64,000 nucleotides of DNA from Candidatus Hodarchaeota archaeon. GTDB taxonomy: Archaea > Asgardarchaeota > Heimdallarchaeia > Hodarchaeales > Hodarchaeaceae. The notes below the pieces were generated by a model. The model made no database searches, was not told the DNA's origin, and saw nothing but the letters and a program-made list of their open reading frames with translations. The DNA lies in contig JAEOTM010000143.1 of assembly GCA_016839815.1 (NCBI GenBank), forward strand, positions 26,461 through 90,460, written 5' to 3'. Both the position numbers and the translations under genes were made by a program. Positions 1 through 64,000 of this stretch are shown here, one piece after another. Position 1 is the first letter of the stretch. Every line of letters begins with the position of its first letter.

Positions 1-452
1 ATCGGGTAAAGTTCAGAAATATGCTTATGATCAAATTCATCCCAATCGTCTGGAAGTAGTAATCTTTTCAGATTTGGATGGTTCGATACATGGATCCCGT
101 ATAAATCGAAAAGTTCCCTCTCGTGCCAATTAGCTGAAGCCCAGATAGATGTAATTGATGGTACTTCTGGATTATCACGATTTTCCAATTTGACATGTAT
201 TTGAATAACGGTTGAATCCCCATCCCACCTATCAATATGATATACAACTTCAAAATGGGTTTCCCAGTCAACTCCCGCAATTGATTCTAATGAGGGGAAA
301 TTCAATTCATTTGCAATAAAATTCATTATTTTTAATAAGTTTTCAGCTTCAACCTGTAATTTTAATCGATTGTTTTCAGGTATTTCAGCTTGAATCAGCT
401 TATCTCCAAGCACTTCTTTCAGTTGGGTAAGGTGAGATTGAGAATTTGACAT
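1..452 (-). CDS. nuoC: NADH dehydrogenase-like subunit C (NuoC/30 kDa), 3' end cut by the window
   Basis: This gene is not in the ORF track because it runs off the left edge; I translated it from the ATG at 450-452. The visible 150 residues begin MSNSQSHLTQLKEVLGD and contain the family region around SIAGVDWETHFEVVYHI and the hallmark WHERELFDLYGI, as in the 30 kDa subunit of complex I, which helps form the hydrophilic arm near quinone. It lies two bases after nuoB in the order A-B-C on the minus strand, so it is surely co-transcribed. Continuation into NuoD beyond the window is expected from the usual operon but cannot be seen. Whether the electron donor is NADH, F420H2 or ferredoxin cannot be told here. 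Confidence 0.9.
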   Translation of the reverse strand, partial: MSNSQSHLTQLKEVLGDKLIQAEIPENNRLKLQVEAENLLKIMNFIANELNFPSLESIAGVDWETHFEVVYHIDRWDGDSTVIQIHVKLENRDNPEVPSITSIWASANWHERELFDLYGIHVSNHPNLKRLLLPDDWDEFDHKHISELYP

Positions 453-454
453 AA

Positions 455-1081
455 TCACTCGTCCTTTTGTGGTTTAGCAATACGAATTCTGTGATCAACA
501 GGTGCAGGAGTACGATCATAAAATTCAGGTACTTCATCAAGTAATGGTTCTGGCACAAATATATTATCTTCTTTAATTTTTTCTTGCAACCGATGAAGTC
601 CAGCCCACATTGCTTCTGGACGAGGAGGACATCCAGGAACATAAACATCAACAGGAATAACTTGATCTACACCTTCTAGTATCGTAGGAGCTTGCCAAAA
701 AGGTCCACCACTAATTGCACATTCCCCTGTTGCAAGTACCCATTTCGGACTAGGCATTTGATCGTAAACGTCTCGCAATCTCGAAGCAAATTTAGTACTT
801 ACTGGTCCATTGATCCATAAAACGTCACAATGTCTCGGGCTAGCTCTGAATAAGACACCTATTCGCTGGGTATCATACCGTCCCGCTGCAGTAGCACCCA
901 TTTCAATTGCACAGCATTTCATTCCTAGATACACTGGATATAGACTGCATCGTTGGGCCCAATTTCTCAACCAATTTGCGACAACCGTAACAAAACCACG
1001 GGATTTTGTCAAGACAACATTAGGCATTGGTTCATAGATTTCGAGCTCTCCGAGAGCTTTTAATTCATCATACTTGGCCAT
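455..1081 (-). CDS. nuoB: NADH dehydrogenase-like subunit B (NuoB, N2 cluster subunit)
   Basis: This is the 20 kDa subunit of complex I that carries the terminal [4Fe-4S] cluster N2, handing electrons to quinone. The four cluster cysteines are visible: the pair in GMKCCAIEMGA (about 56-57), C121 in ATGECAISGG and C151 in VPGCPPRPEA. At 208 residues it is a normal length for the family. It starts with ATG, three bases after nuoA, and ends two bases before nuoC. The set resembles a Nuo-type respiratory complex of the kind reported in Heimdallarchaeia; an Fpo (F420H2) type cannot be excluded because the input module is not in the window. Confidence 0.95.
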   Translation of the reverse strand: MAKYDELKALGELEIYEPMPNVVLTKSRGFVTVVANWLRNWAQRCSLYPVYLGMKCCAIEMGATAAGRYDTQRIGVLFRASPRHCDVLWINGPVSTKFASRLRDVYDQMPSPKWVLATGECAISGGPFWQAPTILEGVDQVIPVDVYVPGCPPRPEAMWAGLHRLQEKIKEDNIFVPEPLLDEVPEFYDRTPAPVDHRIRIAKPQKDE

Positions 1082-1084
1082 TGT

Positions 1085-1453
1085 TCACACCCACGATAAG
1101 GTTCCTTTTTTTATCCAGAAAAATACGCCAAAGAGTATTAAGGCTGAGAAAATTCCCATAACGATTAGAAGAGGAGTTAAGTCCGTGACCAAACGAAATG
1201 AGTATGCCCAGAGTAAAAAGAGTATTGTGAGAATATCAAAGACGACAAAAACTACTGCAAAAGTAAAAAATTGAACATTGAATCTAACTTGAGCTGACCC
1301 AATCGGTTTTTCCCCACATTCGTATGTAGTTGATGCTTGCCGTAATCGTGGAATGCTTGGGGCCAATAGATACTGTATCAGTTTAATGGCAATGGGGCTA
1401 GCTAATCCTGCAATTAAAAAAAGTCCTAAATGAGTCATTTCTAATTCAAACAT
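1085..1453 (-). CDS. nuoA: NADH dehydrogenase-like subunit A (NuoA, chain 3)
   Basis: A 122-residue protein with three predicted membrane segments, at about 8-28, 62-83 and 90-112. The family signature is present: YECGEKPIGSAQ in the loop after helix 1, followed by VRFNVQFFTFAVVFVVFDIL, which carries the conserved acidic residue of helix 2. NuoA is a membrane-arm subunit next to the quinone site. It is the first gene of the visible nuoA-B-C run; the promoter should lie in 1454-1740, shared with the divergent radical SAM gene. Confidence 0.93.
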   Translation of the reverse strand: MFELEMTHLGLFLIAGLASPIAIKLIQYLLAPSIPRLRQASTTYECGEKPIGSAQVRFNVQFFTFAVVFVVFDILTILFLLWAYSFRLVTDLTPLLIVMGIFSALILFGVFFWIKKGTLSWV

Positions 1454-1740
1454 CTTTATCTCACATTATTATTGAATCAAAATTTGTAATAATTCTCTAT
1501 TTCTGATCAATGAAGAAAATCCATGCTTTTTGTGAAAAGCTGGTTTCCGAGGTGTTGATTTTTTTCTAGATCGGCGTTTTCCCTTCAAACACCCTATTTA
1601 TTAATATCTTTCTCGAAATGAATAAAAAGTAAACAATAATTAACTATTCCGTCACGCTTGTGTAATTAGGATTCAACTTGTAAACAGTGTAAACACATCA
1701 TTTTATTGATCTAGTAATAAAGGCTCTTCATGATGTTAGA

Positions 1741-3180
1741 GTGAAAATTCTTCTTGTTGTACCCCCATCAATTCAGGAGAAAACAATTTCAAAATATCAA
1801 CTTGCTTTCCTTAACTTTACTGCACCACCACTTGGATTAGGGTACATTGCTGCGGTTTTAGAAGAACAGGGTTATTCTAATATTAAGATCCTTGATTCAC
1901 AGGTATATAACTTAACCCCAGATGACTATCGCAGGTATCTAAAGCGTTATCACCCTGATTTCGTAGGTATCCAGACACTTACACCAAATTTTATGGATGC
2001 TTTAAACGCAGCGCGGATAGCAAAAGAAGAAAATGTACCAATTGTTGCTCTTGGAGGTTATCATCCGACCGCAATGCCTGATGAAAGTCTTTTACTTGGG
2101 AAAGAAAAAGTAGACCTGATCTTTCGGGGTGAGGCTGAATACTCTATGTTAGAATTCCTTCAAAAGTACGAACATGGTAATGATTGGTCAAATATTAAAG
2201 GAATATCCTTTTTGACTGATACACCTCAACATAATCCACCTGCACCCCTAATTAAAGACTTAGATTCCTTACCATTACCTGCACGGCATTTACTTCCCAT
2301 GGATAAATATAAAATCTTTGGATCGGCCTTCCCAGCTACTTCAATTATCACAAGCCGAGGGTGCCCATATTCATGTGATTTTTGTAGCGTATCAGCTTTT
2401 TATGGAGCTAAATGGCGTCCAAGATCTCCAGAGAAAATCGCGGAAGAAGTACGATTCTTAAGAGAACAAATGGATATTAAGGCGACAGCATTTGTTGATG
2501 ACCTGTTTTTCATCTCAAACAAACGAGTAAAAAAACTCTCACTTGCTCTTTCACAAATTGACGATATTTACTGGGGAGCTACAACTCGTGCTGATAGGGG
2601 AGATCTTGAATTATTGACTCTAATGCGAAGAGCTGGTTGTCGATTAGTTTTTGTAGGAGTAGAATCTGGAAATCAAGCAATCCTTGATCAAATTCACAAA
2701 AAAACCACATTAAACCAGATAGAACAATATTTTGATAATATTAAGAAATCTCGGATGGATTCTCTTGCATCTGTCTCGTTTGGATTCCCAGGGGAGACAA
2801 AAGAGACCATATCTTCAACTGTGGATTGGATTATTGATAGACTTGATCCTTCACTAGCACTATTCACGCTAGCTACCCCTTATCCTGGAACTGAATTTTA
2901 TGAGAAGATGCTTGCAGAAGGAAGGATAAAGGAACAAGATTATTCTAAATATAATCTCTTCTATCCAATCACAGAATTATCTGGTTTAACAAGAGATGAG
3001 ATGAAAACACTAACAAAAAACGCCTACAAACGATTTTATATGCGTCCACGGAAAATATTGCAAAATACAGTCCGTGAATTAAGATATTCCATGGAAAGTT
3101 ACGGATTTAGTCAATTTCTTTACAATAGTCAGGTCTTTGCAAAAGGTATTATCAATATGAAAATACTAACATCCATGTAA
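1741..3180 (+). CDS. B12-binding-domain radical SAM protein
   Basis: A 479-residue protein of the cobalamin-binding radical SAM class. Residues 1-140 look like a Rossmann-type B12-binding domain (MKILLVVPPS start, APPLGLGYIAAVLEE, VALGGYHPT), but without a strict DxHxxG lower-ligand motif. The radical SAM core starts at about 200, with the cluster motif RGCPYSCDFC (Cys 208, 212, 215), then FVDDLFF and FVGVESGN. Such enzymes methylate or rearrange lipids, cofactors or natural products; the substrate cannot be called. The start is GTG. It stands alone; 1454-1740 upstream holds no gene but has a tandem TGTAAAC repeat. Confidence 0.85.
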   Translation: MKILLVVPPSIQEKTISKYQLAFLNFTAPPLGLGYIAAVLEEQGYSNIKILDSQVYNLTPDDYRRYLKRYHPDFVGIQTLTPNFMDALNAARIAKEENVPIVALGGYHPTAMPDESLLLGKEKVDLIFRGEAEYSMLEFLQKYEHGNDWSNIKGISFLTDTPQHNPPAPLIKDLDSLPLPARHLLPMDKYKIFGSAFPATSIITSRGCPYSCDFCSVSAFYGAKWRPRSPEKIAEEVRFLREQMDIKATAFVDDLFFISNKRVKKLSLALSQIDDIYWGATTRADRGDLELLTLMRRAGCRLVFVGVESGNQAILDQIHKKTTLNQIEQYFDNIKKSRMDSLASVSFGFPGETKETISSTVDWIIDRLDPSLALFTLATPYPGTEFYEKMLAEGRIKEQDYSKYNLFYPITELSGLTRDEMKTLTKNAYKRFYMRPRKILQNTVRELRYSMESYGFSQFLYNSQVFAKGIINMKILTSM

Positions 3181-3185
3181 AGATC

Positions 3186-3431
3186 TCAAAGATAGTTTTT
3201 CCCTTCTGCAGTTATTGCATAGGATATAGGCTTTGTGTTCAGTTTTTTAATGAAACCTTCATCTTCTAAGTGTTGAACAGAAAGGTTAAACGCAGAATCT
3301 TCCACATTAATTCCCATACTCTTGTTCATTTCCTGAAGCAATCCCTTAACTAGTAATATGGGGATATCCCTTTGCTCTGCAATTATTTCCAATATTGTAA
3401 TTGATAGATTTGATAGTTCTCTTTCAGTCAC
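3186..3431 (-). CDS. Small winged-helix-like protein
   Basis: An 81-residue protein with the helix-helix-helix-strand pattern of a winged-helix domain: LSITILEIIAEQ, LLVKGLLQEMNKSM, FNLSVQHLEDEGFIKKLNTKP and ISYAITAEGKNYL. The final part matches the recognition helix and wing seen in MarR/PadR-like domains. It is convergent with the radical SAM gene, with five bases between them. It could bind DNA or act as a protein-interaction module; no partner is evident. It is short for a stand-alone regulator, and I do not recognise a specific family. Confidence 0.6.
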   Translation of the reverse strand: MTERELSNLSITILEIIAEQRDIPILLVKGLLQEMNKSMGINVEDSAFNLSVQHLEDEGFIKKLNTKPISYAITAEGKNYL

Positions 3432-3603
3432 TTAGATTCATCCTTGTTTTGGGGAGGTAGGTCACTTCCAAGTTAACAAATTAAGACATTTGTTCCGCAT
3501 TTACACAGCTTGTTTGCTTAATATAAAAAACAATAAAAGGTTATAAGGAAATATTCATACGAGCTTCCAAGAACTTCAAGCTGCAAAACAGAGGTGATTT
3601 TGG

Positions 3604-4191
3604 TTGAAGGACATAAAAAGTTTAATTATCAAAGCAAAAGCCTTAAAGCAAGATAAACAGGTTTCAGAAGCAATAGGTATTCTTAACCAAGCCCACGAGA
3701 TTGGAATTGCAAATAATGAAGTTGAAAATCTTGTGGATATTCATAATCAGTTAATGTTACTCCATTATCAGAATAATGATTCTGAATCCTTTCAAAAATC
3801 CTTCAAATTTGCACGGACTTTAGCAGCTAGAATTAATTATAATAAAGGTCTTGTAGAAAGCTATATGAATAAAGCATGGATCGAAACCGATAATAAAAAC
3901 TTTATTGAAGCCATAACACATGCATCTCAAGCTTTAGCGATTGATGAAATCTTAGAAAGTGCAACTGCCTTTACAACAGCCTTGTATATCATTTCTGAAG
4001 CCAATTATAGTGTAGGAGACAATGTGAAGGGGGATAAATACAAACAGCTTTACCAACAAAAATTAATGAAGTTAACCGAGAGCGAGGAACAGGTACTCAA
4101 AAGCATCGAAGGCTTATCTGTTGGTATGACCAAGGAAGAAGATTTGGACTCACGCGTTAAACAGGCTTTACAAGAATTAGATTCCTTTTAA
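3604..4191 (+). CDS. TPR-like helical repeat protein, function unknown
   Basis: A 195-residue soluble, mostly helical protein. Helix pairs of TPR type run from about 5 to 150, for example SEAIGILNQAHEIGIANN, KGLVESYMNKAWIETDN and FIEAITHASQALAIDEIL. The last 45 residues are charged (TESEEQVLKSIEGLSVGM). The start is TTG preceded by GAGGTGATTTTGG, a reasonable ribosome binding site. No enzyme motif is present; a scaffolding or adaptor role is a guess from the fold alone. It is the first gene of a long plus-strand run but is 80 bases away from the next gene. Confidence 0.65.
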   Translation: MKDIKSLIIKAKALKQDKQVSEAIGILNQAHEIGIANNEVENLVDIHNQLMLLHYQNNDSESFQKSFKFARTLAARINYNKGLVESYMNKAWIETDNKNFIEAITHASQALAIDEILESATAFTTALYIISEANYSVGDNVKGDKYKQLYQQKLMKLTESEEQVLKSIEGLSVGMTKEEDLDSRVKQALQELDSF

Positions 4192-4271
4192 TTTCTCCTG
4201 CAAGTTGATCTTCTGCATGGAGCAATGCTCAGATCTGTTATCATGCAGTGTAGTACCTATGAGGTACCTCC

Positions 4272-5453
4272 GTGGATTCTAGTTACTCTATTGTACCAAA
4301 AAGTGAAATCGAACACAGACTTGCACGAGTAAAAGAAGTTCTATCCACACTCGATTTATCTGGACTTCTTTTATTCTCGAATGTCGAAATGTTTTACTAT
4401 TCAGGAATAGGGCTGGAGGGTGCAGTATATATTCCTCAAGATGGAGAACCAATCCATTTAGTAAAACGAAATAAAAAATTAGCAAAAGAATATTCTTCAA
4501 TTCCTAACATTATACATTTAGATCGTTTATCTCAGATCTATAGTATTCTAAATATCAGTACTGAAGCTAAACTTGGAGTCGAGCTGGATTTTCTTCCTTT
4601 TTCATATGTTAAATACCTTGAATCCCTAAAGGAAGGTATAATCCTAGAGAATTTTAGTTCCCGATTGCGATTACTACGAGCATTAAAATCTCAGTTCGAA
4701 ATATCTCAAATAGAAAAAGCCGCAAACGTGGTTGATCGATCATTTGAACACTGTGCTGAAATAGCAGCACCTGAAATGACAGAAATCGAATTAGCAGCAA
4801 AATTGGATAAATGGTTACTTGATAATGGACATCATGGATATATCACTACACATGCGTTCAACTCAGCATTATTAAATTTCTCCTATGTGATTTCTAAATC
4901 ATCTTCAACCCTCAATATTCATTTTACACCAATATCGGGTTGGGGGTTATCATTAAAGTATCCGTACGGACCATCAAAGAAAAAAATTGGTACATCTCCA
5001 TTCTTTGTTGATACGTGTGGGAATCATAATGGATATATTTCTGACACAACCCGAACTTTTTCTCTTGGACGACTTGATACTGAAACAAAAAATCAAATTG
5101 ACGCTTTACAACAAATAAAACACTATTTAAAGAAAAATCTACGCCCAAGCGTAAGCTTAGGAGAAGTTTATGCTAATGTAATGAGTTTGGCTAAAGAATT
5201 GGGGATTAGTAACAATTTTATGGGAGAAAACGGGGATAAAGTGAAATTTCTTGGTCATGGAGTCGGTTTAGAGCTAGATGAACTACCTATACTGTATGCA
5301 AAAGGAAACCAAGCGGAAAAAGGTAATGTTCTCGCTTGTGAACCGAAATTTATTGAGAAAGGACAAAAAGTCTTGGGGATTGAAGATACATACGCAATCA
5401 CTAAATCTGGAGTTAAATTATTGTCACACTCTCCGGATTATTTTCAAATATAG
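4272..5453 (+). CDS. M24 family Xaa-Pro dipeptidase/aminopeptidase-like protein
   Basis: A 393-residue metallopeptidase of the creatinase/prolidase family. Residues 1-140 form the N-terminal creatinase-like domain and 141-393 the pita-bread domain. All five metal ligands can be placed: D247 (FFVDTCG), D258 (YISDTTRTF), H329 (FLGHGVGLE), E357 (ACEPKF) and E371 (GIEDTYAI), so it should be an active two-metal hydrolase acting on peptides with proline at the second position. The GTG start is preceded by GAGGTACCTCC. Only 11 bases separate it from the MFS gene, which suggests linked peptide breakdown and transport, though this is inference. Confidence 0.88.
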   Translation: MDSSYSIVPKSEIEHRLARVKEVLSTLDLSGLLLFSNVEMFYYSGIGLEGAVYIPQDGEPIHLVKRNKKLAKEYSSIPNIIHLDRLSQIYSILNISTEAKLGVELDFLPFSYVKYLESLKEGIILENFSSRLRLLRALKSQFEISQIEKAANVVDRSFEHCAEIAAPEMTEIELAAKLDKWLLDNGHHGYITTHAFNSALLNFSYVISKSSSTLNIHFTPISGWGLSLKYPYGPSKKKIGTSPFFVDTCGNHNGYISDTTRTFSLGRLDTETKNQIDALQQIKHYLKKNLRPSVSLGEVYANVMSLAKELGISNNFMGENGDKVKFLGHGVGLELDELPILYAKGNQAEKGNVLACEPKFIEKGQKVLGIEDTYAITKSGVKLLSHSPDYFQI

Positions 5454-5464
5454 AGGTTTAACAA

Positions 5465-6742
5465 ATGGAAGACACCCAAAACTCGCTCAAATCAATTTTT
5501 TTTGATCTGTACTTGAATCCTAACTTATTAATGATCGCTTTTTACCAAATAATAGCTACTGGAGCTTTCACTGCGCAACAACTATTATTAGCAGCATACT
5601 TGGACGACCTTGGATATTTAGAAACTCATAGTCTAGAGAGTGGATTGGTTCTCGCAGTGTACTTTGTGTTTTGGTTCATCTTAGGGCCAATCAGTGGGTC
5701 TCTTAGTGATCTTCATGGAAGGAAATTTCTAATAATTTCTGCAAATATTGTCAGTGGTTTGGGATTTATTGGCCTCGTACTATTTCAAGACTTATTGTTC
5801 CTTTTCATGGTAAATGGGATCTTGGGAATAGGAGCTGCCTTACGTATCGGCTCAGTTATGGCCTTATGGGTTCAACACAGTCCAAAAGATCGTATAGGAG
5901 AATCAATGGCTTATATTAATATTATTTTAGGAGTAGGAGGAATAGGAACAACAATTATTGGCTTTCTCCTCTGGACAGAGGTGAAAGAAGCCTCATTTAT
6001 AGTATTTGGGCCTTTATTGCTCATTGCAGCGGTGTTAATCTTTCCTATTTCTGATGAGGGTGAATACATCCCATTTTCATTTATAGGCACAATTGATATG
6101 GTAAGAACAATGGTTAACTCAAAAAAGGCCGATAATTTTTTTCTCTCTCCCCCAATACTTAAACTTGGGATCCATTGGTTAGCTATATCAGCAATCGTTT
6201 CTTTTGGCACATTTTTAATTCCTATACTTGACAGAATATTAGAGGAATTACCCTCAGATGTTGAGATTCCAGTAGTTCCAATATTAATTATTGGTATGGC
6301 TGTCATAATTGCAACATTTACCGGATTACTTTTTTGGGGAAGAATTTCTGACAAGTGGGCAAGACGACCAGTTTTAGTAATTGGTTTTGGGAGTACAGCC
6401 ATATTAGTGGCTCTAATCTATTTAATATTCCAATTCGATCAAATTCCGGTTATATTAGATGGTCTTAATTCTGTAGATATTATTGTAGTCAGTTTTGTAG
6501 CTGTCTTGATAGTGTTACTCTTTTCAATGACTTCTCTCATTCCTGCTCCTATGGCTTGGATTGTGGACATTATGGGAAAAGAAAATATGGGGAAAGCCAT
6601 GTCATTGCGTCAAGCACTAATTGCTATTGGAACCATAATTGGAACTTCGATAGGAGGATTTGTCATCGGATCATATGCGATTCCAGGACTAATTCTGGTA
6701 ATATTACTCTTCTTATTGATCTCTGCAGTAATAATCGTGTAA
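5465..6742 (+). CDS. MFS transporter
   Basis: A 425-residue very hydrophobic protein with about 12 membrane helices. The major facilitator signature between helices 2 and 3 is recognisable as GSLSDLHGRKFL, and its repeat in the second half as GRISDKWARRPVL. The substrate is unknown. It follows the M24 peptidase by 11 bases and ends 66 bases before the phosphohexomutase-family gene. The ATG start at 5465 is well placed. The large minus-strand ORF inside it (5911-6402) is a shadow. Confidence 0.88.
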   Translation: MEDTQNSLKSIFFDLYLNPNLLMIAFYQIIATGAFTAQQLLLAAYLDDLGYLETHSLESGLVLAVYFVFWFILGPISGSLSDLHGRKFLIISANIVSGLGFIGLVLFQDLLFLFMVNGILGIGAALRIGSVMALWVQHSPKDRIGESMAYINIILGVGGIGTTIIGFLLWTEVKEASFIVFGPLLLIAAVLIFPISDEGEYIPFSFIGTIDMVRTMVNSKKADNFFLSPPILKLGIHWLAISAIVSFGTFLIPILDRILEELPSDVEIPVVPILIIGMAVIIATFTGLLFWGRISDKWARRPVLVIGFGSTAILVALIYLIFQFDQIPVILDGLNSVDIIVVSFVAVLIVLLFSMTSLIPAPMAWIVDIMGKENMGKAMSLRQALIAIGTIIGTSIGGFVIGSYAIPGLILVILLFLLISAVIIV

Positions 6743-6808
6743 AATACAGTCAAAAAAAAAAGTATCTAATCAAAAATCATTAATATTGATCCTTAATCCA
6801 ATTTTTTT

Positions 6809-8194
6809 ATGGGACAATGGTTTGGAAGTTCAGGTGTTCGGGGTACCTTTGCTCAAATATCACCCGCATTTGGATTTAAATTAGGAACTGCAGTCGGAGA
6901 AACTTTTAAGCTAGATAAACCTGTGTATATTGCCTCTGATATTCGTGCTACAGGTGATCTTCTCAAATTTTGTTTTATGAGCGGATTTTCTAGTGTTTCT
7001 GGTAATATTATTGACATTGGATTGAATCCCACCCCTGTACTATCCTATATCTCGGATATCAAAAACACTTTAGGTATAATGATAACAGCTTCTCATAACC
7101 CCCCAGGAAACAACGGTTTTAAACTTTTTTGGAAAGGAGGGGAATGTAACGAATCCATTGAGGCACAAATCGAGGAAAAAATACGATCTTCTGTTATTCC
7201 GGAAACCTATTACTCGCCAAACCAATCAGAATGGGATTCGGTTGGTACTGGATCATTTGTTCTTCCAAAACCTATTGTTGACGACTATATTTCTCTATTA
7301 ATAAAAAAACTCACTATAAAGAATACTGATATCAAATTAGTCATTGATTGTGCTAATAATACTCCGAATCTTGTAACTCCTTTCACACTAAAGAGATTGG
7401 GGTTTAGAAATGTAATAGCGATCAATGAAACTTTGGACCCTACTTTTCCTGGAAGACCAAGTGAACCAACAGCTGAGAATTTACAGGACCTAATTTCCAG
7501 AGTTGTGGGTGAAAACGCAGATCTAGGAATTGCTCATGATGGCGATGGGGATCGATTCGCAATAATAGACGAAAAGGGTAATTTAATCAGAGCTACAACC
7601 CTCATTAATTTTTTTCTGGATCATCTGAATTATCCAAAGGCTAAAAACGGAATTGTTTATCTCACAAGTGATTGTACCAGTGAAGCTGCAAGTATCGCTG
7701 AAAATCATGGAGCAGTTGTAAAAGCCAGCCGTATTGGTAGAAATAGAGAACACGTGAATGAGGCTAGAGTAATCTTTCTTGCTGAACCGAATAAACTTGT
7801 ATTTCCTGAATTAGGAAAATGGATAGACGGTTTATATCCAGCATTAAAACTTCTCGAAATAGTAGGCACAGATAAATTGTCTACTGTCCTGAGCAGATAT
7901 GAAAAAAGAAAGACCTTAAGAAAAGCATTCAAATACAGTCAAAACGACAAAAGACAAATTCATGATTATATTCAGAATTTACCCTCATTGTGGTCGAAGC
8001 AAATTGAGAAGGTAATCAAGGTAGATGGTATGAAACTCTACCTAAAAGATAAATCAAGTATACTCATTAGGTTTTCAGGGACTGAACCCAAAGTAAAATT
8101 CTACATAGAATCTAATACTCACCCACGGAATGCAGAAATATTAACTCAATTAAAGTCGGAACTTCACCTCGAAGGCCAAGGATTAGACTGTTAA
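6809..8194 (+). CDS. Alpha-D-phosphohexomutase superfamily protein, possibly phosphopentomutase
   Basis: A 461-residue member of the phosphoglucomutase/phosphomannomutase superfamily. The four domains show the phosphoserine loop MITASHNPPGNNGF (Ser95), the metal loop AHDGDGDRFA (D244, D246, D248) and the phosphate loop RFSGTEPKVKF near 425. The domain 3 sugar loop, usually of the GExSGH type, reads AEPNKLVFPELGKWIDG here, so it is not a standard GlmM or ManB. Some archaeal members of this superfamily are phosphopentomutases, and the next genes are a nucleoside phosphorylase and a PfkB kinase. A role in converting (deoxy)ribose 1-phosphate to the 5-phosphate is therefore my preferred inference; a sugar-phosphate mutase for glycans is the alternative. 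Confidence 0.8.
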   Translation: MGQWFGSSGVRGTFAQISPAFGFKLGTAVGETFKLDKPVYIASDIRATGDLLKFCFMSGFSSVSGNIIDIGLNPTPVLSYISDIKNTLGIMITASHNPPGNNGFKLFWKGGECNESIEAQIEEKIRSSVIPETYYSPNQSEWDSVGTGSFVLPKPIVDDYISLLIKKLTIKNTDIKLVIDCANNTPNLVTPFTLKRLGFRNVIAINETLDPTFPGRPSEPTAENLQDLISRVVGENADLGIAHDGDGDRFAIIDEKGNLIRATTLINFFLDHLNYPKAKNGIVYLTSDCTSEAASIAENHGAVVKASRIGRNREHVNEARVIFLAEPNKLVFPELGKWIDGLYPALKLLEIVGTDKLSTVLSRYEKRKTLRKAFKYSQNDKRQIHDYIQNLPSLWSKQIEKVIKVDGMKLYLKDKSSILIRFSGTEPKVKFYIESNTHPRNAEILTQLKSELHLEGQGLDC

Positions 8195-8222
8195 TGTTTC
8201 TATTATACATAATTGAAGTGAA

Positions 8223-9098
8223 GTGATCATATTGAATGCTAAAAAAACTGGGAATATCAAAGGAGCAGATGTTGTTTCAGATAAAGTGGGAAGACAATAT
8301 CATATAGGACTGACTAAAGGTGAACTAGCTGAAAATATAATTCTAGTAGGAGATCCAGCAAGGCCGAACCTAGTAAAACATCTGTTTTCTGAAATTTATT
8401 TCGAAACACAAGTCAGAGAATTTCGTACAATTACTGGAAGAATCGAAGATACAGATATTTCTATAATGAGCACTGGGATCGGACCAAGTAATATTGAGAT
8501 TTCTATGGTTGAAATCATGCAAATATGTAAATCTCCTACCATTATTCGAGCAGGAAGTTGCGGAGGGTTACAACTCTACATAAATATTGGTGATCTGGTG
8601 ATATCCACTGGTTCAGTTCGTTTTGAAGATACCAGTTTGTATTTTATTCCCGAGGGTTATCCCGCTGTTGCAGATTGGGAGGTTATTTTAGCTCTAAGTG
8701 AAGCCGCAAGGAAGGAGAACTATACTTATCATATTGGCCTTTCAGCCTCAGGATCAGGATTTTACGGGGCCCAAGGGAGGGATATTCCAAGATTACCTGT
8801 GAAGAATCCAAACGCTATAAATTATCTAACGCAAGTAAAAGTATTAAATTTTGAAATGGAAGCTTCTACACTTTTTAATTTAGCCCAAATTTTCGGTTTT
8901 CGATCTGGTATGGTCTGCTCCGTGTTTGCGAATCGGATTACAAGTGAATTTATTACAAATGAATCTAAACATGATGCCGAAATCAACTGTGTAAAGACTG
9001 CGATTAGTGGATTAAAAGTCCTTGAACAGATGGATAAAGTCAAAAAACATCAGAAGGTGAATTACTGGTCACCAGCAATGAAAATTTCAAACCCCTAG
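8223..9098 (+). CDS. Nucleoside (uridine-type) phosphorylase
   Basis: A 291-residue enzyme of the PNP/UDP phosphorylase family, cleaving nucleosides with phosphate to a free base and ribose 1-phosphate. Family motifs are visible: the phosphate loop ILVGDPARPNLV, MSTGIGPSNIEI, the ribose/phosphate segment IRAGSCGGLQ and FEMEASTLFNLA, whose Met-Glu pair contacts ribose. The length fits uridine phosphorylase-like proteins with a short C-terminal extension. The start is GTG at 8223. It lies 28 bases after the mutase and 19 before the PfkB kinase, which supports a nucleoside salvage operon. Base preference cannot be read safely. Confidence 0.88.
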   Translation: MIILNAKKTGNIKGADVVSDKVGRQYHIGLTKGELAENIILVGDPARPNLVKHLFSEIYFETQVREFRTITGRIEDTDISIMSTGIGPSNIEISMVEIMQICKSPTIIRAGSCGGLQLYINIGDLVISTGSVRFEDTSLYFIPEGYPAVADWEVILALSEAARKENYTYHIGLSASGSGFYGAQGRDIPRLPVKNPNAINYLTQVKVLNFEMEASTLFNLAQIFGFRSGMVCSVFANRITSEFITNESKHDAEINCVKTAISGLKVLEQMDKVKKHQKVNYWSPAMKISNP

Positions 9099-9117
9099 TC
9101 AATAAAGGTAATATCAA

Positions 9118-10077
9118 ATGAGTTTACAACGTGTTTTCTGTTTAGGTCATATTTCGGTTGATGTTTTCATCCATAGAAAAGATTTAAAAGCTCTTAAAAT
9201 CGGAGGGTGTATTTCATCACCGAATTTGTCCATGCAAGGTGGTGGGGTCGCAGCCAATGTATCTTATTGGCTTGGGACTCTTGGTACCAATGTTTCAATG
9301 ATAGGAGTAATTGCAGATGATCCTGCTGGCTTCTTTTTGAAAAAGGATCTTGAAAGAGTTAATGTAAAATGTTACCTGAAAACTTCAACTAAGAATCCAT
9401 CTGCAAGTATTCTAATAGTTGTTGAAGATGGAGGGGAACGATCTTTCATAATCAACGGGGATTGTTTAGACGAGTTAACAATGAACGACATTCCCTTAAG
9501 AGAGATTCAGGGAGGAAATCTATTGTACACCTCTGCATACAATATAGAAAATTCTCCCATTGATCAAACAATTTCTGAATTAGTAGAAAAATCTAAAACA
9601 TCGAATCCTTTGTCTTTCGAGGTAATTTTTAATTTAGCAGCCTATACAACGGTAGAGAATTATAGAGAAAAAATCAGATCAAAAATTCTACCTTATATTG
9701 ACATTCTACTTGGAAATCTTGAAGAGTATGAAATACTCTTAATGAAATCTAACAAGAGAGAATCACCCCTTCGATTATTATCGGAGCTCATAGAAGATTT
9801 TCCAAACATTAAGATTGCATTACTTACTGATGGTGAGAAAGGATGCTACTATAAATCAAAAGAAGACGATGGACACATTCTAGCACCGAAAATCTCTGTA
9901 GTCGATACTACAGGAGCTGGAGATGGATTTGCTGCAGGTTTCATTAGTGGATATGTAAAGGGCTTTCCTCTAACCCAATCAATAAAGAATGGCATTGAAC
10001 TAGGGTCGTATATATGCCGAGGATTTGGTGCAAGACACGATTCAACCAATTTTCATAGATTTTTAAAGAAAAAATGA
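9118..10077 (+). CDS. PfkB family carbohydrate/nucleoside kinase
   Basis: A 319-residue ribokinase-fold kinase. The N-terminal substrate-binding pattern is QGGGVAANVSYWLGTLG (about 40-56) and the C-terminal signature with the anion hole and catalytic Asp is DTTGAGDGFAAGF (D263 to F275, catalytic D269). In this family the substrate may be ribose, a nucleoside, ribose 1-phosphate or another sugar. Next to a nucleoside phosphorylase, a possible phosphopentomutase and a nucleoside importer, ribose, ribose 1-phosphate or a nucleoside is most likely. It is the last gene of the run that starts with the M24 peptidase. Confidence 0.88.
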   Translation: MSLQRVFCLGHISVDVFIHRKDLKALKIGGCISSPNLSMQGGGVAANVSYWLGTLGTNVSMIGVIADDPAGFFLKKDLERVNVKCYLKTSTKNPSASILIVVEDGGERSFIINGDCLDELTMNDIPLREIQGGNLLYTSAYNIENSPIDQTISELVEKSKTSNPLSFEVIFNLAAYTTVENYREKIRSKILPYIDILLGNLEEYEILLMKSNKRESPLRLLSELIEDFPNIKIALLTDGEKGCYYKSKEDDGHILAPKISVVDTTGAGDGFAAGFISGYVKGFPLTQSIKNGIELGSYICRGFGARHDSTNFHRFLKKK

Positions 10078-10270
10078 TTATATTTGACGAAAATATTTCT
10101 GGCTTCTGTTATTTCCATAAAAGTGTGGGATTTTAGAATAAATCAATCGAATAACAAAATCTCATGATTCTCTCTGCGAATACGGATTTTTCATTAGAGA
10201 ATTGACAGTTTATCTTGATATGGTAACTGTGAAATTTTAATTGTAACGATTTATGAAAGTAAAATATAAT

Positions 10271-10286
10271 CCGAAATACTTATAGA
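10271..10286 (+). promoter_or_regulatory. Likely archaeal promoter (BRE plus TATA box) of the nucleoside importer
   Basis: CCGAAA followed by TACTTATAGA matches the archaeal BRE-TATA arrangement. It would place transcription start near 10310, leaving a leader of about 115 bases before the TTG start at 10425. Confidence 0.45.
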
Positions 10287-10310
10287 CGTTGCGAAATTCG
10301 AAATTATCAG

Positions 10311-10340
10311 ATTTTTACCCCCGTTTACCTTGGTAAAAAT
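10311..10340 (+). promoter_or_regulatory. Perfect inverted repeat in the importer leader, candidate operator or hairpin
   Basis: Arms ATTTTTACC and GGTAAAAAT are exact complements of 9 bases separated by a 12-base loop. The element begins where transcription should start from the TATA box at 10277-10285, so it could be a repressor site or a hairpin in the mRNA leader. Confidence 0.5.
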
Positions 10341-10424
10341 TCAATCTATTGTATCTATCATAACTATTTCTTCTAGGAAATAGGATGATACAATCTAGTA
10401 TAAAAAATTAATAGAGGTATTTAG

Positions 10425-11465
10425 TTGAATAAATATAGAAATTTAGTCTTAGTATGTGTACTCTTAGCCTCCATCCTCGCTTTCTCTGGATGTACCGAAG
10501 AAGCTGGAGTGAACAAAATTGGTATTATTTTCGCTACTGGCGGACTTGGAGATAAATCATTCAATGATGCTGGATATCGAGGTTATGAACAGGCAAATGA
10601 GACATATGGGGACGAAATCGATGTGGATTATGTCGAACCTGACGATATTCCTGAATTTGCTACCTATCAGAATCAGATGGCAACTGATGGAACATACGAT
10701 CTCATTATTTGTATTGGATTCCTTCAAGCTACAGCGTTAAACGAATCAGCTGAAGATTTTCCTGAACAGAACTGGGTTATAATTGACGACGATACTATTA
10801 ATCGAACTAATGTTAAGTCAATAACCTTTAAAGAACATGAAGGAAGCTTTTTAGTCGGCGCAATGGCTGCAATGACAACTCAATCGGGTAAGCTTGGTTT
10901 CCTTGGTGGAATGAATATCTACCTAATAAATAAATTCCTTGCAGGCTATCAACAAGGAGCCGACTATATTGATGACTCCATTAATGTAACTGAGACATAC
11001 ATGCCAGTACCACCCCCAGCATGCTGGTTTGATGCTCCAACCGCAAAGAATGTTGGAGAAAACCTTTATAGTCAGGGCATAGATATAATATACGCTGCCG
11101 CTGGTGGAGCAGGCCAAGGTATTTTCCAAGCAGCTAATGAAACTACTGGTGTCTATGGTATTGGTGTAGATAGTGATCAAGATGGAGACATGCCTGGAAA
11201 AGTTCTCTGTTCAATGTTGAAATTAGTGGAAACTGCGGTATTCAATTCTATTCGGGATGTAGTTGAAGATACATGGACTGCTGATCCTGTTTCTTTGGGA
11301 CTAGCAGAGGAAGGTGTTGGAATTTCCCCAATGACCTATACTGATGCGATAAAGACTGGTAACTTCGAATTTGGTGGAGTTACAAAAACACGCTGGGAAT
11401 GGATTCAAGATATTAAAGGAAAAATAGTTGATGGTACTATCGTTGTAAGCGATACGCCTAGCTAA
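10425..11465 (+). CDS. BMP family (PnrA-like) nucleoside-binding lipoprotein of an ABC importer
   Basis: A 346-residue extracellular substrate-binding protein. Residues 1-23 are a lipoprotein signal ending in LAFSGC, with Cys23 as the attachment site. The mature protein has the BMP/Med start KIGIIFATGGLGDKSFNDAGYRG, then the central VKSITFKEHEGSFLVGAMAAM and GVDSDQDG, typical of purine-nucleoside binding PnrA/Bmp proteins. The start is TTG. It is followed by T-rich DNA and then by the ATPase gene after 128 bases, so expression of the abundant binding protein may be partly uncoupled from the rest. Confidence 0.92.
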   Translation: MNKYRNLVLVCVLLASILAFSGCTEEAGVNKIGIIFATGGLGDKSFNDAGYRGYEQANETYGDEIDVDYVEPDDIPEFATYQNQMATDGTYDLIICIGFLQATALNESAEDFPEQNWVIIDDDTINRTNVKSITFKEHEGSFLVGAMAAMTTQSGKLGFLGGMNIYLINKFLAGYQQGADYIDDSINVTETYMPVPPPACWFDAPTAKNVGENLYSQGIDIIYAAAGGAGQGIFQAANETTGVYGIGVDSDQDGDMPGKVLCSMLKLVETAVFNSIRDVVEDTWTADPVSLGLAEEGVGISPMTYTDAIKTGNFEFGGVTKTRWEWIQDIKGKIVDGTIVVSDTPS

Positions 11466-11483
11466 GTTCCCTTCAATAAATCC

Positions 11484-11510
11484 CCCTCTTTTTTTTATCC
11501 ACTTTTTTTG
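11484..11510 (+). terminator. Oligo-T terminator after the BMP gene
   Basis: Two T-tracts (CCCTCTTTTTTTT and ACTTTTTTTG) lie 20-45 bases after the stop codon, matching archaeal oligo-T termination signals. They could give partial termination before the ATPase gene. Confidence 0.5.
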
Positions 11511-11593
11511 ATGATGTCTCCCAAAAGTATATTATAAATTTGTCTTTGTTAATGATTATTTCAATTCTTGATTGATTATAAGTTAGAGTTAAT

Positions 11594-13189
11594 TTGACAT
11601 CGAGCTCACGGAGAATAGCTGGCATGACCGTTGAAGACAAGATAGTTCCTGATGATAATTATTCCATTCAAATGAAAAATATAAATAAAACGTTTCCTGG
11701 TCCTGTTTATGCCAATAAAGGAGTTAATTTACATATACGCAAGGGAGAGATACATGCATTACTGGGCGAAAATGGAGCTGGAAAAACAACTCTTATGAAT
11801 GTATTGTATGGCCTTTATGGTCCTGATGACGACTCTTCACAGATTCTGATCAATGGCCGTGAAGTGAAAATTAAAGAACCAATGAATGCGATGGAAGTTG
11901 GAATTGGTATGGTTCACCAGCATTTTATGTTGGTACCAATAATGACTGTAGCTGAAAACTGTGGATTAGGCGCAGAATCTACTTTTCAAGGAATCAGGTT
12001 AGATGAAACCAAGATGAGAAACAAGGTTCAAAAGATCTCTCAGGAATTTGGCTTAGAAATAGATCCCGATTCTATTGTAGAAGATCTACCAGTTGGTCTG
12101 CAACAAAGAGTCGAGATATTAAAAATCCTCTATCGTGGTGCAGAAATCTTAATTTTAGACGAACCAACCGCAGTTTTGACTCCTCAAGAAGTTAATGCAT
12201 TATTCGAAACATTGAAAGCATTACAGGCTCAAGGGAAAACAATAATTATAATTACACATAAACTGAAAGAACCTATGTTTCTAGCTGACAGAATTACAGT
12301 TCTCCGTCAAGGACAAGTAATAGGTACGATTGACAAAGATAATACTACCTTAGAAGAACTAGCAGAAATGATGATTGGGAGAAAATTATTGAAGATAAAA
12401 CGTCCGGAATTATCAACAGGGGATATTCATCTAGAGCTAGACAATATATTTGTTACAGATGACCGAGAGCAGGAAGCAGTTAGAGGTGTTTCACTAAAAA
12501 TAAGAAAAGGTGAAATTTTAGGTTTAGCTGGAGTGGTCGGAAATGGCCAACGAGAATTAGCTGAAGCGATTACAGGTCTTCGTTATGTAAAGGAAGGAAA
12601 AATCCTAATGGGAGGACGGGATATAGCTAATAAATCACCACGATTTTTGTACGATTTTGGTTTAGCCTACATCCCAGAGGATCGTCAAAAAACAGGTTCT
12701 GTTGGTGACTTTACAATCGCAGAAAATATGATTCTTGGTATTCATCATCGAAAAGAATGGTATTTAACTGGAGCTCTTTCTAGCTTTCTGAACTGGGAGA
12801 AGATTTACGGAGAGGTAAACAAAAATGTTGAGAACTATGATATTCGTACACCTTCAATTACTACACCATTACGATATTTGTCAGGAGGGAATCAACAGAA
12901 AGTTATTGTTGCACGAGAATTATCGAAAAAACCTTCAGTAATTGTTGCAAGTCAACCTACCCGAGGACTGGATGTTGGAGTTATAGAATATGTACATACA
13001 AGATTATTAGAACTTAGGAAAGAAGGAAAGGCAATCCTTTTAATCTCAAGCGATCTAGACGAAATTCTATCAATATCTGATAGAATTGCTGTAATATATG
13101 AGGGAGAAATAATTGCGATCGAAGATCCATCAGAAACTAATGAACAGAGATTAGGACTACTAATGGCTGGACAAAATTTAGGTGATTAA
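11594..13189 (+). CDS. Nucleoside ABC importer ATPase with two nucleotide-binding domains
   Basis: A 531-residue double ATPase of the sugar/nucleoside (RbsA/NupO-like) class. The first domain has Walker A GENGAGKTTLMN (about 58-69), a signature-like LPVGLQQRVEILKIL and Walker B ILILDEPTAVLTP. The second, from about 285, has the degenerate P-loop GVVGNGQRELAEA without the Lys, the signature LSGGNQQKVIVAREL and VASQPTRGLD; loss of the second P-loop Lys is usual in this class. The track start is a TTG at 11594; an ATG at 11624 is an alternative. It ends two bases before the permease, so the two are translated together. Confidence 0.92.
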   Translation: MTSSSRRIAGMTVEDKIVPDDNYSIQMKNINKTFPGPVYANKGVNLHIRKGEIHALLGENGAGKTTLMNVLYGLYGPDDDSSQILINGREVKIKEPMNAMEVGIGMVHQHFMLVPIMTVAENCGLGAESTFQGIRLDETKMRNKVQKISQEFGLEIDPDSIVEDLPVGLQQRVEILKILYRGAEILILDEPTAVLTPQEVNALFETLKALQAQGKTIIIITHKLKEPMFLADRITVLRQGQVIGTIDKDNTTLEELAEMMIGRKLLKIKRPELSTGDIHLELDNIFVTDDREQEAVRGVSLKIRKGEILGLAGVVGNGQRELAEAITGLRYVKEGKILMGGRDIANKSPRFLYDFGLAYIPEDRQKTGSVGDFTIAENMILGIHHRKEWYLTGALSSFLNWEKIYGEVNKNVENYDIRTPSITTPLRYLSGGNQQKVIVARELSKKPSVIVASQPTRGLDVGVIEYVHTRLLELRKEGKAILLISSDLDEILSISDRIAVIYEGEIIAIEDPSETNEQRLGLLMAGQNLGD

Positions 13190-13191
13190 AA

Positions 13192-16098
13192 ATGAGTTTA
13201 ATGAAGTCAGAGAAGCTAAATATAATTATTGTCCCTATAGTGTCAATTATTTTGGCACTTCTATTAGGAACTGGCTTATTAATTTGGATGGAGTTTGACC
13301 CACTAAACACATGGGCTTACTTGGTAGTAAAAACCATGACACCCAATAATATTGCTAATACTCTTTTTAATTCGGCTCCCTTATTATTAACAGGACTTTC
13401 AGTGGCTGTAGCGTTTAGAGGAGGAATGTTTAACATTGGAACAGAGGGACAAATGATGTTTGGTGGATTCGTGGCTGCTTTAGCAGGATTTGGACTGGGT
13501 CAATATTTTGATATTAAGTTACCACCCTATATCATGATTCCATTAGTATTAATTATGGGTATGATAGGGGGAGCTCTTTGGGCTGCTATCCCAGGATTAC
13601 TAAAAGCAAAACGAGGAGTTCATGAAGTTATAACGACTATTATGATGAATAACATTGCAGTTCTGCTAATGATTTATTTTGTTGGTGATCCTGAATTTTC
13701 ACCCTTCATTGACAAATTTGGAGGAAATACCTCCCCACTTACACCAAAAATTGCTGAATCGGCTCGTTTTGAACATATCGGTGATACATTAACTAATTCG
13801 CCTCTAGACTTCTTAGTAGTGTCGTTTAGACGTTCTCTTTTACATTGGGGTATACTAGTTGGCTTATTAGCATGTATAGTCGTGTACATCTTATTATGGA
13901 GAACAAGATATGGATATGAAACACGAGCAGTCGGATTTAACAAACAGGCAGCGGAATATGGTGGAATAAACGTTTCGAGAAATATTATTAAAACAATGAT
14001 GATATGTGGAGCAATGGGAGGACTTGCTGGGGCAATAGAAGTAATGGGGACTCATTATCGATTTATAGATGGTTTTACAGCTGGTTATGGGTTTGATGGT
14101 ATTGCAGTAGCCCTTTTAGGTGGGAATCATCCTTTTGGAATAATTTTTGGTGCAGTCTTATTTGGATGGTTGACTACTGGAGGAGTAGTTCTAGATATTG
14201 GAACTGATGTACCTAAAGATGTAGCAAACACGCTAAAAGGATTTATCGTCTTTTTCGTAGCTGTTCCATTAATTGCACAACAATTACTTAACTTTTCTCA
14301 AAAAAGAGGGTGGGATCGTCGAATAAAATCAAAATTCACAGGAGTGCTAGCAATCATAAAGGATCAATGGAGATCGATTCTCGTAGGTCTTTTAACTGTG
14401 TTTATGTTATTTTACGTTCCTGAAATTATCTCTTTGATTTCTCAACCGCTTCAAGAAATAGGAGATTCAATCTTTGAACCTGTCTCGAATTTTTTTGTCA
14501 GCTTCGAATTTCTTGAACCAGCAGTAGAATTTTTGGAAAGCGTATTTTCGATTAGACTCATTTTTACAGTTTCAGTAATGGTTATTATCGTCTTCGGTCT
14601 GTTTAAAGGACGACAGAGAGGATTGCATCGATATAGTCAGTATTTGCTTATAATTCTTAGTGGTATCTTGTGTATCGACACAATATTCCAAATTTACAGG
14701 ATTTTTGGGCAAGATATTACGCTTTTCGGCATGATCTTGTTAATTTTAGGATTCATAGTCTTTCAAGAAATTAAAGTAAGAGGTAGTGATATAGAAACAC
14801 AAGAAATGCTTGAAAGAAAAGCACATCTCAGGAAAGATACGGAAGAAAGTCTTAGAAAATATTCTTTTATTATAATACTGACAGTTATCATTATCATTGT
14901 AATGATAATAACTTCATCGTTACCGTTAACAAATCCTATTGATTTACCACCTTCAAATCTAATTAATATTCCTCCATTCATTACAATTAGGAATTGGGGA
15001 TCAGTGGTAGCTCTTGCAGGAATTATTGTCTTAATATTAAGTGCAATTTATATATCAAAACTCCACCTTCCTGAAACTCATAGTTTATTCTATCTTATGA
15101 CTGGAATAAGAATCCTGTATGGATTTACCGCTGTTTCAATGATTTTCGGGTTGAACTCATCGAATTTATTACGTCAAACACTTGAAATGGCAGCTCCCAT
15201 TGGCATGGCATCCCTTGGAGGTATGTTTTCAGAAAAATCAGGGGTCGTAAATATTGGATTAGAGGGGATGATGTTATCTGGAGCCTTTGTCTCTGTATGG
15301 ATAACCTTCGAGACGGGTAACCCCTGGTTAGGAGTTCTAGGTGCCATTATTGGTGGTGGACTGATGGGTTTGTTGCATGCAATCGCCTCCATTCGCTTTC
15401 GTGCTGATCAGGTCGTTGTTGGTGTAGCAATCAATCTTGTAGCTTCAGCTTTAACAGCTTTAGGAATCCTAATTGTCTGGGATGTCCAAGGTACAAGTGA
15501 AAGAGCTGTACCTTTTACAAAGGTTAAATTAGATATTCTTACAGAAATTCCCATCATAGGTGACTTACTTTTCGAGCTTTCTGGTGGAGTAAAAGGTCTC
15601 TCCCCAATCGTCTATGTCTTCATTTTTGTGATTATAGTAAGCGCCTGGGTTATTCAACGAACAGCTTTTGGATTAAGAATTAGAGCAGTCGGTGAACACC
15701 CCAGGGCAGCTGATACATTAGGAATTAATGTTTATCAAATCCGTTACATATGTGTAGTTCTTTCAGGAATTCTAGCAGCAGTAGGTGGAGCTCAACTTAC
15801 TCTAGGGACAGTACCTAATTTTAGGACTGATGTTACTTCAGGGCGAGGTTTTGTTGCACTTGCTGCATTAATTTTTGGTGGTTGGACCCCAATTGGAGCG
15901 GCACTAGCTAGTTTACTTTTTGCATTTGCCTATGCTTTCCTAGCTCAATTTGAATTACGTGATATTACTTGGATCTGGAACGCAGAGAAGCTTGTTTCCA
16001 CACTTCCCTTTGTAATCACAATCATAACTGTGTCAACAGTAGCTAAACGCGCAAGAGCTCCTGCAGCTGATGGGATACCCTATGTTAAGGAAGGTTAA
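13192..16098 (+). CDS. Fused double permease of a BMP-type nucleoside ABC importer
   Basis: A 968-residue membrane protein containing both permease subunits of the importer. The first half (about 1-375) has the BPD_transp_2 signature FRGGMFNIGTEGQMMFGGF and GFDGIAVALLGGNHPFG. The second half (about 640-968) repeats it as EKSGVVNIGLEGMMLSGAF and GRGFVALAALIFGGWTPIG. In bacteria these are normally two genes (NupP and NupQ types). Here they are joined by a linker of about 260 residues with roughly six extra hydrophobic segments. The reading frame is continuous, with no internal stop, so this is a true fusion in this assembly. The ATG follows the ATPase stop by two bases. Confidence 0.92.
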   Translation: MSLMKSEKLNIIIVPIVSIILALLLGTGLLIWMEFDPLNTWAYLVVKTMTPNNIANTLFNSAPLLLTGLSVAVAFRGGMFNIGTEGQMMFGGFVAALAGFGLGQYFDIKLPPYIMIPLVLIMGMIGGALWAAIPGLLKAKRGVHEVITTIMMNNIAVLLMIYFVGDPEFSPFIDKFGGNTSPLTPKIAESARFEHIGDTLTNSPLDFLVVSFRRSLLHWGILVGLLACIVVYILLWRTRYGYETRAVGFNKQAAEYGGINVSRNIIKTMMICGAMGGLAGAIEVMGTHYRFIDGFTAGYGFDGIAVALLGGNHPFGIIFGAVLFGWLTTGGVVLDIGTDVPKDVANTLKGFIVFFVAVPLIAQQLLNFSQKRGWDRRIKSKFTGVLAIIKDQWRSILVGLLTVFMLFYVPEIISLISQPLQEIGDSIFEPVSNFFVSFEFLEPAVEFLESVFSIRLIFTVSVMVIIVFGLFKGRQRGLHRYSQYLLIILSGILCIDTIFQIYRIFGQDITLFGMILLILGFIVFQEIKVRGSDIETQEMLERKAHLRKDTEESLRKYSFIIILTVIIIIVMIITSSLPLTNPIDLPPSNLINIPPFITIRNWGSVVALAGIIVLILSAIYISKLHLPETHSLFYLMTGIRILYGFTAVSMIFGLNSSNLLRQTLEMAAPIGMASLGGMFSEKSGVVNIGLEGMMLSGAFVSVWITFETGNPWLGVLGAIIGGGLMGLLHAIASIRFRADQVVVGVAINLVASALTALGILIVWDVQGTSERAVPFTKVKLDILTEIPIIGDLLFELSGGVKGLSPIVYVFIFVIIVSAWVIQRTAFGLRIRAVGEHPRAADTLGINVYQIRYICVVLSGILAAVGGAQLTLGTVPNFRTDVTSGRGFVALAALIFGGWTPIGAALASLLFAFAYAFLAQFELRDITWIWNAEKLVSTLPFVITIITVSTVAKRARAPAADGIPYVKEG

Positions 16099-16099
16099 A

Positions 16100-16115
16100 C
16101 CCTTCTTTTTTATTA
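16100..16115 (+). terminator. Oligo-T terminator after the fused permease
   Basis: CCCTTCTTTTTTATTAG directly after the stop codon is a typical archaeal T-tract terminator at the end of the importer genes. Confidence 0.45.
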
Positions 16116-16153
16116 GTTTGATATCACTAAAAAGTCAATTGGATTGAATTGAA

Positions 16154-17389
16154 ATGGAAAAAACGCTTGTCTCCTTTTTTTCCCCAATTTCAGATGAAAA
16201 AAGTAATTTGAATTTAATGGAGAAGTGTAAGATAGGAGGATGGAAAGCTATCCTTCCTTCTGAGGCAAATCAAATTTCACTTGAACAAGAATACGATGTC
16301 ATATGGCTTTTTATAGGAACAGGAGGAACTGAAAAGTTAGTGATTGATTATCTTGAAAAAAACTCTAATAAAATCATACCCCTCATTGTAACCCATGACC
16401 ATTACAATTCTCTTCCTGCAGGAATGGAAATTAGACGATATCTTGAAGATAATGGAGTCAATACGAGGATAATTCATATCGATATGAATAATGTAACTGA
16501 AACTCTAGATCAGGAGCTGTTAATACACGAAGTTAGGCAGAAATTACAGAATTATAAGCTTGGGTTGATAGGAGAGGTGTCAGATTGGTTAATCGCTTCT
16601 AGAATAATTCCCGAGAGTGTAAAGGATATATGGGGATTAGATTTGATTTCAATTCCCATGTCAGAACTAATTGATTCACTTTCCACCCATCGTAGTGAGA
16701 CATTTTCTCATACTACAGAGGAGTTTCTTAATAAGGCGAAAAACTCCGATCGCTCCAAAAAACAAATCCAGGAAGCCCAATATGTAGTTCGCGCAATTGA
16801 AGACCTAGTTCAAAAGTATTCTCTAGATGGATTCTCCATTGAATGCTTTTCCTTGATTCAAGCAACGAATAGTACATCGTGTTATGCTCTTTCATATTTT
16901 AACGATATCGGACTTGTTGCTGGTTGTGAAGGAGATATTCCCTCAACTTTTACTATGATTCTTGTCAGACTTTTATTGGATCAACCATCTTTTATGGCCA
17001 ATGTCGTAACTGTCAATCAAGAGGAAAATTCAGTGAATTTAGCTCATTGCACGGTACCCTTAAGTATGACAGAGAATTATACAATCCGCTCGCACTTCGA
17101 ATCTAATAAAGGAGTAGCGCTTAAAGGTGAATTCAAAGAAAATGAACCTATTACACTCATAAAAGTTGGTGGGAGCTCCTTAACTGACTGGTGGGTATCC
17201 TCTGGAACCATTATAAGTAATCAGGACGATGAGGGGTGCTGTCGAACACAAGTAGAAGTTCATCTCAGGAATTCAGTCGATTACTTTTTACACAATTCCT
17301 TAGCTAATCATCATATTATGGTGATGGGAGATCATCAGAGGAAATTTGAGAATCTCCTTACACAATTCTCAAAGAAGGAGAATGGTTAA
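16154..17389 (+). CDS. L-fucose/arabinose isomerase-like protein
   Basis: A 411-residue protein resembling archaeal and bacterial fucose/arabinose isomerase-like proteins. Recognisable parts are IGEVSDWLIAS (about 139-149), the metal/substrate segment AGCEGDIPSTFTMIL and AHCTVPLSM in the C-terminal domain. True isomerases bind Mn with Glu, Asp and His; Glu and Asp of CEGD and the His of AHCT fit, but the family also contains members of unknown activity. It lies 55 bases after the nucleoside importer, so a pentose substrate is possible. Its last four bases overlap the convergent M1 peptidase gene. Confidence 0.65.
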   Translation: MEKTLVSFFSPISDEKSNLNLMEKCKIGGWKAILPSEANQISLEQEYDVIWLFIGTGGTEKLVIDYLEKNSNKIIPLIVTHDHYNSLPAGMEIRRYLEDNGVNTRIIHIDMNNVTETLDQELLIHEVRQKLQNYKLGLIGEVSDWLIASRIIPESVKDIWGLDLISIPMSELIDSLSTHRSETFSHTTEEFLNKAKNSDRSKKQIQEAQYVVRAIEDLVQKYSLDGFSIECFSLIQATNSTSCYALSYFNDIGLVAGCEGDIPSTFTMILVRLLLDQPSFMANVVTVNQEENSVNLAHCTVPLSMTENYTIRSHFESNKGVALKGEFKENEPITLIKVGGSSLTDWWVSSGTIISNQDDEGCCRTQVEVHLRNSVDYFLHNSLANHHIMVMGDHQRKFENLLTQFSKKENG

Positions 17390-19863
17390 GACGCCCGAAG
17401 CCGTGAGTTAATCGTTAACCGTTCCAATGTCATTTTAACTGTATCTTTCACAAATTCGTTCTCTTTGACATATTCCTCTAAGTATTTCTTGACTTGCTCA
17501 GGATTTTCCAGACCTGCTAAGGAAACCACATTGCTGATTACACTTTCAAAATGTGTTGGATGAAGTTTTTCCAATTTTGATCTATTTTTCTTGAACCAGT
17601 TCCATAAGTGATCGATAATGAACAGATTCCTTGCTGCAATTATAACAGGGAAGATTTTATTCTTATTAGGCACGTTTTCTACAACGTAATCTAATGATTT
17701 AAGCATGAGATCTTTATCTTCGAAACTACCAATGGCGCGTAAGATATTCATTACTTCAGGTTCAGGAGTGTCTCCATCTTCGAGTTTTTGAAGTAAATCT
17801 GGAAATGATGATGGATTTTGGGCAGCTCCAATTCTCATTATACTTGATAATAGATCTGGATGAACAGTTTGCCCTTCAAGATAGTCATTAAACTTCTGTA
17901 AGCCAAATTCGGCGACTCCTTCATCATTAAAGAGATAACTTGAAAGTAGGAGCGAACTCCTTAGGCTTGTTATCTTATGTGATTCTTTCTCTTTAGGCTC
18001 ATATCCAATCTGTTCCAACACTTTAAAGAATGTATTAAATCCAATTGTACTAATTCTCTCTCGTCTTGATTCAATTACTCGGAAGGCATGCACTAAATTA
18101 GCACTCATAGCAACAAGCGGTAAATACTCATCTTCATGAGTATAATATTCCATAAAATCTAAATAATCATCGATAGAATAATCCTCACTTCTCACAAAGG
18201 CATATAGATCGTTGTGGAGCCCATAACGGTCTCTTGGTGAAAGAATTTTTTGTTTTACTAAATTTCCCAACGCGTGAAGGTTCTCTTTTTCATATTTTAC
18301 TCGGTAGAAACCTGTTTGCTCATAATTGAATTTATATGCAGTCATACCGTCTGGGATAGGGATTTCAATTGATTTTTCGCTGAAAACCAATCGTTTCGTC
18401 TCGATCAGTTGATTTTCTTGATAAAACGAAACAGTAAGAGGAATTATCCAAATCTCACTTGAAGATATATCGAGAAATGTAAAGCGACTTTGTTCACAGT
18501 GTAAGTTATTTCCAGTCTTCTGGACAGTTATTAACGGATAACCAGGCTGATAAATCCATGTTTTCATCATTTCAGAAATAGGTTCCCCTGTAGCTTCTTC
18601 TATCCCTTGCCAATATGCGCTACTTTCAGCACACTCGAATTTATACTTATTCAAAAAGTGTTGTATTCCTTTCTTAAATTTGGTTTCACCAAGGTATCCT
18701 TGAATCATTTGTAAGATTGCCCCACCTTTTGAATATATAATTGGAGCTGTTGCAGCAGTAATTTTTGTTACTTCTCCTTTTCCTGGAAGTTCTATTGGAA
18801 ATGTTTCAATTAATGAATCTCGTTCGAAAGCGGAATCGACTTCACCAACCAAAAATCCTTCCCAAATTTCCCATTCAGGATGATAATGATCAGCAATTGC
18901 ATAACCAAACAGTGTGGCAAATGATTCATTTAACCAGATATATTTCCAATCTGCAGGACTTACTAAGTTCCCAAACCATTGGTGAGCTACTTCATGTGCG
19001 ATTACTTCCGCAATTCTCTCAACACCAACTTTTGAAGTTATGCCAGGATAAACTAGTAGGATATTTTCTCTATAGGTTATAGCAGCGTAATTTTCCATTG
19101 CCCCAAATGCAAAATCGGGAACAGCAATTTGATCTAGCTTGTCAATGGGAAATTTGATCCCAGTATATTGTTCTCCAAATTCAATACTTTTTCTACCAAA
19201 ATCTAATGCATAATCCGCATACTGTGCTTTTCCTGGAGTAGTGGCAATACGATAGCGTATAGCCTCGGAGGAAGATTCAAGATATTCAAAATCTCCAATT
19301 CCAAAAAATAATAAATAACTCGACATTTTGGGAGTAGTGTTAAATTTTATTAGCTTTTTATCATTCTCTAAATCAGTTTCTGACTTAATACGGGTGTTAG
19401 CTATTCCGGAAAGCTCTTTATCAATAATATATTCTATATCGAATGTTGCTTTCTTGGAGGGATGATCAAAACAAGGAAAAACTTGTCGTGCATGTTCTTC
19501 TTCGAATTGTGTGACTGCAATGAATTTTTCCTCTCCATTGTCAATGTATTTACTTCTATAAAGACCCAATAATTGATCATTGATGCTTCCAACAAAATCA
19601 ATCTTCAGATTAATCCAATTTTCTTTCTCTGGGAGGTTTATAGAAAGTGTTTGTTTTTGAGGATTGACATTGAAGGAGCACTCCACGTCTTTTTCATCTT
19701 TTTTTAATAGACACTTCCAGATAGCAAGCTCATGTACATTCAGTTCAATTTCGTTGACAGGTTCTGTTGAATTAATATGTATTTCTGTTGAACCATTGAA
19801 TTTGAATGTCGACAAGTCTGGCTCTAAATGTATATTATAATGTATAGGGAAAATTTCGACCAT
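17386..19863 (-). CDS. M1 family zinc aminopeptidase (tricorn-factor/APN type)
   Basis: A protein of about 825 residues. It has the M1 beta-sandwich (1-200), then the exopeptidase motif GAMEN (about 257-261 in track numbering), the zinc motif HEVAHQWFGN (H293, E294, H297) and the third ligand in WLNESFATLF (E316). The C-terminal half is the helical ERAP-like domain. It removes N-terminal residues from peptides, usually downstream of the proteasome. The track uses a GTG at 19872; an ATG three codons later (19863) is preceded by GAGAATT and I prefer it. The 3' end overlaps the isomerase-like gene by four bases, tail to tail. Confidence 0.95.
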   Translation of the reverse strand: MVEIFPIHYNIHLEPDLSTFKFNGSTEIHINSTEPVNEIELNVHELAIWKCLLKKDEKDVECSFNVNPQKQTLSINLPEKENWINLKIDFVGSINDQLLGLYRSKYIDNGEEKFIAVTQFEEEHARQVFPCFDHPSKKATFDIEYIIDKELSGIANTRIKSETDLENDKKLIKFNTTPKMSSYLLFFGIGDFEYLESSSEAIRYRIATTPGKAQYADYALDFGRKSIEFGEQYTGIKFPIDKLDQIAVPDFAFGAMENYAAITYRENILLVYPGITSKVGVERIAEVIAHEVAHQWFGNLVSPADWKYIWLNESFATLFGYAIADHYHPEWEIWEGFLVGEVDSAFERDSLIETFPIELPGKGEVTKITAATAPIIYSKGGAILQMIQGYLGETKFKKGIQHFLNKYKFECAESSAYWQGIEEATGEPISEMMKTWIYQPGYPLITVQKTGNNLHCEQSRFTFLDISSSEIWIIPLTVSFYQENQLIETKRLVFSEKSIEIPIPDGMTAYKFNYEQTGFYRVKYEKENLHALGNLVKQKILSPRDRYGLHNDLYAFVRSEDYSIDDYLDFMEYYTHEDEYLPLVAMSANLVHAFRVIESRRERISTIGFNTFFKVLEQIGYEPKEKESHKITSLRSSLLLSSYLFNDEGVAEFGLQKFNDYLEGQTVHPDLLSSIMRIGAAQNPSSFPDLLQKLEDGDTPEPEVMNILRAIGSFEDKDLMLKSLDYVVENVPNKNKIFPVIIAARNLFIIDHLWNWFKKNRSKLEKLHPTHFESVISNVVSLAGLENPEQVKKYLEEYVKENEFVKDTVKMTLERLTINSRLRAS

Positions 19864-19990
19864 AATTCTCACATTGAGGTTAGAGTTTAGTTGAATAACC
19901 CGATTCAGAAAGAATTCTAAAATCCATATGATTGTTTTTCAAAAAAAAGGAGCACAATGCTACCATGTGAGGTTTAGTTCTAGATTTAGT

Positions 19991-20992
19991 TCAGGATTGA
20001 AGCTGATTATTGCTCCTCATCCACTCAATTGTAGTTGCTACTCCTGTTTCAAAATCAACGGTGGGAACAAATCCTAACTCATTTTTAGCCTTGGTATTTA
20101 AATAGTTTCGACTGGTAGGTATTTTCTTTAATGCATTAGGTACATAAGGATACCCAAAACCCCTCCAGCGATAGTATTTCACTATAAAAGGCCAAAATGG
20201 TCGTGCAAGAATTAAAGGAAATGGTGAGATAAAAATAGGCTTTCTTCTCCCTAGTTTTTGCGCTATAGTAGTAAATATACTGCGATAGGTCTGAGGTTCA
20301 TCCGAAGCTAAAATATAGATTTGACCAATGGATTTTTCTCTGTTGTTTACAATTTTAAGGAACCCTTGGATGATATCATCAATAAATGTAAAATGAAGTA
20401 AGGTTTTTGCTGAAGTTGGGAAGAATTTATTGATTATTGTTTTATCTACTGATTCGATCATCTCTTTAAAGACGTATCGATCACCAGGTCCAAATACCCC
20501 TGTAGGACGCACAATAGTGACAGGAAACTGATTTTGTTCATACATTTGAATCAGTGCCCTTTCAGCCTCCATTTTACTACGTCCATATTCTTCATCGGGA
20601 TTGTAATCTGATTTTTCTGTTCCATCAACAACTTTTCCCATTGCCTCGGTAGTTGAACAATACACAAAATGTTTCACCTTAGCATTCATGCACGCCTCAG
20701 CTAGCTTTAATGTAGCAACTACGTTGTGTTCAAATAACGCCTCTTTTGAAGCTAAAAAGTTAAAATTAGCTGCAAAGTGAACGACACATTCTTTCCCCCC
20801 AACGGCATGTGAAAAGTCATCAGGTTTTGTTAAATCAAATTCAGTAAACTTAACAGTAAGAGAATTTAGTTCATCAATATTAGAAGTCTTTCTGATTGCA
20901 CAATAAATTTCAGCGGTTGGTTGTTCTTTGATTAAAGCCTTAACAAAAGCTTTACCGATAAATCCACTTGCTCCTGTAACTAAAATGCGCAT
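19991..20992 (-). CDS. NAD-dependent epimerase/dehydratase (extended SDR)
   Basis: A 333-residue extended short-chain dehydrogenase. The nucleotide-binding start MRILVTGASGFIGKAF holds the TGxxGxxG motif, the middle has VVHFAANFNF, and the catalytic Tyr-Lys pair is in EEYGRSKMEAERAL. These enzymes modify nucleotide sugars or act on sterol and flavonol-like substrates. IVRPTGVFGPGDRYVFKEM is the usual substrate-loop region. No glycosyltransferase is nearby, so the substrate is unknown. It is transcribed away from the divergent NAD-kinase-like gene. Confidence 0.88.
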   Translation of the reverse strand: MRILVTGASGFIGKAFVKALIKEQPTAEIYCAIRKTSNIDELNSLTVKFTEFDLTKPDDFSHAVGGKECVVHFAANFNFLASKEALFEHNVVATLKLAEACMNAKVKHFVYCSTTEAMGKVVDGTEKSDYNPDEEYGRSKMEAERALIQMYEQNQFPVTIVRPTGVFGPGDRYVFKEMIESVDKTIINKFFPTSAKTLLHFTFIDDIIQGFLKIVNNREKSIGQIYILASDEPQTYRSIFTTIAQKLGRRKPIFISPFPLILARPFWPFIVKYYRWRGFGYPYVPNALKKIPTSRNYLNTKAKNELGFVPTVDFETGVATTIEWMRSNNQLQS

Positions 20993-21137
20993 ATAAATCG
21001 AAAACGAGAAATTAGATTTATCATAAAAGGCATTTGGGTTTTTAGTCTATTGAGATTAATCGAAGTCTTAATCAATTTGAGAAAGTATGAAGGATCACGA
21101 TAAAGCTGAATACTGACACTGAGTTGAACCTTTGGAT

Positions 21138-22298
21138 ATGAAAAAAATTGGATTCTTGATAAACCCAATAGCTGGTATGGGGGGAAAAGTGGCGTTAAAG
21201 GGTACTGATGGTAAAGAAATATTAGCTGAGGCGATCATCCGGGGAGCAACTCCTATTGCAGAAAAAAAGGCCGAACAATTCTTTACTGAACTGATAAATT
21301 CCTCTCTGAACAAACAGTTAAAGTTCATCATTCCACAAGGAAAAATGGGATTGGATATTCTCCAGAAGAATTCTAAACTGATTGATGCGATTAATTATTC
21401 TATTTTAGAGCGTATTTCAATCCCAAACACAACAACAAGTCTGGATACAGAAGCTGTAGTTAAAGAATTATTACTTGAGAAAGTAGAGCTAATTATATTT
21501 GTGGGGGGTGATGGGACAGCACAAGATATTCATTGTGTAGTAGGTCTTAATTGCCCGATTTTAGGAATCCCATCTGGTGTAAAAATTCATTCAGGTGTCT
21601 TTGCTCAGTCTGTTTCAAAATCAGTTACTATCATCAGTAGGTTCCTTCAAGATCAAGTCGAGTTTAACGAAGCAGATATTATCGACCTTGATGAAGCTGC
21701 ATTCCGAGAAGGTTCTCTCAATTCACGACTCTATGGTTCTTGTATTGTTCCACAAGCTCCTAGTCTAATGCAGCTTACTAAAACACATATGAAGTACACA
21801 GATAGTGAAGAGAATAATATTCTCGGTATAATTAGATATTTGAATGAAGAAATAAAACCAGAGATCTTATATTTTTTGGGAGGAGGGTCTACAATTTATA
21901 AAATTTCTCGTGCTTTTAATTCAAATGTTCAAAATAGTAAAACACTCTTGGGAATCGATGCAGTATTAGATGGAAGGATTATCCAGACAGATCTAACTGA
22001 ATCGGATATTCTTAGTTTATTAGATAAGTATTCCGCTAAATCTATCAGAATCGTTGTTACTCCAATTGGAGGTCAGGGATTCATTCTTGGGAGAGGGAAT
22101 CAACAGCTAAGTCCTGAAGTAATTAGGAAAGCAGGATTGGATTCAATTTTTATAATTTCAACAAGATCAAAAATTGACAATCTTCCTTACAGAACATTGC
22201 ATGTGGATACAGGTGATTCTAAGCTAGATGCCCAACTGATAGGTTATCAAAAGGTGTTAGTTGATTATAATGAGTATTGGGTATTGAAAATAGAATAA
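21138..22298 (+). CDS. ATP-NAD kinase-like (AcoX-type) protein
   Basis: A protein of about 386 residues with the NAD/diacylglycerol kinase fold. The start KKIGFLINPIAGMGGKVALKGTDG is typical of the long archaeal and AcoX-like branch. The signature FVGGDGTAQDI (GGDGT) is present and followed by LGIPSGVKIHSGVF, and the C-terminal region has VVTPIGGQGFILGRGNQQLS. It may phosphorylate NAD or another substrate; this branch is not safely assigned. The track begins with a TTG at 21132, two codons earlier; the ATG at 21138 is the better start. Confidence 0.8.
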   Translation: MKKIGFLINPIAGMGGKVALKGTDGKEILAEAIIRGATPIAEKKAEQFFTELINSSLNKQLKFIIPQGKMGLDILQKNSKLIDAINYSILERISIPNTTTSLDTEAVVKELLLEKVELIIFVGGDGTAQDIHCVVGLNCPILGIPSGVKIHSGVFAQSVSKSVTIISRFLQDQVEFNEADIIDLDEAAFREGSLNSRLYGSCIVPQAPSLMQLTKTHMKYTDSEENNILGIIRYLNEEIKPEILYFLGGGSTIYKISRAFNSNVQNSKTLLGIDAVLDGRIIQTDLTESDILSLLDKYSAKSIRIVVTPIGGQGFILGRGNQQLSPEVIRKAGLDSIFIISTRSKIDNLPYRTLHVDTGDSKLDAQLIGYQKVLVDYNEYWVLKIE

Positions 22299-22301
22299 AT
22301 A

Positions 22302-22988
22302 TTAAGTTTCAATAACATCTAAAACTTTTTTCAAGGATACAGGGAGGTTGAAATCTACAACCGAATCCAGTTCAGTCTCAGAAATTGATTTCAATTGATT
22401 CTGTATTCGGTTATATATTGGATCAAGAATTTCTCTTTTCCCTCGAGTTTCAGGGTACTTGGGATTAACACTGCAACATCCTCCAGGGAGAATCGAGAGG
22501 TCATAATAGCCCCATTTTTTTGATAAACTCACTACTTCTTCCTTATTATATCCAATTAATGGACGAAGTGCAAGTATATCGGTCTTAGATGTCACTATAG
22601 GTAAATTATCGAGTGTTTGACTGGCCTGTTCTCCCATTATTTCACCTGTAATAATTGCGTCTGCTCCTCGTAACTTTGCGAACATTTGGCCTTTGTAGAA
22701 CATTTGCATTCTACAAAATAAGCATGTTTGTTGAATCTCTCTTCCTTTTAATCCATTCAGAATATTTTCTTGAGTTCTTCCATGAGTCATTATTGAGAGA
22801 CTTATGGGTATATGCTTGTTACGAGCAGCAATTTGATTTGCTAAAGCTACTACCTTCTCCAATGTACCAGGCGAATGAAAAGGGTAATTATGATAATGTA
22901 AGAGTAAAGGTTGAAATCCGTTTTTTATCGCAATCTCGGTAGCAACTGGACTATCAATTCCACCAGAGAGGAAACATACAGCTTTCAT
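22302..22988 (-). CDS. ThiI-like PP-loop sulfurtransferase domain protein without THUMP domain
   Basis: A 228-residue stand-alone adenylation domain of the ThiI type. The PP-loop CFLSGGIDSPVATEIA is at residues 5-20, followed by LLLHYHNYPFHSPGT, QQTCLFCRMQMFYKGQMFA with a CxxC pair, and ADAIITGEIMGEQASQTLDNL, all as in the C-terminal half of ThiI (tRNA U8 4-thiouridine synthase). The N-terminal NFLD and THUMP tRNA-binding domains are absent, so it must take tRNA in another way or act on another substrate. The stop lies four bases from that of the convergent NAD-kinase-like gene. Confidence 0.8.
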   Translation of the reverse strand: MKAVCFLSGGIDSPVATEIAIKNGFQPLLLHYHNYPFHSPGTLEKVVALANQIAARNKHIPISLSIMTHGRTQENILNGLKGREIQQTCLFCRMQMFYKGQMFAKLRGADAIITGEIMGEQASQTLDNLPIVTSKTDILALRPLIGYNKEEVVSLSKKWGYYDLSILPGGCCSVNPKYPETRGKREILDPIYNRIQNQLKSISETELDSVVDFNLPVSLKKVLDVIET

Positions 22989-23232
22989 TTGAAGTAGAAT
23001 CCACGAAAATTTTCAAAAAGGCATTATCCTTTAGTATCGCAACAAAAATTTCAAACATAAGGAACTATTGGTATGAAATTGAGAATAAATAGCTCAAAAA
23101 GTGACACAAATCCCCATAATGGATGATTATAAGGAAATTTTAAATGGATCCGCAGATTAATGTGTACATTCAAGGCTAAACTGAAATTCACTTTAAATTT
23201 TCAAGTTAATTAAAAAAAAAAGTGCGTTTATA

Positions 23233-23550
23233 ATGGTTTTTAGTTATTCCATAAAAAAATGTGATAAAAATCCATTTCGGTGGTATATTTCTTTTAAACA
23301 GACAAAACCATTCTCTCTACGAAAAATAAAACAAGTTTTAGAGAGAAATTCTTATCGAACTTTGGCTACAACCCCAACCGTAATGGTATTTGAATCAAAT
23401 TCCCTACGATTGACATGGAATTCTTATGGTTTGTTACAGGTAGATTTTAATGATATACAGGAGCGAAATGTTAATATTGTAGATGGTTTTGTTGTAGAAC
23501 TTCTTGGATTATTATATCCAGATGAGGATTCGAGATATTTACCATCGTAA
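23233..23550 (+). CDS. Small conserved-looking protein, unknown
   Basis: A 105-residue protein I do not recognise. It begins MVFSYSIKKCDKNPFRWYISFK and alternates short strands with one helix (LRKIKQVLERN), suggesting an alpha/beta fold. It has no signal peptide, membrane segment or metal motif. It ends with an acidic stretch (YPDEDSRYLPS). It stands alone between two spacers of about 200-240 bases and has codon use like its neighbours, so I accept it as a gene. Confidence 0.55.
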   Translation: MVFSYSIKKCDKNPFRWYISFKQTKPFSLRKIKQVLERNSYRTLATTPTVMVFESNSLRLTWNSYGLLQVDFNDIQERNVNIVDGFVVELLGLLYPDEDSRYLPS

Positions 23551-23743
23551 GTGGGATATTTCTTACTAAACGACGAATAGACCCAATTCTTCTTTCTACC
23601 TAGCAACCAGTTTCATCAATTTCAAAAACATTAAAAACAAGGATAATGGTTTTTACCCTAGAATCAAAATCTACAAAGTAATTGTTCATAAAACAGAGAA
23701 TCCTTAAATAATAGCTATTTATCCGGGAAAATTAGTGTAATCG

Positions 23744-24226
23744 GTGACAATCTTGGGAAGTAAACCACTAGAAATAACTACTGAAAATAAAACTTACCTT
23801 TTCCCTTTAGACAGATACTATTTTACTCAAGAACCAGGACATATCTGGTTAAAACCAGAGGAGGATCTTTTTAAAGTAGGATTTGATGATTTTGGACAAT
23901 CACAAGGTCCTATTCTACATATTAGAACTCGTCCTTTAGGAAAAGAATATTCCCAAGGAAAAGCTTTTGGAACTGTTGAAACAAACAAATTTATTGGACA
24001 ATTGCGATTTCCCGTTTCTGGATCTATTATTGAGATTAATTCTAAAGTCTTTGATGATCCTCAATTAATTAATACAGCACCTTATAAACAGTGGATAGCA
24101 AAAATTAAACCAACAAACTTAGATGAGGATCTTAAATCGAAGTATATTATTCCTATTGGGGATCGGGAGATTTTGGAAAAGTATATTACAGCAGAACTCA
24201 TCAAATATGAGGATCCACCTATTTAG
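23744..24226 (+). CDS. Glycine cleavage H-protein-like (lipoyl-domain) protein
   Basis: A 160-residue protein related to GcvH. YFTQEPGHIWLKPEEDLFKVGF matches the H-protein entry (PEHxWV), and FGTVETNKFIGQLRFPVSGSI aligns with the lipoylation region of the true GcvH at 37052 (GSIESVKAVSDLVAPISGEV), keeping a Lys at the lipoyl position although the context ESVK has become ETNK. The last part, WIAKIKPTNLDEDL, matches WLVKMKPSDLESDW. It may carry lipoate for another enzyme or have lost lipoylation. The start is GTG at 23744; a TTG at 23753 is possible. It is about 2.7 kb from gcvPA. Confidence 0.75.
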   Translation: MTILGSKPLEITTENKTYLFPLDRYYFTQEPGHIWLKPEEDLFKVGFDDFGQSQGPILHIRTRPLGKEYSQGKAFGTVETNKFIGQLRFPVSGSIIEINSKVFDDPQLINTAPYKQWIAKIKPTNLDEDLKSKYIIPIGDREILEKYITAELIKYEDPPI

Positions 24227-24412
24227 TCATACGTTCCAGATTACTCTCGTAGTACTTTGAAAATTTCTTCACTCTTTTATCTAATGTCCCCCAATCAGGA
24301 TGAGTATTGAATTGTTTTTTTCCTCATCAAATACTCCGCGGACTTCTTCACTAGTAACTTTTTTATACTGGGAGAAATTAGGATCAACCGGAATATCATT
24401 TTTGTCGTTTCA
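24219..24412 (-). pseudogene. Possible frameshifted gene remnant
   Basis: On the minus strand, about 125 bases reading NDIPVDPNFSQYKKV then VTSEEVRGVFDEE are followed, after a run of seven A, by HPDWGTLDKRVKKF and a stop in a different frame. Adding one A joins the two frames into a coherent hydrophilic C-terminus of about 60 residues. No start codon is found before the upstream stop, so this looks like the tail of a decayed gene. The parent family is not recognised, and chance is possible. Confidence 0.3.
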
Positions 24413-24433
24413 GCTTTTGAAGGGGACAGTAAA

Positions 24434-24559
24434 ATGGATATTATTACGATTCTACTCTCACTACTCGGACTCGGGCTAGTAGTGATACTTGGGGGCTTTC
24501 TAATAGTTGGAATTCTTGCTTTGATATATTTAATAATTACAGGTAAGCGGTGGGATTAG
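24434..24559 (+). CDS. 41-residue single-span membrane peptide, putative
   Basis: A short ORF absent from the track. It starts with ATG and reads MDIITILLSLLGLGLVV, continues as one long hydrophobic segment of about 30 residues and ends with a polar tail TGKRWD. A sequence AAGGGGACAGTAAA precedes it as a possible ribosome binding site. The composition is that of a small membrane peptide, not of random AT-rich DNA. Function unknown; it ends ten bases before the stop of the convergent PTPS gene. Confidence 0.4.
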   Translation: MDIITILLSLLGLGLVVILGGFLIVGILALIYLIITGKRWD

Positions 24560-24569
24560 GAAAATCCTT

Positions 24570-25067
24570 TTATTCGGTGTTAGATGAATAAGAAACCTTA
24601 TTTCCTACGCTTTCGCTTAAATTTATTGTTATATTCGTTATTACTTGGAGAATACTTGATTCTTTGAGTTTTTCTTTCATTTTCTGGTGAAGATATTTAG
24701 CGATACTTTCACAAGTAGTTTGATTTACGCCCTCAAGTATTTTAACATCGTTTTGAGGGAAAGAATATATTTTTTCATTGATATGGATGTTCCAATTTCT
24801 CCCCTCTCGAGCTGATTGGAATTTGATCTCGGAGGAATTTCCTGGTAATAATATCTTATGATCCAATTCCGTAATTATTTGTTTTATCCACAAGTTAACT
24901 GTTCGAAAATCTAAAGTTTGGTCGGTAATATTCGACTGATATTTGAGTTGACATTCTACCGAATAATCGTGACCGTGGAGTCTATTACACTTTAAATAAC
25001 CAACGAGAAAGTGACATGCCGAAAAATAATTACTTGGGCGTGAGTAATATTGCTCAATACTTGTCAT
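24570..25067 (-). CDS. 6-pyruvoyltetrahydropterin synthase/QueD family protein
   Basis: A 165-residue T-fold enzyme. The zinc histidines are in YFSACHFLVG and RLHGHDYSVE (HGH), and KCNRLHGH holds the Cys seen near the active site in the family. Later parts are DFRTVNLWIKQIITELDHKIL and TCESIAKYLHQKM, the usual sites of the catalytic Asp/His and the substrate-binding Glu. It acts on 7,8-dihydroneopterin triphosphate, either for 6-carboxytetrahydropterin (archaeosine/queuosine route) or for pterin cofactors. No other pathway gene is adjacent, so QueD and PtpS cannot be separated here. Confidence 0.85.
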   Translation of the reverse strand: MTSIEQYYSRPSNYFSACHFLVGYLKCNRLHGHDYSVECQLKYQSNITDQTLDFRTVNLWIKQIITELDHKILLPGNSSEIKFQSAREGRNWNIHINEKIYSFPQNDVKILEGVNQTTCESIAKYLHQKMKEKLKESSILQVITNITINLSESVGNKVSYSSNTE

Positions 25068-25236
25068 GTTATTATTCTCTTAATTTTTCTTTCCTGCTTT
25101 CCTTATTTTTATAGTCCTTCATAAGCCCTTTTCGTCTATTTATACCGAGACTAAGCTGTCATATTATGATTGTGACATGGGATCTTTAATTTCAAGATGT
25201 GTATCCTTTATCTAGGGAACCAAAGGAGATTCAATC

Positions 25237-25761
25237 TTGGCCATTGAGAATATAGCAACTAAACTCATCCTAATTGGAGATGGTAGAGTCGGAAAAACAT
25301 CCTTATGCTCTCATCTTCGAACTAAATCCATTCCTGGACAATATAATTTAACTGTTGGATTAAATATTGAGGTTCACGAAACTTTAATGAAGGGTACATC
25401 AGTTAAACTTGTTTTATGGGACTTAGCAGGACAACATCGGTTCGGGTGTATTAGAAGCGATTTTTATCTAGGAGCGCGAGTTGCATTAATTGTTTTTGAT
25501 GTACAGAATAGAGGCTCATTCTTTGATGTCAAACATTGGATTAGAGAATTAAAACGTCACAGTCCAAACACACCTTTTATTCTTGTAGGTAATAAGAAAG
25601 ATCTACACAAACGTGAAGTCTCACCTGAAGAAGCAAAACGAGTTGCCCAAGAGTTTTCAGCCTTTTACTTTGAAACTAGTGCACTCCAAGGAGAAAATGT
25701 TGAGGAATTGTTTCAGATGGCTACACGGCTTGCATTACAAGGAACTGCGGTAGCTTATTAA
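25237..25761 (+). CDS. Ras/Rab-type small GTPase
   Basis: A 174-residue complete small GTPase close to eukaryotic Rab/Ras proteins, an Asgard signature. All G boxes are present: G1 GDGRVGKTS (14-22), G2 Thr39 in NLTVGLN, G3 WDLAGQHRF (61-69), G4 GNKKDL (118-123) and G5 ETSAL (146-150). The switch II Gln of DLAGQ (Gln66) is kept, so intrinsic hydrolysis should be normal. The C-terminus ends in LALQGTAVAY with no cysteine, so it cannot be prenylated like a Rab. The TTG start is preceded by GGGAACCAAAGGAG. It is monocistronic, with a TATA-like CTATTTATAC about 95 bases upstream. Confidence 0.95.
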   Translation: MAIENIATKLILIGDGRVGKTSLCSHLRTKSIPGQYNLTVGLNIEVHETLMKGTSVKLVLWDLAGQHRFGCIRSDFYLGARVALIVFDVQNRGSFFDVKHWIRELKRHSPNTPFILVGNKKDLHKREVSPEEAKRVAQEFSAFYFETSALQGENVEELFQMATRLALQGTAVAY

Positions 25762-25967
25762 TACAGAATTTCCATTTTTCGACTATCATCAGAACCTGAA
25801 CCTGCACATCAAGAAACTGTTTTGATTAGCTTTATACAGGACTCTCTCGAAAGTTACTTTAATCCAATCATATGCGGTTTTTTTTGTAATATTTCCCAAT
25901 TCACTCTATTTAGAATGAATTAAAACGAGGGTAGATCACCTCTTAGGATATTCTTGGTGAAAGTTCA

Positions 25968-26603
25968 ATGGTTAGGAACTCTAAAGCTCAACGTTGTGCA
26001 CTTTTTGTATTCACTGTGTTCATATTAATACTAAATAGTTCAATTCTTCAATCAAAAGGTTTTACTCAAGACAATGAAAATTATCCTTTTCAACTTTATA
26101 TGGTTGCTAGTCCTGAGAATGTTTACCAAAACGATCATCTTAATATGAGTCTGTCAATTACCAATATCCATTTTGAGGAACTTCTCAATATTACTCTACA
26201 ATTTAAAGTTCATAATGACTTACAATTGATAAAAAGTACAATTCCAGAGTTAGATATAGAGAATGATACGAAAAAACGAGAATATACGATTGGAAGTTTG
26301 GACGTTGATGAAATTTATCTATTCCAGGTAGAATACAATGTAACAAGTTCTGACACAAAAACAATAAGTGTAGATGGCATGAATGTAAGTTATCAACTCC
26401 ATAATGGATTATCCTCATTTGTCATTTCAAATTCAGTAAATATCCTCCTTAAAGGTGCACAAATTACATCCGAAACTAACACTCTTCCTGACTTACCATC
26501 AAATTTAACAACTCCTGATGATAGTTTAGTTTATTTTGCGTTTTTATTTCCAATTGTTATGTTTGGAATAAGTATATTTGTACTTAGACGTCTTCGTCGA
26601 TAG
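25968..26603 (+). CDS. Membrane-anchored extracellular beta-domain protein
   Basis: A 211-residue protein with an N-terminal signal (ALFVFTVFILILNSSIL, about 12-28), an extracellular domain rich in strands and Asn-x-Ser/Thr sites (LNMSLSITNIHFEELLNITLQ, VTSSDTKTISVDG), then a C-terminal membrane segment YFAFLFPIVMFGISIFVL followed by a basic stop-transfer RRLRR. The central region resembles CARDB/DUF11-like domains of archaeal surface proteins. Function unknown. It has the same architecture as the protein at 44527, though I do not claim homology. Preceded by GTGAAAGTTCA before ATG. Confidence 0.65.
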   Translation: MVRNSKAQRCALFVFTVFILILNSSILQSKGFTQDNENYPFQLYMVASPENVYQNDHLNMSLSITNIHFEELLNITLQFKVHNDLQLIKSTIPELDIENDTKKREYTIGSLDVDEIYLFQVEYNVTSSDTKTISVDGMNVSYQLHNGLSSFVISNSVNILLKGAQITSETNTLPDLPSNLTTPDDSLVYFAFLFPIVMFGISIFVLRRLRR

Positions 26604-26787
26604 TCATTGACAATAAATCTACCTTAATTCGTTAACTTTAGTCGATTAGAAGATATTTTGTACTTGTATGGTTTTTTAATGACAAAAATTGCATTCAAAT
26701 TTTATTTCATTGCACTTATTGTTATTAAAAGATAGTTTGGCTCCATTATAATTGACATCAGAATGAACTTATACCTGTAATAAGAAA

Positions 26788-26800
26788 TATCTATATTTTA
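26788..26800 (+). promoter_or_regulatory. Possible TATA box for gcvPA-gcvPB
   Basis: ATATCTATATTTTA lies about 90 bases before the gcvPA start, in a 281-base spacer that contains no other gene. Several other AT-rich boxes nearby could serve instead. Confidence 0.3.
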
Positions 26801-26884
26801 ATCATTCTTACCAAATGATTTAAATTTGACAGATGATCTAATCTAAAAATGATAAGATCCTCGATTTAGGAGGTACTACCAGTT

Positions 26885-28303
26885 TTGCACTCTATACAGC
26901 ACTTCACTCATCCATTTCTGCCCCAAACCAAATCTCAAATCAAGACCATGTTAAAAACCATGAATATTTCAACAATTGAAGATCTTTATTCGGGAATTCC
27001 CAAAGAATTACGTTTTGAGGGAAAATTAAATCTACCTCAGACTCATTCAGAACAGGAAACATTAAGTAAAATAAGGTCGATACTGGGAAAAAACGAGACT
27101 ACTGACGATTTAACCTCGTTCTTAGGGGCAGGGGTTTATTCACATTATATTCCCTCGGTTGTACCTTCAATTGTGAATCGATCAGAATTTATTACCTCCT
27201 ATACTCCTTACGCCCCTGAAGTCTCACAGGGTATGTTACAGGGTTTGTGGGAATATCAGTCGATGATAGCAGAATTAACACAACTTGACCTAGTAAATTC
27301 ATCTATGTATGATTTTGCGACAGCCTTAGGTGAAGCTGCATTGATGTCAGCACGTGCTACGAAAAAAGGAGTCTTTGTTGTCCCAGATTATTTACAGCCA
27401 GAGAGATTTAGTACTTTAGTGACGTATATGACTGGACCAAATATCAAAATCGTAACTTATCCCTGTGACAAAGATACTGGCCAAGCTGATATGGAAAAAC
27501 TGAAGAGTATTATTGAAGTGAATAACAATAAGATTAGTGGAGTTTATATTGAAAATCCTAATTTTTGGGGAGTAATTGAAGAACAAATTCAACAAATTGG
27601 AGAATTAGCTCATCTACAGAATTCCCTATTTATTATTGGATTTGATCCAATATCATTGGGACTGCTAAAATCACCAGGAGAGTTAGGAGCTGATATAGCA
27701 ATTGGAGACGGACAGTCTTTGGGCCTATCAATGAACTTTGGAGGTCCTCTATTAGGATTATTTGCAGTAAAAAATGACAAAAAATTAGTAAGATCGATGC
27801 CAGGCAGAATTATCGGATTAACGGTTGAGCAGAATTCTACAAATAGAGCGTTTACGATGACCCTCCAAACTCGGGAACAACATATCAGACGAGAACGCGC
27901 CACATCGAATATATGTACAAATAATGCATTATGTGCTCTTACTTCGACTGTTTATTTAAGCTTGCTCGGACCCAAGGGATTAAAAGCATTAGCAGAATCA
28001 TGCCTTGCCAAATCCCACTACTTAGCAGAGAAATTGTCAGCGTTTGATGAGATCTACTCGCCACACTTTGATGGACCTTTTTTCAAAGAATTTGTGTTTA
28101 CTTTGAAATCTCCCTCCCTAATGAAAGATTTCACACCATTTATGAGAGCGAGAGAAATTCTCCCTGGATTCTCTTTGCACAAGAACTTTCCATCATTAGA
28201 AGGGAGTTACCTCGCAAGTGTAACAGAGATGACGACTAGTAAAGATATTGATAGTTTTCTTGAGGCTGTTCAAGAATTCTTTCATGACCATGGAGGAAAA
28301 TAA
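26885..28303 (+). CDS. gcvPA: Glycine dehydrogenase (decarboxylating) subunit 1
   Basis: A 472-residue N-terminal half of the split P-protein. Typical segments are TSFLGAGVYSHYIPSVVP, SEFITSYTPYAPEVSQG, LQGLWEYQSMIAELT and, in the second half, QTREQHIRRERATSNICTN. It lacks the PLP lysine, which sits in subunit 2, as expected for two-subunit P-proteins. It forms a heterotetramer with GcvPB, decarboxylates glycine and passes aminomethyl to GcvH. The start is TTG with a strong AGGAGG about ten bases before it. The stop is one base before the gcvPB start codon. Confidence 0.95.
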   Translation: MHSIQHFTHPFLPQTKSQIKTMLKTMNISTIEDLYSGIPKELRFEGKLNLPQTHSEQETLSKIRSILGKNETTDDLTSFLGAGVYSHYIPSVVPSIVNRSEFITSYTPYAPEVSQGMLQGLWEYQSMIAELTQLDLVNSSMYDFATALGEAALMSARATKKGVFVVPDYLQPERFSTLVTYMTGPNIKIVTYPCDKDTGQADMEKLKSIIEVNNNKISGVYIENPNFWGVIEEQIQQIGELAHLQNSLFIIGFDPISLGLLKSPGELGADIAIGDGQSLGLSMNFGGPLLGLFAVKNDKKLVRSMPGRIIGLTVEQNSTNRAFTMTLQTREQHIRRERATSNICTNNALCALTSTVYLSLLGPKGLKALAESCLAKSHYLAEKLSAFDEIYSPHFDGPFFKEFVFTLKSPSLMKDFTPFMRAREILPGFSLHKNFPSLEGSYLASVTEMTTSKDIDSFLEAVQEFFHDHGGK

Positions 28304-28304
28304 G

Positions 28305-29831
28305 ATGTTTAAACAGAGTAAATGGCCAAAAACTTTGATATTTGAAAAATCGACAAATGGTCGACAGGGTTTCCAAGTACCAAAATTATCCGCTCTGGAA
28401 AATAGCTTGCTGGAAAAGGCCAAAAAATCGCTTCCAAAGAACTTACTCCGTGAAAAATCTCCCAATCTTCCTGAAGCTACAGAACTTGAAGTAGTACGTC
28501 ATTTCACAAGACTCTCTCAAATGAATTACGGAGTTGACACAGGATTTTACCCTCTAGGGAGTTGTACAATGAAGTACAATCCTAAAGTCTGTGATGCAGC
28601 TGCATCAATACCTAATGCTCTAAATGTTCATCCTTATCAACCAGAAGAAAGTATTCAGGGCAACCTACAAATTATGTATGAATTATCGAATTGGTTGGCC
28701 GAACTTTCTGGAATGTCGGGAGTTACTCTACAACCAGCCGCAGGTGCTCATGGAGAATATACTGGTATAATGATTCTTCGAAAATATCATGAAACACAAA
28801 ATAATCAACCAAAAAAATCTGAAATAATTGTACCAGATAGTGCTCATGGTACTAATCCTGCAACCGTTTCAATGTGCGGTTTTAAAACAATTGTAATACC
28901 ATCAGATAACGAAGGTTGTGTAAATATTGAAGCACTTAAGGCTTCTGTTACTGAGAAGACAGCTGGTATGATGCTGACCAATCCAAATACCTTAGGTATT
29001 TTTGAACCCAATATCAAAGAAATTACCAAAATTATCCATGAGGTTGATGGATTAATGTATTATGATGGTGCTAATTTCAACGCTATTATGGGTAAGGTCA
29101 GACCAGGTGATATGGGATTTGATATTGTACATTTCAATCTTCACAAAACCTTTGCTACACCTCATGGAGGTGGAGGCCCTGGTGCTGGTCCTGTAGGAGT
29201 GATATCACGTCTCATTCCATTTCTTCCAGTTCCAACTGTTGCTTACAACTCAATGGATAATGCTTATTATTTCGACTATGAACATTCCCAAACTATAGGG
29301 AAAGTAAGAAGTTATTATGGAAATTTCTCCACATTATTACGAGCTTATACATATATTCTTAGATTAGGACAATCTGGGTTAACACGAGTGTCAGAAATGG
29401 CAAATCTCAATGCAAACTATATGAAAACCCAGTGTGGGAAGATTGAAGGATTTAAGGTTCCTTATGGAGAAAAATCATCCTGTATGCATGAATTCGTTCT
29501 TTCTGCTAGAAAGATCTGTAAGGAGACAGGAATCTCAGCACTAGACATATCAAAATATATACTTGACCATGGTCTTCATCCACCTACAGTATATTTCCCA
29601 TTGATCGTTCCAGAGGCTATGATGATAGAACCAACTGAAACGGAATCAAAAGAAGTCATTGATGACTTTATCGATGTACTACGTGAGGTTTCCAACTTAG
29701 CATATTCGAATAAATCTGATAGAATTCAGAAAGCACCAACAAACACTTCTGTTGGAAGAATTGATGATGTAAAAGCTGCGAGAGAACCAATCATTAGTTA
29801 CCGAATGCTGAAAGAGCTCCAAGAACAGTAA
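28305..29831 (+). CDS. gcvPB: Glycine dehydrogenase (decarboxylating) subunit 2
   Basis: The C-terminal half of the split P-protein, 508 residues from my start. The PLP lysine is in FNLHKTFATPHGGGGPGAG, and other marks are YPLGSCTMKYNPK, GAHGEYTGI and ARKICKETGISALDISKYI. The track begins at 28248 inside gcvPA; the ATG at 28305 with GGAGGA eight bases upstream is clearly better and gives the family N-terminus MFKQSKWPKTLIFE. It works with GcvPA, GcvH (37052) and GcvT (50107), all in the window but in separate places. Confidence 0.95.
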   Translation: MFKQSKWPKTLIFEKSTNGRQGFQVPKLSALENSLLEKAKKSLPKNLLREKSPNLPEATELEVVRHFTRLSQMNYGVDTGFYPLGSCTMKYNPKVCDAAASIPNALNVHPYQPEESIQGNLQIMYELSNWLAELSGMSGVTLQPAAGAHGEYTGIMILRKYHETQNNQPKKSEIIVPDSAHGTNPATVSMCGFKTIVIPSDNEGCVNIEALKASVTEKTAGMMLTNPNTLGIFEPNIKEITKIIHEVDGLMYYDGANFNAIMGKVRPGDMGFDIVHFNLHKTFATPHGGGGPGAGPVGVISRLIPFLPVPTVAYNSMDNAYYFDYEHSQTIGKVRSYYGNFSTLLRAYTYILRLGQSGLTRVSEMANLNANYMKTQCGKIEGFKVPYGEKSSCMHEFVLSARKICKETGISALDISKYILDHGLHPPTVYFPLIVPEAMMIEPTETESKEVIDDFIDVLREVSNLAYSNKSDRIQKAPTNTSVGRIDDVKAAREPIISYRMLKELQEQ

Positions 29832-29852
29832 AAGTGCCCAGATTTGGATCTT

Positions 29853-30503
29853 TTATGGTTTTTTAGTTACGATCGAAGATTTATGCTCAAGAATTTCTTT
29901 GAATGTCTCTACTAATTGAAGTCGATTTAATGCGAGAGTTACATCTCCACGAGTTCTCTCTGTTAGATTTCGCACAAAATCAGTTTTTTTTCGGAGATTA
30001 TATGTTAGACTATCAGGAAAATCGATTGTAAGTAATAACGTGTATAGGTCATCCATAAGATCTAATGCACTAACTACAATTTCAATATCATCTTCCTTTC
30101 TTAGAGTGTCTAAAACAACACGTCGTAATTCACCCACGAAATCAGTAATACCATGGATGTATCCCAAATATGGGATTTGTAAATCGGTATAAGTGGGAAA
30201 AGGAGTTTGAGTGAGAAAAGAATGAAGAAAAACAGCCTCAGCATATTCTTGATTGCATGTTAATATCATCCCAAACCGTATTTGATCCATTTGGTTTGAT
30301 AGTTCATTAATTTCAATAATTAGCGCTTTATTCTCGGAGATTAACTTTTCAGCTTCTTGGAGATCACCCCGATGTAAGTACTTGATTGCGTGAGATGATT
30401 TCTGAACAGATAATCGAGAGAGGGATAATATTTTCTCACGAACATCATTTGCTTTGGTTAACTCCCCACAAATTTCATTAAATATTGTTTGCAATTCTTC
30501 CAT
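29853..30503 (-). CDS. Translin family protein
   Basis: A 216-residue all-helical protein of the translin/TRAX family. Recognisable parts are REKILSLSRLSVQKSSHAIKYLHRG in the first helices, YLGYIHGITDFVGELRR (matching the family YLxGxxDLxGELxR) and VVSALDLMDDLYTLLLTIDFPDSL near the end. Archaeal translins form octameric baskets that bind or cut small RNAs, and eukaryotic translin-TRAX (C3PO) also matures tRNA 5' leaders. Here the gene lies just downstream of tRNA-Leu (30 bases) on the same strand, which fits but does not prove an RNA role. The acidic catalytic triad of TRAX was not confirmed. Confidence 0.85.
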   Translation of the reverse strand: MEELQTIFNEICGELTKANDVREKILSLSRLSVQKSSHAIKYLHRGDLQEAEKLISENKALIIEINELSNQMDQIRFGMILTCNQEYAEAVFLHSFLTQTPFPTYTDLQIPYLGYIHGITDFVGELRRVVLDTLRKEDDIEIVVSALDLMDDLYTLLLTIDFPDSLTYNLRKKTDFVRNLTERTRGDVTLALNRLQLVETFKEILEHKSSIVTKKP

Positions 30504-30532
30504 AAATTTTCACTGGAATCCTAAGATAAAAA

Positions 30533-30617
30533 TGCGGGGGGTGAGATTTGAACTCACGAACGCCTATGCGACTGGATCCTAAGTCCAGCTCCTTTGACCT
30601 GGCTGGGAAACCCCCGC
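30533..30617 (-). tRNA. tRNA-Leu (anticodon TAG)
   Basis: Folded by eye. The acceptor GCGGGGG pairs with CCCCCGC, with A as discriminator. The anticodon arm is CTGGA-CTTAGGA-TCCAG, giving TAG; there is a long variable arm and a T arm GTGAG-TTCAAAT-CTCAC. CCA is not encoded. It starts seven bases after the ATPase F stop codon, so it is probably part of the same transcript. Confidence 0.95.
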
Positions 30618-30624
30618 ATCCACA

Positions 30625-30939
30625 TCAAAATTCTAATTTGATGCCAACTGCTTGTCGTATTAATTCTGCAACAGGATCTTTTGAACCTTTCACCTGTGAT
30701 GGAATTTCAAGTATAACTGGATATAAATTCTTTGCCATATAATTGCTAATTGGTTGATGATTTCCCTCTGCAATTTTTGAAGTGATTAGAATAATACTTA
30801 CATCCTCCCGTTGCCATAAATCGGTTAGTATCGATAATGCAGTTCTTTCTGTTTCATCTTCGATAGGATAAATTTCACCAACCCCTGCAAGTTTAAGCCA
30901 TGAACACGTCTCTGGGTCACCAACAGCGGCAATATTCAT
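30625..30939 (-). CDS. atpF: A/V-type ATP synthase subunit F
   Basis: A 104-residue subunit of the central stalk. MNIAAVGDPETCSWLKLAGVGEIYP matches the start of subunit F (GDxxTxxGFxLAGV), and ISIILITSKIAEG-like text (VSIILITSKIAEGN) matches the ITxxxA segment; VILEIPSQVKGSKD is the family end. It modulates coupling between the catalytic head and rotor. It is 13 bases downstream of subunit H and seven bases upstream of tRNA-Leu. Subunits A, B, C, D, I and K are not in the window. Confidence 0.92.
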   Translation of the reverse strand: MNIAAVGDPETCSWLKLAGVGEIYPIEDETERTALSILTDLWQREDVSIILITSKIAEGNHQPISNYMAKNLYPVILEIPSQVKGSKDPVAELIRQAVGIKLEF

Positions 30940-30952
30940 AACTTTTCACTTC

Positions 30953-31267
30953 CTAACTATCTAAAATCAACTTCAAAACAGTTTCAATAGCTTCTTGTTT
31001 ATTATTTACTACTTTCTCTTTCAAAGCTGATTCTTTTGCTTGAAAATCAGTCATTAGTTCATTTTTTTTACCAGTAATTTTACCTTGAATAGCTGATTGC
31101 GAATCCTCTTCACTACTTTTTTTTATAACCACTGATTCTTGTAATAATCGCTTTGCAGATTCTTTAGCACGGGAAATAACCGCTTTTGATTCAACGGTTG
31201 CTTCCTGTACGATAACTTCAGCTTTCTTTTCCGCGTCCCGAATGAGATGTAAAAGGTCACCAGCCAT
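30953..31267 (-). CDS. A/V-type ATP synthase peripheral-stalk subunit H/G
   Basis: A 104-residue, nearly all-helical coiled-coil protein: LLHLIRDAEKKAEVIVQEATVESK, ISRAKESAKRLLQESVV and so on, rich in Ala, Glu and Lys with a right-handed heptad/hendecad pattern. This is typical of AhaH/subunit G, which pairs with subunit E to form the peripheral stator; subunit E is coded at 45347. It sits between tRNA-Val (31 bases upstream) and atpF. Assignment rests on composition plus the adjacent atpF. Confidence 0.8.
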   Translation of the reverse strand: MAGDLLHLIRDAEKKAEVIVQEATVESKAVISRAKESAKRLLQESVVIKKSSEEDSQSAIQGKITGKKNELMTDFQAKESALKEKVVNNKQEAIETVLKLILDS

Positions 31268-31298
31268 TTAAAATGCCTCATAATTTCTATAGGAAGAA

Positions 31299-31372
31299 TG
31301 GGCCGGAGCAGATTTGAACTGCCGACTTCCACCTTGTAAGGGTGGCGTCATACCGGGCTAGACCACCGGCCC
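31299..31372 (-). tRNA. tRNA-Val (anticodon TAC)
   Basis: Acceptor GGGCCGG pairs with CCGGCCC, with discriminator A. The anticodon arm is CCACC-CTTACAA-GGTGG, giving TAC. The T arm is GGCAG-TTCAAAT-CTGCT. No intron and no encoded CCA. It is the first element of a minus-strand run with ATPase H, ATPase F and tRNA-Leu. Confidence 0.95.
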
Positions 31373-31470
31373 AAATGAAAAAACTCCTTATTTGTATGGT
31401 AATTCTAAATTTATTTAATATTTTTGAGAAGTCTTTTTAATTCAAAATACTCTTTTATTTTTGAGAGATT

Positions 31471-32523
31471 ATGGGAACACAAATAGGGCAATTATTCACA
31501 AGTAGCCGTCAAGTTATTTCTATAGATGCTTTATCTGGCAAAAAAATTGGATTTGATGCTTATAATACTATCTATGCCTTTCTAGCGAGGATTAGAGATA
31601 AATCTACTGGGGGAGGTTATTTTACTGATTCAGATGGAAATGTTACTAGTCATTTGATAGGATTATTTCCCAGGCTCATTCATTTTCTAATCTATGATGT
31701 GAAACCAATATTTATCTTTGATGGTAAACCTCCTGAATTCAAAAAATCAGAAATAATCACACGGAAAGAGAGGAAGAGGGATGCAAAGTTAAAGCGAGAG
31801 GTGGCAATTGCTGCTGGAGATATGGAAGAGGCATCAAAACATGCACAGGCTACATCCCGAATTACACCAGATATTTTAGATGACACAAAGCAATTACTTC
31901 GCTACCTGGGCATTCCAATCGTAAAAGCTCCTTCAGAAGCGGAAGCACAGGGTGCATTAATGACAGATAAGGGATTAATTAGCGCAATGGCATCTCAAGA
32001 CTATGATTCCTTTTTATTTGGGTGTCCAACAGTTATCCGCAACCTTGGAGTATCACAAAGGCGGAAAATTCCAAACCAACAGCGATTTGTTGAAGTAAAA
32101 ACAGAACAGATTCATCTAAATCAGCTACTTTCTGAAATGCAACTTAAAGATAGAACTCAGTTAATTCTGGTTGGATTACTTGTAGGTACTGACTACAATC
32201 CAAAGGGGATTAAAGGGATAGGCCCAAAAACTGCTTTAAAGCTAGTTCACAAGTACCCGAATTTTACTTCTTTATTTACATATCTCGAAGCACAGTATGA
32301 CATTGATGAGATTTTTCCTTATCCTATGCAAGAACTCCTCAATTACTTTCTAAAACCAGAAGTAGAGGAAAGTATCGAGATTTCCTTTGATAGTGCAAAG
32401 CCTAAGAAAGTAGAAGAATTTTTAGTTGAGGAACGTGGATTTAAACAGGAACGAATTCAAAAGCAAATCAAAGCTTTGAAGAGGATCACCAGTCAAAACA
32501 CGCTTGATAAATTTTTTAGTTAA
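31471..32523 (+). CDS. fen: Flap endonuclease 1
   Basis: A 350-residue FEN1/Rad2-family nuclease that removes 5' flaps in Okazaki fragment maturation and repair. The N region has KKIGFDAYNTIYAF and PIFIFDGKPPEFK (metal Asp residues), the internal region has KAPSEAEAQGALM (two Glu) and ASQDYDSFLFG (two Asp), and the helix-two-turn-helix is GIKGIGPKTALKLV. The C-terminal SQNTLDKFFS is a clear PIP box for binding PCNA. The second residue is Gly, as in FEN1 enzymes. It overlaps the convergent PCMT gene by four bases. Confidence 0.96.
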   Translation: MGTQIGQLFTSSRQVISIDALSGKKIGFDAYNTIYAFLARIRDKSTGGGYFTDSDGNVTSHLIGLFPRLIHFLIYDVKPIFIFDGKPPEFKKSEIITRKERKRDAKLKREVAIAAGDMEEASKHAQATSRITPDILDDTKQLLRYLGIPIVKAPSEAEAQGALMTDKGLISAMASQDYDSFLFGCPTVIRNLGVSQRRKIPNQQRFVEVKTEQIHLNQLLSEMQLKDRTQLILVGLLVGTDYNPKGIKGIGPKTALKLVHKYPNFTSLFTYLEAQYDIDEIFPYPMQELLNYFLKPEVEESIEISFDSAKPKKVEEFLVEERGFKQERIQKQIKALKRITSQNTLDKFFS

Positions 32524-33188
32524 ATACCAAATTTTCCCCTAAGAGGTACAAAAGCAACAGATGATAGCGCTTCTTGAGAGTATTCTGTCTCAGATGTCTT
32601 TCTAAATTTGGTCATAACTTGCCACATCCTTGGTGTTCCAACAGGCATAACTAAAATCCCTCCTATTCGTAGTTGGTTGAAAAGCGGAGGCGGTAATTCG
32701 GGTCCAGCTGCAGTGAGAATTATTCGATCATATGGAGAGGCTTCCTCAAAACCAAGTGTTCCGTCGCCTGAAATAACGGTCACTCGTTTTTCAAATCCCG
32801 TTTCTTCCATGTTCTTTCGTGCAAATTCTACTAATTCTGGGACAATTTCGAGGGAATAAACATGACCAGTCAATTCAGATGATGTAATAGCTGCTGCTAT
32901 TAAAGCAGCTTGATATCCTGAACCAGCACCAACTTCTAAAACTTTCAGTCCTGGTTCGAGCTCTAAATATTCCAGGATCATTATAGTCATATGTGGAGCT
33001 GAAATTGTTTGCCCTGTTTTCATGAGTGGTAAGGGATGGTCTGAATATGCTGAAGATCGATAATTTGCCGGAAGAAAACTTTCTCTTGGTACTTCCCTAA
33101 AAGCTTCGAATGCTAATTCATCTTTTACAAGTCCCCTTACCCGGTAATTTTGAATCAATCTATCTTTTTCCGCTTGGAGAGTAGACAT
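32520..33188 (-). CDS. pcm: Protein-L-isoaspartate O-methyltransferase
   Basis: A 222-residue SAM-dependent enzyme that repairs isoaspartyl residues. The family start FREVPRESFLPANYRSSAYSD is followed by LPLMKTGQTISAPHMTIMI, motif I LEVGAGSGYQAALIA and post-motif PYDRIILTAAGPELP. Length and order are normal. It lies 30 bases downstream of trm5 on the same strand, and its 3' end overlaps that of FEN1 by four bases. Confidence 0.94.
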   Translation of the reverse strand: MSTLQAEKDRLIQNYRVRGLVKDELAFEAFREVPRESFLPANYRSSAYSDHPLPLMKTGQTISAPHMTIMILEYLELEPGLKVLEVGAGSGYQAALIAAAITSSELTGHVYSLEIVPELVEFARKNMEETGFEKRVTVISGDGTLGFEEASPYDRIILTAAGPELPPPLFNQLRIGGILVMPVGTPRMWQVMTKFRKTSETEYSQEALSSVAFVPLRGKFGI

Positions 33189-33218
33189 CGATTCTTTACT
33201 CCTTTAGGTCTTGAGAAA

Positions 33219-34286
33219 TCAACCATTCTTAAGTATGTTTAAGTCAACATTCATCTGAACTTTGGATGGAGAAACCTCTCTTCCAACACGACATGTAAGT
33301 ATTTCATAATCACATTTTTTCCCCAATTGCTTCGATATTAATGCACTAATAAATTCATCTGGTTTATCCATTTTTCTGATAAATTGATAAAAAGTAATGA
33401 TTCCTCCATTCTTAACAAGATTCATCGAATATTCTAAATATTCAATCGAACTGTCAGGTAAATTCATAATAATCCTATCAAAGTAATTTTTGATTCCAAA
33501 AATACTTCCAGCGTCACCAATAATTGGAATAATTGTACCATTGAGTTTATTTCGGTTTATACTGGTAGTAAGATTCTGAATCGCATAGGGATTGATGTCT
33601 ACTGCGATACTTGTACAATTCGTAGCTTTAGCACAATGTAAAGAAAAAGGCCCCACTCCAGCAAATAGATCTAATATTCGATCTCCCGATTTTACTTCCT
33701 TAGATAGACGCCGGTGTTCTTCAGCAAGACGGGGATTGAAATAAGCTCTTTGTAAATCTACTTTTATTAATACTCCGTATTCTTTATGCCAACTTTCAAA
33801 TTTTTTTTCCCCAGCCAAATGTTCTATCGGAAAAATTCTATTTATTCCTTCTGTAATATCAGATTTATTCAGTACAGATGTAATCTTAGGATAAGAGTTT
33901 AATATTTCATTTCCTACTTGGATTCGGAACTCTCTAGTAGTTTTTTGGGGATCCAATCGTAATAATCCAATCTCCCCTATTTGATCAAATTTAATGGAGA
34001 TTTCATTCCATGGTTCGTTAGGAAAAGAAGATCTCAATTTATCTATTACTTTAGGTTTGAGATTCTCTTCTGGAAAGTCAAAATAATCCAATTGGTATTC
34101 ATAATCCTTTAGGATTTTTGTTATATTTGATGAATCAGTAATTGGAAAATAAACATAATTGTGATTCCTGATTATCTTCTTTGTCTTTGACAGTAAACCC
34201 GCTTTTATTAACTGGAGACGAGAATTTTCTGCTTGAATACGAGGAAGTTTTACTCCCAAAGAAGGATTTTCATTTATGAGCTTCAT
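33219..34286 (-). CDS. trm5: tRNA (guanine37-N1)-methyltransferase Trm5
   Basis: A 355-residue class I methyltransferase. The SAM motif is ILDLFAGVGPFSLHCAKA and the acidic loop AVDINPYAIQNL; the catalytic motif IIMNLPDSSIEYL (NLP) is typical of Trm5, and the N-terminal part includes a D1-like region and DYFDFPEENLKPK. It makes m1G37, needed to prevent +1 frameshifting, and in archaea is also the first step to wyosine. A TATA-like CTTATAAAAA lies about 35 bases upstream. It is followed by pcm. Confidence 0.92.
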   Translation of the reverse strand: MKLINENPSLGVKLPRIQAENSRLQLIKAGLLSKTKKIIRNHNYVYFPITDSSNITKILKDYEYQLDYFDFPEENLKPKVIDKLRSSFPNEPWNEISIKFDQIGEIGLLRLDPQKTTREFRIQVGNEILNSYPKITSVLNKSDITEGINRIFPIEHLAGEKKFESWHKEYGVLIKVDLQRAYFNPRLAEEHRRLSKEVKSGDRILDLFAGVGPFSLHCAKATNCTSIAVDINPYAIQNLTTSINRNKLNGTIIPIIGDAGSIFGIKNYFDRIIMNLPDSSIEYLEYSMNLVKNGGIITFYQFIRKMDKPDEFISALISKQLGKKCDYEILTCRVGREVSPSKVQMNVDLNILKNG

Positions 34287-34319
34287 CTCCTAAATTGCAT
34301 GATTTTCGATTTACTGCAT

Positions 34320-34330
34320 TTTTATAAGGC
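34320..34330 (-). promoter_or_regulatory. Likely TATA box of trm5
   Basis: On the minus strand this reads GCCTTATAAAAA, about 35-45 bases before the trm5 ATG, which suits a leaderless or short-leader archaeal promoter. Confidence 0.4.
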
Positions 34331-34397
34331 AATGTTGAGCAAAATCCTCTACTAAATCTTAGATTAAGATAGAAGTGCATCAATAAATTTTTTTTAA

Positions 34398-34532
34398 CGG
34401 GCGCAGAGGGACTTGAACCCCCGACCAATGGGTCTCTCTAAAAGAATTCATTGATATTTTTAATTAGAAGTAAAATATTTACTAAATCCTTTTTTAAGAG
34501 CCCACCGCTCTACCTTGCTGAGCTATGCGCCC
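34398..34532 (-). tRNA. tRNA-Lys (anticodon CTT) with a 61-base intron
   Basis: Exon 1 is 34532-34495, intron 34494-34434 and exon 2 34433-34398. The acceptor GGGCGCA pairs with TGCGCCC, with discriminator G; the spliced anticodon arm is GTGGG-CTCTTAA-CCCAT. The intron sits at the canonical 37/38 position. The bulge-helix-bulge is clear: central helix CTCT/AGAG, 3-base bulges TAA and AGA, and outer stem AAAAG/CTTTT on the intron side. No CCA is encoded. Confidence 0.95.
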
Positions 34533-34560
34533 TTTTACTTTCGTTTTATTCGTTTTAATA

Positions 34561-34574
34561 GAAAATATAAAAAT
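34561..34574 (-). promoter_or_regulatory. Likely TATA box of tRNA-Lys
   Basis: The minus strand reads TTTTTATATTTTC, centred about 35 bases before the mature tRNA 5' end, in the expected place for an archaeal tRNA promoter. Confidence 0.5.
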
Positions 34575-34696
34575 TCTAGGTATATTCCTGAAAATTACTC
34601 ACACTCTTACGATAAATTAACCCTAGAGGGTGGTTATTATTCAAATCCCTTTAGGTAGTCACATTTACTCAGAATCAAGTAAGTATATTAGATATC

Positions 34697-34715
34697 GTGT
34701 AAATAGGTGTAAATA
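34697..34715 (+). promoter_or_regulatory. Tandem direct repeat before ribK, candidate operator
   Basis: GTGTAAATA occurs twice with a period of ten bases, one helical turn, between a TATA-like GTATATTA (34683-34690) and the ribK start at 34736. That position suits a repressor site. RibK itself carries a winged helix and related archaeal proteins regulate their own genes, but binding here is inference. Confidence 0.35.
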
Positions 34716-34735
34716 CCGATAGGAGAGTATTAAGC

Positions 34736-35449
34736 TTGAGTACTGTTCCAAAACGTTCTAAAAACAATATATTTACCTATCTAGACATACTTATTGCACT
34801 CGGTAAAATGGGTGGAGGTAGACGACTTGTAACGTGTACAACTTCCGAATTAGGGAGCTCTATCGGAATATCTCAACAATCAACGTCACGAAAACTAGTA
34901 GAAATGGAGAATATGAACTTAATTGTTAGAAAGTATTCTCAAAGGGGAAATTCTATCAAGATTACTCCAGAGGGGATTGCTAGTCTTGAACAAGTATTTA
35001 CAGAATTGTGGATGATTCTTACGACGAGTGGACGGGAAATATCAGAAAAAATAGTCTTACGAGGCAAAGTAATTACTGGTATGGCTGAAGGAGCATATTA
35101 TATGGGTCAAAAAGCTTATCAAGATCAATTCTCTATGATCCTTGACTTCACTCCTTTCCCAGGAACTTTAAATTTGCAGATATTAGATGAAGATACTATT
35201 CAGAATTTTGAGCGATTATTACGACTTCCTGGAAAATTTATTTCTGGTTTTAAAGATGGAGATCGTGTGTTTGGTAAAGTGTTCATATGGCCTACATTTA
35301 TTTTATTAAATGGAAAAAAAATCCCTGCAGCGATAGTACGTCCTGAAAGAACCCATCACACAAATCAAATTGAATTAATATCCCCAGATCATATCAAGGA
35401 GAAGTATGGAGTCAAAGATGGGGATGAATTAGAAATTATTCTTGAATAG
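34736..35449 (+). CDS. ribK: CTP-dependent riboflavin kinase with N-terminal winged helix
   Basis: A 237-residue protein. Residues 10-95 form a winged-helix DNA-binding domain (TTSELGSSIGISQQSTSRKLVEM is the helix-turn-helix). Residues 105-237 are the archaeal riboflavin kinase: GKVITGMAEGAYYMGQKAY, then DFTPFPGTLNLQIL, with TFILLNGKKIPAAIVRPERTHH and the end LRxxYxVKDGDELEI-like part. It converts riboflavin to FMN using CTP. This fusion is known in other archaea as a bifunctional kinase and regulator. The start is TTG. It is convergent with ribL, the next step of FAD synthesis. Confidence 0.92.
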   Translation: MSTVPKRSKNNIFTYLDILIALGKMGGGRRLVTCTTSELGSSIGISQQSTSRKLVEMENMNLIVRKYSQRGNSIKITPEGIASLEQVFTELWMILTTSGREISEKIVLRGKVITGMAEGAYYMGQKAYQDQFSMILDFTPFPGTLNLQILDEDTIQNFERLLRLPGKFISGFKDGDRVFGKVFIWPTFILLNGKKIPAAIVRPERTHHTNQIELISPDHIKEKYGVKDGDELEIILE

Positions 35450-35470
35450 ATATTCTATTAACACTGGCAT

Positions 35471-36172
35471 CTATTCAAATGAGTGTTGATCTAAATTTTG
35501 AAACTTCAGTGAAGATTTTTCATTTGGGACCTGTTCGTCTAATTTAACTATCTCAATATTTTCTAGCCCTGAATTCTCCAGCTGTTCAAGGAGCATCTTT
35601 TCGGTAGAAGCCTGATCGTAACCCAAAGCAATAGTATCGGGTTCATATTCGATTACAGTCTCTAGGAATTTGGATTGGTCAGGGCTTCCTTTAGCGGTAA
35701 TATCTACGACTAATAATTCTTCTAAGAGTTTCATTCGATTGACTTGACTATTCAATGGTAATCTTCCTTTGGTTGATTCTACCATCTCATCAGAAGCCAC
35801 TACAACTATAAGAATATCTCCTCCCTTTTTAGCCGCTTTCAAAGTTTTAATATGCCCTAAATGTATGATATCAAAAACTCCTCCAGTTAAAACGACTTTT
35901 AAATTATTTTTTCCTCCTTGAGTCAACTTGAAATGATTAGTGGGTTTAGCTAGTCTTTTAATTAGATTCATACTTGTTAAAACTGAAAGTAGTGCTTTTC
36001 CTTCCTCTAAAGTGCGGTCAAGCTTAATTGAAAAATCTTCAACCGTAAATGAGCCTTTTTCAACAGTTAATAAGTATGCTACCTTCAAAAACTCTTTTAA
36101 CAAAGATTGAAATAAGCTTCCTCTTTCTACACCAGCATTCACTAAATTGACACCTTCAATTTCAATTTTCAA
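35471..36172 (-). CDS. ribL: FMN adenylyltransferase (FAD synthase, RibL type) with N-terminal winged-helix-like domain
   Basis: A 233-residue cytidylyltransferase-like enzyme. The catalytic part begins at about residue 93: VVLTGGVFDIIHLGHIKTL carries the HxGH motif, with ALGYDQASTEKMLLEQL near the end. Archaeal RibL proteins are usually about 150 residues; here some 90 extra N-terminal residues (SLLKEFLKVAYLLTVEKGSF, LLSVLTSMNLIKRLAKP) look like a winged helix. The start is TTG. It is convergent with ribK, so riboflavin to FMN to FAD is coded in one spot. A glycerol-3-phosphate cytidylyltransferase is the alternative, made unlikely by context. Confidence 0.82.
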   Translation of the reverse strand: MKIEIEGVNLVNAGVERGSLFQSLLKEFLKVAYLLTVEKGSFTVEDFSIKLDRTLEEGKALLSVLTSMNLIKRLAKPTNHFKLTQGGKNNLKVVLTGGVFDIIHLGHIKTLKAAKKGGDILIVVVASDEMVESTKGRLPLNSQVNRMKLLEELLVVDITAKGSPDQSKFLETVIEYEPDTIALGYDQASTEKMLLEQLENSGLENIEIVKLDEQVPNEKSSLKFQNLDQHSFE

Positions 36173-36190
36173 AACTATTACATAAATCTA

Positions 36191-37009
36191 CTAGTCATTT
36201 CTAGTGTTTTTAATTGGATTTTTTACTCCCCATAAAACTGCAAGAGCTTCAACCTCTGCGAAATGCAATTTATCCGCACAGATTATTAGTGCTTGAGGGG
36301 GCCCAATGTTTAACCATGAGGTTGAATTCGCTACATCCTCCAATGAGCCTGCTTTAGTAAATTCATCCTGATACCCTAATTTTGCTAGACCAATTCCTAT
36401 ATTAAAATCATTGATGACATTTTCTTGAATTTCTGTTTCTAGATCAAATAATATTGAGATGGCCTCATCAATGGACAGAAATTTGTTTTCAAGAATATCT
36501 ATATCAAGGAGAACTAGTGTATGAGCATCAATAGTTTTGTTCTGTTGAATGATTCTGTAAGGAAATTCACTTTTATTAGTACGGAAGGGACAGGTTACTG
36601 TTCGACCAAAACTATAAGAAGAAAGACCAGAAACAGAAGCAGCGGCAGAAATAACCGATGAATTATGAATAAGCTTGCAATTATAGTCCCTTTTCATAGC
36701 AGCTATACGTATGGAATTATGAGTTGTTGCGACAAAGGGATCACCAGAAATGAGAATAGCAGCGGATTTTCCTTTAATCTTCTCAAGAAAAGTATCTTCT
36801 TCATCTTCTATGTCTTTTCTAGTTATGGGGATGATCTTTGCGGGAATCTGTTTCCAAACTTCAGGTTTTTCTTGAGAAAAGAAATTTGTATATGATTCCA
36901 CAAAGATAAAGTCTACGTTTTTCAAAACTTCGAGAGCTTGTAGTGTACAGCTATTAAATCCATTAAGACCCATTCCAATAAAGTATAAATTGGTATTGGA
37001 GACTTTCAA
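36191..37009 (-). CDS. dphB: Diphthine synthase
   Basis: A 272-residue SAM-dependent tetrapyrrole-methylase-fold enzyme that methylates the histidine-derived residue on elongation factor 2 during diphthamide synthesis. The start LYFIGMGLNGFNSCTLQALEVL and the segment FVESYTNFF are characteristic of Dph5. AAILISGDPFVATTHNSIRI, YNCKLIHNSSVISAAASVSGLSSYSFG and VTCPFRTNK complete the pattern. The start codon is TTG. It is 18 bases upstream of ribL on the same strand. Confidence 0.94.
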   Translation of the reverse strand: MKVSNTNLYFIGMGLNGFNSCTLQALEVLKNVDFIFVESYTNFFSQEKPEVWKQIPAKIIPITRKDIEDEEDTFLEKIKGKSAAILISGDPFVATTHNSIRIAAMKRDYNCKLIHNSSVISAAASVSGLSSYSFGRTVTCPFRTNKSEFPYRIIQQNKTIDAHTLVLLDIDILENKFLSIDEAISILFDLETEIQENVINDFNIGIGLAKLGYQDEFTKAGSLEDVANSTSWLNIGPPQALIICADKLHFAEVEALAVLWGVKNPIKNTRND

Positions 37010-37051
37010 GAGAGATCATCTAATACGAAGAACTTTTTTTGTATGATACTC

Positions 37052-37444
37052 CTATTCTTCGGAGCAATGACTACTATAATCTTCTGGAGACATTAGTTTA
37101 TTCCAATCAGATTCAAGATCGGAAGGTTTCATTTTAACCAGCCAAGCCGAGTATGGATCTTGGTTAACTTTTTCAGGAGCACCTACAACTTCTTCATTTA
37201 CTTCAATTACTTCTCCACTAATTGGAGCGACAAGATCTGACACAGCTTTTACACTTTCAATCGAACCAATAACCTCTTTGAAGCTAAATGTTTCTCCCAC
37301 TTCAGGGAGTTCAATATAGACTACATCCTTGAGAGTTTTTTGAGCAAAATCAGTTACTCCAACTAAAACGAATTCCCCGTCACGTTTCGCCCAATCATGT
37401 TCTGGTAAATATCTAAATTCAGGTAAAACTTTGTAAGACATCAA
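37052..37444 (-). CDS. gcvH: Glycine cleavage system H protein
   Basis: A 130-residue lipoyl carrier. The entry PEHDWAKRDGEFVLVGVTDFAQ, the lipoylation region GSIESVKAVSDLVAPISGEV with Lys in ESVKA, and the end WLVKMKPSDLESDW are textbook GcvH. It shuttles aminomethyl from GcvP to GcvT and electrons to lipoamide dehydrogenase; the last is not in the window. Tandem ATG codons begin the gene. It has 42 bases to dphB downstream and 115 bases of spacer upstream. Confidence 0.96.
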   Translation of the reverse strand: MMSYKVLPEFRYLPEHDWAKRDGEFVLVGVTDFAQKTLKDVVYIELPEVGETFSFKEVIGSIESVKAVSDLVAPISGEVIEVNEEVVGAPEKVNQDPYSAWLVKMKPSDLESDWNKLMSPEDYSSHCSEE

Positions 37445-37559
37445 AATACGTCCTATATTTAATTTTATTAGGAAAATGATCTACGACCAGAAAAATAACG
37501 AGAATATTTATCTGTTATTAGAAAATAACAATGATATTCTTGTCAGTTTAGGTTCCAGA

Positions 37560-38042
37560 TTAAATATTTTCCTCCCATATTTTGTCTCCTAGATAGTGAA
37601 GATTCTTTATACTTTTCCCTTTTGAATTTAACAGATCTTTAGAAGAAAGTAAGCTTTTACCAACACATAATGCTGAATCCTGTGGATTAGTTATTATAAC
37701 GATAGAGTTTTCATCAAATTCATTGTCAATTTTTACAATTCCTTGTGAAAAAATATCTGCACCATTAATTACGAATCTCACAGCACCATTGTCAACTTGA
37801 ATTTTAGGAAATTCCAATTCAGGGTGTTTACGAATGAATTTCAAGGAAGGTAAATAGATATTTTCAAATGAGAAAAAAACAATATGCTGGTTTTGGTCTA
37901 GTAGATAACTTCTATTATTCTTTTCATCTGTTAATACAAACTGGACGTGATTCTTCAACTTATTTTGAGGAAATCCTGGAACTGAAATTGCAGAGAGTAT
38001 TTTTTTTTTCTGTTTCGACCCTAATTCTTTTCTAAATGACAT
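37560..38042 (-). CDS. PUA domain protein, MCT-1/Tma20-like
   Basis: A 160-residue protein. The C-terminal PUA domain (about 78-155) shows FPKIQVDNGAVRFVINGADI, then SQGIVKIDNEFDENSIVII, ALCVGKSLLSSKDLL and GKSIKNLHYLGDKIW, as in MCT-1/Tma20. The N-terminal 75 residues match the pre-PUA domain. The eukaryotic proteins act with DENR in reinitiation and ribosome recycling; archaeal versions are probably also translation factors. It follows the FttA gene by 22 bases on the same strand, an RNA-linked pair. Confidence 0.85.
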   Translation of the reverse strand: MSFRKELGSKQKKKILSAISVPGFPQNKLKNHVQFVLTDEKNNRSYLLDQNQHIVFFSFENIYLPSLKFIRKHPELEFPKIQVDNGAVRFVINGADIFSQGIVKIDNEFDENSIVIITNPQDSALCVGKSLLSSKDLLNSKGKSIKNLHYLGDKIWEENI

Positions 38043-38064
38043 TTTTACATCCTAATATCTTTGA

Positions 38065-39993
38065 TTACTTAAACCGTAGGGTTTCCAGATTATAAGGAAC
38101 TTTTACTTTAACATGATACCTTTTTGATAGCGATTGAGCAAGGGACTGGGATTTATTTCGTAGACCATGCATTAGAATTACCTGTTCAGGTTTTGGATTT
38201 AATTCACGAAAGAAATTCATAATTTCTCCCCTATCAGAATGCCCACTAAATCCATCAATTTGATGAATATCCATATTCACTCTCATCATTTTCATTCTCC
38301 CATCCTCAATACTACGGATTTCTTTTACTCCAGAAGAAATTCTTCTACCTAAAGTTCCTTCGGCTTGATAGCTAACAAATACAATAGAATTTCGTGAATC
38401 TTCAGCCATTTTTTTGAAGTAATCAACAGAATTTCCTCCAGTAAGCATTCCAGATGTTGCTAAAATTACGGCAGGTTCTCCATGAAGAAGCCCTGTTCTT
38501 TCCTTTTGTTTCACTTGATGGAAAATTTCGGATAGAAAGGGATTTTGCCCTTCATTAAATATCTGATCTTGTAAGTACGATGATAGATATTCAGGATGAC
38601 AAGAATGAATCGCTGCTGCTTCAGCAATAAGCCCATCTAAATATATTGGAACTTTAACGAGTTGTCTCCGTTTATAGTAGTGCGCCAATACAATCATTAA
38701 TTCTTGTGCTCTACCAACGGCTAGTGTTGGAATAAGAACTTTACCACCGCGCTTTACAGTCTGATTAATAATTTTTATTAATTGAATTTCAGCATCTTCT
38801 CTTCTTGGCATAACATCACGAGGACCTCCATATGTAGACTCCATGATTATAGTTTCTAATCTTGGAAATCGCGTGTTTGCACGATCTAGTAATCGTGACC
38901 GTTTCCCTTTGAAATCATTTGCTACTGCGAGATTATATTTTCCATCACCAATGTGAAGATGTAGGATTGAAGAACCCAGAATGTGTCCTGCAGGAGTCAT
39001 AGTTAGTCTTACATCATCACTAAGGTCTGTTACTTCCCCGTACCTTCTAGTAATTGTATGTAGGATCATATCCCGAATATTTTTCTGACTGTAAGGAACA
39101 AGTTTATTTTCTCTTTCAGATACTTCAATGTAATCCTTTTGTAACAAAGTCATTAATGAGAGTGTTGCATCATTCACATACACTGGACCCCGATACCCCC
39201 ATTTATACAGGTACGGAACTAAACCACTATGATCAAGATGGGCATGGGTAATAAGAACTGCATCTAATTGTGCGATGTCGAATTCTGGAGCACTAAAATA
39301 TGGAAACATATCCCCAGGATCACGTGCGCCTACATTTAAACCAGAATCAATTAAAATTTTCGTTTCAGCTGTTTCCAAGAGCATGCAGGATCTTCCTACC
39401 TCGGAAAAACCACCTAAACCGGTTAAACGAACATAATTGTCTTGTATTACCCGAGGACGATGAATTCGCTTACCAATATTAAGTAATGCGTTCTTTCGTT
39501 TATCTGATTCCTTGGTAAGAGTGTAACGAATTGTATTTATCAGTTGTGACTGAATAGGGGGTGATCTAACCACTTTAGGTCTCCAAGATATCTCTCTAGC
39601 GATTTCACGAAGAGTAGTTCCACTTCTACCAATAACAGCACCTGGTTTCTTCGCTTCAATAATAACTTCTCCTAATTCATCATCGAAGATAATATTAGTA
39701 ATTTCAGCGTTTTCTGGAACAATTTCACGTATTCTAGCTTTAGCCTCTTCTTTTTCTCTCCTTACTGAGACATCAGAGCGAATAACTATACGCTTTCGGA
39801 GAGTTTTTGCGAGACTTTTTACAACATCTCCATTTTCCATTAATACAGTTGGATTCAATGAATAGAGAACAACAAAAGGACCTTCAAATTCAACGTTAGA
39901 AATCTGAGCATTTGGGGGTAAAGCATTTATTAAATCCGCTTTAAGATGATCGATTGCTGATTCACGACTATATTTCGTATGTTTATTGGCCAT
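38065..39993 (-). CDS. fttA: Beta-CASP ribonuclease and transcription termination factor FttA (aCPSF1)
   Basis: A 642-residue protein of the usual length. Residues 1-180 hold two KH-like domains, the second with GAVIGRSGTTLREIA. The metallo-beta-lactamase core has the zinc motif ITHAHLDHSGLVPYLYKWG, TPAGHILGSS and the beta-CASP part with MESTYGG, ILATSGMLTGG and FSGHSDRGEIM, ending in MHGLRNKSQSLAQSL. It is the archaeal homologue of CPSF73: it cuts nascent RNA after U-rich sites and terminates transcription. It is the first gene of fttA-PUA. Confidence 0.96.
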   Translation of the reverse strand: MANKHTKYSRESAIDHLKADLINALPPNAQISNVEFEGPFVVLYSLNPTVLMENGDVVKSLAKTLRKRIVIRSDVSVRREKEEAKARIREIVPENAEITNIIFDDELGEVIIEAKKPGAVIGRSGTTLREIAREISWRPKVVRSPPIQSQLINTIRYTLTKESDKRKNALLNIGKRIHRPRVIQDNYVRLTGLGGFSEVGRSCMLLETAETKILIDSGLNVGARDPGDMFPYFSAPEFDIAQLDAVLITHAHLDHSGLVPYLYKWGYRGPVYVNDATLSLMTLLQKDYIEVSERENKLVPYSQKNIRDMILHTITRRYGEVTDLSDDVRLTMTPAGHILGSSILHLHIGDGKYNLAVANDFKGKRSRLLDRANTRFPRLETIIMESTYGGPRDVMPRREDAEIQLIKIINQTVKRGGKVLIPTLAVGRAQELMIVLAHYYKRRQLVKVPIYLDGLIAEAAAIHSCHPEYLSSYLQDQIFNEGQNPFLSEIFHQVKQKERTGLLHGEPAVILATSGMLTGGNSVDYFKKMAEDSRNSIVFVSYQAEGTLGRRISSGVKEIRSIEDGRMKMMRVNMDIHQIDGFSGHSDRGEIMNFFRELNPKPEQVILMHGLRNKSQSLAQSLSKRYHVKVKVPYNLETLRFK

Positions 39994-40232
39994 TCAAGTT
40001 TCTATCCTTTAGATTTAATTTTTCTGTATTTTTTGTTTTAGTTATGCCCAATGCGATCTGAAATCACTAAATAATCTGTTATTGAAAGGTATTCATCTCT
40101 CTATGAGTGAATCAACTTGATATCAATGAATTGGGATTCTAGAGAACAATTTAATACCTGGAGAGGGGTTAAATTATACTGATTATTGTTTTTTACTAGT
40201 TATATTCTGAATGATTGGGAATGCCTTAATAT

Positions 40233-40267
40233 AATAAGGAATGGGGGGATTTCCTTTATTCTTTTTT
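40233..40267 (+). terminator. Hairpin followed by oligo-T, possible terminator of an unseen transcript
   Basis: AATAAGGAA, a G-rich loop TGGGGGGAT and TTCCTTTATT form an imperfect stem, followed at once by CTTTTTTC on the plus strand. No plus-strand gene ends here, so it might terminate an unannotated RNA. Confidence 0.3.
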
Positions 40268-40476
40268 CGCTCCATATTGTAATTGAAGAGTATAATCCTA
40301 CCTAGTTATAATTTAATACCTTATAGGCAAGATACAAATTTAGGAAATATTAGAATGGATACAAGAAACCATTACAAGATTTAACATAATTCCCCGAAGA
40401 GAAATTTGATTCTTTGCTTTAAATTCCTCTGTTCTCTCCCCCGCACACAGAAGTTTTTAAGGATTGCGTCATTAAT

Positions 40477-40485
40477 CTTATAAAG
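40477..40485 (+). promoter_or_regulatory. TATA box of egsA
   Basis: CTTATAAAG is centred about 29 bases before the ATG at 40510, which fits a nearly leaderless archaeal transcript. Confidence 0.55.
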
Positions 40486-40509
40486 CCGAGATTAAGAGTT
40501 AGATTCATA

Positions 40510-41592
40510 ATGCCGGGATCAGAGATTTTAGAATCGATCGTACCAAGATCAATTATTATTGGAAATTCAATTCTTAATAAAATCCCGCAAATAATTGTGT
40601 CTTTGAGATTCAAACCTAAAGTAATGGTACTTACTGGTACCAAAACGCGTCATATTATAGGGGAGGAAATTTATGCCGTTTTAGAACAAGAAGATATCAC
40701 CTTTGATACCTTGATTGTCGAAGAGGCTTCCCTTGAAGCAGCCAGTACTTATCAGGACAGTGTGAGAGATACAAATTCAAATATTCTCATTTGCGCTGGG
40801 GGAGGTAAAGTGATTGATGTGGGTAAATACTGTTCCTTTAAAGCTAGTGAGAAGACAGAATTAATATCCGTACCAACTACAGCATCTCATGATGGAATTG
40901 CTTCCCCTTTTATCTTTTTAAACGATCCTACTGAAAAATATATTGGAGAAAGCCGACCCCCAGTTGCCATTGTGGCGGATATTGACAAAATTATTCAGCA
41001 TCCAGACTTACCTAGATATTTAGCTGCTGGTGTCGGTGATACTGTAGGAAAAATGACAGCAATCTGGGATTGGAGGTATGCACATCGTATCAAATCGGTA
41101 AGATTTTCTCGCTTTGTGGGAGGTGTTCTGCAGAGTGCTGATTCCTTATTCCAAAATCAAGTATCAGAGGCACTAGTAGATCAAGAAAACGCGATTAAAG
41201 TGGTATTAAAAGCATTACTGATTGCAGGAGTTCTCATGGGAACATCTAATGATATAAGAGTCGGATACGGCTCCGAACACTTATTTTCTCAAGCTTTACA
41301 CTCTGAAACCCCCGATAACGACATTCTTCATGGAGAACGAGTCGCAATGGGTACAATTCTGATGGCAAAATTACAGGGCCAAGATTATCAACAAATTATT
41401 AATATATTAGAAGCCGCAGGGTGTCCAACCAATATTGATGAACTAGAGGAAGAAATCGATCCAGACGCAATTGTAAATGCTTTACAAAAAGCACATAGAG
41501 TTGATTCAATTTATACAATCCTAGGTGAAACGGGATTATCAAAGAAGGCAGCTGAAACACTTGCGCTTCAAACGAATGTGATATCGAGTTAA
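40510..41592 (+). CDS. egsA: sn-Glycerol-1-phosphate dehydrogenase
   Basis: A 360-residue NAD(P)-dependent enzyme that makes sn-glycerol 1-phosphate, the backbone of archaeal lipids. Visible motifs are the nucleotide-binding ILICAGGGKVIDVGKY, the family mark SVPTTASHDGIASPFIF with a zinc-ligand Asp, and zinc His residues in RVGYGSEHLFSQAL and LHGERVAMGTI. It is the clearest single sign of archaeal membranes here, which matters for the archaeal versus eukaryotic lipid question in Asgard archaea. It has its own TATA box and precedes the TrmI-JAMM gene cluster by about 85 bases. Confidence 0.95.
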   Translation: MPGSEILESIVPRSIIIGNSILNKIPQIIVSLRFKPKVMVLTGTKTRHIIGEEIYAVLEQEDITFDTLIVEEASLEAASTYQDSVRDTNSNILICAGGGKVIDVGKYCSFKASEKTELISVPTTASHDGIASPFIFLNDPTEKYIGESRPPVAIVADIDKIIQHPDLPRYLAAGVGDTVGKMTAIWDWRYAHRIKSVRFSRFVGGVLQSADSLFQNQVSEALVDQENAIKVVLKALLIAGVLMGTSNDIRVGYGSEHLFSQALHSETPDNDILHGERVAMGTILMAKLQGQDYQQIINILEAAGCPTNIDELEEEIDPDAIVNALQKAHRVDSIYTILGETGLSKKAAETLALQTNVISS

Positions 41593-41677
41593 AAAATTCA
41601 TGTAACTCACAGTTGAGGAGATTGTCTAGCTGTATTTTTAAGTGAAAAACTCAATATTCAATCATCGGCGATTTGAG

Positions 41678-42409
41678 ATGTCTACAAAAACAGAGAGTCC
41701 AGTTATCGGAATAACAATTAGTATTTTCACCGATGCAGGACCTCAGGTTATCTTCAATTCAGCTGAAAAACATGTATCAGAAGACCAAGCATTTAATCTT
41801 TCTATTCGAATAATGACACTTATAGGAGAGGAGATAAGTGGAGATATATATGGACCATTACCTGTTCCTTCAAATGAGGAATATTTATGCTTGGCTTATG
41901 CATTCTTCGTAAAATCGACTTTCACCACAGATCCACGTTTGAATAATAGGCCTTCTGTAATCTGTGTTATCTTCCAAAGACAACTAAAACGCATTGTATC
42001 ACATGCTCAAGGACTAATTCTTTCATATTTATCAAATGTAACCCCCGACATTTTCCAGACAGAAGATGACTTCATTCCTGAAAAAATTAAGGAGATTGAC
42101 ACACGGTTAACCGCACTCATAAGTACAAACCCAATTAGAATTTATCGTGTCTCAAAAGATAAGCTTATTGAGCATATTGATCCTGTTATGATCCCATCCG
42201 ATGCCTATGTAGTTGCAGACCTTGAGAAAAAAACTCTATTCGTCTTATACGATCAGCATTTGTCTCCTGTGAGAAAAAGAAACGTAAGTATCATGATTGA
42301 TTCATTAAATGAGAAAGAGTATCGCCGTGGTTTCAACAAACGAATAATCGACTCAGAAGAGGAAAAAGAACAACTCCTGAATTTTTTTGGGCTAAAAACT
42401 AAAATATAG
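41678..42409 (+). CDS. Unknown protein, first gene of the TrmI-JAMM cluster
   Basis: About 243 residues from the ATG I prefer; the track uses a GTG at 41642 that adds twelve basic residues. I do not recognise the family. Residues 5-130 alternate strands and helices (VIGITISIFTDAGPQVIF, AFNLSIRIMTLIGEEI, EYLCLAYAFFVKSTFTTDPR), a pattern loosely like longin-type domains of trafficking proteins, though this is weak. Residues 150-215 form a second alpha/beta part, and the end is charged. No signal or membrane segment. It ends 13 bases before the next gene and is surely co-transcribed with it. Confidence 0.6.
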   Translation: MSTKTESPVIGITISIFTDAGPQVIFNSAEKHVSEDQAFNLSIRIMTLIGEEISGDIYGPLPVPSNEEYLCLAYAFFVKSTFTTDPRLNNRPSVICVIFQRQLKRIVSHAQGLILSYLSNVTPDIFQTEDDFIPEKIKEIDTRLTALISTNPIRIYRVSKDKLIEHIDPVMIPSDAYVVADLEKKTLFVLYDQHLSPVRKRNVSIMIDSLNEKEYRRGFNKRIIDSEEEKEQLLNFFGLKTKI

Positions 42410-42422
42410 GAAGGAATGAAAG

Positions 42423-42809
42423 ATGGAGCTTCCAGGTGCATATAGAATTGAATTATCGAACTTTATTGATCTGGTACGTTTAATTACGAGTTCCAGTCCA
42501 GATAGACCTTCTACGATCTTTAAATGGAAAAGTCAAGATGGAACGTATTATTATGGAACCTTTGCCATTTTTCCTGGATATTTTGATTACCGGTCATTAC
42601 CTGTTCTATTTTTTATAACCACAGAGTCTGAACTGGAAGGAAAAGGGCAAGGATTAGTCCGTTATGACCTACAGGAATCGGATAATCAAATCTCTTTCTT
42701 GAAGTTTTTAAAAGAACAGGATTTAGAAAATGCACATACTGGGTTGATTCGATTTATCCCAATCATTAATCTTAAATCACCCCCAACAATATTTACAGAT
42801 TCAGCCTGA
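42423..42809 (+). CDS. Unknown small protein, second gene of the TrmI-JAMM cluster
   Basis: A 128-residue soluble protein that I do not recognise. It seems to be a strand-rich domain (FKWKSQDGTYYYGTFAIFPGYF, SLPVLFFITTESELEGKGQGLV) with one helix (ISFLKFLKEQDLE). ATG start with GGAAGG about ten bases before it. Gaps of 13 and 9 bases to its neighbours point to an operon. A structural partner of a neighbouring gene product is possible but unproven. Confidence 0.6.
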   Translation: MELPGAYRIELSNFIDLVRLITSSSPDRPSTIFKWKSQDGTYYYGTFAIFPGYFDYRSLPVLFFITTESELEGKGQGLVRYDLQESDNQISFLKFLKEQDLENAHTGLIRFIPIINLKSPPTIFTDSA

Positions 42810-42818
42810 GAGGACACT

Positions 42819-43598
42819 ATGCTCACCGAAGGGAGTATTGTAAGAGCTTTCGAAATTTCTGATAGAAATCCAAAGTCTTGGATATTTAAACTATTGAAAG
42901 ATGGAGAATATTCAACTCATCTTGGCCGAATAGATCATAATGCAATTATTGGACAAGAATACGGTAGTGTCATCACTTTAACTAAAGGTGAGATTATAGT
43001 CTTAAGACCCTCTCCTAGGGATTTTCTACGTTCCTTTAGACTAAAAACACAAATTATGTATGCTGATGATTGTGCAATTGCATGTAGCGTTGCGGGGATT
43101 GGGAATGGCATGTCTGTTGGAGAAGCTGGGACTGGATCGGGAGCTTTAACGACTTTTCTTGCATGGGCTGTGGCTCCAGATGGACATGTATACTCATTCG
43201 ACATAAATGAAAAACATCTATGTAATGCACAACAGAATCTTCAACTAACTGGCTTACAAGATAATATTACGTTCAAAATATTTGATATTCGTGAAAAATT
43301 TACGGTTCCCCCTCTTGATGCATTCTTTTTAGACTTTTCAACCCCTTTCGAGGCTATTGATACTGTCACCCCGAATTTAGCTGGTGGAGGGCATTTAATA
43401 TGCTTTGTACCCAATTGGGGACAGGTTGAGCAATCTGTTGAAAAAATCCAACAAAACTCGGAGCTTGCACTACAACAAGTTTTTGAAATCAATCGAAGAG
43501 ATTTCAATATTAACCCAAAGAAACATATAATGCGTCCATCATTTAGGTCGATTGTTTATTCAGGAATTATTATTCACGCAATTAAGATTCTCACCTAG
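42819..43598 (+). CDS. trmI: tRNA (adenine-N1)-methyltransferase TrmI
   Basis: A 259-residue SAM enzyme making m1A in the tRNA T-loop (57/58 in archaea). The N-terminal beta domain (GSIVRAFEISDRN, LGRIDHNAIIGQEYGSVI) is typical, motif I is GEAGTGSGALTTFLAWAV, then HVYSFDINEKHLCNAQQNL, and the catalytic-site region is DAFFLDFSTPFEAID. The family more often has LDLPxP, so DFSTP is slightly unusual. It sits inside a four-gene run with two unknown genes and a JAMM protease. Confidence 0.9.
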   Translation: MLTEGSIVRAFEISDRNPKSWIFKLLKDGEYSTHLGRIDHNAIIGQEYGSVITLTKGEIIVLRPSPRDFLRSFRLKTQIMYADDCAIACSVAGIGNGMSVGEAGTGSGALTTFLAWAVAPDGHVYSFDINEKHLCNAQQNLQLTGLQDNITFKIFDIREKFTVPPLDAFFLDFSTPFEAIDTVTPNLAGGGHLICFVPNWGQVEQSVEKIQQNSELALQQVFEINRRDFNINPKKHIMRPSFRSIVYSGIIIHAIKILT

Positions 43599-43613
43599 TA
43601 TCGAGATGGCTTT

Positions 43614-44522
43614 ATGATTCAAATCCCAAAGGAAGTTTATCAAGATTTTCTCAGATTTGCTCTTGAGAATGCTAATCCTCTTAAAAAATCAAGATATTGG
43701 AGAGAATGTATAGGGTTAATCCTCGGTCGTATTGATGGAGAATCGATTATTGTAACTGATATTATTCCCATTGGTTCTGGTTCATCAGTCTTTGTAGACA
43801 TAAGTGATTATGAAAAAGTATTTTCGCTAATTTCTTTTGATCGAATAGATCAAGGTGAAGTGATAGTTGGTTGGGCTCATACTCATCCAGGTTTAGGGCT
43901 TTTTTTTTCAGGTACAGATATTGGAACCCAAATAACATACCAAAGCATGCATCCGCTGGCATTTGGACTCGTCCTTGACCCAACCAAGGTTAATCCTTTT
44001 TCTCCTGGTTTTAATCTTTACAGAGTAGATTCATCAACATCTCGTCCTTATACGGTTGATTTTCATTTTACAGAGGAATTTAATTATCTCTCAATTTATC
44101 AGCAATTGACACAAGAATTATTTGATGTAACTATACCTATTTCAGAGATGGTTCCCGAATTAAAAGCAGTTAATATGGTAACTTGGAAAAACATTACCCT
44201 TACCTTGGAAAAGCCTTCAAGTGTTCAAAAGAATACACCATTCCCAATAAAACTTACTCTAAAAATGTCACGATCTCAATTCTTCAGGGTATCCTACAAA
44301 CTTCGGATCTATAACGCAAAAATGAGTTCGATGCAGGATTTCGATGATTCTAATGAATATTTTCATGAAACATTTGATTCTGGGACATTAGCAATTTTTT
44401 CAATAGTTTCAGATAACCCAAATCAAATATATTTCCAGCTGGAACATATGAGGGTGACTGATTATAGACAAAAATATTATGATTCCCCTGCATTAGGAAT
44501 CGAAGTAGTTTCTAACGAATAG
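43614..44522 (+). CDS. JAMM/MPN+ metalloprotease, Rpn11/CSN5-like
   Basis: A 302-residue protein. Residues 1-170 form an MPN+ domain with the full zinc set: E31 (WRECIGLILG), H89 and H91 with S99 and D102 in GWAHTHPGLGLFFSGTDIGTQ. This core is strikingly like eukaryotic Rpn11 and CSN5 (GWYHSHPGxGCxLSGxD). Residues 185-302 form a second, strand-rich domain (ITLTLEKPSSVQKNTPFPI) not typical of Rpn11. It is predicted to remove ubiquitin-like proteins from targets. No ubiquitin, E1, E2 or E3 gene is in the window. It is the last gene of the cluster, 15 bases after trmI. Confidence 0.9.
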   Translation: MIQIPKEVYQDFLRFALENANPLKKSRYWRECIGLILGRIDGESIIVTDIIPIGSGSSVFVDISDYEKVFSLISFDRIDQGEVIVGWAHTHPGLGLFFSGTDIGTQITYQSMHPLAFGLVLDPTKVNPFSPGFNLYRVDSSTSRPYTVDFHFTEEFNYLSIYQQLTQELFDVTIPISEMVPELKAVNMVTWKNITLTLEKPSSVQKNTPFPIKLTLKMSRSQFFRVSYKLRIYNAKMSSMQDFDDSNEYFHETFDSGTLAIFSIVSDNPNQIYFQLEHMRVTDYRQKYYDSPALGIEVVSNE

Positions 44523-44526
44523 AATA

Positions 44527-45333
44527 CTAAACTTCTTGGTTTTTGAATTTACGATTCCCATAAAGACCTAAGAGAACAAAAGCTACGAAAATGAAGAACA
44601 CTCCATAGAAGAGAAAAATTAAGACATATGGCGGTTCTGGTAAACTCTCGACAAACTCAAAGGACATATTTTGGGGAAAATAGACCTCTTTAGTTACTCT
44701 ATCTCCCTCATAGATATGATATTCCACCTTAAACGCAAATTTGTAATTTCCATACGTTGGGAGGGCTAAGTATGGAATCTTGACAACTTCAGATTTTGAA
44801 GAATTCGGGGGTAATACTAAATCCTCAGGATTGTTTGCATTATATTCTGATTCTCCAACAACACCTGTACGGTTATCTTTTTCACCTGTTCTAACTTCGT
44901 AAACCTCGACGGAAAATCTATGAATCACAATAGATTCGTCATTTCCGATAACTGTTCCATAGGAGGCATTTATTCGCAGTTTTGAGTTATTTACAATCTG
45001 GGGGGTTAAAGTAGTTTGACCAGTAGTAGGTTCTTCAGGTACCAACTTCTCAAGAGTTACAAACGTTCCGTCTTTTTCAACTTCAAGATTCACTTGTTGA
45101 ATTTTAATCAACGGAGATTCGGATTGTGCTCTTGCAGCTTCGATTTGAAGCATCTTGGGCTGATTAAAAGGCATAATTCCTGAAGAAAGCATAACCACTA
45201 TAAGGATGATGCTTGGTTTTATGATTTTACGTATCATGTGACATACCAATCCATATACTCTTTGAAGAGAATCTTTTTTTGTCGTTAAGACTGAAATCTT
45301 CTTTTTCTGATTCCGTCTATATCTTTTATGCAT
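44527..45333 (-). CDS. Membrane-anchored extracellular protein downstream of ATPase E
   Basis: A protein with an N-terminal hydrophobic segment (KPSIILIVVMLSSGIMPF), a strand-rich outer domain with VNNSKLRINASYG and NGT/NMS-type glycosylation sites, and a C-terminal membrane helix VLIFLFYGVFFIFVAFVLLG followed by a basic tail. The track starts at a TTG (45363), which overlaps atpE by 17 bases; ATG codons at 45333 and 45237 are alternatives, and 45237 would give a classic signal peptide. The overlap or near overlap suggests co-transcription with ATPase E. Family unknown. Confidence 0.6.
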   Translation of the reverse strand: MHKRYRRNQKKKISVLTTKKDSLQRVYGLVCHMIRKIIKPSIILIVVMLSSGIMPFNQPKMLQIEAARAQSESPLIKIQQVNLEVEKDGTFVTLEKLVPEEPTTGQTTLTPQIVNNSKLRINASYGTVIGNDESIVIHRFSVEVYEVRTGEKDNRTGVVGESEYNANNPEDLVLPPNSSKSEVVKIPYLALPTYGNYKFAFKVEYHIYEGDRVTKEVYFPQNMSFEFVESLPEPPYVLIFLFYGVFFIFVAFVLLGLYGNRKFKNQEV

Positions 45334-45346
45334 TTTTCTAGTATTA

Positions 45347-45970
45347 CTAACTACCTTCACCAAAAATAATAGAACTCAATTTATTTCTTATTGATTCTTT
45401 TCTTCGATCGAAAATGGCATTAAATGTATTATTTACAGTCAAAGAGCCTTTTTGAACAATAATACCACCATTGGTAAGGTCTTGCTCTGAAGAAGAAAGA
45501 TTAAGCTTAGTGCTGGTTCCAGTTTTCTTTGCAATTTCAGCTTCTAGGGAATTAGTATCGATGGTGTGAGTATCACTAGGATGTAATGTGATATTCATTT
45601 CACCTCCCTCTAGGATAGTTCCACTTAACACTATTAATTCAGAAATGGAATTCAAATATCTTTGATCTTTTTGTTCTCGCATCAATTTGATCTTATTTAT
45701 GCTTTCATCAAAAATCTCTTGAACCAAGGACTCCTTAAAGTTTTCAAGTTCAATTTTGTTCTTTATTCGAATTCGTGACAGTTCTCTTTGTACTTCGAGT
45801 TCCTCTCTCTCACTTCTCTCTGTTTCAGCTTTTTGTCTTAATACTTCATTTTCACTTTTTGCTTGAGTTAATATTTTATCTGCTTCTTTTTTGGCTTCTT
45901 TTAGGATCTTCTCTGCATTGTTTTGTGCATCCTGAAGGATTTCTTGTTCTAATTGTTGAATATCTGACAT
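45347..45970 (-). CDS. atpE: A/V-type ATP synthase peripheral-stalk subunit E
   Basis: About 207 residues from the ATG at 45970 (the track adds three codons from a TTG). The N-terminal half is a long coiled coil (LEQEILQDAQNNAEKILKEA, KKEADKILTQAKSENEVLRQ) and the C-terminal half is the globular domain with SISELIVLSGTILEGGEM and LTNGGIIVQKGSLTVNNTF, matching the GGxxVxxxDGxxxxxxTxxxR-type signature with FDRRKESIRNKL after it. It pairs with subunit H (30953) but is coded 14 kb away, next to unknown genes. Confidence 0.9.
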   Translation of the reverse strand: MSDIQQLEQEILQDAQNNAEKILKEAKKEADKILTQAKSENEVLRQKAETERSEREELEVQRELSRIRIKNKIELENFKESLVQEIFDESINKIKLMREQKDQRYLNSISELIVLSGTILEGGEMNITLHPSDTHTIDTNSLEAEIAKKTGTSTKLNLSSSEQDLTNGGIIVQKGSLTVNNTFNAIFDRRKESIRNKLSSIIFGEGS

Positions 45971-46007
45971 AATTCTCAATCCTATTAGTATACTAATGAT
46001 TTTCGTT

Positions 46008-47075
46008 TTAATCTAGCCTTATAATGGGATAGTTTTCTTCTAACAGTTCCCCTATTGTCTGCTTAATTGCATTTTGAGCCTTTGAAATTTCTTCCTCTGT
46101 GAAAAACTTCTTCAGCTCTTTGATAATGAAGAAATTTGGGTCATTCTGATTTCCATTTGATAATATCTGGTAGATTTCTCTTTCAATTAACCCTCTAGAA
46201 AATTTCTCTTTCAAAATATCAAAAATGATTTCATGAGCAATCATTATTTTCAATTCATTTTGACTTGTTCGGTTTATCACTTCCGATGTGAATACAAGAA
46301 CCGAAAAATCCTCTTTCACCTGACTCATTGCATCCAACGAAAAAACTGGTATATAGGAGGGTTCAAACCTGTTTTCTAATGCGGTTCGAAACAAATATGG
46401 TTTCACAGATATTCGATATCTATTCGCGATCCGTGCAGAATATTCCCGTAAGCTTGATTGGATTGTGATTAAGGTTGCTTTTGCTTTACGTAGTTCATTC
46501 AGATGTTGCATGGATTCCATTGAAATATCTTCAAGGATCTTGATAATTGGAAAAATCTGAATTCCTGTACGTACCTTCATCCTTAGCTGTACTTCGATTT
46601 TTTCAGTAAAATCCTCATAAGGAATAACATCTTGACCTTGCATACGGATAAGGGGGAGATGTTTAATGTCGCTAAATGCTAGAATTTCTGATTCCGATAC
46701 TGATTTATTTTCACAAAAGATATTCTTGAGAATAGCGGAGAAGTACTCCATCCCAGTTGATAAAGCACTTGAATCTAAAGCTTGAAATACAGGAATTGAA
46801 AAAATGATAATCATAAATTTCTCTTCATTCTCTTCAATTATATGAAAATAAAAAGGACTTACTTTCTGATTCTCTAGTTGAATTAAACCATTAATCCCAT
46901 AAAAACGAACTTGTTCGACCACATCCAATAAAGCAGAGTACTGTAAAGTAACTCTTTCAAACTCAATTGACATCCATTCTTCGATAGTTAAACGAAATTG
47001 AAACTGTTGGGTTGGAGGAATCTTCTGGTGAGAGCTCATTCTACTAGCAATGAGGTTGGAAAGCGAATAAAACAA
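46008..47075 (-). CDS. Unknown 355-residue protein
   Basis: A soluble protein that I do not recognise. Residues 30-190 look alpha/beta (RFYGINGLIQLENQKVSPFYF, FMIIIFSIPVFQALDSS), the centre is helical (MESMQHLNELRKAKATLITIQ) and the C-terminal 80 residues are helical and charged. IMIAHEIIFDI contains HE but no second His, so it is not a HExxH peptidase. The start is TTG with ATGGGGGG five bases before it, ten bases after the stop of the upstream membrane gene; that site decides for TTG over the ATG at 47039. Probably one operon with the membrane protein and ATPase E. Confidence 0.6.
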   Translation of the reverse strand: MFYSLSNLIASRMSSHQKIPPTQQFQFRLTIEEWMSIEFERVTLQYSALLDVVEQVRFYGINGLIQLENQKVSPFYFHIIEENEEKFMIIIFSIPVFQALDSSALSTGMEYFSAILKNIFCENKSVSESEILAFSDIKHLPLIRMQGQDVIPYEDFTEKIEVQLRMKVRTGIQIFPIIKILEDISMESMQHLNELRKAKATLITIQSSLREYSARIANRYRISVKPYLFRTALENRFEPSYIPVFSLDAMSQVKEDFSVLVFTSEVINRTSQNELKIMIAHEIIFDILKEKFSRGLIEREIYQILSNGNQNDPNFFIIKELKKFFTEEEISKAQNAIKQTIGELLEENYPIIRLD

Positions 47076-47085
47076 TTACCCCCCA

Positions 47086-48105
47086 TCAATAACGTTGACC
47101 TGCTCGTTGATATGCTACCCAGAAGAGAAATGTAAAAATTGTAAAAGCTATAAAAATTGCACTGGAACGGCTGATAGTCTCTAAAGCACCAGAAGCAAAG
47201 TTAACAAGTTGAAAGAGGAGCAATGTCAACCAACCTACAATACTTGTATCACGACTAGTTAGCAATCCCTTCCAATATCGAATTATTAGGAGAATTATTC
47301 CTAGAATTACAACCCCGATGTGAATCCAACCAAGAAATTCTTCGAAGCTATCAAAGAATAGATACAGTGTTTCCAAACTTATGAAGCATACTAATGAGAT
47401 TAGGGTAATAAATAAATTTGGAATTCTCACATCACGATCAACCTGTTGTGCTCCTTCGTATACTAGATAAATTGCTCCACCAATTGTAGCCGAATCAGCT
47501 AAAATGAGAGCAGTTGTATATAACTCATCGATTCTATCAATCCAGAGGTCTATAAGTTGTGAGAAAAACCCTACAATCCCTGATTGGGAATTTAGTAGAT
47601 CATAACCAAAGTAAAATCCAATTACGACTAGTAAGGGGAAGGGGGAGTACACCAAAGTCAGAATTTTTGTTTTCCGTTGACCAGAAATTAATTTGCCCTC
47701 TTCTCTCCATCCAAAAAGATAGACTGCAATAAAATATCCCCCAAACAGAGAAACAATTGGAATTATTATTGGAAATAGAAAAACAACTCCTAAAAGAAAA
47801 TTGAATCCGTAGAAAGCTTTAATGGTGGTTGGTAGTCGCCACACCTCTCGTCCAAAAGTTTCATATGCATCACCAATTTGGTATCTTTTTCCGTATGTCC
47901 AAAAAAAGAAAGGAACAGCCATTATAAGTGGTCCAATTCCGTAAACAATAAAATTAGAAAGAAAAATTAGTTCTGAAGTGTTTAAAAACCAGATCACTCC
48001 GTCCTCAAAAATAAAAGAGAGTAAATAGAAGTAAATTGGAATTAAAATAAACTGTAATAAGACTACCAATCGTCCATAATGAATATAGCTTTCGTACTCA
48101 CTCAA
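47086..48105 (-). CDS. Polytopic membrane protein, unknown
   Basis: A 339-residue protein with about nine hydrophobic segments, for example LVVLLQFILIPIYFYLLSF, FNFLLGVVFLFPIIIPIV and LFITLISLVCFISLETLYLF. No transporter or enzyme signature is recognised. GREVWRLPTTIKAFYGFNF is a conspicuous cytosolic loop. The start is TTG. It heads a minus-strand run with the 355-residue unknown protein, ATPase E and the membrane-anchored protein. A role near the ATPase is only a guess from position. Confidence 0.65.
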   Translation of the reverse strand: MSEYESYIHYGRLVVLLQFILIPIYFYLLSFIFEDGVIWFLNTSELIFLSNFIVYGIGPLIMAVPFFFWTYGKRYQIGDAYETFGREVWRLPTTIKAFYGFNFLLGVVFLFPIIIPIVSLFGGYFIAVYLFGWREEGKLISGQRKTKILTLVYSPFPLLVVIGFYFGYDLLNSQSGIVGFFSQLIDLWIDRIDELYTTALILADSATIGGAIYLVYEGAQQVDRDVRIPNLFITLISLVCFISLETLYLFFDSFEEFLGWIHIGVVILGIILLIIRYWKGLLTSRDTSIVGWLTLLLFQLVNFASGALETISRSSAIFIAFTIFTFLFWVAYQRAGQRY

Positions 48106-48248
48106 AAAATCACCAACTCTAACTTACAGCCACTCTTGCTAGATTAATTGGATGACACCTCTTAAAAATTTATCTTAAGAGCTATTCATAATTATATCAA
48201 AGTAGCCAGTTTTTTATTTTAGTTTCAAATCTGCTCAAAATAGACAAA

Positions 48249-48575
48249 ATGGGAGTGTCACAATTGGTAGACGAAAAAACAAAAGAAAAATTCCCTTATC
48301 ACTCTGATTATTATCATTTAATTAAAGGAAAAACAATGTCCCGTCGTGGACGTTGGTGGACAGCTGTATTACTTGTTCAATCCCAGACCGACGCTAATAA
48401 AAAAATAGTTGTTATTCAAAGATGGCAAAAACGAAATAAAGCAGACCCTGATGCAGAAGGAAAAATGACTAGCTATTGGGCTCAAGCAAAATCGTTCAAT
48501 CTTAATTCAGTTAAACCATGGGAAGTACTAAGGGATACAGTTGAAGAATGGTTATCAATTAATGATTGGAGTTAA
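48249..48575 (+). CDS. Small basic Trp-rich protein, unknown
   Basis: A 108-residue soluble protein not recognised by me. It has the basic aromatic segment SRRGRWWTAVLLVQ, a strand KKIVVIQRWQKRNK and a C-terminal helix PWEVLRDTVEEWLSIND with two further Trp. The composition (six Trp, many Lys and Arg) would suit nucleic acid or nucleotide binding, but this is speculation. ATG start; it is convergent with glyA, with a symmetric hairpin between the stops. Confidence 0.55.
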   Translation: MGVSQLVDEKTKEKFPYHSDYYHLIKGKTMSRRGRWWTAVLLVQSQTDANKKIVVIQRWQKRNKADPDAEGKMTSYWAQAKSFNLNSVKPWEVLRDTVEEWLSINDWS

Positions 48576-48580
48576 AAAAG

Positions 48581-48606
48581 AGAGGTAAACTATAACTTTT
48601 ACCTCT
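48581..48606. terminator. Bidirectional hairpin terminator between the 108-residue gene and glyA
   Basis: Arms AGAGGTAAA and TTTACCTCT are perfect 9-base complements around an 8-base loop. On the minus strand the stem is followed by CTTTTTTAAC. It lies exactly between two convergent stop codons. Confidence 0.6.
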
Positions 48607-49953
48607 TTAAACGATTTTAATATATTCATAGGCTTTAATAGTGGTCTCGAAACCATAATGGATGTGTTGGAACTCTTTTCGGAACTCTGATACTTCTTGA
48701 GCTACAGCTAAAGGATCCTTTTTGTCCAGAATGACTGATTTAAAGAATTCTGCAACTGTAATCATATCTGGCTCTTTCATTCCAAGTCTAGTAATTTCTT
48801 GGGTTCCAATCCTGATTCCTCCGGGATTTAGGTAGTTACGTTTTTCTAAAATATCCCAAGGCAATAGATTTCGATTTGCTACAACATGAGCTCTTTCTAA
48901 TATTTGTTCAACATCGGCCCCTAAACCAATGGTATCCTGAAAATTGGTAATATCAACAAGCAAAGTGTGTGATTCAGTAAAGCCTTTATCTGGACATACA
49001 ACCTTAAATCCTCTCTCATATAAGGCTTGACCTAATGCTTTAGCATTAAGTATAATTTGTTTAGAATACGCTTCCCCAAATTTCAAGAATTCTGCAGCTG
49101 CGACGGCAAGGCCGGCTACATGCATCAAATGATGATTTGATGTCATTCCAGGGAATGCTGCAGCCTTAATTCTTTCTGCAAATTCATCTCGAGATGCTAC
49201 TACAATACCTTTTTGGGGACCTGGAAATGTTTTATGAGTGGACATGGTCATGGTATCCGTTCCTTCCTTTATGGGATCTTGAAATTGTTTCCCTGCGATT
49301 AATCCTGCGACATGAGCTGCATCATAGTTTACATGCGCACCTATTTCATGGGCCACTGGGATCAATTCTTTCAAAGGATGAGGAAAAAGAAAAACACTAG
49401 CCCCAAATTGCACCAATTTGGGTTTTTTTTCACGAAAAGCTTTGATTGCTGCATCAACATCAATATTTAAACCATATCGGTCAAAAGGTATGTAATCAAC
49501 ATCCAACCTAGAAACAGCCCCTGCAGTCCCTCCAATGAATGATCCAGACTTCGCAGAGAGAGGACCAGAGCTAATATGTCCTCCTACTGGAATGGATATT
49601 GCCATCATTTTGTCTTGAGCTTTTGTAAAGGCAGTATAAACTGTTAGATTTGCTACAACACCTGATATGGGACGAGCGTCTATAAAAGGGGCTTTATATA
49701 ACTGCTTCAACAGTTTCAAAGTTAATTCTTCCATGTCATCGAAATATTCATTTCCTGGATAGACTCTCTCTCCAATCCAGCCTTCAGCATATCTATGTGC
49801 TAAATCAGAAATCGCTGCTTCTCTTACAGCAGGACTTGTTAAGTTTTCTGAAGCGATTAAAGGGATAGCATTATTCCAATAAGCATGATGAGCTTCGAGA
49901 ATACTCCGGATTTGTTTAAATGTTGGATCATCAGTCAACTTTATTCCACACAC
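48607..49953 (-). CDS. glyA: Serine hydroxymethyltransferase
   Basis: A 448-residue PLP enzyme interconverting serine and glycine with a one-carbon carrier. The PLP lysine is in MTMSTHKTFPGPQKGIV; other family parts are PLIASENLTSPAVREA, HRYAEGWIGERVYPG and NPGGIRIGTQEITRLGM. The start is GTG, since the nearby ATG is out of frame. It is divergent from gcvT, so the two may share regulation in the 150-base spacer and together supply one-carbon units. Confidence 0.96.
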   Translation of the reverse strand: MCGIKLTDDPTFKQIRSILEAHHAYWNNAIPLIASENLTSPAVREAAISDLAHRYAEGWIGERVYPGNEYFDDMEELTLKLLKQLYKAPFIDARPISGVVANLTVYTAFTKAQDKMMAISIPVGGHISSGPLSAKSGSFIGGTAGAVSRLDVDYIPFDRYGLNIDVDAAIKAFREKKPKLVQFGASVFLFPHPLKELIPVAHEIGAHVNYDAAHVAGLIAGKQFQDPIKEGTDTMTMSTHKTFPGPQKGIVVASRDEFAERIKAAAFPGMTSNHHLMHVAGLAVAAAEFLKFGEAYSKQIILNAKALGQALYERGFKVVCPDKGFTESHTLLVDITNFQDTIGLGADVEQILERAHVVANRNLLPWDILEKRNYLNPGGIRIGTQEITRLGMKEPDMITVAEFFKSVILDKKDPLAVAQEVSEFRKEFQHIHYGFETTIKAYEYIKIV

Positions 49954-50106
49954 ATTCTAAGGTTTGTAAGAATGATTAGGATAAATTCTAAAAAAATTTC
50001 TCCTTATTCCAAAGCTTTAATTTAGTATTCATAGCATAGTCTCAGTCAATTATTCCAAAAGTATAGAGACCAGTTACTTGCAAACGTAATCAAATACATT
50101 TTCGTG

Positions 50107-51267
50107 ATGTGGAAAAGGATGAAAACTCAATTATATTCTTGGCACAAAAAAAACGGTGATATGGTTGATTTTGCAGGCTTTAGAATGCCTGTAATGTATA
50201 CTTCCATCATCGAAGAGCATTTATCGGTTAGAAATGCCGTTGGTGTATTCGATGTTTCTCATATGGGACGAATGTGGATTCAAGGGGAGGATTCTGAGAT
50301 ATTCCTTAATTCTCTTGTCCCCAGAGATCTCACAAAAACTGCTGTAGGAAGAGCTTCTTATACCTTCATGCTTAATGAGCAGGGAGGATTTCGTGATGAT
50401 CTAGTTTTTGAGCGTCTCGGAGAAAATAAGTGGCTACTAGTCTGGAATGCAGGTAATTATCAAAAAATTCTTCATTGGATTAATATGTTATTGAACCTAC
50501 TCACAAATTTTCGTGACTTAGATGTAGAGGTAAAAAATGTTTCACGTTCGACCGCTATGTATGCCTTACAGGGTCCACAATCAGAAGCACTTCTAAAACA
50601 TGTTTTACCAGATAACACATCTCCTCCCTCCTCTTGGAACATTTTGGAGACGATTATTGCGGATTGTAAAGTAATTATCTCAGGTACGGGATATACAGGT
50701 GAAGCTGGATATGAGATCATTGTACTAGACACATCGATTGAAGATAGTTCTAAGGCAATAAATGTATGGGAGAAACTTCTACAGGAAGGTACGGCTTTTG
50801 ATATAAAACCATGCGGATTAGGAGCCCGTGATTCACTCAGATTGGAAGCTGGCTATCATCTTTATGGAAATGATATTTCAGAAGATATTAATCCACTTGA
50901 AGCCGACCTATTCTTCCCTCCATTCATCCATATTGACAAAGACTTCTTCATAGGAAAATCCCAATTAGAAGAATTGAAAAAAGCAAGTCAAAAGAAAATT
51001 CGAGTGGGTTTAGTTGCTTTAAAAAAAGGCCCTAGCCCCCGTCCTGGGCTGAAGTTGTACGAGAAAGAAAAGGAAATCGGAGTCATATCCTCGGGAGGGT
51101 TCTCTCCTCTATTAAATACTGGAATTGGTATGGGGTATATAACTCCAGAGAATAATGCGGAGAATAAAGTCATCCAATACCAAGTTAGAAATAAGATGCA
51201 TGATGTAGAAATAAAGAAATATCCTCTGTATGATCCAAGCAAATATGGGAAATCAAGGAAGGTTTGA
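50107..51267 (+). CDS. gcvT: Glycine cleavage T protein (aminomethyltransferase)
   Basis: About 386 residues. The family start QLYSWHKKNGDMVDFAGFRMPVMY is followed by FDVSHMGRMWIQG, GTGYTGEAGYEI, CGLGARDSLRLEAGYHLYGND and, near the end, GVISSGGFSPLLNTGIGMGYI. It takes the aminomethyl group from GcvH and gives methylene on a folate or pterin carrier plus ammonia. The track uses a GTG one codon earlier; ATG codons at 50107 and 50119 are both plausible. Its stop is three bases from that of the convergent giant gene. Confidence 0.95.
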   Translation: MWKRMKTQLYSWHKKNGDMVDFAGFRMPVMYTSIIEEHLSVRNAVGVFDVSHMGRMWIQGEDSEIFLNSLVPRDLTKTAVGRASYTFMLNEQGGFRDDLVFERLGENKWLLVWNAGNYQKILHWINMLLNLLTNFRDLDVEVKNVSRSTAMYALQGPQSEALLKHVLPDNTSPPSSWNILETIIADCKVIISGTGYTGEAGYEIIVLDTSIEDSSKAINVWEKLLQEGTAFDIKPCGLGARDSLRLEAGYHLYGNDISEDINPLEADLFFPPFIHIDKDFFIGKSQLEELKKASQKKIRVGLVALKKGPSPRPGLKLYEKEKEIGVISSGGFSPLLNTGIGMGYITPENNAENKVIQYQVRNKMHDVEIKKYPLYDPSKYGKSRKV

Positions 51268-51270
51268 GAA

Positions 51271-54200
51271 TTATTTCTTTTTCTTTTTGCCTTTAGTTTT
51301 CTTTCCTGTCTCCCCAGTAATAGTGCCCAATTCAGATAGAGCATCTGAAAATAAGTCTATTAAATCTGGAGGTTTTACTTCGGTTGGTTTTGGGGATTCT
51401 GATTCGGCTATTTCCTCATAAGATACTTCAGGAATTCCAAAGAGCTCGCTTGTATCACTCTGATCATCTTCATCAAGAGCATTAACGACAGAGTCTAACG
51501 AACTGCTTATATCTTGGTCGAAAAGGCTTTTAGTTTCTTCATACGGCTTTAGTTCCTGTTTAGGAGGAATAACACTCTCTGTATCAACTAAAGCCATTTC
51601 TAACTCTTCTAAACCTGGAAGACTCTGTTTCTTTTGTTGTTCTAAGTCAGGTTTTAATTGGAGTGAACTGAGTTGAGTTGGCTTTACAACATCTTCTTTT
51701 ATAGGCGTGAATGATGATTCAAGAACACTTAAATCAGGCGTTTCTGATGTATCTTCTACTATACTCGGAGGTTTTTGTGGCTCAGGTTCGCTAATTCGAT
51801 CTGGGGAAGGAATTGCCGCTTCTTTCTTTAGTAAACGACCGAAAGCGTCTACTTCCCATTCTTCCTCACTCGTAGAAGATTCTTTCGCTGACAAGGATCT
51901 TAATACATCAGCACCTCTCAGTTTAGAGTCGTCACGGGAACTAAACAGAGTTGTTACTTCATCATCAGAAAGAGTAATCCCTTCCTTTGTAGGAAGACTT
52001 ACGTCTGGCAAGGGTTCCTCTTCTGCGGAGGGAGATCTCCGTGTTGATTCATCTGGAACTGGATCCATTGAAAAAAGGCTTGACAGCTCCTCATCACTCA
52101 ATGTTGTTGATACTTCCTCCCCTTCCATCTTGGGAGGTATTTCTAAAACCTCTCCGCTTATTTGTGGTTGTAGAGCTGGTATTTCTTCTTTTTGTTGAGT
52201 GATTTGTGGTTCTGGTTCTTGGAATATTGGTGGTGCTTCTAGTTGGTCGGGGAGTGGCGATTCTGGTTTTATCCCTTTAATTACATCGATAATTTCTTCA
52301 TCTTCCACTATTTCGGGCACGATTGGTTTTTCGAAACGAGGTTCCTCAGGAGGTGTGAGTACTTCAGCAGCATCAACCATGGTAGGAGCCACATGTCTGA
52401 CCTCTTCAACCACAAGTTTATCTTTCTCTGGTTTTGTTTTCAAAAAGTTATTTCGCTTCTCTGATAAATGCTTAAACCCTTTTTTGAATTTCTTAGGTTG
52501 AATACTAAGATCATCAAAATACTGCTGAATTTTCGTTGTTTTATCGGTCTCTTTCAGATCTGTAGCATAATTTAACATGAAAAGGAGGATTCCACCCATT
52601 TCCTCAGAACGATTTATCATTGTAGCTAATTTACTCATATATTCGAGATATCGAAACACTAGATCTAAATTATCAGTTGTGACCGCTGTTTCGATAATAT
52701 CGAAACAATTTTTGAAAAGCTCATCAAGATCTTCTAGTTCCTCTAATTTCTCTATAGTTTGTTGAAAGGCAGCCAATACTGAATCATCAGAGACATTACA
52801 TAGATATTTCGTTAAGAGAACTAATAACTGAGCTTCATGTTTTTTGGCCTTGAATTTACTGCAAATATAGATTCCTCTCTCAAATGTACGAATGGCTCTT
52901 TTTGTGGAGGAGTATTGATTTGCTAAATCATTATAAATATTAACCACTCCATCAAAATCATTTGCACCTCGTAAGTAGTCAGCAGCGAGATAAGCATACT
53001 CAGAGGCTAGATCAGGATTATCATCAGCAACCATTTGAGCAAATTTGTGGGTAACTTTCGCCCCAAAATGATTCTTCTCTGCAGATAATTCAGGATTCGT
53101 ATTAATATGCTGAATCAAATTATCAAGATACTCTCTTCCTTTGTCTATATGGGCTTTATTAATTAAATTCTGAACAAATTCAAGAGATCGGTCAACAATT
53201 TCTGAAAAAGGTAAATTTGATCGTTCGGATAATATCGACATTAACTTCATGGCTTCTACTGCAAAACCAAAATCTGTTAACTTCTCCGTGTATTTAAATA
53301 CTAATTTATTCCCAGGATCAACTAAAGCACTGCCATACACAAGATTAACTAAAGAGATTATACCATCAGCAGATTCAAACGTCAATGCAGATGACTCAAT
53401 AAGTTGATCATAAAATTTTTCTGAATACTTAATGTACTCATCGAGAGGAGGTGAAAGGACTTCATTTACGACCGTAAGAAGAGAAACATCAGGGTATTTC
53501 TGTAATAGCGGATCAACAACCTTCTTTGTGATTTTTTTGAAGTCATCCTTCAATGAATGAATCTGTACAATCTTTCGAAAGAGTTGTAGTGATGATTCTT
53601 TCACATGTTGAAAAGTAATTTCAAAGACCATATTCAGAAATTCGAGGGCTTTATCTGGTTTGTTATCATCCTCGAATAGGGAAGCTACTTCGAGGGCAAA
53701 TTTGATGGCAGAATTGTAATCTGCATTATCTAAAGTGATTTTAGTATAATCTTTTATCGATTGAATTGCAATTTTATATTGTTGATGAGTTTTACCAAAT
53801 CTAAATATTAAATCAGTCATTTTTGCTGCGTCTTCGAACTGATCAAATTCCAAAAAGCGATTTCGCATCTTCCCAAGATATTTGATTACATCTGGAATAC
53901 TCCCAGAACTTTCAATATAGCGAGCATTCTGAACACTAAAGATGTAGGCATCTTGAAACATCCCCTGCTCTAATTGTCTATCAATGATGTTGGATACAAT
54001 TGAGATACACTTCTTAAAGTTCTCTTTTTCCTCGTATTCCTTTAAGATTATATCTGTAATTTTTTGTGACAATTCTACTGAATGATCAAGAAGCTCCTCT
54101 TGATATTTTACTAACATTTCAAGTGCTCCCTGGTCGTCTCCCATCCGTTTATAGGCTTCCGCTGTTTCAAAAACGTATTTTTGGACGAGATCAATTCTTT

Positions 54201-56856
54201 GAGTATTTTGTAAAAGATGATCCACAAAACGACTTATTGAATCTATTGCTCTTGTATAGTCGCTTTGTTTTCCTTGAAGGATTACTAGTTGGTCAAGAAT
54301 ATATGCAGCTCTATCAACTTCCGTCACATCAAGGAGTTCTTTGATAAAGTTCTGCAATAGTTCATAATCAATATGATCTGATTGTAGCATTAAGCTCGCG
54401 ATATAGCGTATATACTCGAAAATCATATCTCGATGGTTGTACTCCCTGAGTTTATCGATAAATTGACAACAAAATTTGATAACATCTTTTATTTTCTTGG
54501 TTTCTAATAAACGAGATAATTCTAAGTTGATCATCTCTTGGGCTGTAAGTACAGCCTGACTTACAAGCATTTCATCTACGTATTTGAGGACAATTTTTTC
54601 CCTTTTCTTCGGGTCATCAATTGTTTGAAGTGCTGTTTGTATAAAGGACTTTGAGCGATCTTTCATTCCTAGTTTTCCTAGTAAATCCCCCATTGCTAAT
54701 TGCTTTTCGATTCGGCGGGAATCATCATCTTTGTATGCCTTCCCTATAAGATTCTCTACAAATTGTAGATAGTTCTTTGCTGCCTCACTTTCATTTAGAT
54801 CAGCGAGACCTCTCACAACCCCAAGACTAAAATCAACAGCTTCTTCGATTTTATTTAATTCATAATATAGTTTTATGGCTTGATTACTCAGCTCACATGA
54901 CTTTACATATGTTTCTGGATCCATTAATGCTTCTGCTGCTTCCAGGGTGATTTCTAACGCTTTTTCCTTTTTTCCCTGAGTTTCAAGAGTCAGTATTAAA
55001 CGATTGACATATCGCTGATAGTGGGTTTTTTCATTAATAGATTTTAATAAACTTGAAGTTTCTTCAAGGGTACTTAGTATTTCAAAATTCGCTTTACGTT
55101 CTTCCTGTACTCCCAAGGCGGCATCAACTAAGAAAACTATGTCTTCCAAGAAACCATCCTTCTCTGCACTAGAAAAAACATCCTCACTAGTCCGAATTTC
55201 TTTGATTGTGAAATGCGCATATCGAAGAGCATTCTCCCACATTACTACTGGAAGTCGAGCTTGCTTATAGAATTCAGCTTGCTTTTTAGCTAAAAGTAAT
55301 ATTGTAGATATTGAATCAGGGGCTATTTTTTCCGATAAATAATGGTCTAAAACTAGATCACATAGATTAGCTGCATTTAGATGCTTGTTTTGATCAGAAA
55401 GCATTTCAATTGATTCAAACACAAACTCAATTGTGGTATCGAGATCAATTTTTATTAAATCAGATATAATCTCTGATTGGATTTTAACGACTTTGGAATC
55501 TTTTCCCTGCTCAACCAAAAATTGAATAAGTTTACGTCCAAATCGTAGAATTCCCTTAGCATTTTCTTCTTTGCGGAATCGCCTAAGTAATACCTCTGTA
55601 ATCTTTGATGCTGCTTTAAGTTTTCCTTCTTTTTCATTCTGCTCAATAATTTGTAAAAAATGCCCGACGGCAACATTAATTATGATTTGTTCCATTGGCT
55701 TTGTAGTTAACTCGCCAATGGTTTGAAAAACTAATTCTGAAGCATCATAAAGATAGCTAAATGAGATTTGGGGAATTTCCTGATTAATTAAACGAGCAAT
55801 TTCATCCTGATCAATGGTTATTTCTACTGGTGTAGAAACCGATCCTTCAGATTTACGGAAACGCAAAAACCAAGAATCAAATTTCCTAAGAATAATACAG
55901 TCTACTCCTCCGGAATGAGTAATAGGAATTTCTTTGACAGGTAGAGGTTGTCCAACTTCAACTACTTCTTTTACTTTAGTGATAAATTTATCAAAATCTT
56001 CAGCCTTACTGAATTCTGACATATCAAAATCAGATAAATCTACCAGAGCTACTTCATCTTGTTCTGTTGAAACAGTTCTCTGCGATTCTGAGTGAGATAG
56101 AGGATCGTCTACATCAACAATTGCATCCATTTGAGGGATTGAAACTGTATCTTCTGATTCGACATTTTCTGGTTTTAGTATTAATGATTCAATTCGCTCT
56201 GCTGAATCATATATTGCTGAGAATGATAGAAAATCAATTCCCGATTCACTGATCAATTCCACAAGTTTATCCTGATTTACTTTATCCTTAGAATAGACTT
56301 TCCTTATGAGGAGTTCTTCATCTCTGGATAGAACTACCGCGTATTTTCCCTCAGGAGTATAGTAAATCGTGGCAAAACCTGATTTGGAATGAAGCATTTT
56401 AATTCTTTTGAGTTCCTTATCTCCTAGAGGTATTGTTAGAATTTTGCCTGTTTGAACTGAACTCACATCTTCAACAATCTCCTCCTCCTCGTCTAGAGTA
56501 TCTTCAGCAATTATACCAAATTTTTCTGTCATTTCATCAGTTTCTTGGGTAACAGATTTTGAATCAGCTTTATCATCGATTGAGAAAGCTTGAAATTCAT
56601 CCTTTATAGTATTTACTAGCAAATCAGCGATGTCAAAGATTGCAGAGAAACTAAAAAACTCTACTCCAGCCTCACTCAGAAGATCTACCATCCGATCTTG
56701 ATCCAACTTGGACGGGGAGATTGAGGAAGAGTTTATCTGTCTATCATTTTGAAAGAAGTTTAATATGTAACTATCTCCACTCTCTCTTATTTCGACTTCT
56801 ACCCCTGACGTAGAGGGAAGTTCTAACCGAACCAGTTTTTCGTTTCGGGTTGCCAT
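51271..56856 (-). CDS. Giant alpha-solenoid protein with three N-terminal repeat modules and an acidic motif-bearing tail
   Basis: An 1861-residue protein of no family known to me. Residues 1-390 hold three related modules of about 80-100 residues; each ends with the pattern D-Q-D then S-F-S-x-I-Y/F-D (LSEAGVEFFSFSAIFD, ISESGIDFLSFSAIYD, INQEIPQISFSYLYD). About 390-1500 is an uninterrupted run of TPR/HEAT-like helix pairs. From 1500 on the chain is disordered, Pro/Glu/Ser-rich, with TLSDEELSSLFS and TLSDDEVTTLFSS, and ends in a GKKTKGKKKKK tail. No signal peptide or membrane segment. Architecture of a cytoplasmic scaffold; the function is unknown. A TATA-like CTATATC lies about 30 bases upstream. 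Confidence 0.85.
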   Translation of the reverse strand: MATRNEKLVRLELPSTSGVEVEIRESGDSYILNFFQNDRQINSSSISPSKLDQDRMVDLLSEAGVEFFSFSAIFDIADLLVNTIKDEFQAFSIDDKADSKSVTQETDEMTEKFGIIAEDTLDEEEEIVEDVSSVQTGKILTIPLGDKELKRIKMLHSKSGFATIYYTPEGKYAVVLSRDEELLIRKVYSKDKVNQDKLVELISESGIDFLSFSAIYDSAERIESLILKPENVESEDTVSIPQMDAIVDVDDPLSHSESQRTVSTEQDEVALVDLSDFDMSEFSKAEDFDKFITKVKEVVEVGQPLPVKEIPITHSGGVDCIILRKFDSWFLRFRKSEGSVSTPVEITIDQDEIARLINQEIPQISFSYLYDASELVFQTIGELTTKPMEQIIINVAVGHFLQIIEQNEKEGKLKAASKITEVLLRRFRKEENAKGILRFGRKLIQFLVEQGKDSKVVKIQSEIISDLIKIDLDTTIEFVFESIEMLSDQNKHLNAANLCDLVLDHYLSEKIAPDSISTILLLAKKQAEFYKQARLPVVMWENALRYAHFTIKEIRTSEDVFSSAEKDGFLEDIVFLVDAALGVQEERKANFEILSTLEETSSLLKSINEKTHYQRYVNRLILTLETQGKKEKALEITLEAAEALMDPETYVKSCELSNQAIKLYYELNKIEEAVDFSLGVVRGLADLNESEAAKNYLQFVENLIGKAYKDDDSRRIEKQLAMGDLLGKLGMKDRSKSFIQTALQTIDDPKKREKIVLKYVDEMLVSQAVLTAQEMINLELSRLLETKKIKDVIKFCCQFIDKLREYNHRDMIFEYIRYIASLMLQSDHIDYELLQNFIKELLDVTEVDRAAYILDQLVILQGKQSDYTRAIDSISRFVDHLLQNTQRIDLVQKYVFETAEAYKRMGDDQGALEMLVKYQEELLDHSVELSQKITDIILKEYEEKENFKKCISIVSNIIDRQLEQGMFQDAYIFSVQNARYIESSGSIPDVIKYLGKMRNRFLEFDQFEDAAKMTDLIFRFGKTHQQYKIAIQSIKDYTKITLDNADYNSAIKFALEVASLFEDDNKPDKALEFLNMVFEITFQHVKESSLQLFRKIVQIHSLKDDFKKITKKVVDPLLQKYPDVSLLTVVNEVLSPPLDEYIKYSEKFYDQLIESSALTFESADGIISLVNLVYGSALVDPGNKLVFKYTEKLTDFGFAVEAMKLMSILSERSNLPFSEIVDRSLEFVQNLINKAHIDKGREYLDNLIQHINTNPELSAEKNHFGAKVTHKFAQMVADDNPDLASEYAYLAADYLRGANDFDGVVNIYNDLANQYSSTKRAIRTFERGIYICSKFKAKKHEAQLLVLLTKYLCNVSDDSVLAAFQQTIEKLEELEDLDELFKNCFDIIETAVTTDNLDLVFRYLEYMSKLATMINRSEEMGGILLFMLNYATDLKETDKTTKIQQYFDDLSIQPKKFKKGFKHLSEKRNNFLKTKPEKDKLVVEEVRHVAPTMVDAAEVLTPPEEPRFEKPIVPEIVEDEEIIDVIKGIKPESPLPDQLEAPPIFQEPEPQITQQKEEIPALQPQISGEVLEIPPKMEGEEVSTTLSDEELSSLFSMDPVPDESTRRSPSAEEEPLPDVSLPTKEGITLSDDEVTTLFSSRDDSKLRGADVLRSLSAKESSTSEEEWEVDAFGRLLKKEAAIPSPDRISEPEPQKPPSIVEDTSETPDLSVLESSFTPIKEDVVKPTQLSSLQLKPDLEQQKKQSLPGLEELEMALVDTESVIPPKQELKPYEETKSLFDQDISSSLDSVVNALDEDDQSDTSELFGIPEVSYEEIAESESPKPTEVKPPDLIDLFSDALSELGTITGETGKKTKGKKKKK

Positions 56857-56881
56857 AATAAATCGATCATCCTAATAAATA

Positions 56882-56893
56882 AATGATATAGTG
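56882..56893 (-). promoter_or_regulatory. Possible TATA box of the giant solenoid gene
   Basis: The minus strand reads CACACTATATCA about 30 bases before the ATG. A second box, CCTATATAACAC, lies near 56966-56977. The 297-base spacer up to 57153 holds no other feature I can support. Confidence 0.35.
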
Positions 56894-57153
56894 TGTCTTC
56901 TAAAAGATTTTCTAATTCTCAACAAGGCTAATCTATGTATAGAGTTGTTTTCTGACGAGTAAGTGTTATATAGGATGGAATCACCAAAACTCTAAATAAT
57001 TTCCTTTACAACACTGATTAATTAGGATCTTTCCTTCCTTGGAATATTTTCCATCTTTAATTTAGTTCTATTAAGTACAATGAATAAAGGAATTAGGAAA
57101 CTTATTTGTAAGCTTACATAATCCCCAAAGTATCGATTAAGAATAGAAAATAC

Positions 57154-58416
57154 TTATTCTAATGATTTTTCAACATAGATTTGTATTAGATTGATTACTG
57201 TCTCCACAGATTTCTCTAATGCTATAACAGGTACAAATTCCTTTTTACTATGAAAATTCAAAGCTCCAGAAAATATATTTGGGGTTGGTAGGCCTTGATA
57301 GCTCAATCGTGCCCCATCTGTTCCTCCACGAATCGCTTTTTTAATAACTGGAATACCAGATCTAATAATAGCTTCCTCTGCATACTCCATTATTTCAGGT
57401 ACTTCATCAATCTTATATTTCATATTCTTGTATGATTCTTTGATAGATAATTTGATTTTAGATTCAGGATATTTTTGTTGAATATCGTCCGTAAACGCTT
57501 CTACTCTTCGAATTTTTGCTTGTAACTCTTCATAATCAAAATCTCGCAAAATAAACTTTAATTTTACCTCATTTACTGAACCATAAGTCTCATATGGATG
57601 ATAATATCCTTCTTTTGCTTCTGTTCTTTCGGGGGACTCATTTATAGGGAAATTTTGAATAATATCGGCGAGAATGCGAATAGCGTTTATCATCTTCCCT
57701 TTGGCATAACCAGGATGGCAATTAAATCCAGTTATGTGAATGTTTCCTCCAGCAGCATTGAAAGTTTCTGATTCTAAGACACCCATTTCATCCCCATCTA
57801 TTGTATATCCATAATTGGCACTCAGTGAAGCAACATCAAGTCCATCTACTCCACGACCAACTTCTTCGTCTGGGGTAAATACAATTTTTAATGTTCCATG
57901 TTTTATCTCTGGATTCGATCTTAATATTGCTAGAGAGGCCATAATCGCTGCAATTCCAGCTTTATCATCTCCTCCCAATAACGTAGTCCCATCAGAAGTT
58001 ACAATATCACTACCAACGAACTTTAGTAGTACAGGAGTTTCTTCTGGTGATATAACTAGGTCAGTACTGCCAGGGAGATTGATATTTCCTCCTTGATAAT
58101 TTTTCACAAGTTGTGGTTTGACATTGGCTCCTACTTCTTCTGGTGAAGTATCTAGGTGGGCTAAAAAGCAAATTACTGGCACTTTTTTGGCTTCCTCCTC
58201 AACTAAATTTGAAGGAATAGTTGCGATAACATAGCATTTATCCGTTAAGGTTATGTCAACGATCCCTAATTCTTTAAACTCTTGAACAAGAATTTCAGCT
58301 AGATCGAATTGTCGTTTTGTACTCGGAATAGTCTTTACGTCTTCCTGACTTGTAGTATGAATTGTAACATACTTTAAAAAACGGTTTAAAACATCTGATG
58401 GCATTGAAAACACCAT
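57154..58416 (-). CDS. pepT: Peptidase T (M20B tripeptidase)
   Basis: A 420-residue zinc aminotripeptidase. Metal-binding parts are CFLAHLDTSPEEVGANV (His and Asp), LLGGDDKAGIAAIMASL, IVFTPDEEVGRGVDG (catalytic Glu pair) and YTIDGDEMG; the last ligand His is in GALNFHSKKEFVP and the substrate Arg in RGGTDGARLSYQG. Length and order are those of PepT. Start ATG at 58414-58416, with an ATG four codons later as alternative. It complements the M24 and M1 peptidases of the window in peptide turnover. Confidence 0.94.
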   Translation of the reverse strand: MVFSMPSDVLNRFLKYVTIHTTSQEDVKTIPSTKRQFDLAEILVQEFKELGIVDITLTDKCYVIATIPSNLVEEEAKKVPVICFLAHLDTSPEEVGANVKPQLVKNYQGGNINLPGSTDLVISPEETPVLLKFVGSDIVTSDGTTLLGGDDKAGIAAIMASLAILRSNPEIKHGTLKIVFTPDEEVGRGVDGLDVASLSANYGYTIDGDEMGVLESETFNAAGGNIHITGFNCHPGYAKGKMINAIRILADIIQNFPINESPERTEAKEGYYHPYETYGSVNEVKLKFILRDFDYEELQAKIRRVEAFTDDIQQKYPESKIKLSIKESYKNMKYKIDEVPEIMEYAEEAIIRSGIPVIKKAIRGGTDGARLSYQGLPTPNIFSGALNFHSKKEFVPVIALEKSVETVINLIQIYVEKSLE

Positions 58417-58493
58417 CTAGAAAGGTGATTATCAGAGTTTTAATTCTTCTATTGGGAAAAAATTAGAGTGAAAAGAGAGAAGAAAGAATTTAA

Positions 58494-59153
58494 TCACGTT
58501 GGATATTTAAAAAGAATTATTAAATCTTGAATTATTGACTGAAAGTCCAAAAAAGTGTTACAATTTAACTGTTTTTCCTCAAAAATTCTAGCTAATTCTG
58601 AATCCTTAACAACATAACTAATATCCGCCTTTTTAGCAGCGTAAAAATCCCCACTTCCATCACCAAGATAAATTATCTTAAAACCTTGTTTTTGATAATC
58701 AATTACAAGATCTTCTTTGAAATTCTGAGATTCTTTTGACTTTAATTCCGGAAAATTGAATATTAATCCCTTTTTTGTAAATTTGCTTAATCCAGATACA
58801 ATTGATATTTGATCACTTTCAGCTACTTTATTCATATAATGTTTAATAACAAAATCTATTCCAGCGGACACTATTATTAAGGGAATGTTAGATTCTTTAC
58901 AAAAAGATACAAAATTTATGAAATTAGGTCTGAAGGAGATTACAGTATCTAATGTACTCAGAATCGTCTCTCGAGGGATTGATATTGAGGAAAATTGTTT
59001 TGATAAGCACTCCTCGAGAGAAATTTCACCTCTTATCAATTGATCGTCATATTTCTGCCAGTTTCCAACCCCGAATTGATTTAAGAGATAGAGAGCTGAA
59101 TCTTCTAAGATAATGGTTCCATCAAAATCAGAGAGTATTATATAGGAGGACAT
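58494..59153 (-). CDS. HAD superfamily phosphatase (phosphoserine-phosphatase-like/MtnX type)
   Basis: A 219-residue HAD phosphatase. Motif I is ILSDFDGTIILEDSALYLL (D9, D11), motif II IPLIIVSAGIDFVIKHYM, the motif III Lys lies near YQKQGFK, and motif IV is IIYLGDGSGDFYAAKKADI. The cap is inserted after motif I and is helical, as in phosphoserine phosphatase and the MtnX branch; YLGDGSGDFxAAxxAD is typical of the latter. The substrate is unknown. It is 35 bases from the UMF1 carrier on the same strand. Confidence 0.83.
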   Translation of the reverse strand: MSSYIILSDFDGTIILEDSALYLLNQFGVGNWQKYDDQLIRGEISLEECLSKQFSSISIPRETILSTLDTVISFRPNFINFVSFCKESNIPLIIVSAGIDFVIKHYMNKVAESDQISIVSGLSKFTKKGLIFNFPELKSKESQNFKEDLVIDYQKQGFKIIYLGDGSGDFYAAKKADISYVVKDSELARIFEEKQLNCNTFLDFQSIIQDLIILFKYPT

Positions 59154-59188
59154 AATGTGAGTATCATCAGTTTTCCTTTATTTCAGAT

Positions 59189-60613
59189 TTAATCATACGG
59201 GGCTCGTTTACCAGCTAAATAATCTTTGTGATGATCTTTAACTAGCATTAAGAAAATTAATCCGATAATATAGATGACACCTAATACAATAAATCCAACA
59301 CGGTACGAAGTAGGTATACTTTTTGTAATCTCTTTAGTAATTGATAGAACTGCTGCAAAAATTGACATACCTATTGCACTACCACCTTTATTTACCAGCT
59401 TACTAAACCCAAAGTATTGGCCTACTTTTTCTTCGGGTGCTAATTCAATAACCAGCTGTCTATTTGCTACCCAGGTGGAACCTTGTGCTCCTCCAATGAT
59501 TAAGGCTGCTAAAAATAAAAGTACTAGCCAAACATCGCCTAAACTGGGATCGTTTGTATCTGCAAGAATAGCTATTGCTAAAGCAAATAGATATCCAATC
59601 CCGACCACAAGAAACGCAAATTTGGGTCCCCTTTTATCTGAAACAGGACCTATACCTAAAGTCAATATACTTGCTCCAATCACTCCAACAAAGATTAATA
59701 TTAATGGCATCATTCCTGAAAGACCCCAAGCATCCTCTGCAGCTGGTAGCATGTATGCAATTATTGTATTGACTACATCAACAGTTAGAATCCAACCAAC
59801 CATAAAAAGCAACATATCTCTATAAGAAACAACTTCCTTTGCAGTAGTCTTCAGCTCAGATAAAGCGTCTCGAAAAACCCTTAATGTGGAGTCAGATCCC
59901 TTATTCGTCCTTTCAGTTACCCAGAGAAAAGGAATTGCTGTAATCAAGAATGCTAATGCACAGATTAGCCACATCCATTGAAAATCTCCTAGTACGATCT
60001 GATCAACCGAGATTTCCACTCCTCCTTTGTCAAGAGGTGCGCTTAAGGGTAATCCGTCTTCTGTTAATGGAGAATGTTCTGGAATTCCTACTATCGGTAA
60101 TAAAAACAGAATAGCAATAGCTATAAATGATCCTCCATAACCGATAGCCACTCCAATTGCAGATACTTTACCAATCTCATCTTCAGCACAAATATGAGGA
60201 ATCATGGCATCATAAAAGAGGTTCCCCCACTGATAAGTAATATTAGCAATAATAAATAGAAAGAAAGCAATCCAGAAGTTGTTAAAGAAGAATACAATTC
60301 CTGAAGTTAATATACACAACGTGCCTAAAAGAACAACTTTACTTTTACGTTCCCCCGATTTGTCACTTAAAGCTCCCATAAAGGGGATAGTAATGGCAAC
60401 TAATATTGTAGAAACGGATCCAGCTAATCCAGCAAGAAAATTCGATTCACTCCAACTTAAACCTTGTTGCATACCAAGTAAGGTAAAAAACTTAATTACG
60501 GTTAAAGAAACTATTCCCATAGAAAAAATAGTGTTCGCCAGGTCGTACATAGACCATAATAGAATATTCTCGCGGGCAGATCGTTTACTTATAGGAGCAG
60601 TAGGTGCGGCCAT
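59189..60613 (-). CDS. MFS transporter of the UMF1/Atg22-like type
   Basis: A 474-residue protein with about 12 membrane helices. NILLWSMYDLANTIFSMGIV is the UMF1/Atg22 entry (WxxYDxANSxF), MGALSDKSGERKSKVVLLGT and PVSDKRGPKFAFLVVG are the two MFS loop motifs. A long outer loop (DGLPLSAPLDKGGVEISVDQ) separates helices of the first half. Yeast Atg22 exports amino acids from the vacuole; prokaryotic substrates are unknown. ATG start with spacing of about 105 bases to the divergent methyltransferase gene. Confidence 0.85.
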   Translation of the reverse strand: MAAPTAPISKRSARENILLWSMYDLANTIFSMGIVSLTVIKFFTLLGMQQGLSWSESNFLAGLAGSVSTILVAITIPFMGALSDKSGERKSKVVLLGTLCILTSGIVFFFNNFWIAFFLFIIANITYQWGNLFYDAMIPHICAEDEIGKVSAIGVAIGYGGSFIAIAILFLLPIVGIPEHSPLTEDGLPLSAPLDKGGVEISVDQIVLGDFQWMWLICALAFLITAIPFLWVTERTNKGSDSTLRVFRDALSELKTTAKEVVSYRDMLLFMVGWILTVDVVNTIIAYMLPAAEDAWGLSGMMPLILIFVGVIGASILTLGIGPVSDKRGPKFAFLVVGIGYLFALAIAILADTNDPSLGDVWLVLLFLAALIIGGAQGSTWVANRQLVIELAPEEKVGQYFGFSKLVNKGGSAIGMSIFAAVLSITKEITKSIPTSYRVGFIVLGVIYIIGLIFLMLVKDHHKDYLAGKRAPYD

Positions 60614-60718
60614 GTTTCACTCTTCCGGTTTGATTAACGGGAATTGGTTTTGTTATAAAGTTTTGTAGACTTCGACTAAAGATTGTTAAGAGAAAGAAGT
60701 AAAAAGTAATCTGGCCAG

Positions 60719-62458
60719 ATGGATGCAAGAATGAACGAATTCTCACTCAAGGATAATGGTTTTCCTCCACAAGGACACTCTTCTATGTATATTATGCATA
60801 AATTCTTTGGGAGGAAACAAGAACGATTAATCAATCATTATATTAACAAATATACACAAAAAGAAGGAGAAATTGTTTTAGATCCATTTTGTGGGAGTGG
60901 TGTTGCCATAGGTGAAGCTTTACGATCACGAAGAAAAGCGATTGGGATTGATATTAATCCTGTATCGATTTTTATAACAAAAAATACATTACATTACGTC
61001 TCTGAGGATAGTATACTAAAAGAATTTAATGCAATAGAAACAGATATCAAAGAAGAAATTTCTTTACTCTATTCAACTAGATGTTCAAAATGTGGAATGA
61101 AGATTCCTGCAACGTGTTTTTCTTGGAAAAACTCTATTTTATACGATAAACGATATACATGTCCCAAGGATGGCAAGAGGGTAGAAAATGTTGACTCTTC
61201 GGATCTTGATCATTACGAACAGAGAGGATTTCCTTCTACCAATGGAATTTTTCGCCTAAAAAACCTCAAACCTTATTGGTTTCCTACTGATCCACTTTAC
61301 TACTCTGATGGAGAAGGGTTTCTAAAAAAGGAAAGGTATGATCATATCCATGAACTTTATACTCCAAGAAACCTGCACGCTTTGGCTAGATTACTCGATC
61401 GGATAAAAAAAATTAATCCATCAAATCTTCAAGAAGCATTTCTCTTTGCATTCTCGAGTATGGTTCACTTAGCCTCAAAAATGACTCCTGTGAGACCGAC
61501 CAGACCATTTAGCTCCTCTTGGATTCAACCAAGCTATTGGTTTTGTACTCACTTTATGGAATCCAATGTATGGCAATTATTTGAACGTGCAATAAAAGGA
61601 AGACAGGGATTACTTAAGGCAAAAAGAGATCTTAAGTTAAAAATTGAGGAAGTGGAAGAAGTAAAAACCTTTGATGAATTAAAATATTCCCCTACACCTG
61701 TTTTTTTCCTTTTAAATTCAAGTATAGTTCAATTAGAATCGCTACCACCAAATTCAATAGACTATGTCATAACTGATCCTCCATATGGACAATCTATCCA
61801 ATATGGAGAACTACTATATCTCTGGGGCTCGTGGTTAAATTTATTGGAAGGATACAATATAATTCTACAAGAAGAAATAATTATCAACCATAGACAGAAG
61901 AAGAGTATAACTGAATATGAATATCTACTTATTCAAGCTTTAAAACAAGTTTACATCGTTCTCAAACCAGGAAAATTCTGTACGATTACATTTCATAGCC
62001 CAAGTTTAACGATTCGTAATTTACTCTATCGATCAGCTATTCAAGCGGGAATGTTGTTTGAAGAGGTTGTTTATCATCCTCCAGCTCGGGCATCGGCCAA
62101 AAGTCTTCTTCAACCAGAAGGATCTCAACAAGGTGATTACTTCTTCTTATTTAAAAAGCCATTAAAATCCGAAAAACTATCTTATCAGTCGATCACCAAT
62201 GAAGAGTTAGAGAAATGGATTGTTGAGATTGTTAAGGGTATTATTACCAAAGAAGGAAGGCCTCTACCATATAATCAACTGCAAAATAAATTAGATCCAT
62301 TATTATATAAAAAATTGCATGAAGCAAAACTACTACTGACTTTCAATCCCAAAGAAGTGAAAAAAACTCTGATAAAGTTTGTAGGAACGGAATTTTCCCT
62401 TTTAGAAACTCAAAATGGTAAATTGGCCAACGAGAAGCTGTGGGATATTATGATTTAA
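60719..62458 (+). CDS. Orphan DNA methyltransferase (N6A/N4C type)
   Basis: A 579-residue SAM-dependent methyltransferase. Motif I is IVLDPFCGSGVAIGEAL (about 52-68), followed by AIGIDINPVSIFITKNTL; motif IV is YVITDPPYGQSIQYGELLYL near 350. Between them lies an insert with RCSKCGMKIPATCF and YTCPKDGKR, possibly a metal-binding knuckle (Cys 122, 125, 133, 148), and a variable region that could read DNA. The C-terminal 90 residues are helical. DPPY points to exocyclic amino methylation of adenine or cytosine. No restriction enzyme is adjacent. An RNA substrate is a less likely option. Confidence 0.82.
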   Translation: MDARMNEFSLKDNGFPPQGHSSMYIMHKFFGRKQERLINHYINKYTQKEGEIVLDPFCGSGVAIGEALRSRRKAIGIDINPVSIFITKNTLHYVSEDSILKEFNAIETDIKEEISLLYSTRCSKCGMKIPATCFSWKNSILYDKRYTCPKDGKRVENVDSSDLDHYEQRGFPSTNGIFRLKNLKPYWFPTDPLYYSDGEGFLKKERYDHIHELYTPRNLHALARLLDRIKKINPSNLQEAFLFAFSSMVHLASKMTPVRPTRPFSSSWIQPSYWFCTHFMESNVWQLFERAIKGRQGLLKAKRDLKLKIEEVEEVKTFDELKYSPTPVFFLLNSSIVQLESLPPNSIDYVITDPPYGQSIQYGELLYLWGSWLNLLEGYNIILQEEIIINHRQKKSITEYEYLLIQALKQVYIVLKPGKFCTITFHSPSLTIRNLLYRSAIQAGMLFEEVVYHPPARASAKSLLQPEGSQQGDYFFLFKKPLKSEKLSYQSITNEELEKWIVEIVKGIITKEGRPLPYNQLQNKLDPLLYKKLHEAKLLLTFNPKEVKKTLIKFVGTEFSLLETQNGKLANEKLWDIMI

Positions 62459-62610
62459 GAAAATATTCAGTAGATCTAACGAGATAATTCTTAGTTCTAT
62501 TTTTCAACAGATAATTTTTAATAATCTGGAAAATGTACTGATGTTTAAGACGATAATCACCTTCTATTAAGGTATTCTGACTAACTATAGAAATCAGGAA
62601 AGAAAATATC

Positions 62611-63159
62611 ATGCCAATTAACCTTAATCAGGTAATGGAAGATTTTAACAATTCAGGATTGAATGAGCTAATTGATAAGCTAGATCATATCGCATACAGG
62701 GTTAAAATGGGAGAACGATTATCAACTATGCAAGCAATGATGAATCTATTGCCTTATCGAGAATTTAAGAACTTCAAAATCCTAAAAGCAAACGCTATTA
62801 CTACATGCATTAAGCTTCATAACACTTTACCAGTAATAGTAATCTCAGAGGGGCTTAGTGAGAATTCCATTGTGGAGAAATACTGTCAGAAGTATGGGTC
62901 TCGTGTACATCATTTGGCCTATTTAGTGAAAGATATTGAAGAGGTAGTAGAGATCCAAAAATCTCGTGGAGTAGAGTTTACGTCTGATAAAGTGATTGGT
63001 AGTGAATCAGAAGGAATCAAGCAGGTATTTACTATGCCAACACAAACCACTAATCACATCATTGAATATATCCAACGATTTGGAGATTTTGATGGTTTCT
63101 TTACCCCAAGTAATGTAGAAGACCTCATGATATCAACTGCTAAACTTGGAGAAGCATAA
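62611..63159 (+). CDS. VOC superfamily (glyoxalase/HPPD-like) protein
   Basis: A 182-residue protein with two beta-alpha-beta modules of the vicinal oxygen chelate fold. Metal-ligand candidates are His in KLDHIAYRV (about 27), His in RVHHLAYLVKDIEE (about 110) and Glu in NHIIEYIQRFG (about 150). HHLAYLVKDIEE and EGIKQVFT resemble 4-hydroxyphenylpyruvate dioxygenase and methylmalonyl-CoA epimerase relatives. The substrate is unknown. ATG start at 62611; the 152-base spacer before it holds nothing else. It is followed after 34 bases by the partial gene at the edge. Confidence 0.72.
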   Translation: MPINLNQVMEDFNNSGLNELIDKLDHIAYRVKMGERLSTMQAMMNLLPYREFKNFKILKANAITTCIKLHNTLPVIVISEGLSENSIVEKYCQKYGSRVHHLAYLVKDIEEVVEIQKSRGVEFTSDKVIGSESEGIKQVFTMPTQTTNHIIEYIQRFGDFDGFFTPSNVEDLMISTAKLGEA

Positions 63160-63193
63160 TCCTTACGTTCATTACTAAATGTGGGATCAAATC

Positions 63194-64000
63194 ATGACAT
63201 ACCAGGAACATTGGGCAATCTTTGTTGAAGGAGAAGAGGTAAAATGGTCCTTTGGAGAGCCTAAAGAGGAATTTCAGCAAATTGTTGTCGATTTCTTGAA
63301 AGGACTCAGAACTTTTGGAGAAGAATTATTTGGTGAAGGTATAGCAAGTATAACATTTGATCTTCCCCAATATTCTGGTTCAAAAACAGCAGAAATATTT
63401 ATTGTATCACTACACAATCATTTTTATTTTATTATTAGTAATCCAGCAACAACTCTCATGTTAATTTCTTCAAAAGAAGGTATACCTTTCGTTATCAAAG
63501 AAGTAATGACCGCAGTACTTGTAGGTCAAGCATCAATACTCTATGCTACAAGTATTGAGGATGTTACTCAGAATGACAAAGAAAAAATCACCAAACAGTT
63601 TCAGAACATTATTCTCGATATTAATTCTGCTTATCTCGAGAATAATCAAGTCGAAACCATCGTAGGGAAATCTGGGACAAATTTTGGAATCTTATCCTTG
63701 GAGGAATGCCTGCTATTTCATTATTTTTTGCGAAAAAAAGCAGAAAAAGCTGACTATATTTCCCCTACGAGCTGGTGTCTCATTTCTCATCAAGATGGAG
63801 GTGACATTCCCTTTTCCTACAATGTGGAAGATGATGTCTTGCTTGGAGGATATTTTGCGGCAATTATTGGGTTACTTTCAACATTATTTAACTCTAAACC
63901 CCGGTTTCTCGCATTTGGAAGTTCTAGTATTAGAAAACTTCGTTTCATATATGGAAACACATTTTTTATGGCTATCGACAAGCGATTTATGCTTGATTTA
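63194..64000 (+). CDS. Unknown protein with an internally repeated domain, cut by the window
   Basis: Not in the ORF track because it is open at the right edge; I read 269 residues from the ATG at 63194, beginning MTYQEHWAIFVEGEEVKW. The protein seems to hold two copies of one domain: WAIFVEGEEVKWSFGE with VDFLKGLRTFGEELF and, about 185 residues later, WCLISHQDGGDIPFSY with FAAIIGLLSTLF followed by a strand pair. This alpha/beta repeat recalls longin or roadblock-like domains that partner small GTPases in Asgard archaea, but I cannot prove that by eye. No signal peptide. Confidence 0.6.
   Translation, partial: MTYQEHWAIFVEGEEVKWSFGEPKEEFQQIVVDFLKGLRTFGEELFGEGIASITFDLPQYSGSKTAEIFIVSLHNHFYFIISNPATTLMLISSKEGIPFVIKEVMTAVLVGQASILYATSIEDVTQNDKEKITKQFQNIILDINSAYLENNQVETIVGKSGTNFGILSLEECLLFHYFLRKKAEKADYISPTSWCLISHQDGGDIPFSYNVEDDVLLGGYFAAIIGLLSTLFNSKPRFLAFGSSSIRKLRFIYGNTFFMAIDKRFMLDL

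Follow-up and report, generated by a model that had tools for sequence, protein, structure and literature searches.

An orphan Rpn11-like JAMM protease in a four-gene cluster with a TrmI-type tRNA methyltransferase in Hodarchaeales

Why should a JAMM protease resembling Rpn11 and CSN5 be encoded next to a tRNA methyltransferase, with no ubiquitin genes at hand? This question was raised by a stretch of 64,000 nucleotides (hereafter the window) from a genome of Hodarchaeales, an Asgard order reported as sister or closest to eukaryotes (PMC10307638). The components of the locus, their relatives in other genomes and the ubiquitin-like systems of the same genome were analysed. Families are designated by the codes of the genome search, in which f1 is the family of the window and f2 its sister family.

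A compact unit of four genes

The original prediction had proposed a tight cluster of four genes with gaps of 9–15 bases, and this was borne out by a same-strand run of four ORFs on the forward strand, g1, g2, TrmI and JAMM, with intergenic gaps of 13, 9 and 15 bases. Comparison of the window with two close relatives gave dN values of 0.07–0.20 and dS values above 1.2 or saturated, indicative of purifying selection on each of the four; with dN far below dS in all cases, they are real genes. Scanning for sigma-70 promoters yielded matches no commoner than in shuffled sequences. The four genes probably form a single transcription unit in this Hodarchaeales genus, with components of differing history. 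Upstream, a glycerol-1-phosphate dehydrogenase gene (40510..41592, forward strand; NCBIfam NF002022, E 1.6e-87, below the equivalog cut-off) ends 85 bases before the g1 ATG.

TrmI (42819..43598, forward strand, 259 aa) is a TrmI/Trm61-type tRNA (m1A) methyltransferase. Both the methyltransferase domain (GCD14, PF08704, 96.7 bits) and the N-terminal domain (TrmI-like_N, PF14801, 25 bits for a cut-off of 24) were recognized, and nothing unusual was found in comparison with known members. The two proteins described as unrecognized in the original prediction remained so: neither g1 nor g2 matched a Pfam or NCBIfam family, and neither is a known housekeeping protein. The g2 product (42423..42809, forward strand, 128 aa) was found in 86 of the 228 genomes of the phylum, nearly always as a single copy. 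Its structure model was good (pLDDT 86, pTM 0.81), and a Foldseek search against the PDB gave no fold match (best E 0.49). In family f4, g2 follows the V-ATPase c subunit gene and lies beside ESCRT-III genes; viral contigs carrying g2 were also scanned, and no usable pattern was obtained.

The JAMM gene (43614..44522, forward strand) encodes 302 aa, with a JAB domain at residues 2–114 (PF01398, 46.3 bits for a cut-off of 22.5). Its nearest PDB relatives were archaeal Rpn11 and CSN5, and the zinc site, composed of a glutamate and an HxHPx7SxxD motif, was complete: E31, H89, H91, S99 and D102 were invariant among the 11 members aligned (alignment A3). The core HTHPGLGLFFSGTD (43878..43919, forward strand) covers residues 89–102, and E31 completes the site. 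The active site is therefore present, and the description of this core as nearly that of Rpn11 or CSN5 was well founded. The extra C-terminal domain (44163..44522, forward strand, residues 184–302) belongs to a part of the protein that evolves at about three to four times the rate of the catalytic part, as estimated from the window and two close relatives, and profile searches with the C-terminal domain of f1 JAMMs detected no relative.

A third, orphan JAMM in the genome

No ubiquitin, E1 or E2 gene was detected in or near the cluster, as had been noted before. The same genome encodes two ubiquitin-like conjugation loci elsewhere, each with a JAMM of its own, so that the JAMM of the window is a third, orphan copy. 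The first of these loci combines two ubiquitin-like genes, E1, E2, a membrane RING-like protein and a JAMM, and the second (on another contig) comprises E1, a ubiquitin-like protein with GG at its C-terminus, E2 and a short JAMM. The window protein is thus unlike archaeal-type JAMMs, which are defined by being encoded together with ubiquitin, E1 and E2.

In the phylogenetic tree, the JAMMs of f1 and f2 formed one clade (99/96), to which neither operon-type Rpn11 nor the tail-anchored orphan JAMMs belong. The latter, from families f4, f6 and f11 (loci L173, L176, L177, L179, L182 and L183), carry a C-terminal hydrophobic stretch resembling a tail anchor. Topology tests did not reject a grouping of f1/f2 with the JAMM of f7 (p-AU 0.33), though the tree itself does not join them, and a grouping with f7 plus the tail-anchored orphans was weakly rejected (p-AU 0.04). 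Its sequence thus places the window JAMM in a separate lineage, distinct from that of the JAMM in the ubiquitin operon of the same genome.

Two known types of deubiquitinase offer points of comparison. The JAMM zinc site and an Rpn11/CSN5-like sequence are common to the window protein, CsRpn11 of Caldiarchaeum subterraneum and the Rpn11 of Asgard ubiquitin operons, and their loci are alike in having no proteasome-lid partner (PMC6043591). Unlike these proteins, the window JAMM displays HTHP in place of HSHP, carries the additional C-terminal domain, has no E1, E2 or ubiquitin neighbours and falls into a separate clade. An AMSH-like protease, from the type of JAMM deubiquitinase linked to ESCRT, also matched the window JAMM (E 2e-8). 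The HTHP-type core is a further feature that we take to be a likeness to AMSH. However, the JAMM domain of the window protein is N-terminal, unlike that of AMSH, no Pfam match to the MIT domain, a hallmark of AMSH, was found in it, and in the genus of the window the gene is not near ESCRT genes. Such proximity was seen in a single sister-family genome, where ESCRT-III, Vps4 and ESCRT-II genes are followed, after rpS2 and at a distance of about 2–3 kb, by a JAMM homologue (region L046, 286–7069).

Probable later arrivals in an older neighbourhood

Conservation of the gene order in other Asgard archaea, proposed as a check of the original prediction, held within the genus and stopped there, since the four-gene cluster was found in no other family examined. 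The refutation foreseen in that prediction, an order shared with no relative, is thereby averted. Nine genomes of the genus, including that of the window, contained TrmI (one further match was weak and off-target); TrmI and JAMM were adjacent in all nine, mostly 4–15 bases apart, and seven had all four genes in order. One of the remaining two was cut by a contig end. The other (G042) lacked g2 and had a broken g1; it was discarded as evidence of gene loss (L044, 6448–7101 and 9553–9892), the V-ATPase subunit E gene being missing as well and an assembly error being possible. Likewise, neither JAMM nor g2 was found in G043, G046 and G050, the last of which has g1 beside a masked gap. Co-loss of g1, g2 and JAMM in these genomes was not retained as a sign of coupling: TrmI and V-ATPase subunit E were also missing, and the region is therefore probably unassembled.

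The flanks were collinear as well, in a region of about 17 kb that includes the cluster. With so much conserved together, the order of the genes in the genus says little about function and was rejected as proof of it. The grouping may thus be a chance one, a compact unit of unrelated genes kept merely through the close kinship of the genus members; the absence of the cluster beyond the genus would also fit this explanation. We nevertheless consider it unlikely, as JAMM identity falls to 46–50% within the genus with the spacing still tight, and as the JAMM of f7 occupies a corresponding place.

This place is defined by the genes on the reverse strand downstream of the cluster. Convergent to JAMM lies a gene for a membrane protein with hydrophobic N- and C-terminal stretches (44527..45363, true start probably internal), homologous to the corresponding gene of f7 (hhalign 94.7%, E 6e-8). 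It is followed by V/A-type ATPase subunit E (45347..45979; PF01991, E 7e-18), by a 355-aa protein of no recognized family (46008..47075), located within the collinear region, and by the multi-pass membrane protein W46 (47086..48105), which neighbours g2 and TrmI across the phylum. The JAMM gene of f7 lies opposite the homologous membrane protein and V-ATPase subunit E, some 5–6 kb from TrmI. In an f4 genome (G008), W46, V-ATPase subunit E and the membrane protein are faced by TrmI, and JAMM is absent between them. TrmI, V-ATPase subunit E and the two membrane proteins thus make up a neighbourhood also present elsewhere with no JAMM in it. In five other families (f9, f10, f13, f20 and f28), g2 and TrmI are at most about 4 kb apart, usually with W46 close by, which points to an old link between the two. 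A protein with a gelsolin domain was also observed to adjoin TrmI in f20 and f13 (L156, 5939–6760; L157, 1209–2054); the assignment of the L157 protein was based on a PF00626 match below the curated cut-off (E 0.002).

These distributions bear on the link between tRNA modification and ubiquitin removal suggested by the original prediction. In such a scheme, JAMM would strip TrmI, or a TrmI–g2 complex, of a tag and so regulate tRNA methylation. The adjacency of TrmI and JAMM throughout the genus and the long-standing vicinity of g2 and TrmI would both be accounted for. However, JAMM adjoins TrmI in no other family examined: TrmI occupies the corresponding neighbourhood in G008 without it, the f7 JAMM lies at a distance from TrmI and beside a GTPase gene, and the lasting neighbours of TrmI are g2 and a membrane protein. 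The remainder of the region is also just as collinear in the genus. This link is not supported, and we regard it as improbable. The simplest reading of the distribution, which is not a reconstruction, is that JAMM and g1 were later arrivals, inserted between old neighbours of the TrmI/V-ATPase region, and that TrmI would be an ordinary tRNA methyltransferase carried along in the unit.

Possible connections with membranes and small GTPases

The g1 product (41678..42409, forward strand, 243 aa) appeared to be composed of two domains. A deep profile gave as its top PDB match the Asgard gelsolin-like protein 7c2f (E 0.001), followed by villin, the match to 7c2f covering the C-terminal domain (approximately residues 155–240). 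Hhalign comparison with Asgard gelsolin domains reached a probability of 81%, versus 0.1–0.3% for unrelated families. This domain was classified as gelsolin-like on profile similarity over its whole length, though without a Pfam match. The N-terminal domain is tentatively longin-like: a low-confidence model (pLDDT 48) displayed the longin-type order of strands and helices, and no Pfam or PDB profile match was obtained for this part. This first structure model of g1 was not confident enough to be used in a fold search, and no profile link was detected between g1 and a Fuz-longin-like protein of f5.

In the loci analysed, members of the g1 family were beside small GTPases in 10 of 39 cases, against 37 of 1177 other genes (Fisher p 8e-7, the genomes being related and not independent). 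Paralogues of g1 occurred in gene runs that also contain GTPases of the Ras-like and Gtr1/RagA-like kinds (L235, L239, L169 and L170), and a gene between a g1 paralogue and the next GTPase matched Gtr1_RagA, barely above the cut-off. In this respect g1 recalls longin-type GTPase regulators, from which it differs, as from Asgard gelsolins, in combining a gelsolin-like domain with a tentative longin-like one. In one cultured Asgard archaeon, GTPase genes were reported to lie generally outside operons with roadblock, longin and TRAPPC3 genes (PMC10933270).

A GTPase is likewise associated with the JAMM of f7, whose gene comes immediately after that of a Ras-like small GTPase and has the same orientation (L048–L054, L068 and L069). 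The C-terminal domain of this JAMM matched Pfam TRAP_beta above the cut-off in nine of nine members (E 6e-9 for the first), and no such match was found in the f1 members. Homology between the C-terminal domains of f1 and f7 was considered and dropped, since hhalign gave no support. The 'strand-rich' character of the window domain is accordingly a putative one, based on a reading of its residues and on the TRAP-beta-like domain of the related f7 JAMM.

A new JAMM complex was the other possibility raised by the original prediction. By analogy with the partner complexes of JAMM/MPN proteins, JAMM might form a dedicated complex with g1, and perhaps also g2, in which a subunit resembling a GTPase regulator scaffolds the deubiquitinase. 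Four genes in one tight unit, together with the small-GTPase associations of the g1 family and of the f7 JAMM, are consistent with such a complex; its existence is rather doubtful, however, given that in f2 the g1 and JAMM homologues were on different contigs and the sole g2 found on a third, in assemblies that are fragmented.

The account that we prefer, to which we give about even chances, is that of a non-proteasomal deubiquitinase, probably membrane-linked, that joined the old TrmI/V-ATPase neighbourhood. JAMM would be a zinc isopeptidase removing ubiquitin or a ubiquitin-like tag from particular proteins, away from the proteasome, and the conjugation systems found at other loci of the genome would supply the tags it cuts. 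Its C-terminal domain may bind the substrate or a partner, its site of action would probably be the membrane or the small-GTPase machinery, and g1, a presumed partner of JAMM, probably regulates or accompanies a small GTPase. The fact that no GTPase gene was found within the cluster counts against this account, as do the missing profile link between the C-terminal domains of f1 and f7, a tree that does not itself unite f1/f2 with f7 and the low confidence of the model behind the longin-like assignment of g1. A further extension, in which a JAMM deubiquitinase and a longin/gelsolin-like regulator of Ras/Rag GTPases next to V-ATPase would represent an archaeal, pre-endolysosomal forerunner of membrane ubiquitin control, seems to us very unlikely.

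The lineage of the window JAMM adds to Hodarchaeales an orphan and apparently non-proteasomal deubiquitinase, and g2 is a widespread Asgard protein without a solved relative. Candidates amenable to testing are g2 itself, the fusion of TRAP-beta and JAMM in f7 and the g1 family beside Rag-like GTPases. Should JAMM work at the membrane, deubiquitination not tied to the proteasome would be older than eukaryotes.

Follow-up and report, generated by a model that had tools for sequence, protein, structure and literature searches.

The SolA gene and its surroundings

The window, by which we mean the whole 64,000-nucleotide stretch of Hodarchaeota DNA analyzed here, carries on its reverse strand a long gene for a protein that we call SolA, with three small N-terminal modules, a long helical solenoid, and a motif-bearing tail. 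The features are as follows, all on the reverse strand.

51271..56856, - strand: SolA, whole gene, 1861 aa, ATG start
56578..56835, - strand: module 1, aa 8-93 (~5-92 in the profile alignment), beta4-alpha2 (profile-profile comparison and AlphaFold2)
56176..56418, - strand: module 2, aa 147-227 (~146-232 in the profile alignment), beta4-alpha2 (profile-profile comparison and AlphaFold2)
55705..55944, - strand: module 3, aa 305-384 (~302-386 in the profile alignment), beta4-alpha2, directly before the solenoid
52435..55695, - strand: TPR-like alpha-solenoid, aa 388-1474, 54 predicted helices, ~27 hairpins, period 40
51274..52428, - strand: tail, aa 1477-1861 (385 residues), low conservation, rich in Pro, Glu, and Ser
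52072..52101, - strand: tail motif copy 1, LSDEELSSLF, aa 1586, conservation 0.86
51943..51972, - strand: tail motif copy 2, LSDDEVTTLF, aa 1629, conservation 0.73
51823..51867, - strand: tail motif EEEWEVDAFGRLLKK, conservation 0.86, absent from the sequence-only reading
51718..51741, - strand: tail motif TPDLSVLE, conservation 0.90
51304..51372, - strand: C-terminal motif PPDLIDLFSDALSELGTITGETG, among the most conserved tail stretches
51274..51303, - strand: Lys-rich end, KKTKGKKKKK

Comparison of orthologous sequences indicates that SolA is a genuine gene under purifying selection. Of its 11 congeners, 8 have near-full-length orthologues with 47 to 81% identity, and one more has the gene split in two frames in its assembly, giving 9 carriers out of 11. 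SolA was not found in the remaining two (G001 and G011); the flanking gcvT and peptidase genes were likewise not detected in either, so this absence is uninformative. Against the orthologue with 81% identity (locus L023), the overall dN/dS is 0.051, with values of 0.037 for the solenoid, 0.067 for the modules, and 0.17 to 0.21 for the linkers, synonymous sites being near saturation. The 1861-residue protein that had been read from the sequence alone at 51271-56856 is thus a real gene. The accompanying remark that no described prokaryotic family is known with this layout is borne out by searches of the whole protein against Pfam, NCBIfam, and PDB sequences, which gave nothing significant (no PDB sequence match below E = 0.1) and no recognized catalytic domain; literature searches on Asgard TPR or alpha-solenoid proteins likewise turned up nothing on SolA.

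The neighbors of SolA are metabolic, with a convergent gcvT gene, SHMT, and an M20 peptidase gene upstream. Judged by the size and order of genes, gcvT lies beside SolA in most congeners (homology was checked in G009 and G013), and in G005 it is found at another place. There is no operon around SolA and the metabolic neighbors are not kept in all relatives; the context gives no functional clue. In Borrarchaeota-side genomes, SolA is transcribed divergently from a gene for a protein of ~1172 aa, which in L050 has HdrA/FlpD-like Pfam matches (L050:12839-16357), and a gene of the same size occupies the same place in 4/4 loci (L050, L051, L052, and L053). An in-frame TGA in GcvT of two relatives proved to be only apparent, since it lies outside the aligned coding region. 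Elsewhere in the window, a JAB/MPN (Rpn11-type) protease gene (43614-44522) adjoins a GCD14/TrmI-like tRNA methyltransferase gene and two short ORFs without a Pfam match, and a gene for V-type ATP synthase subunit E (45347-45979) is flanked by ORFs without a Pfam match (44527-45363 and 46008-47075).

Three homologous N-terminal modules

As the sequence-only reading had proposed, the N-terminal region contains three diverged copies of one module; their alignment by profile-profile comparison indicates that they are homologous (E = 3.7e-19 for modules 1 and 2, 5.7e-11 for 1 and 3, and 7.8e-14 for 2 and 3), and AlphaFold2 predicts the same fold for each, four strands followed by two helices (beta4-alpha2), with pLDDT mostly 82 to 93 within the blocks and low confidence in the linkers. 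The model of all three modules together (pTM 0.33) gives their folds and does not fix their relative placement. The relative G012, from the same order, has four modules, against three in the Borrarchaeota-side proteins. Between Hodarchaeota and Borrarchaeota, conservation is highest in module 3 together with the first repeats (NQxIPQISxS).

Searches with the module profile against the PDB and with module members against Pfam returned only unconnected chance matches, and Foldseek against the PDB, with the three modules and their disordered linkers searched as one model, gave E values of at least 0.075. Matches to this model in BFVD were nonspecific, except for small Serratia phage proteins. One of these, the uncharacterized A0A5P8PH31, resembles a single module (TMt 0.72, rmsd 2.2 Å, 91 columns, prob 1.00) but differs in sequence (E = 0.05, 13% identity), and the likeness is likely an analogy of a simple fold. 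On their own, the modules may have a ligand-binding or enzymatic role.

A TPR-like solenoid of more than 1,000 residues

The more than 1,000 residues of helical repeats expected from the sequence are recovered in the AlphaFold2 model, which places 54 helices over ~1087 residues with a mean pLDDT of 85.7, and hydrophobicity autocorrelates at 20 and 40 residues. All SolA structure described here is prediction, built from 15 to 16 sequences. The repeats are predicted to be tandem antiparallel helix pairs in a superhelix, that is, an alpha-solenoid of the tetratricopeptide type. SolA thus shares helix pairs and a 40-residue period with the TPR superfamily but is very diverged in sequence; no TPR family matches it with E up to 1, which leaves it outside the curated sequence consensus, and weak TPR_12 matches appear in the Borrarchaeum orthologue (23.8 bits, E = 5e-5, below the curated cutoff of 30.1) and in a second protein, SolB, described below. 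Residues identical across clades concentrate at the junction of module 3 and the first repeats (aa 361-440) and near aa 1265-1300, and from this pattern of conservation both regions are likely functional surfaces.

Foldseek matches the solenoid model to long solenoids of helices, most of them TPR proteins (best E = 2.6e-10; all 50 matches listed are below 1e-5); an IFT-A subunit is at the top, and Ski3/TTC37, Ctr9, separase, and Naa15 are among the others. The IFT-A subunit, Ski3, Ctr9, and Naa15 have long arrays of TPR-type hairpins, as SolA does (E from 1e-10 to 1e-6), but global TM scores are ~0.1-0.2 and identities 10 to 14%, and these proteins lack the beta4-alpha2 head. We detected no orthology or significant sequence homology of SolA to IFT139/TTC21, Ski3, Ctr9, or Naa15, and the likeness to the first three is generic.

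Conserved motifs in a drifting tail

The tail has a mean column identity of only 0.52 within the genus, with conserved motif islands inside it, among them one that begins with PPDLIDLFSDALSELG (conservation 0.87 within the genus). We infer from its composition and drift that it is disordered; the model covers only its first 14 residues, where pLDDT is below 50. Both copies of LSDxExxxLF are kept in 10/10 genus tails, each of which also ends in a Lys/Arg-rich run, in agreement with the Lys-rich end noted earlier. The two copies had been called near-identical, which is slightly generous, since both are present but, in this protein, have 6 of 10 residues in common. In the window’s genome, the LSDxExxxLF coding pattern occurs in the SolA gene only, and wherever the WEVDxFGR pattern of the EEEWEVDAFGRLLKK motif turned up among the searched genomes, it was confined to the SolA gene. 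Two LSDxExxxLF matches arise in shuffled tails at a frequency of 1e-5, a figure that is illustrative because the pattern was written after the motifs had been seen. A relative from the same order, G013, keeps a version of the C-terminal motif (FDEALSEL) and lacks the LSDxE motifs. That motifs are kept while their surroundings drift is the pattern expected of docking peptides and favors the earlier suggestion that they are docking sites.

Distribution of SolA among Asgard genomes

In a scan of GTDB species genomes, SolA was found only in Hodarchaeota/Heimdallarchaeota MAGs (including ‘Candidatus Hodarchaeum mangrovi’) and in Borrarchaeota/Sifarchaeum MAGs, and a scan of viral contigs gave no match. 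Because both scans rely on short peptides that are conserved, they could miss relatives that have diverged strongly. The same distribution emerged when 228 genomes of the phylum were searched with a profile, with SolA in the genus, in two other genera of the order, and in one distant genus (G175-G178), and no match in the rest of the class; a weak match in G132 (E = 1e-4) falls in an unrelated TPR-type protein and was rejected. The Borrarchaeota/Sifarchaeum orthologues are divergent and keep the three modules and the solenoid, but the tail is missing, so it is not part of the core of SolA. The tail would then be an addition of Hodarchaeota, and the head and solenoid the conserved machine.

A free module and a second giant solenoid protein

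The module is also encoded on its own, as a free ~100-aa protein, in the window’s genome (L076:9775-10071) and in eight congeners. Its gene lies head-to-head with that of SolB, a TPR-type protein of ~1100-1200 aa, in G003, G005, G007, and G009; in the window’s genome, G001, G010, and G011, SolB is encoded elsewhere. SolB alone also has an ARM_TT21 match (0.0047), and its solenoid has no detectable sequence homology to that of SolA. The module is thus tied to giant TPR solenoids in two ways, being fused to one in SolA and encoded next to another, SolB.

A C-terminal motif that SolA and SolB seemed by eye to share (DLF..xL..L, then Lys) was rejected, as an unbiased comparison of C-termini scored 19 for SolB of the window’s genome, within background; a DNA pattern search that finds both C-termini is no evidence, because the pattern was written from both. 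G002, G006, and G007 encode a third long protein that is TPR-like, of ~1290 aa and with a weak relationship to SolB (L099:5740-9630, L101:215-4042, and L098:1469-5308); in G006 it terminates in a short motif that is acidic and helix-like (LIDDQIDEMLDFMD-KKK). In the single-contig MAGs of L028 and L080, the Lys-rich end of SolA and SolB contains or is directly followed by a run of ~100 N, which may mark assembly breaks at A-rich ends.

Proposed role and alternative readings

The architecture, the lack of a recognized catalytic domain, and the conserved islands in a drifting tail lead us to read SolA, with slightly better than even confidence, as a TPR-type scaffold, presumably cytoplasmic, in which the modules would form a head that binds a partner or itself and the tail would be an arm for docking. 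In sequence and model, a three-module head on variable linkers is joined through module 3 directly to a solenoid of ~27 hairpins, followed by the motif-bearing tail with its basic end. The superhelix groove would hold partner segments and the modules would bind a partner or one another, while the same module as a free protein could be a SolB subunit. The tail would act as a flexible arm on which repeated acidic helical motifs recruit a partner, or several, with avidity; the basic end may serve as a weak electrostatic anchor.

Coat proteins of the coatomer or clathrin type have a beta-propeller followed by an alpha-solenoid, whereas the N-terminus of SolA consists of three beta4-alpha2 domains and gives no WD40 match. 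Of the likeness to eukaryotic scaffolds and to vesicle-coat or cytoskeletal adaptors drawn in the sequence-only reading, the scaffold architecture stands and the adaptor assignment is not supported, the structural matches being generic. A membrane-traffic or coat/tether-like scaffold working with Asgard small GTPases or ESCRT is unlikely, even though eukaryotic transport complexes contain TPR solenoids of comparable length, the top Foldseek match is an IFT-A chain, and ESCRT and related longin/TPR proteins are encoded in Asgard genomes (PMC10936438); the best matches span unrelated TPR machines (Ski3, Ctr9, separase, and Naa15), and neither a beta-propeller in SolA nor an ESCRT or GTPase gene among its examined neighbors was found. 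We give still less credence to a nucleic-acid or ribosome-associated scaffold, in which the modules would be whirly/PUR-like beta4-alpha units binding RNA or single-stranded DNA, and hold it to be highly improbable. The top module matches in the PDB, trypanosome MRP1/MRP2 and, lower, PURA, are beta4-alpha nucleic-acid binders, and Ski3, Ctr9, Naa15, and TFIIIC are RNA- or DNA-related TPR scaffolds, but the module matches are not significant (E = 0.075, rmsd ~20 Å, TM ~0.1-0.27) and the SolA modules carry a second helix.

The tail motifs invite comparison with the CheY-binding motif of FliM, in its longer form LSQxEIDALL, which they resemble by eye, both being short and amphipathic and ending in E-[hydrophobic]-x-x-L-[F/L]. 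SolA could then be a signaling hub whose repeated LSDxE[ILV]xxLF motifs bind phosphorylated CheY-like receivers, as the FliM EIDALL peptide binds CheY (PMC9126983). The window’s genome, which the receiver search covered, has 8 receiver matches and, on contig C98, a complete chemotaxis cluster (L135, G000:C98:60000-77338, at 3239-13083) with CheA, CheY, CheW (one 748-aa multi-CheW protein), CheC, CheD, CheR, and a CheB-like protein. FliM/FliY differ in that their peptide is N-terminal, whereas SolA has two copies in a long C-terminal tail and no flagellar domain, and convergence readily produces short amphipathic helices with an N-cap. CheW genes are patchy across the genus, with a single CheW-like match each in G003, G006, and G009, and, judged by CheW matches, a chemotaxis system does not accompany the motif wherever it occurs; G004 (71% complete) has the motif and no CheW match, both it and G008 being incomplete genomes. 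Because G008 (91% complete) keeps both motifs without any CheW match, we regard the signaling hub as quite unlikely. Beside the chemotaxis cluster (L135, 2147-3205) lies a gene for a 352-aa protein whose start is Asgard longin/roadblock-like by eye and which has no Pfam match.

Implications

Scaffolds of the TPR type are familiar as such; the libraries searched contain no description of the beta4-alpha2 family, of its triplication and pairing with giant solenoids, or of the tail. In SolA, Hodarchaeota thus have a giant protein that is strongly conserved, undescribed, and equipped with a domain family of its own. Multidomain TPR scaffolds whose tails carry motifs are regarded as a eukaryotic trait. 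More tentatively than for the scaffold role of SolA itself, we consider it possible that SolA, SolB, and the free module form a dedicated Asgard scaffold system, in which a small domain is paired with giant TPR solenoids as a fused triplet or as a separate subunit, to which Hodarchaeota would have added a multivalent tail for docking. A specific, testable prediction follows from the free module and SolB, namely, that the module binds the solenoid. If this reading is true, a eukaryote-like scaffold layout would have evolved in Hodarchaeota, the lineage proposed as the sister group of eukaryotes (PMC10307638).
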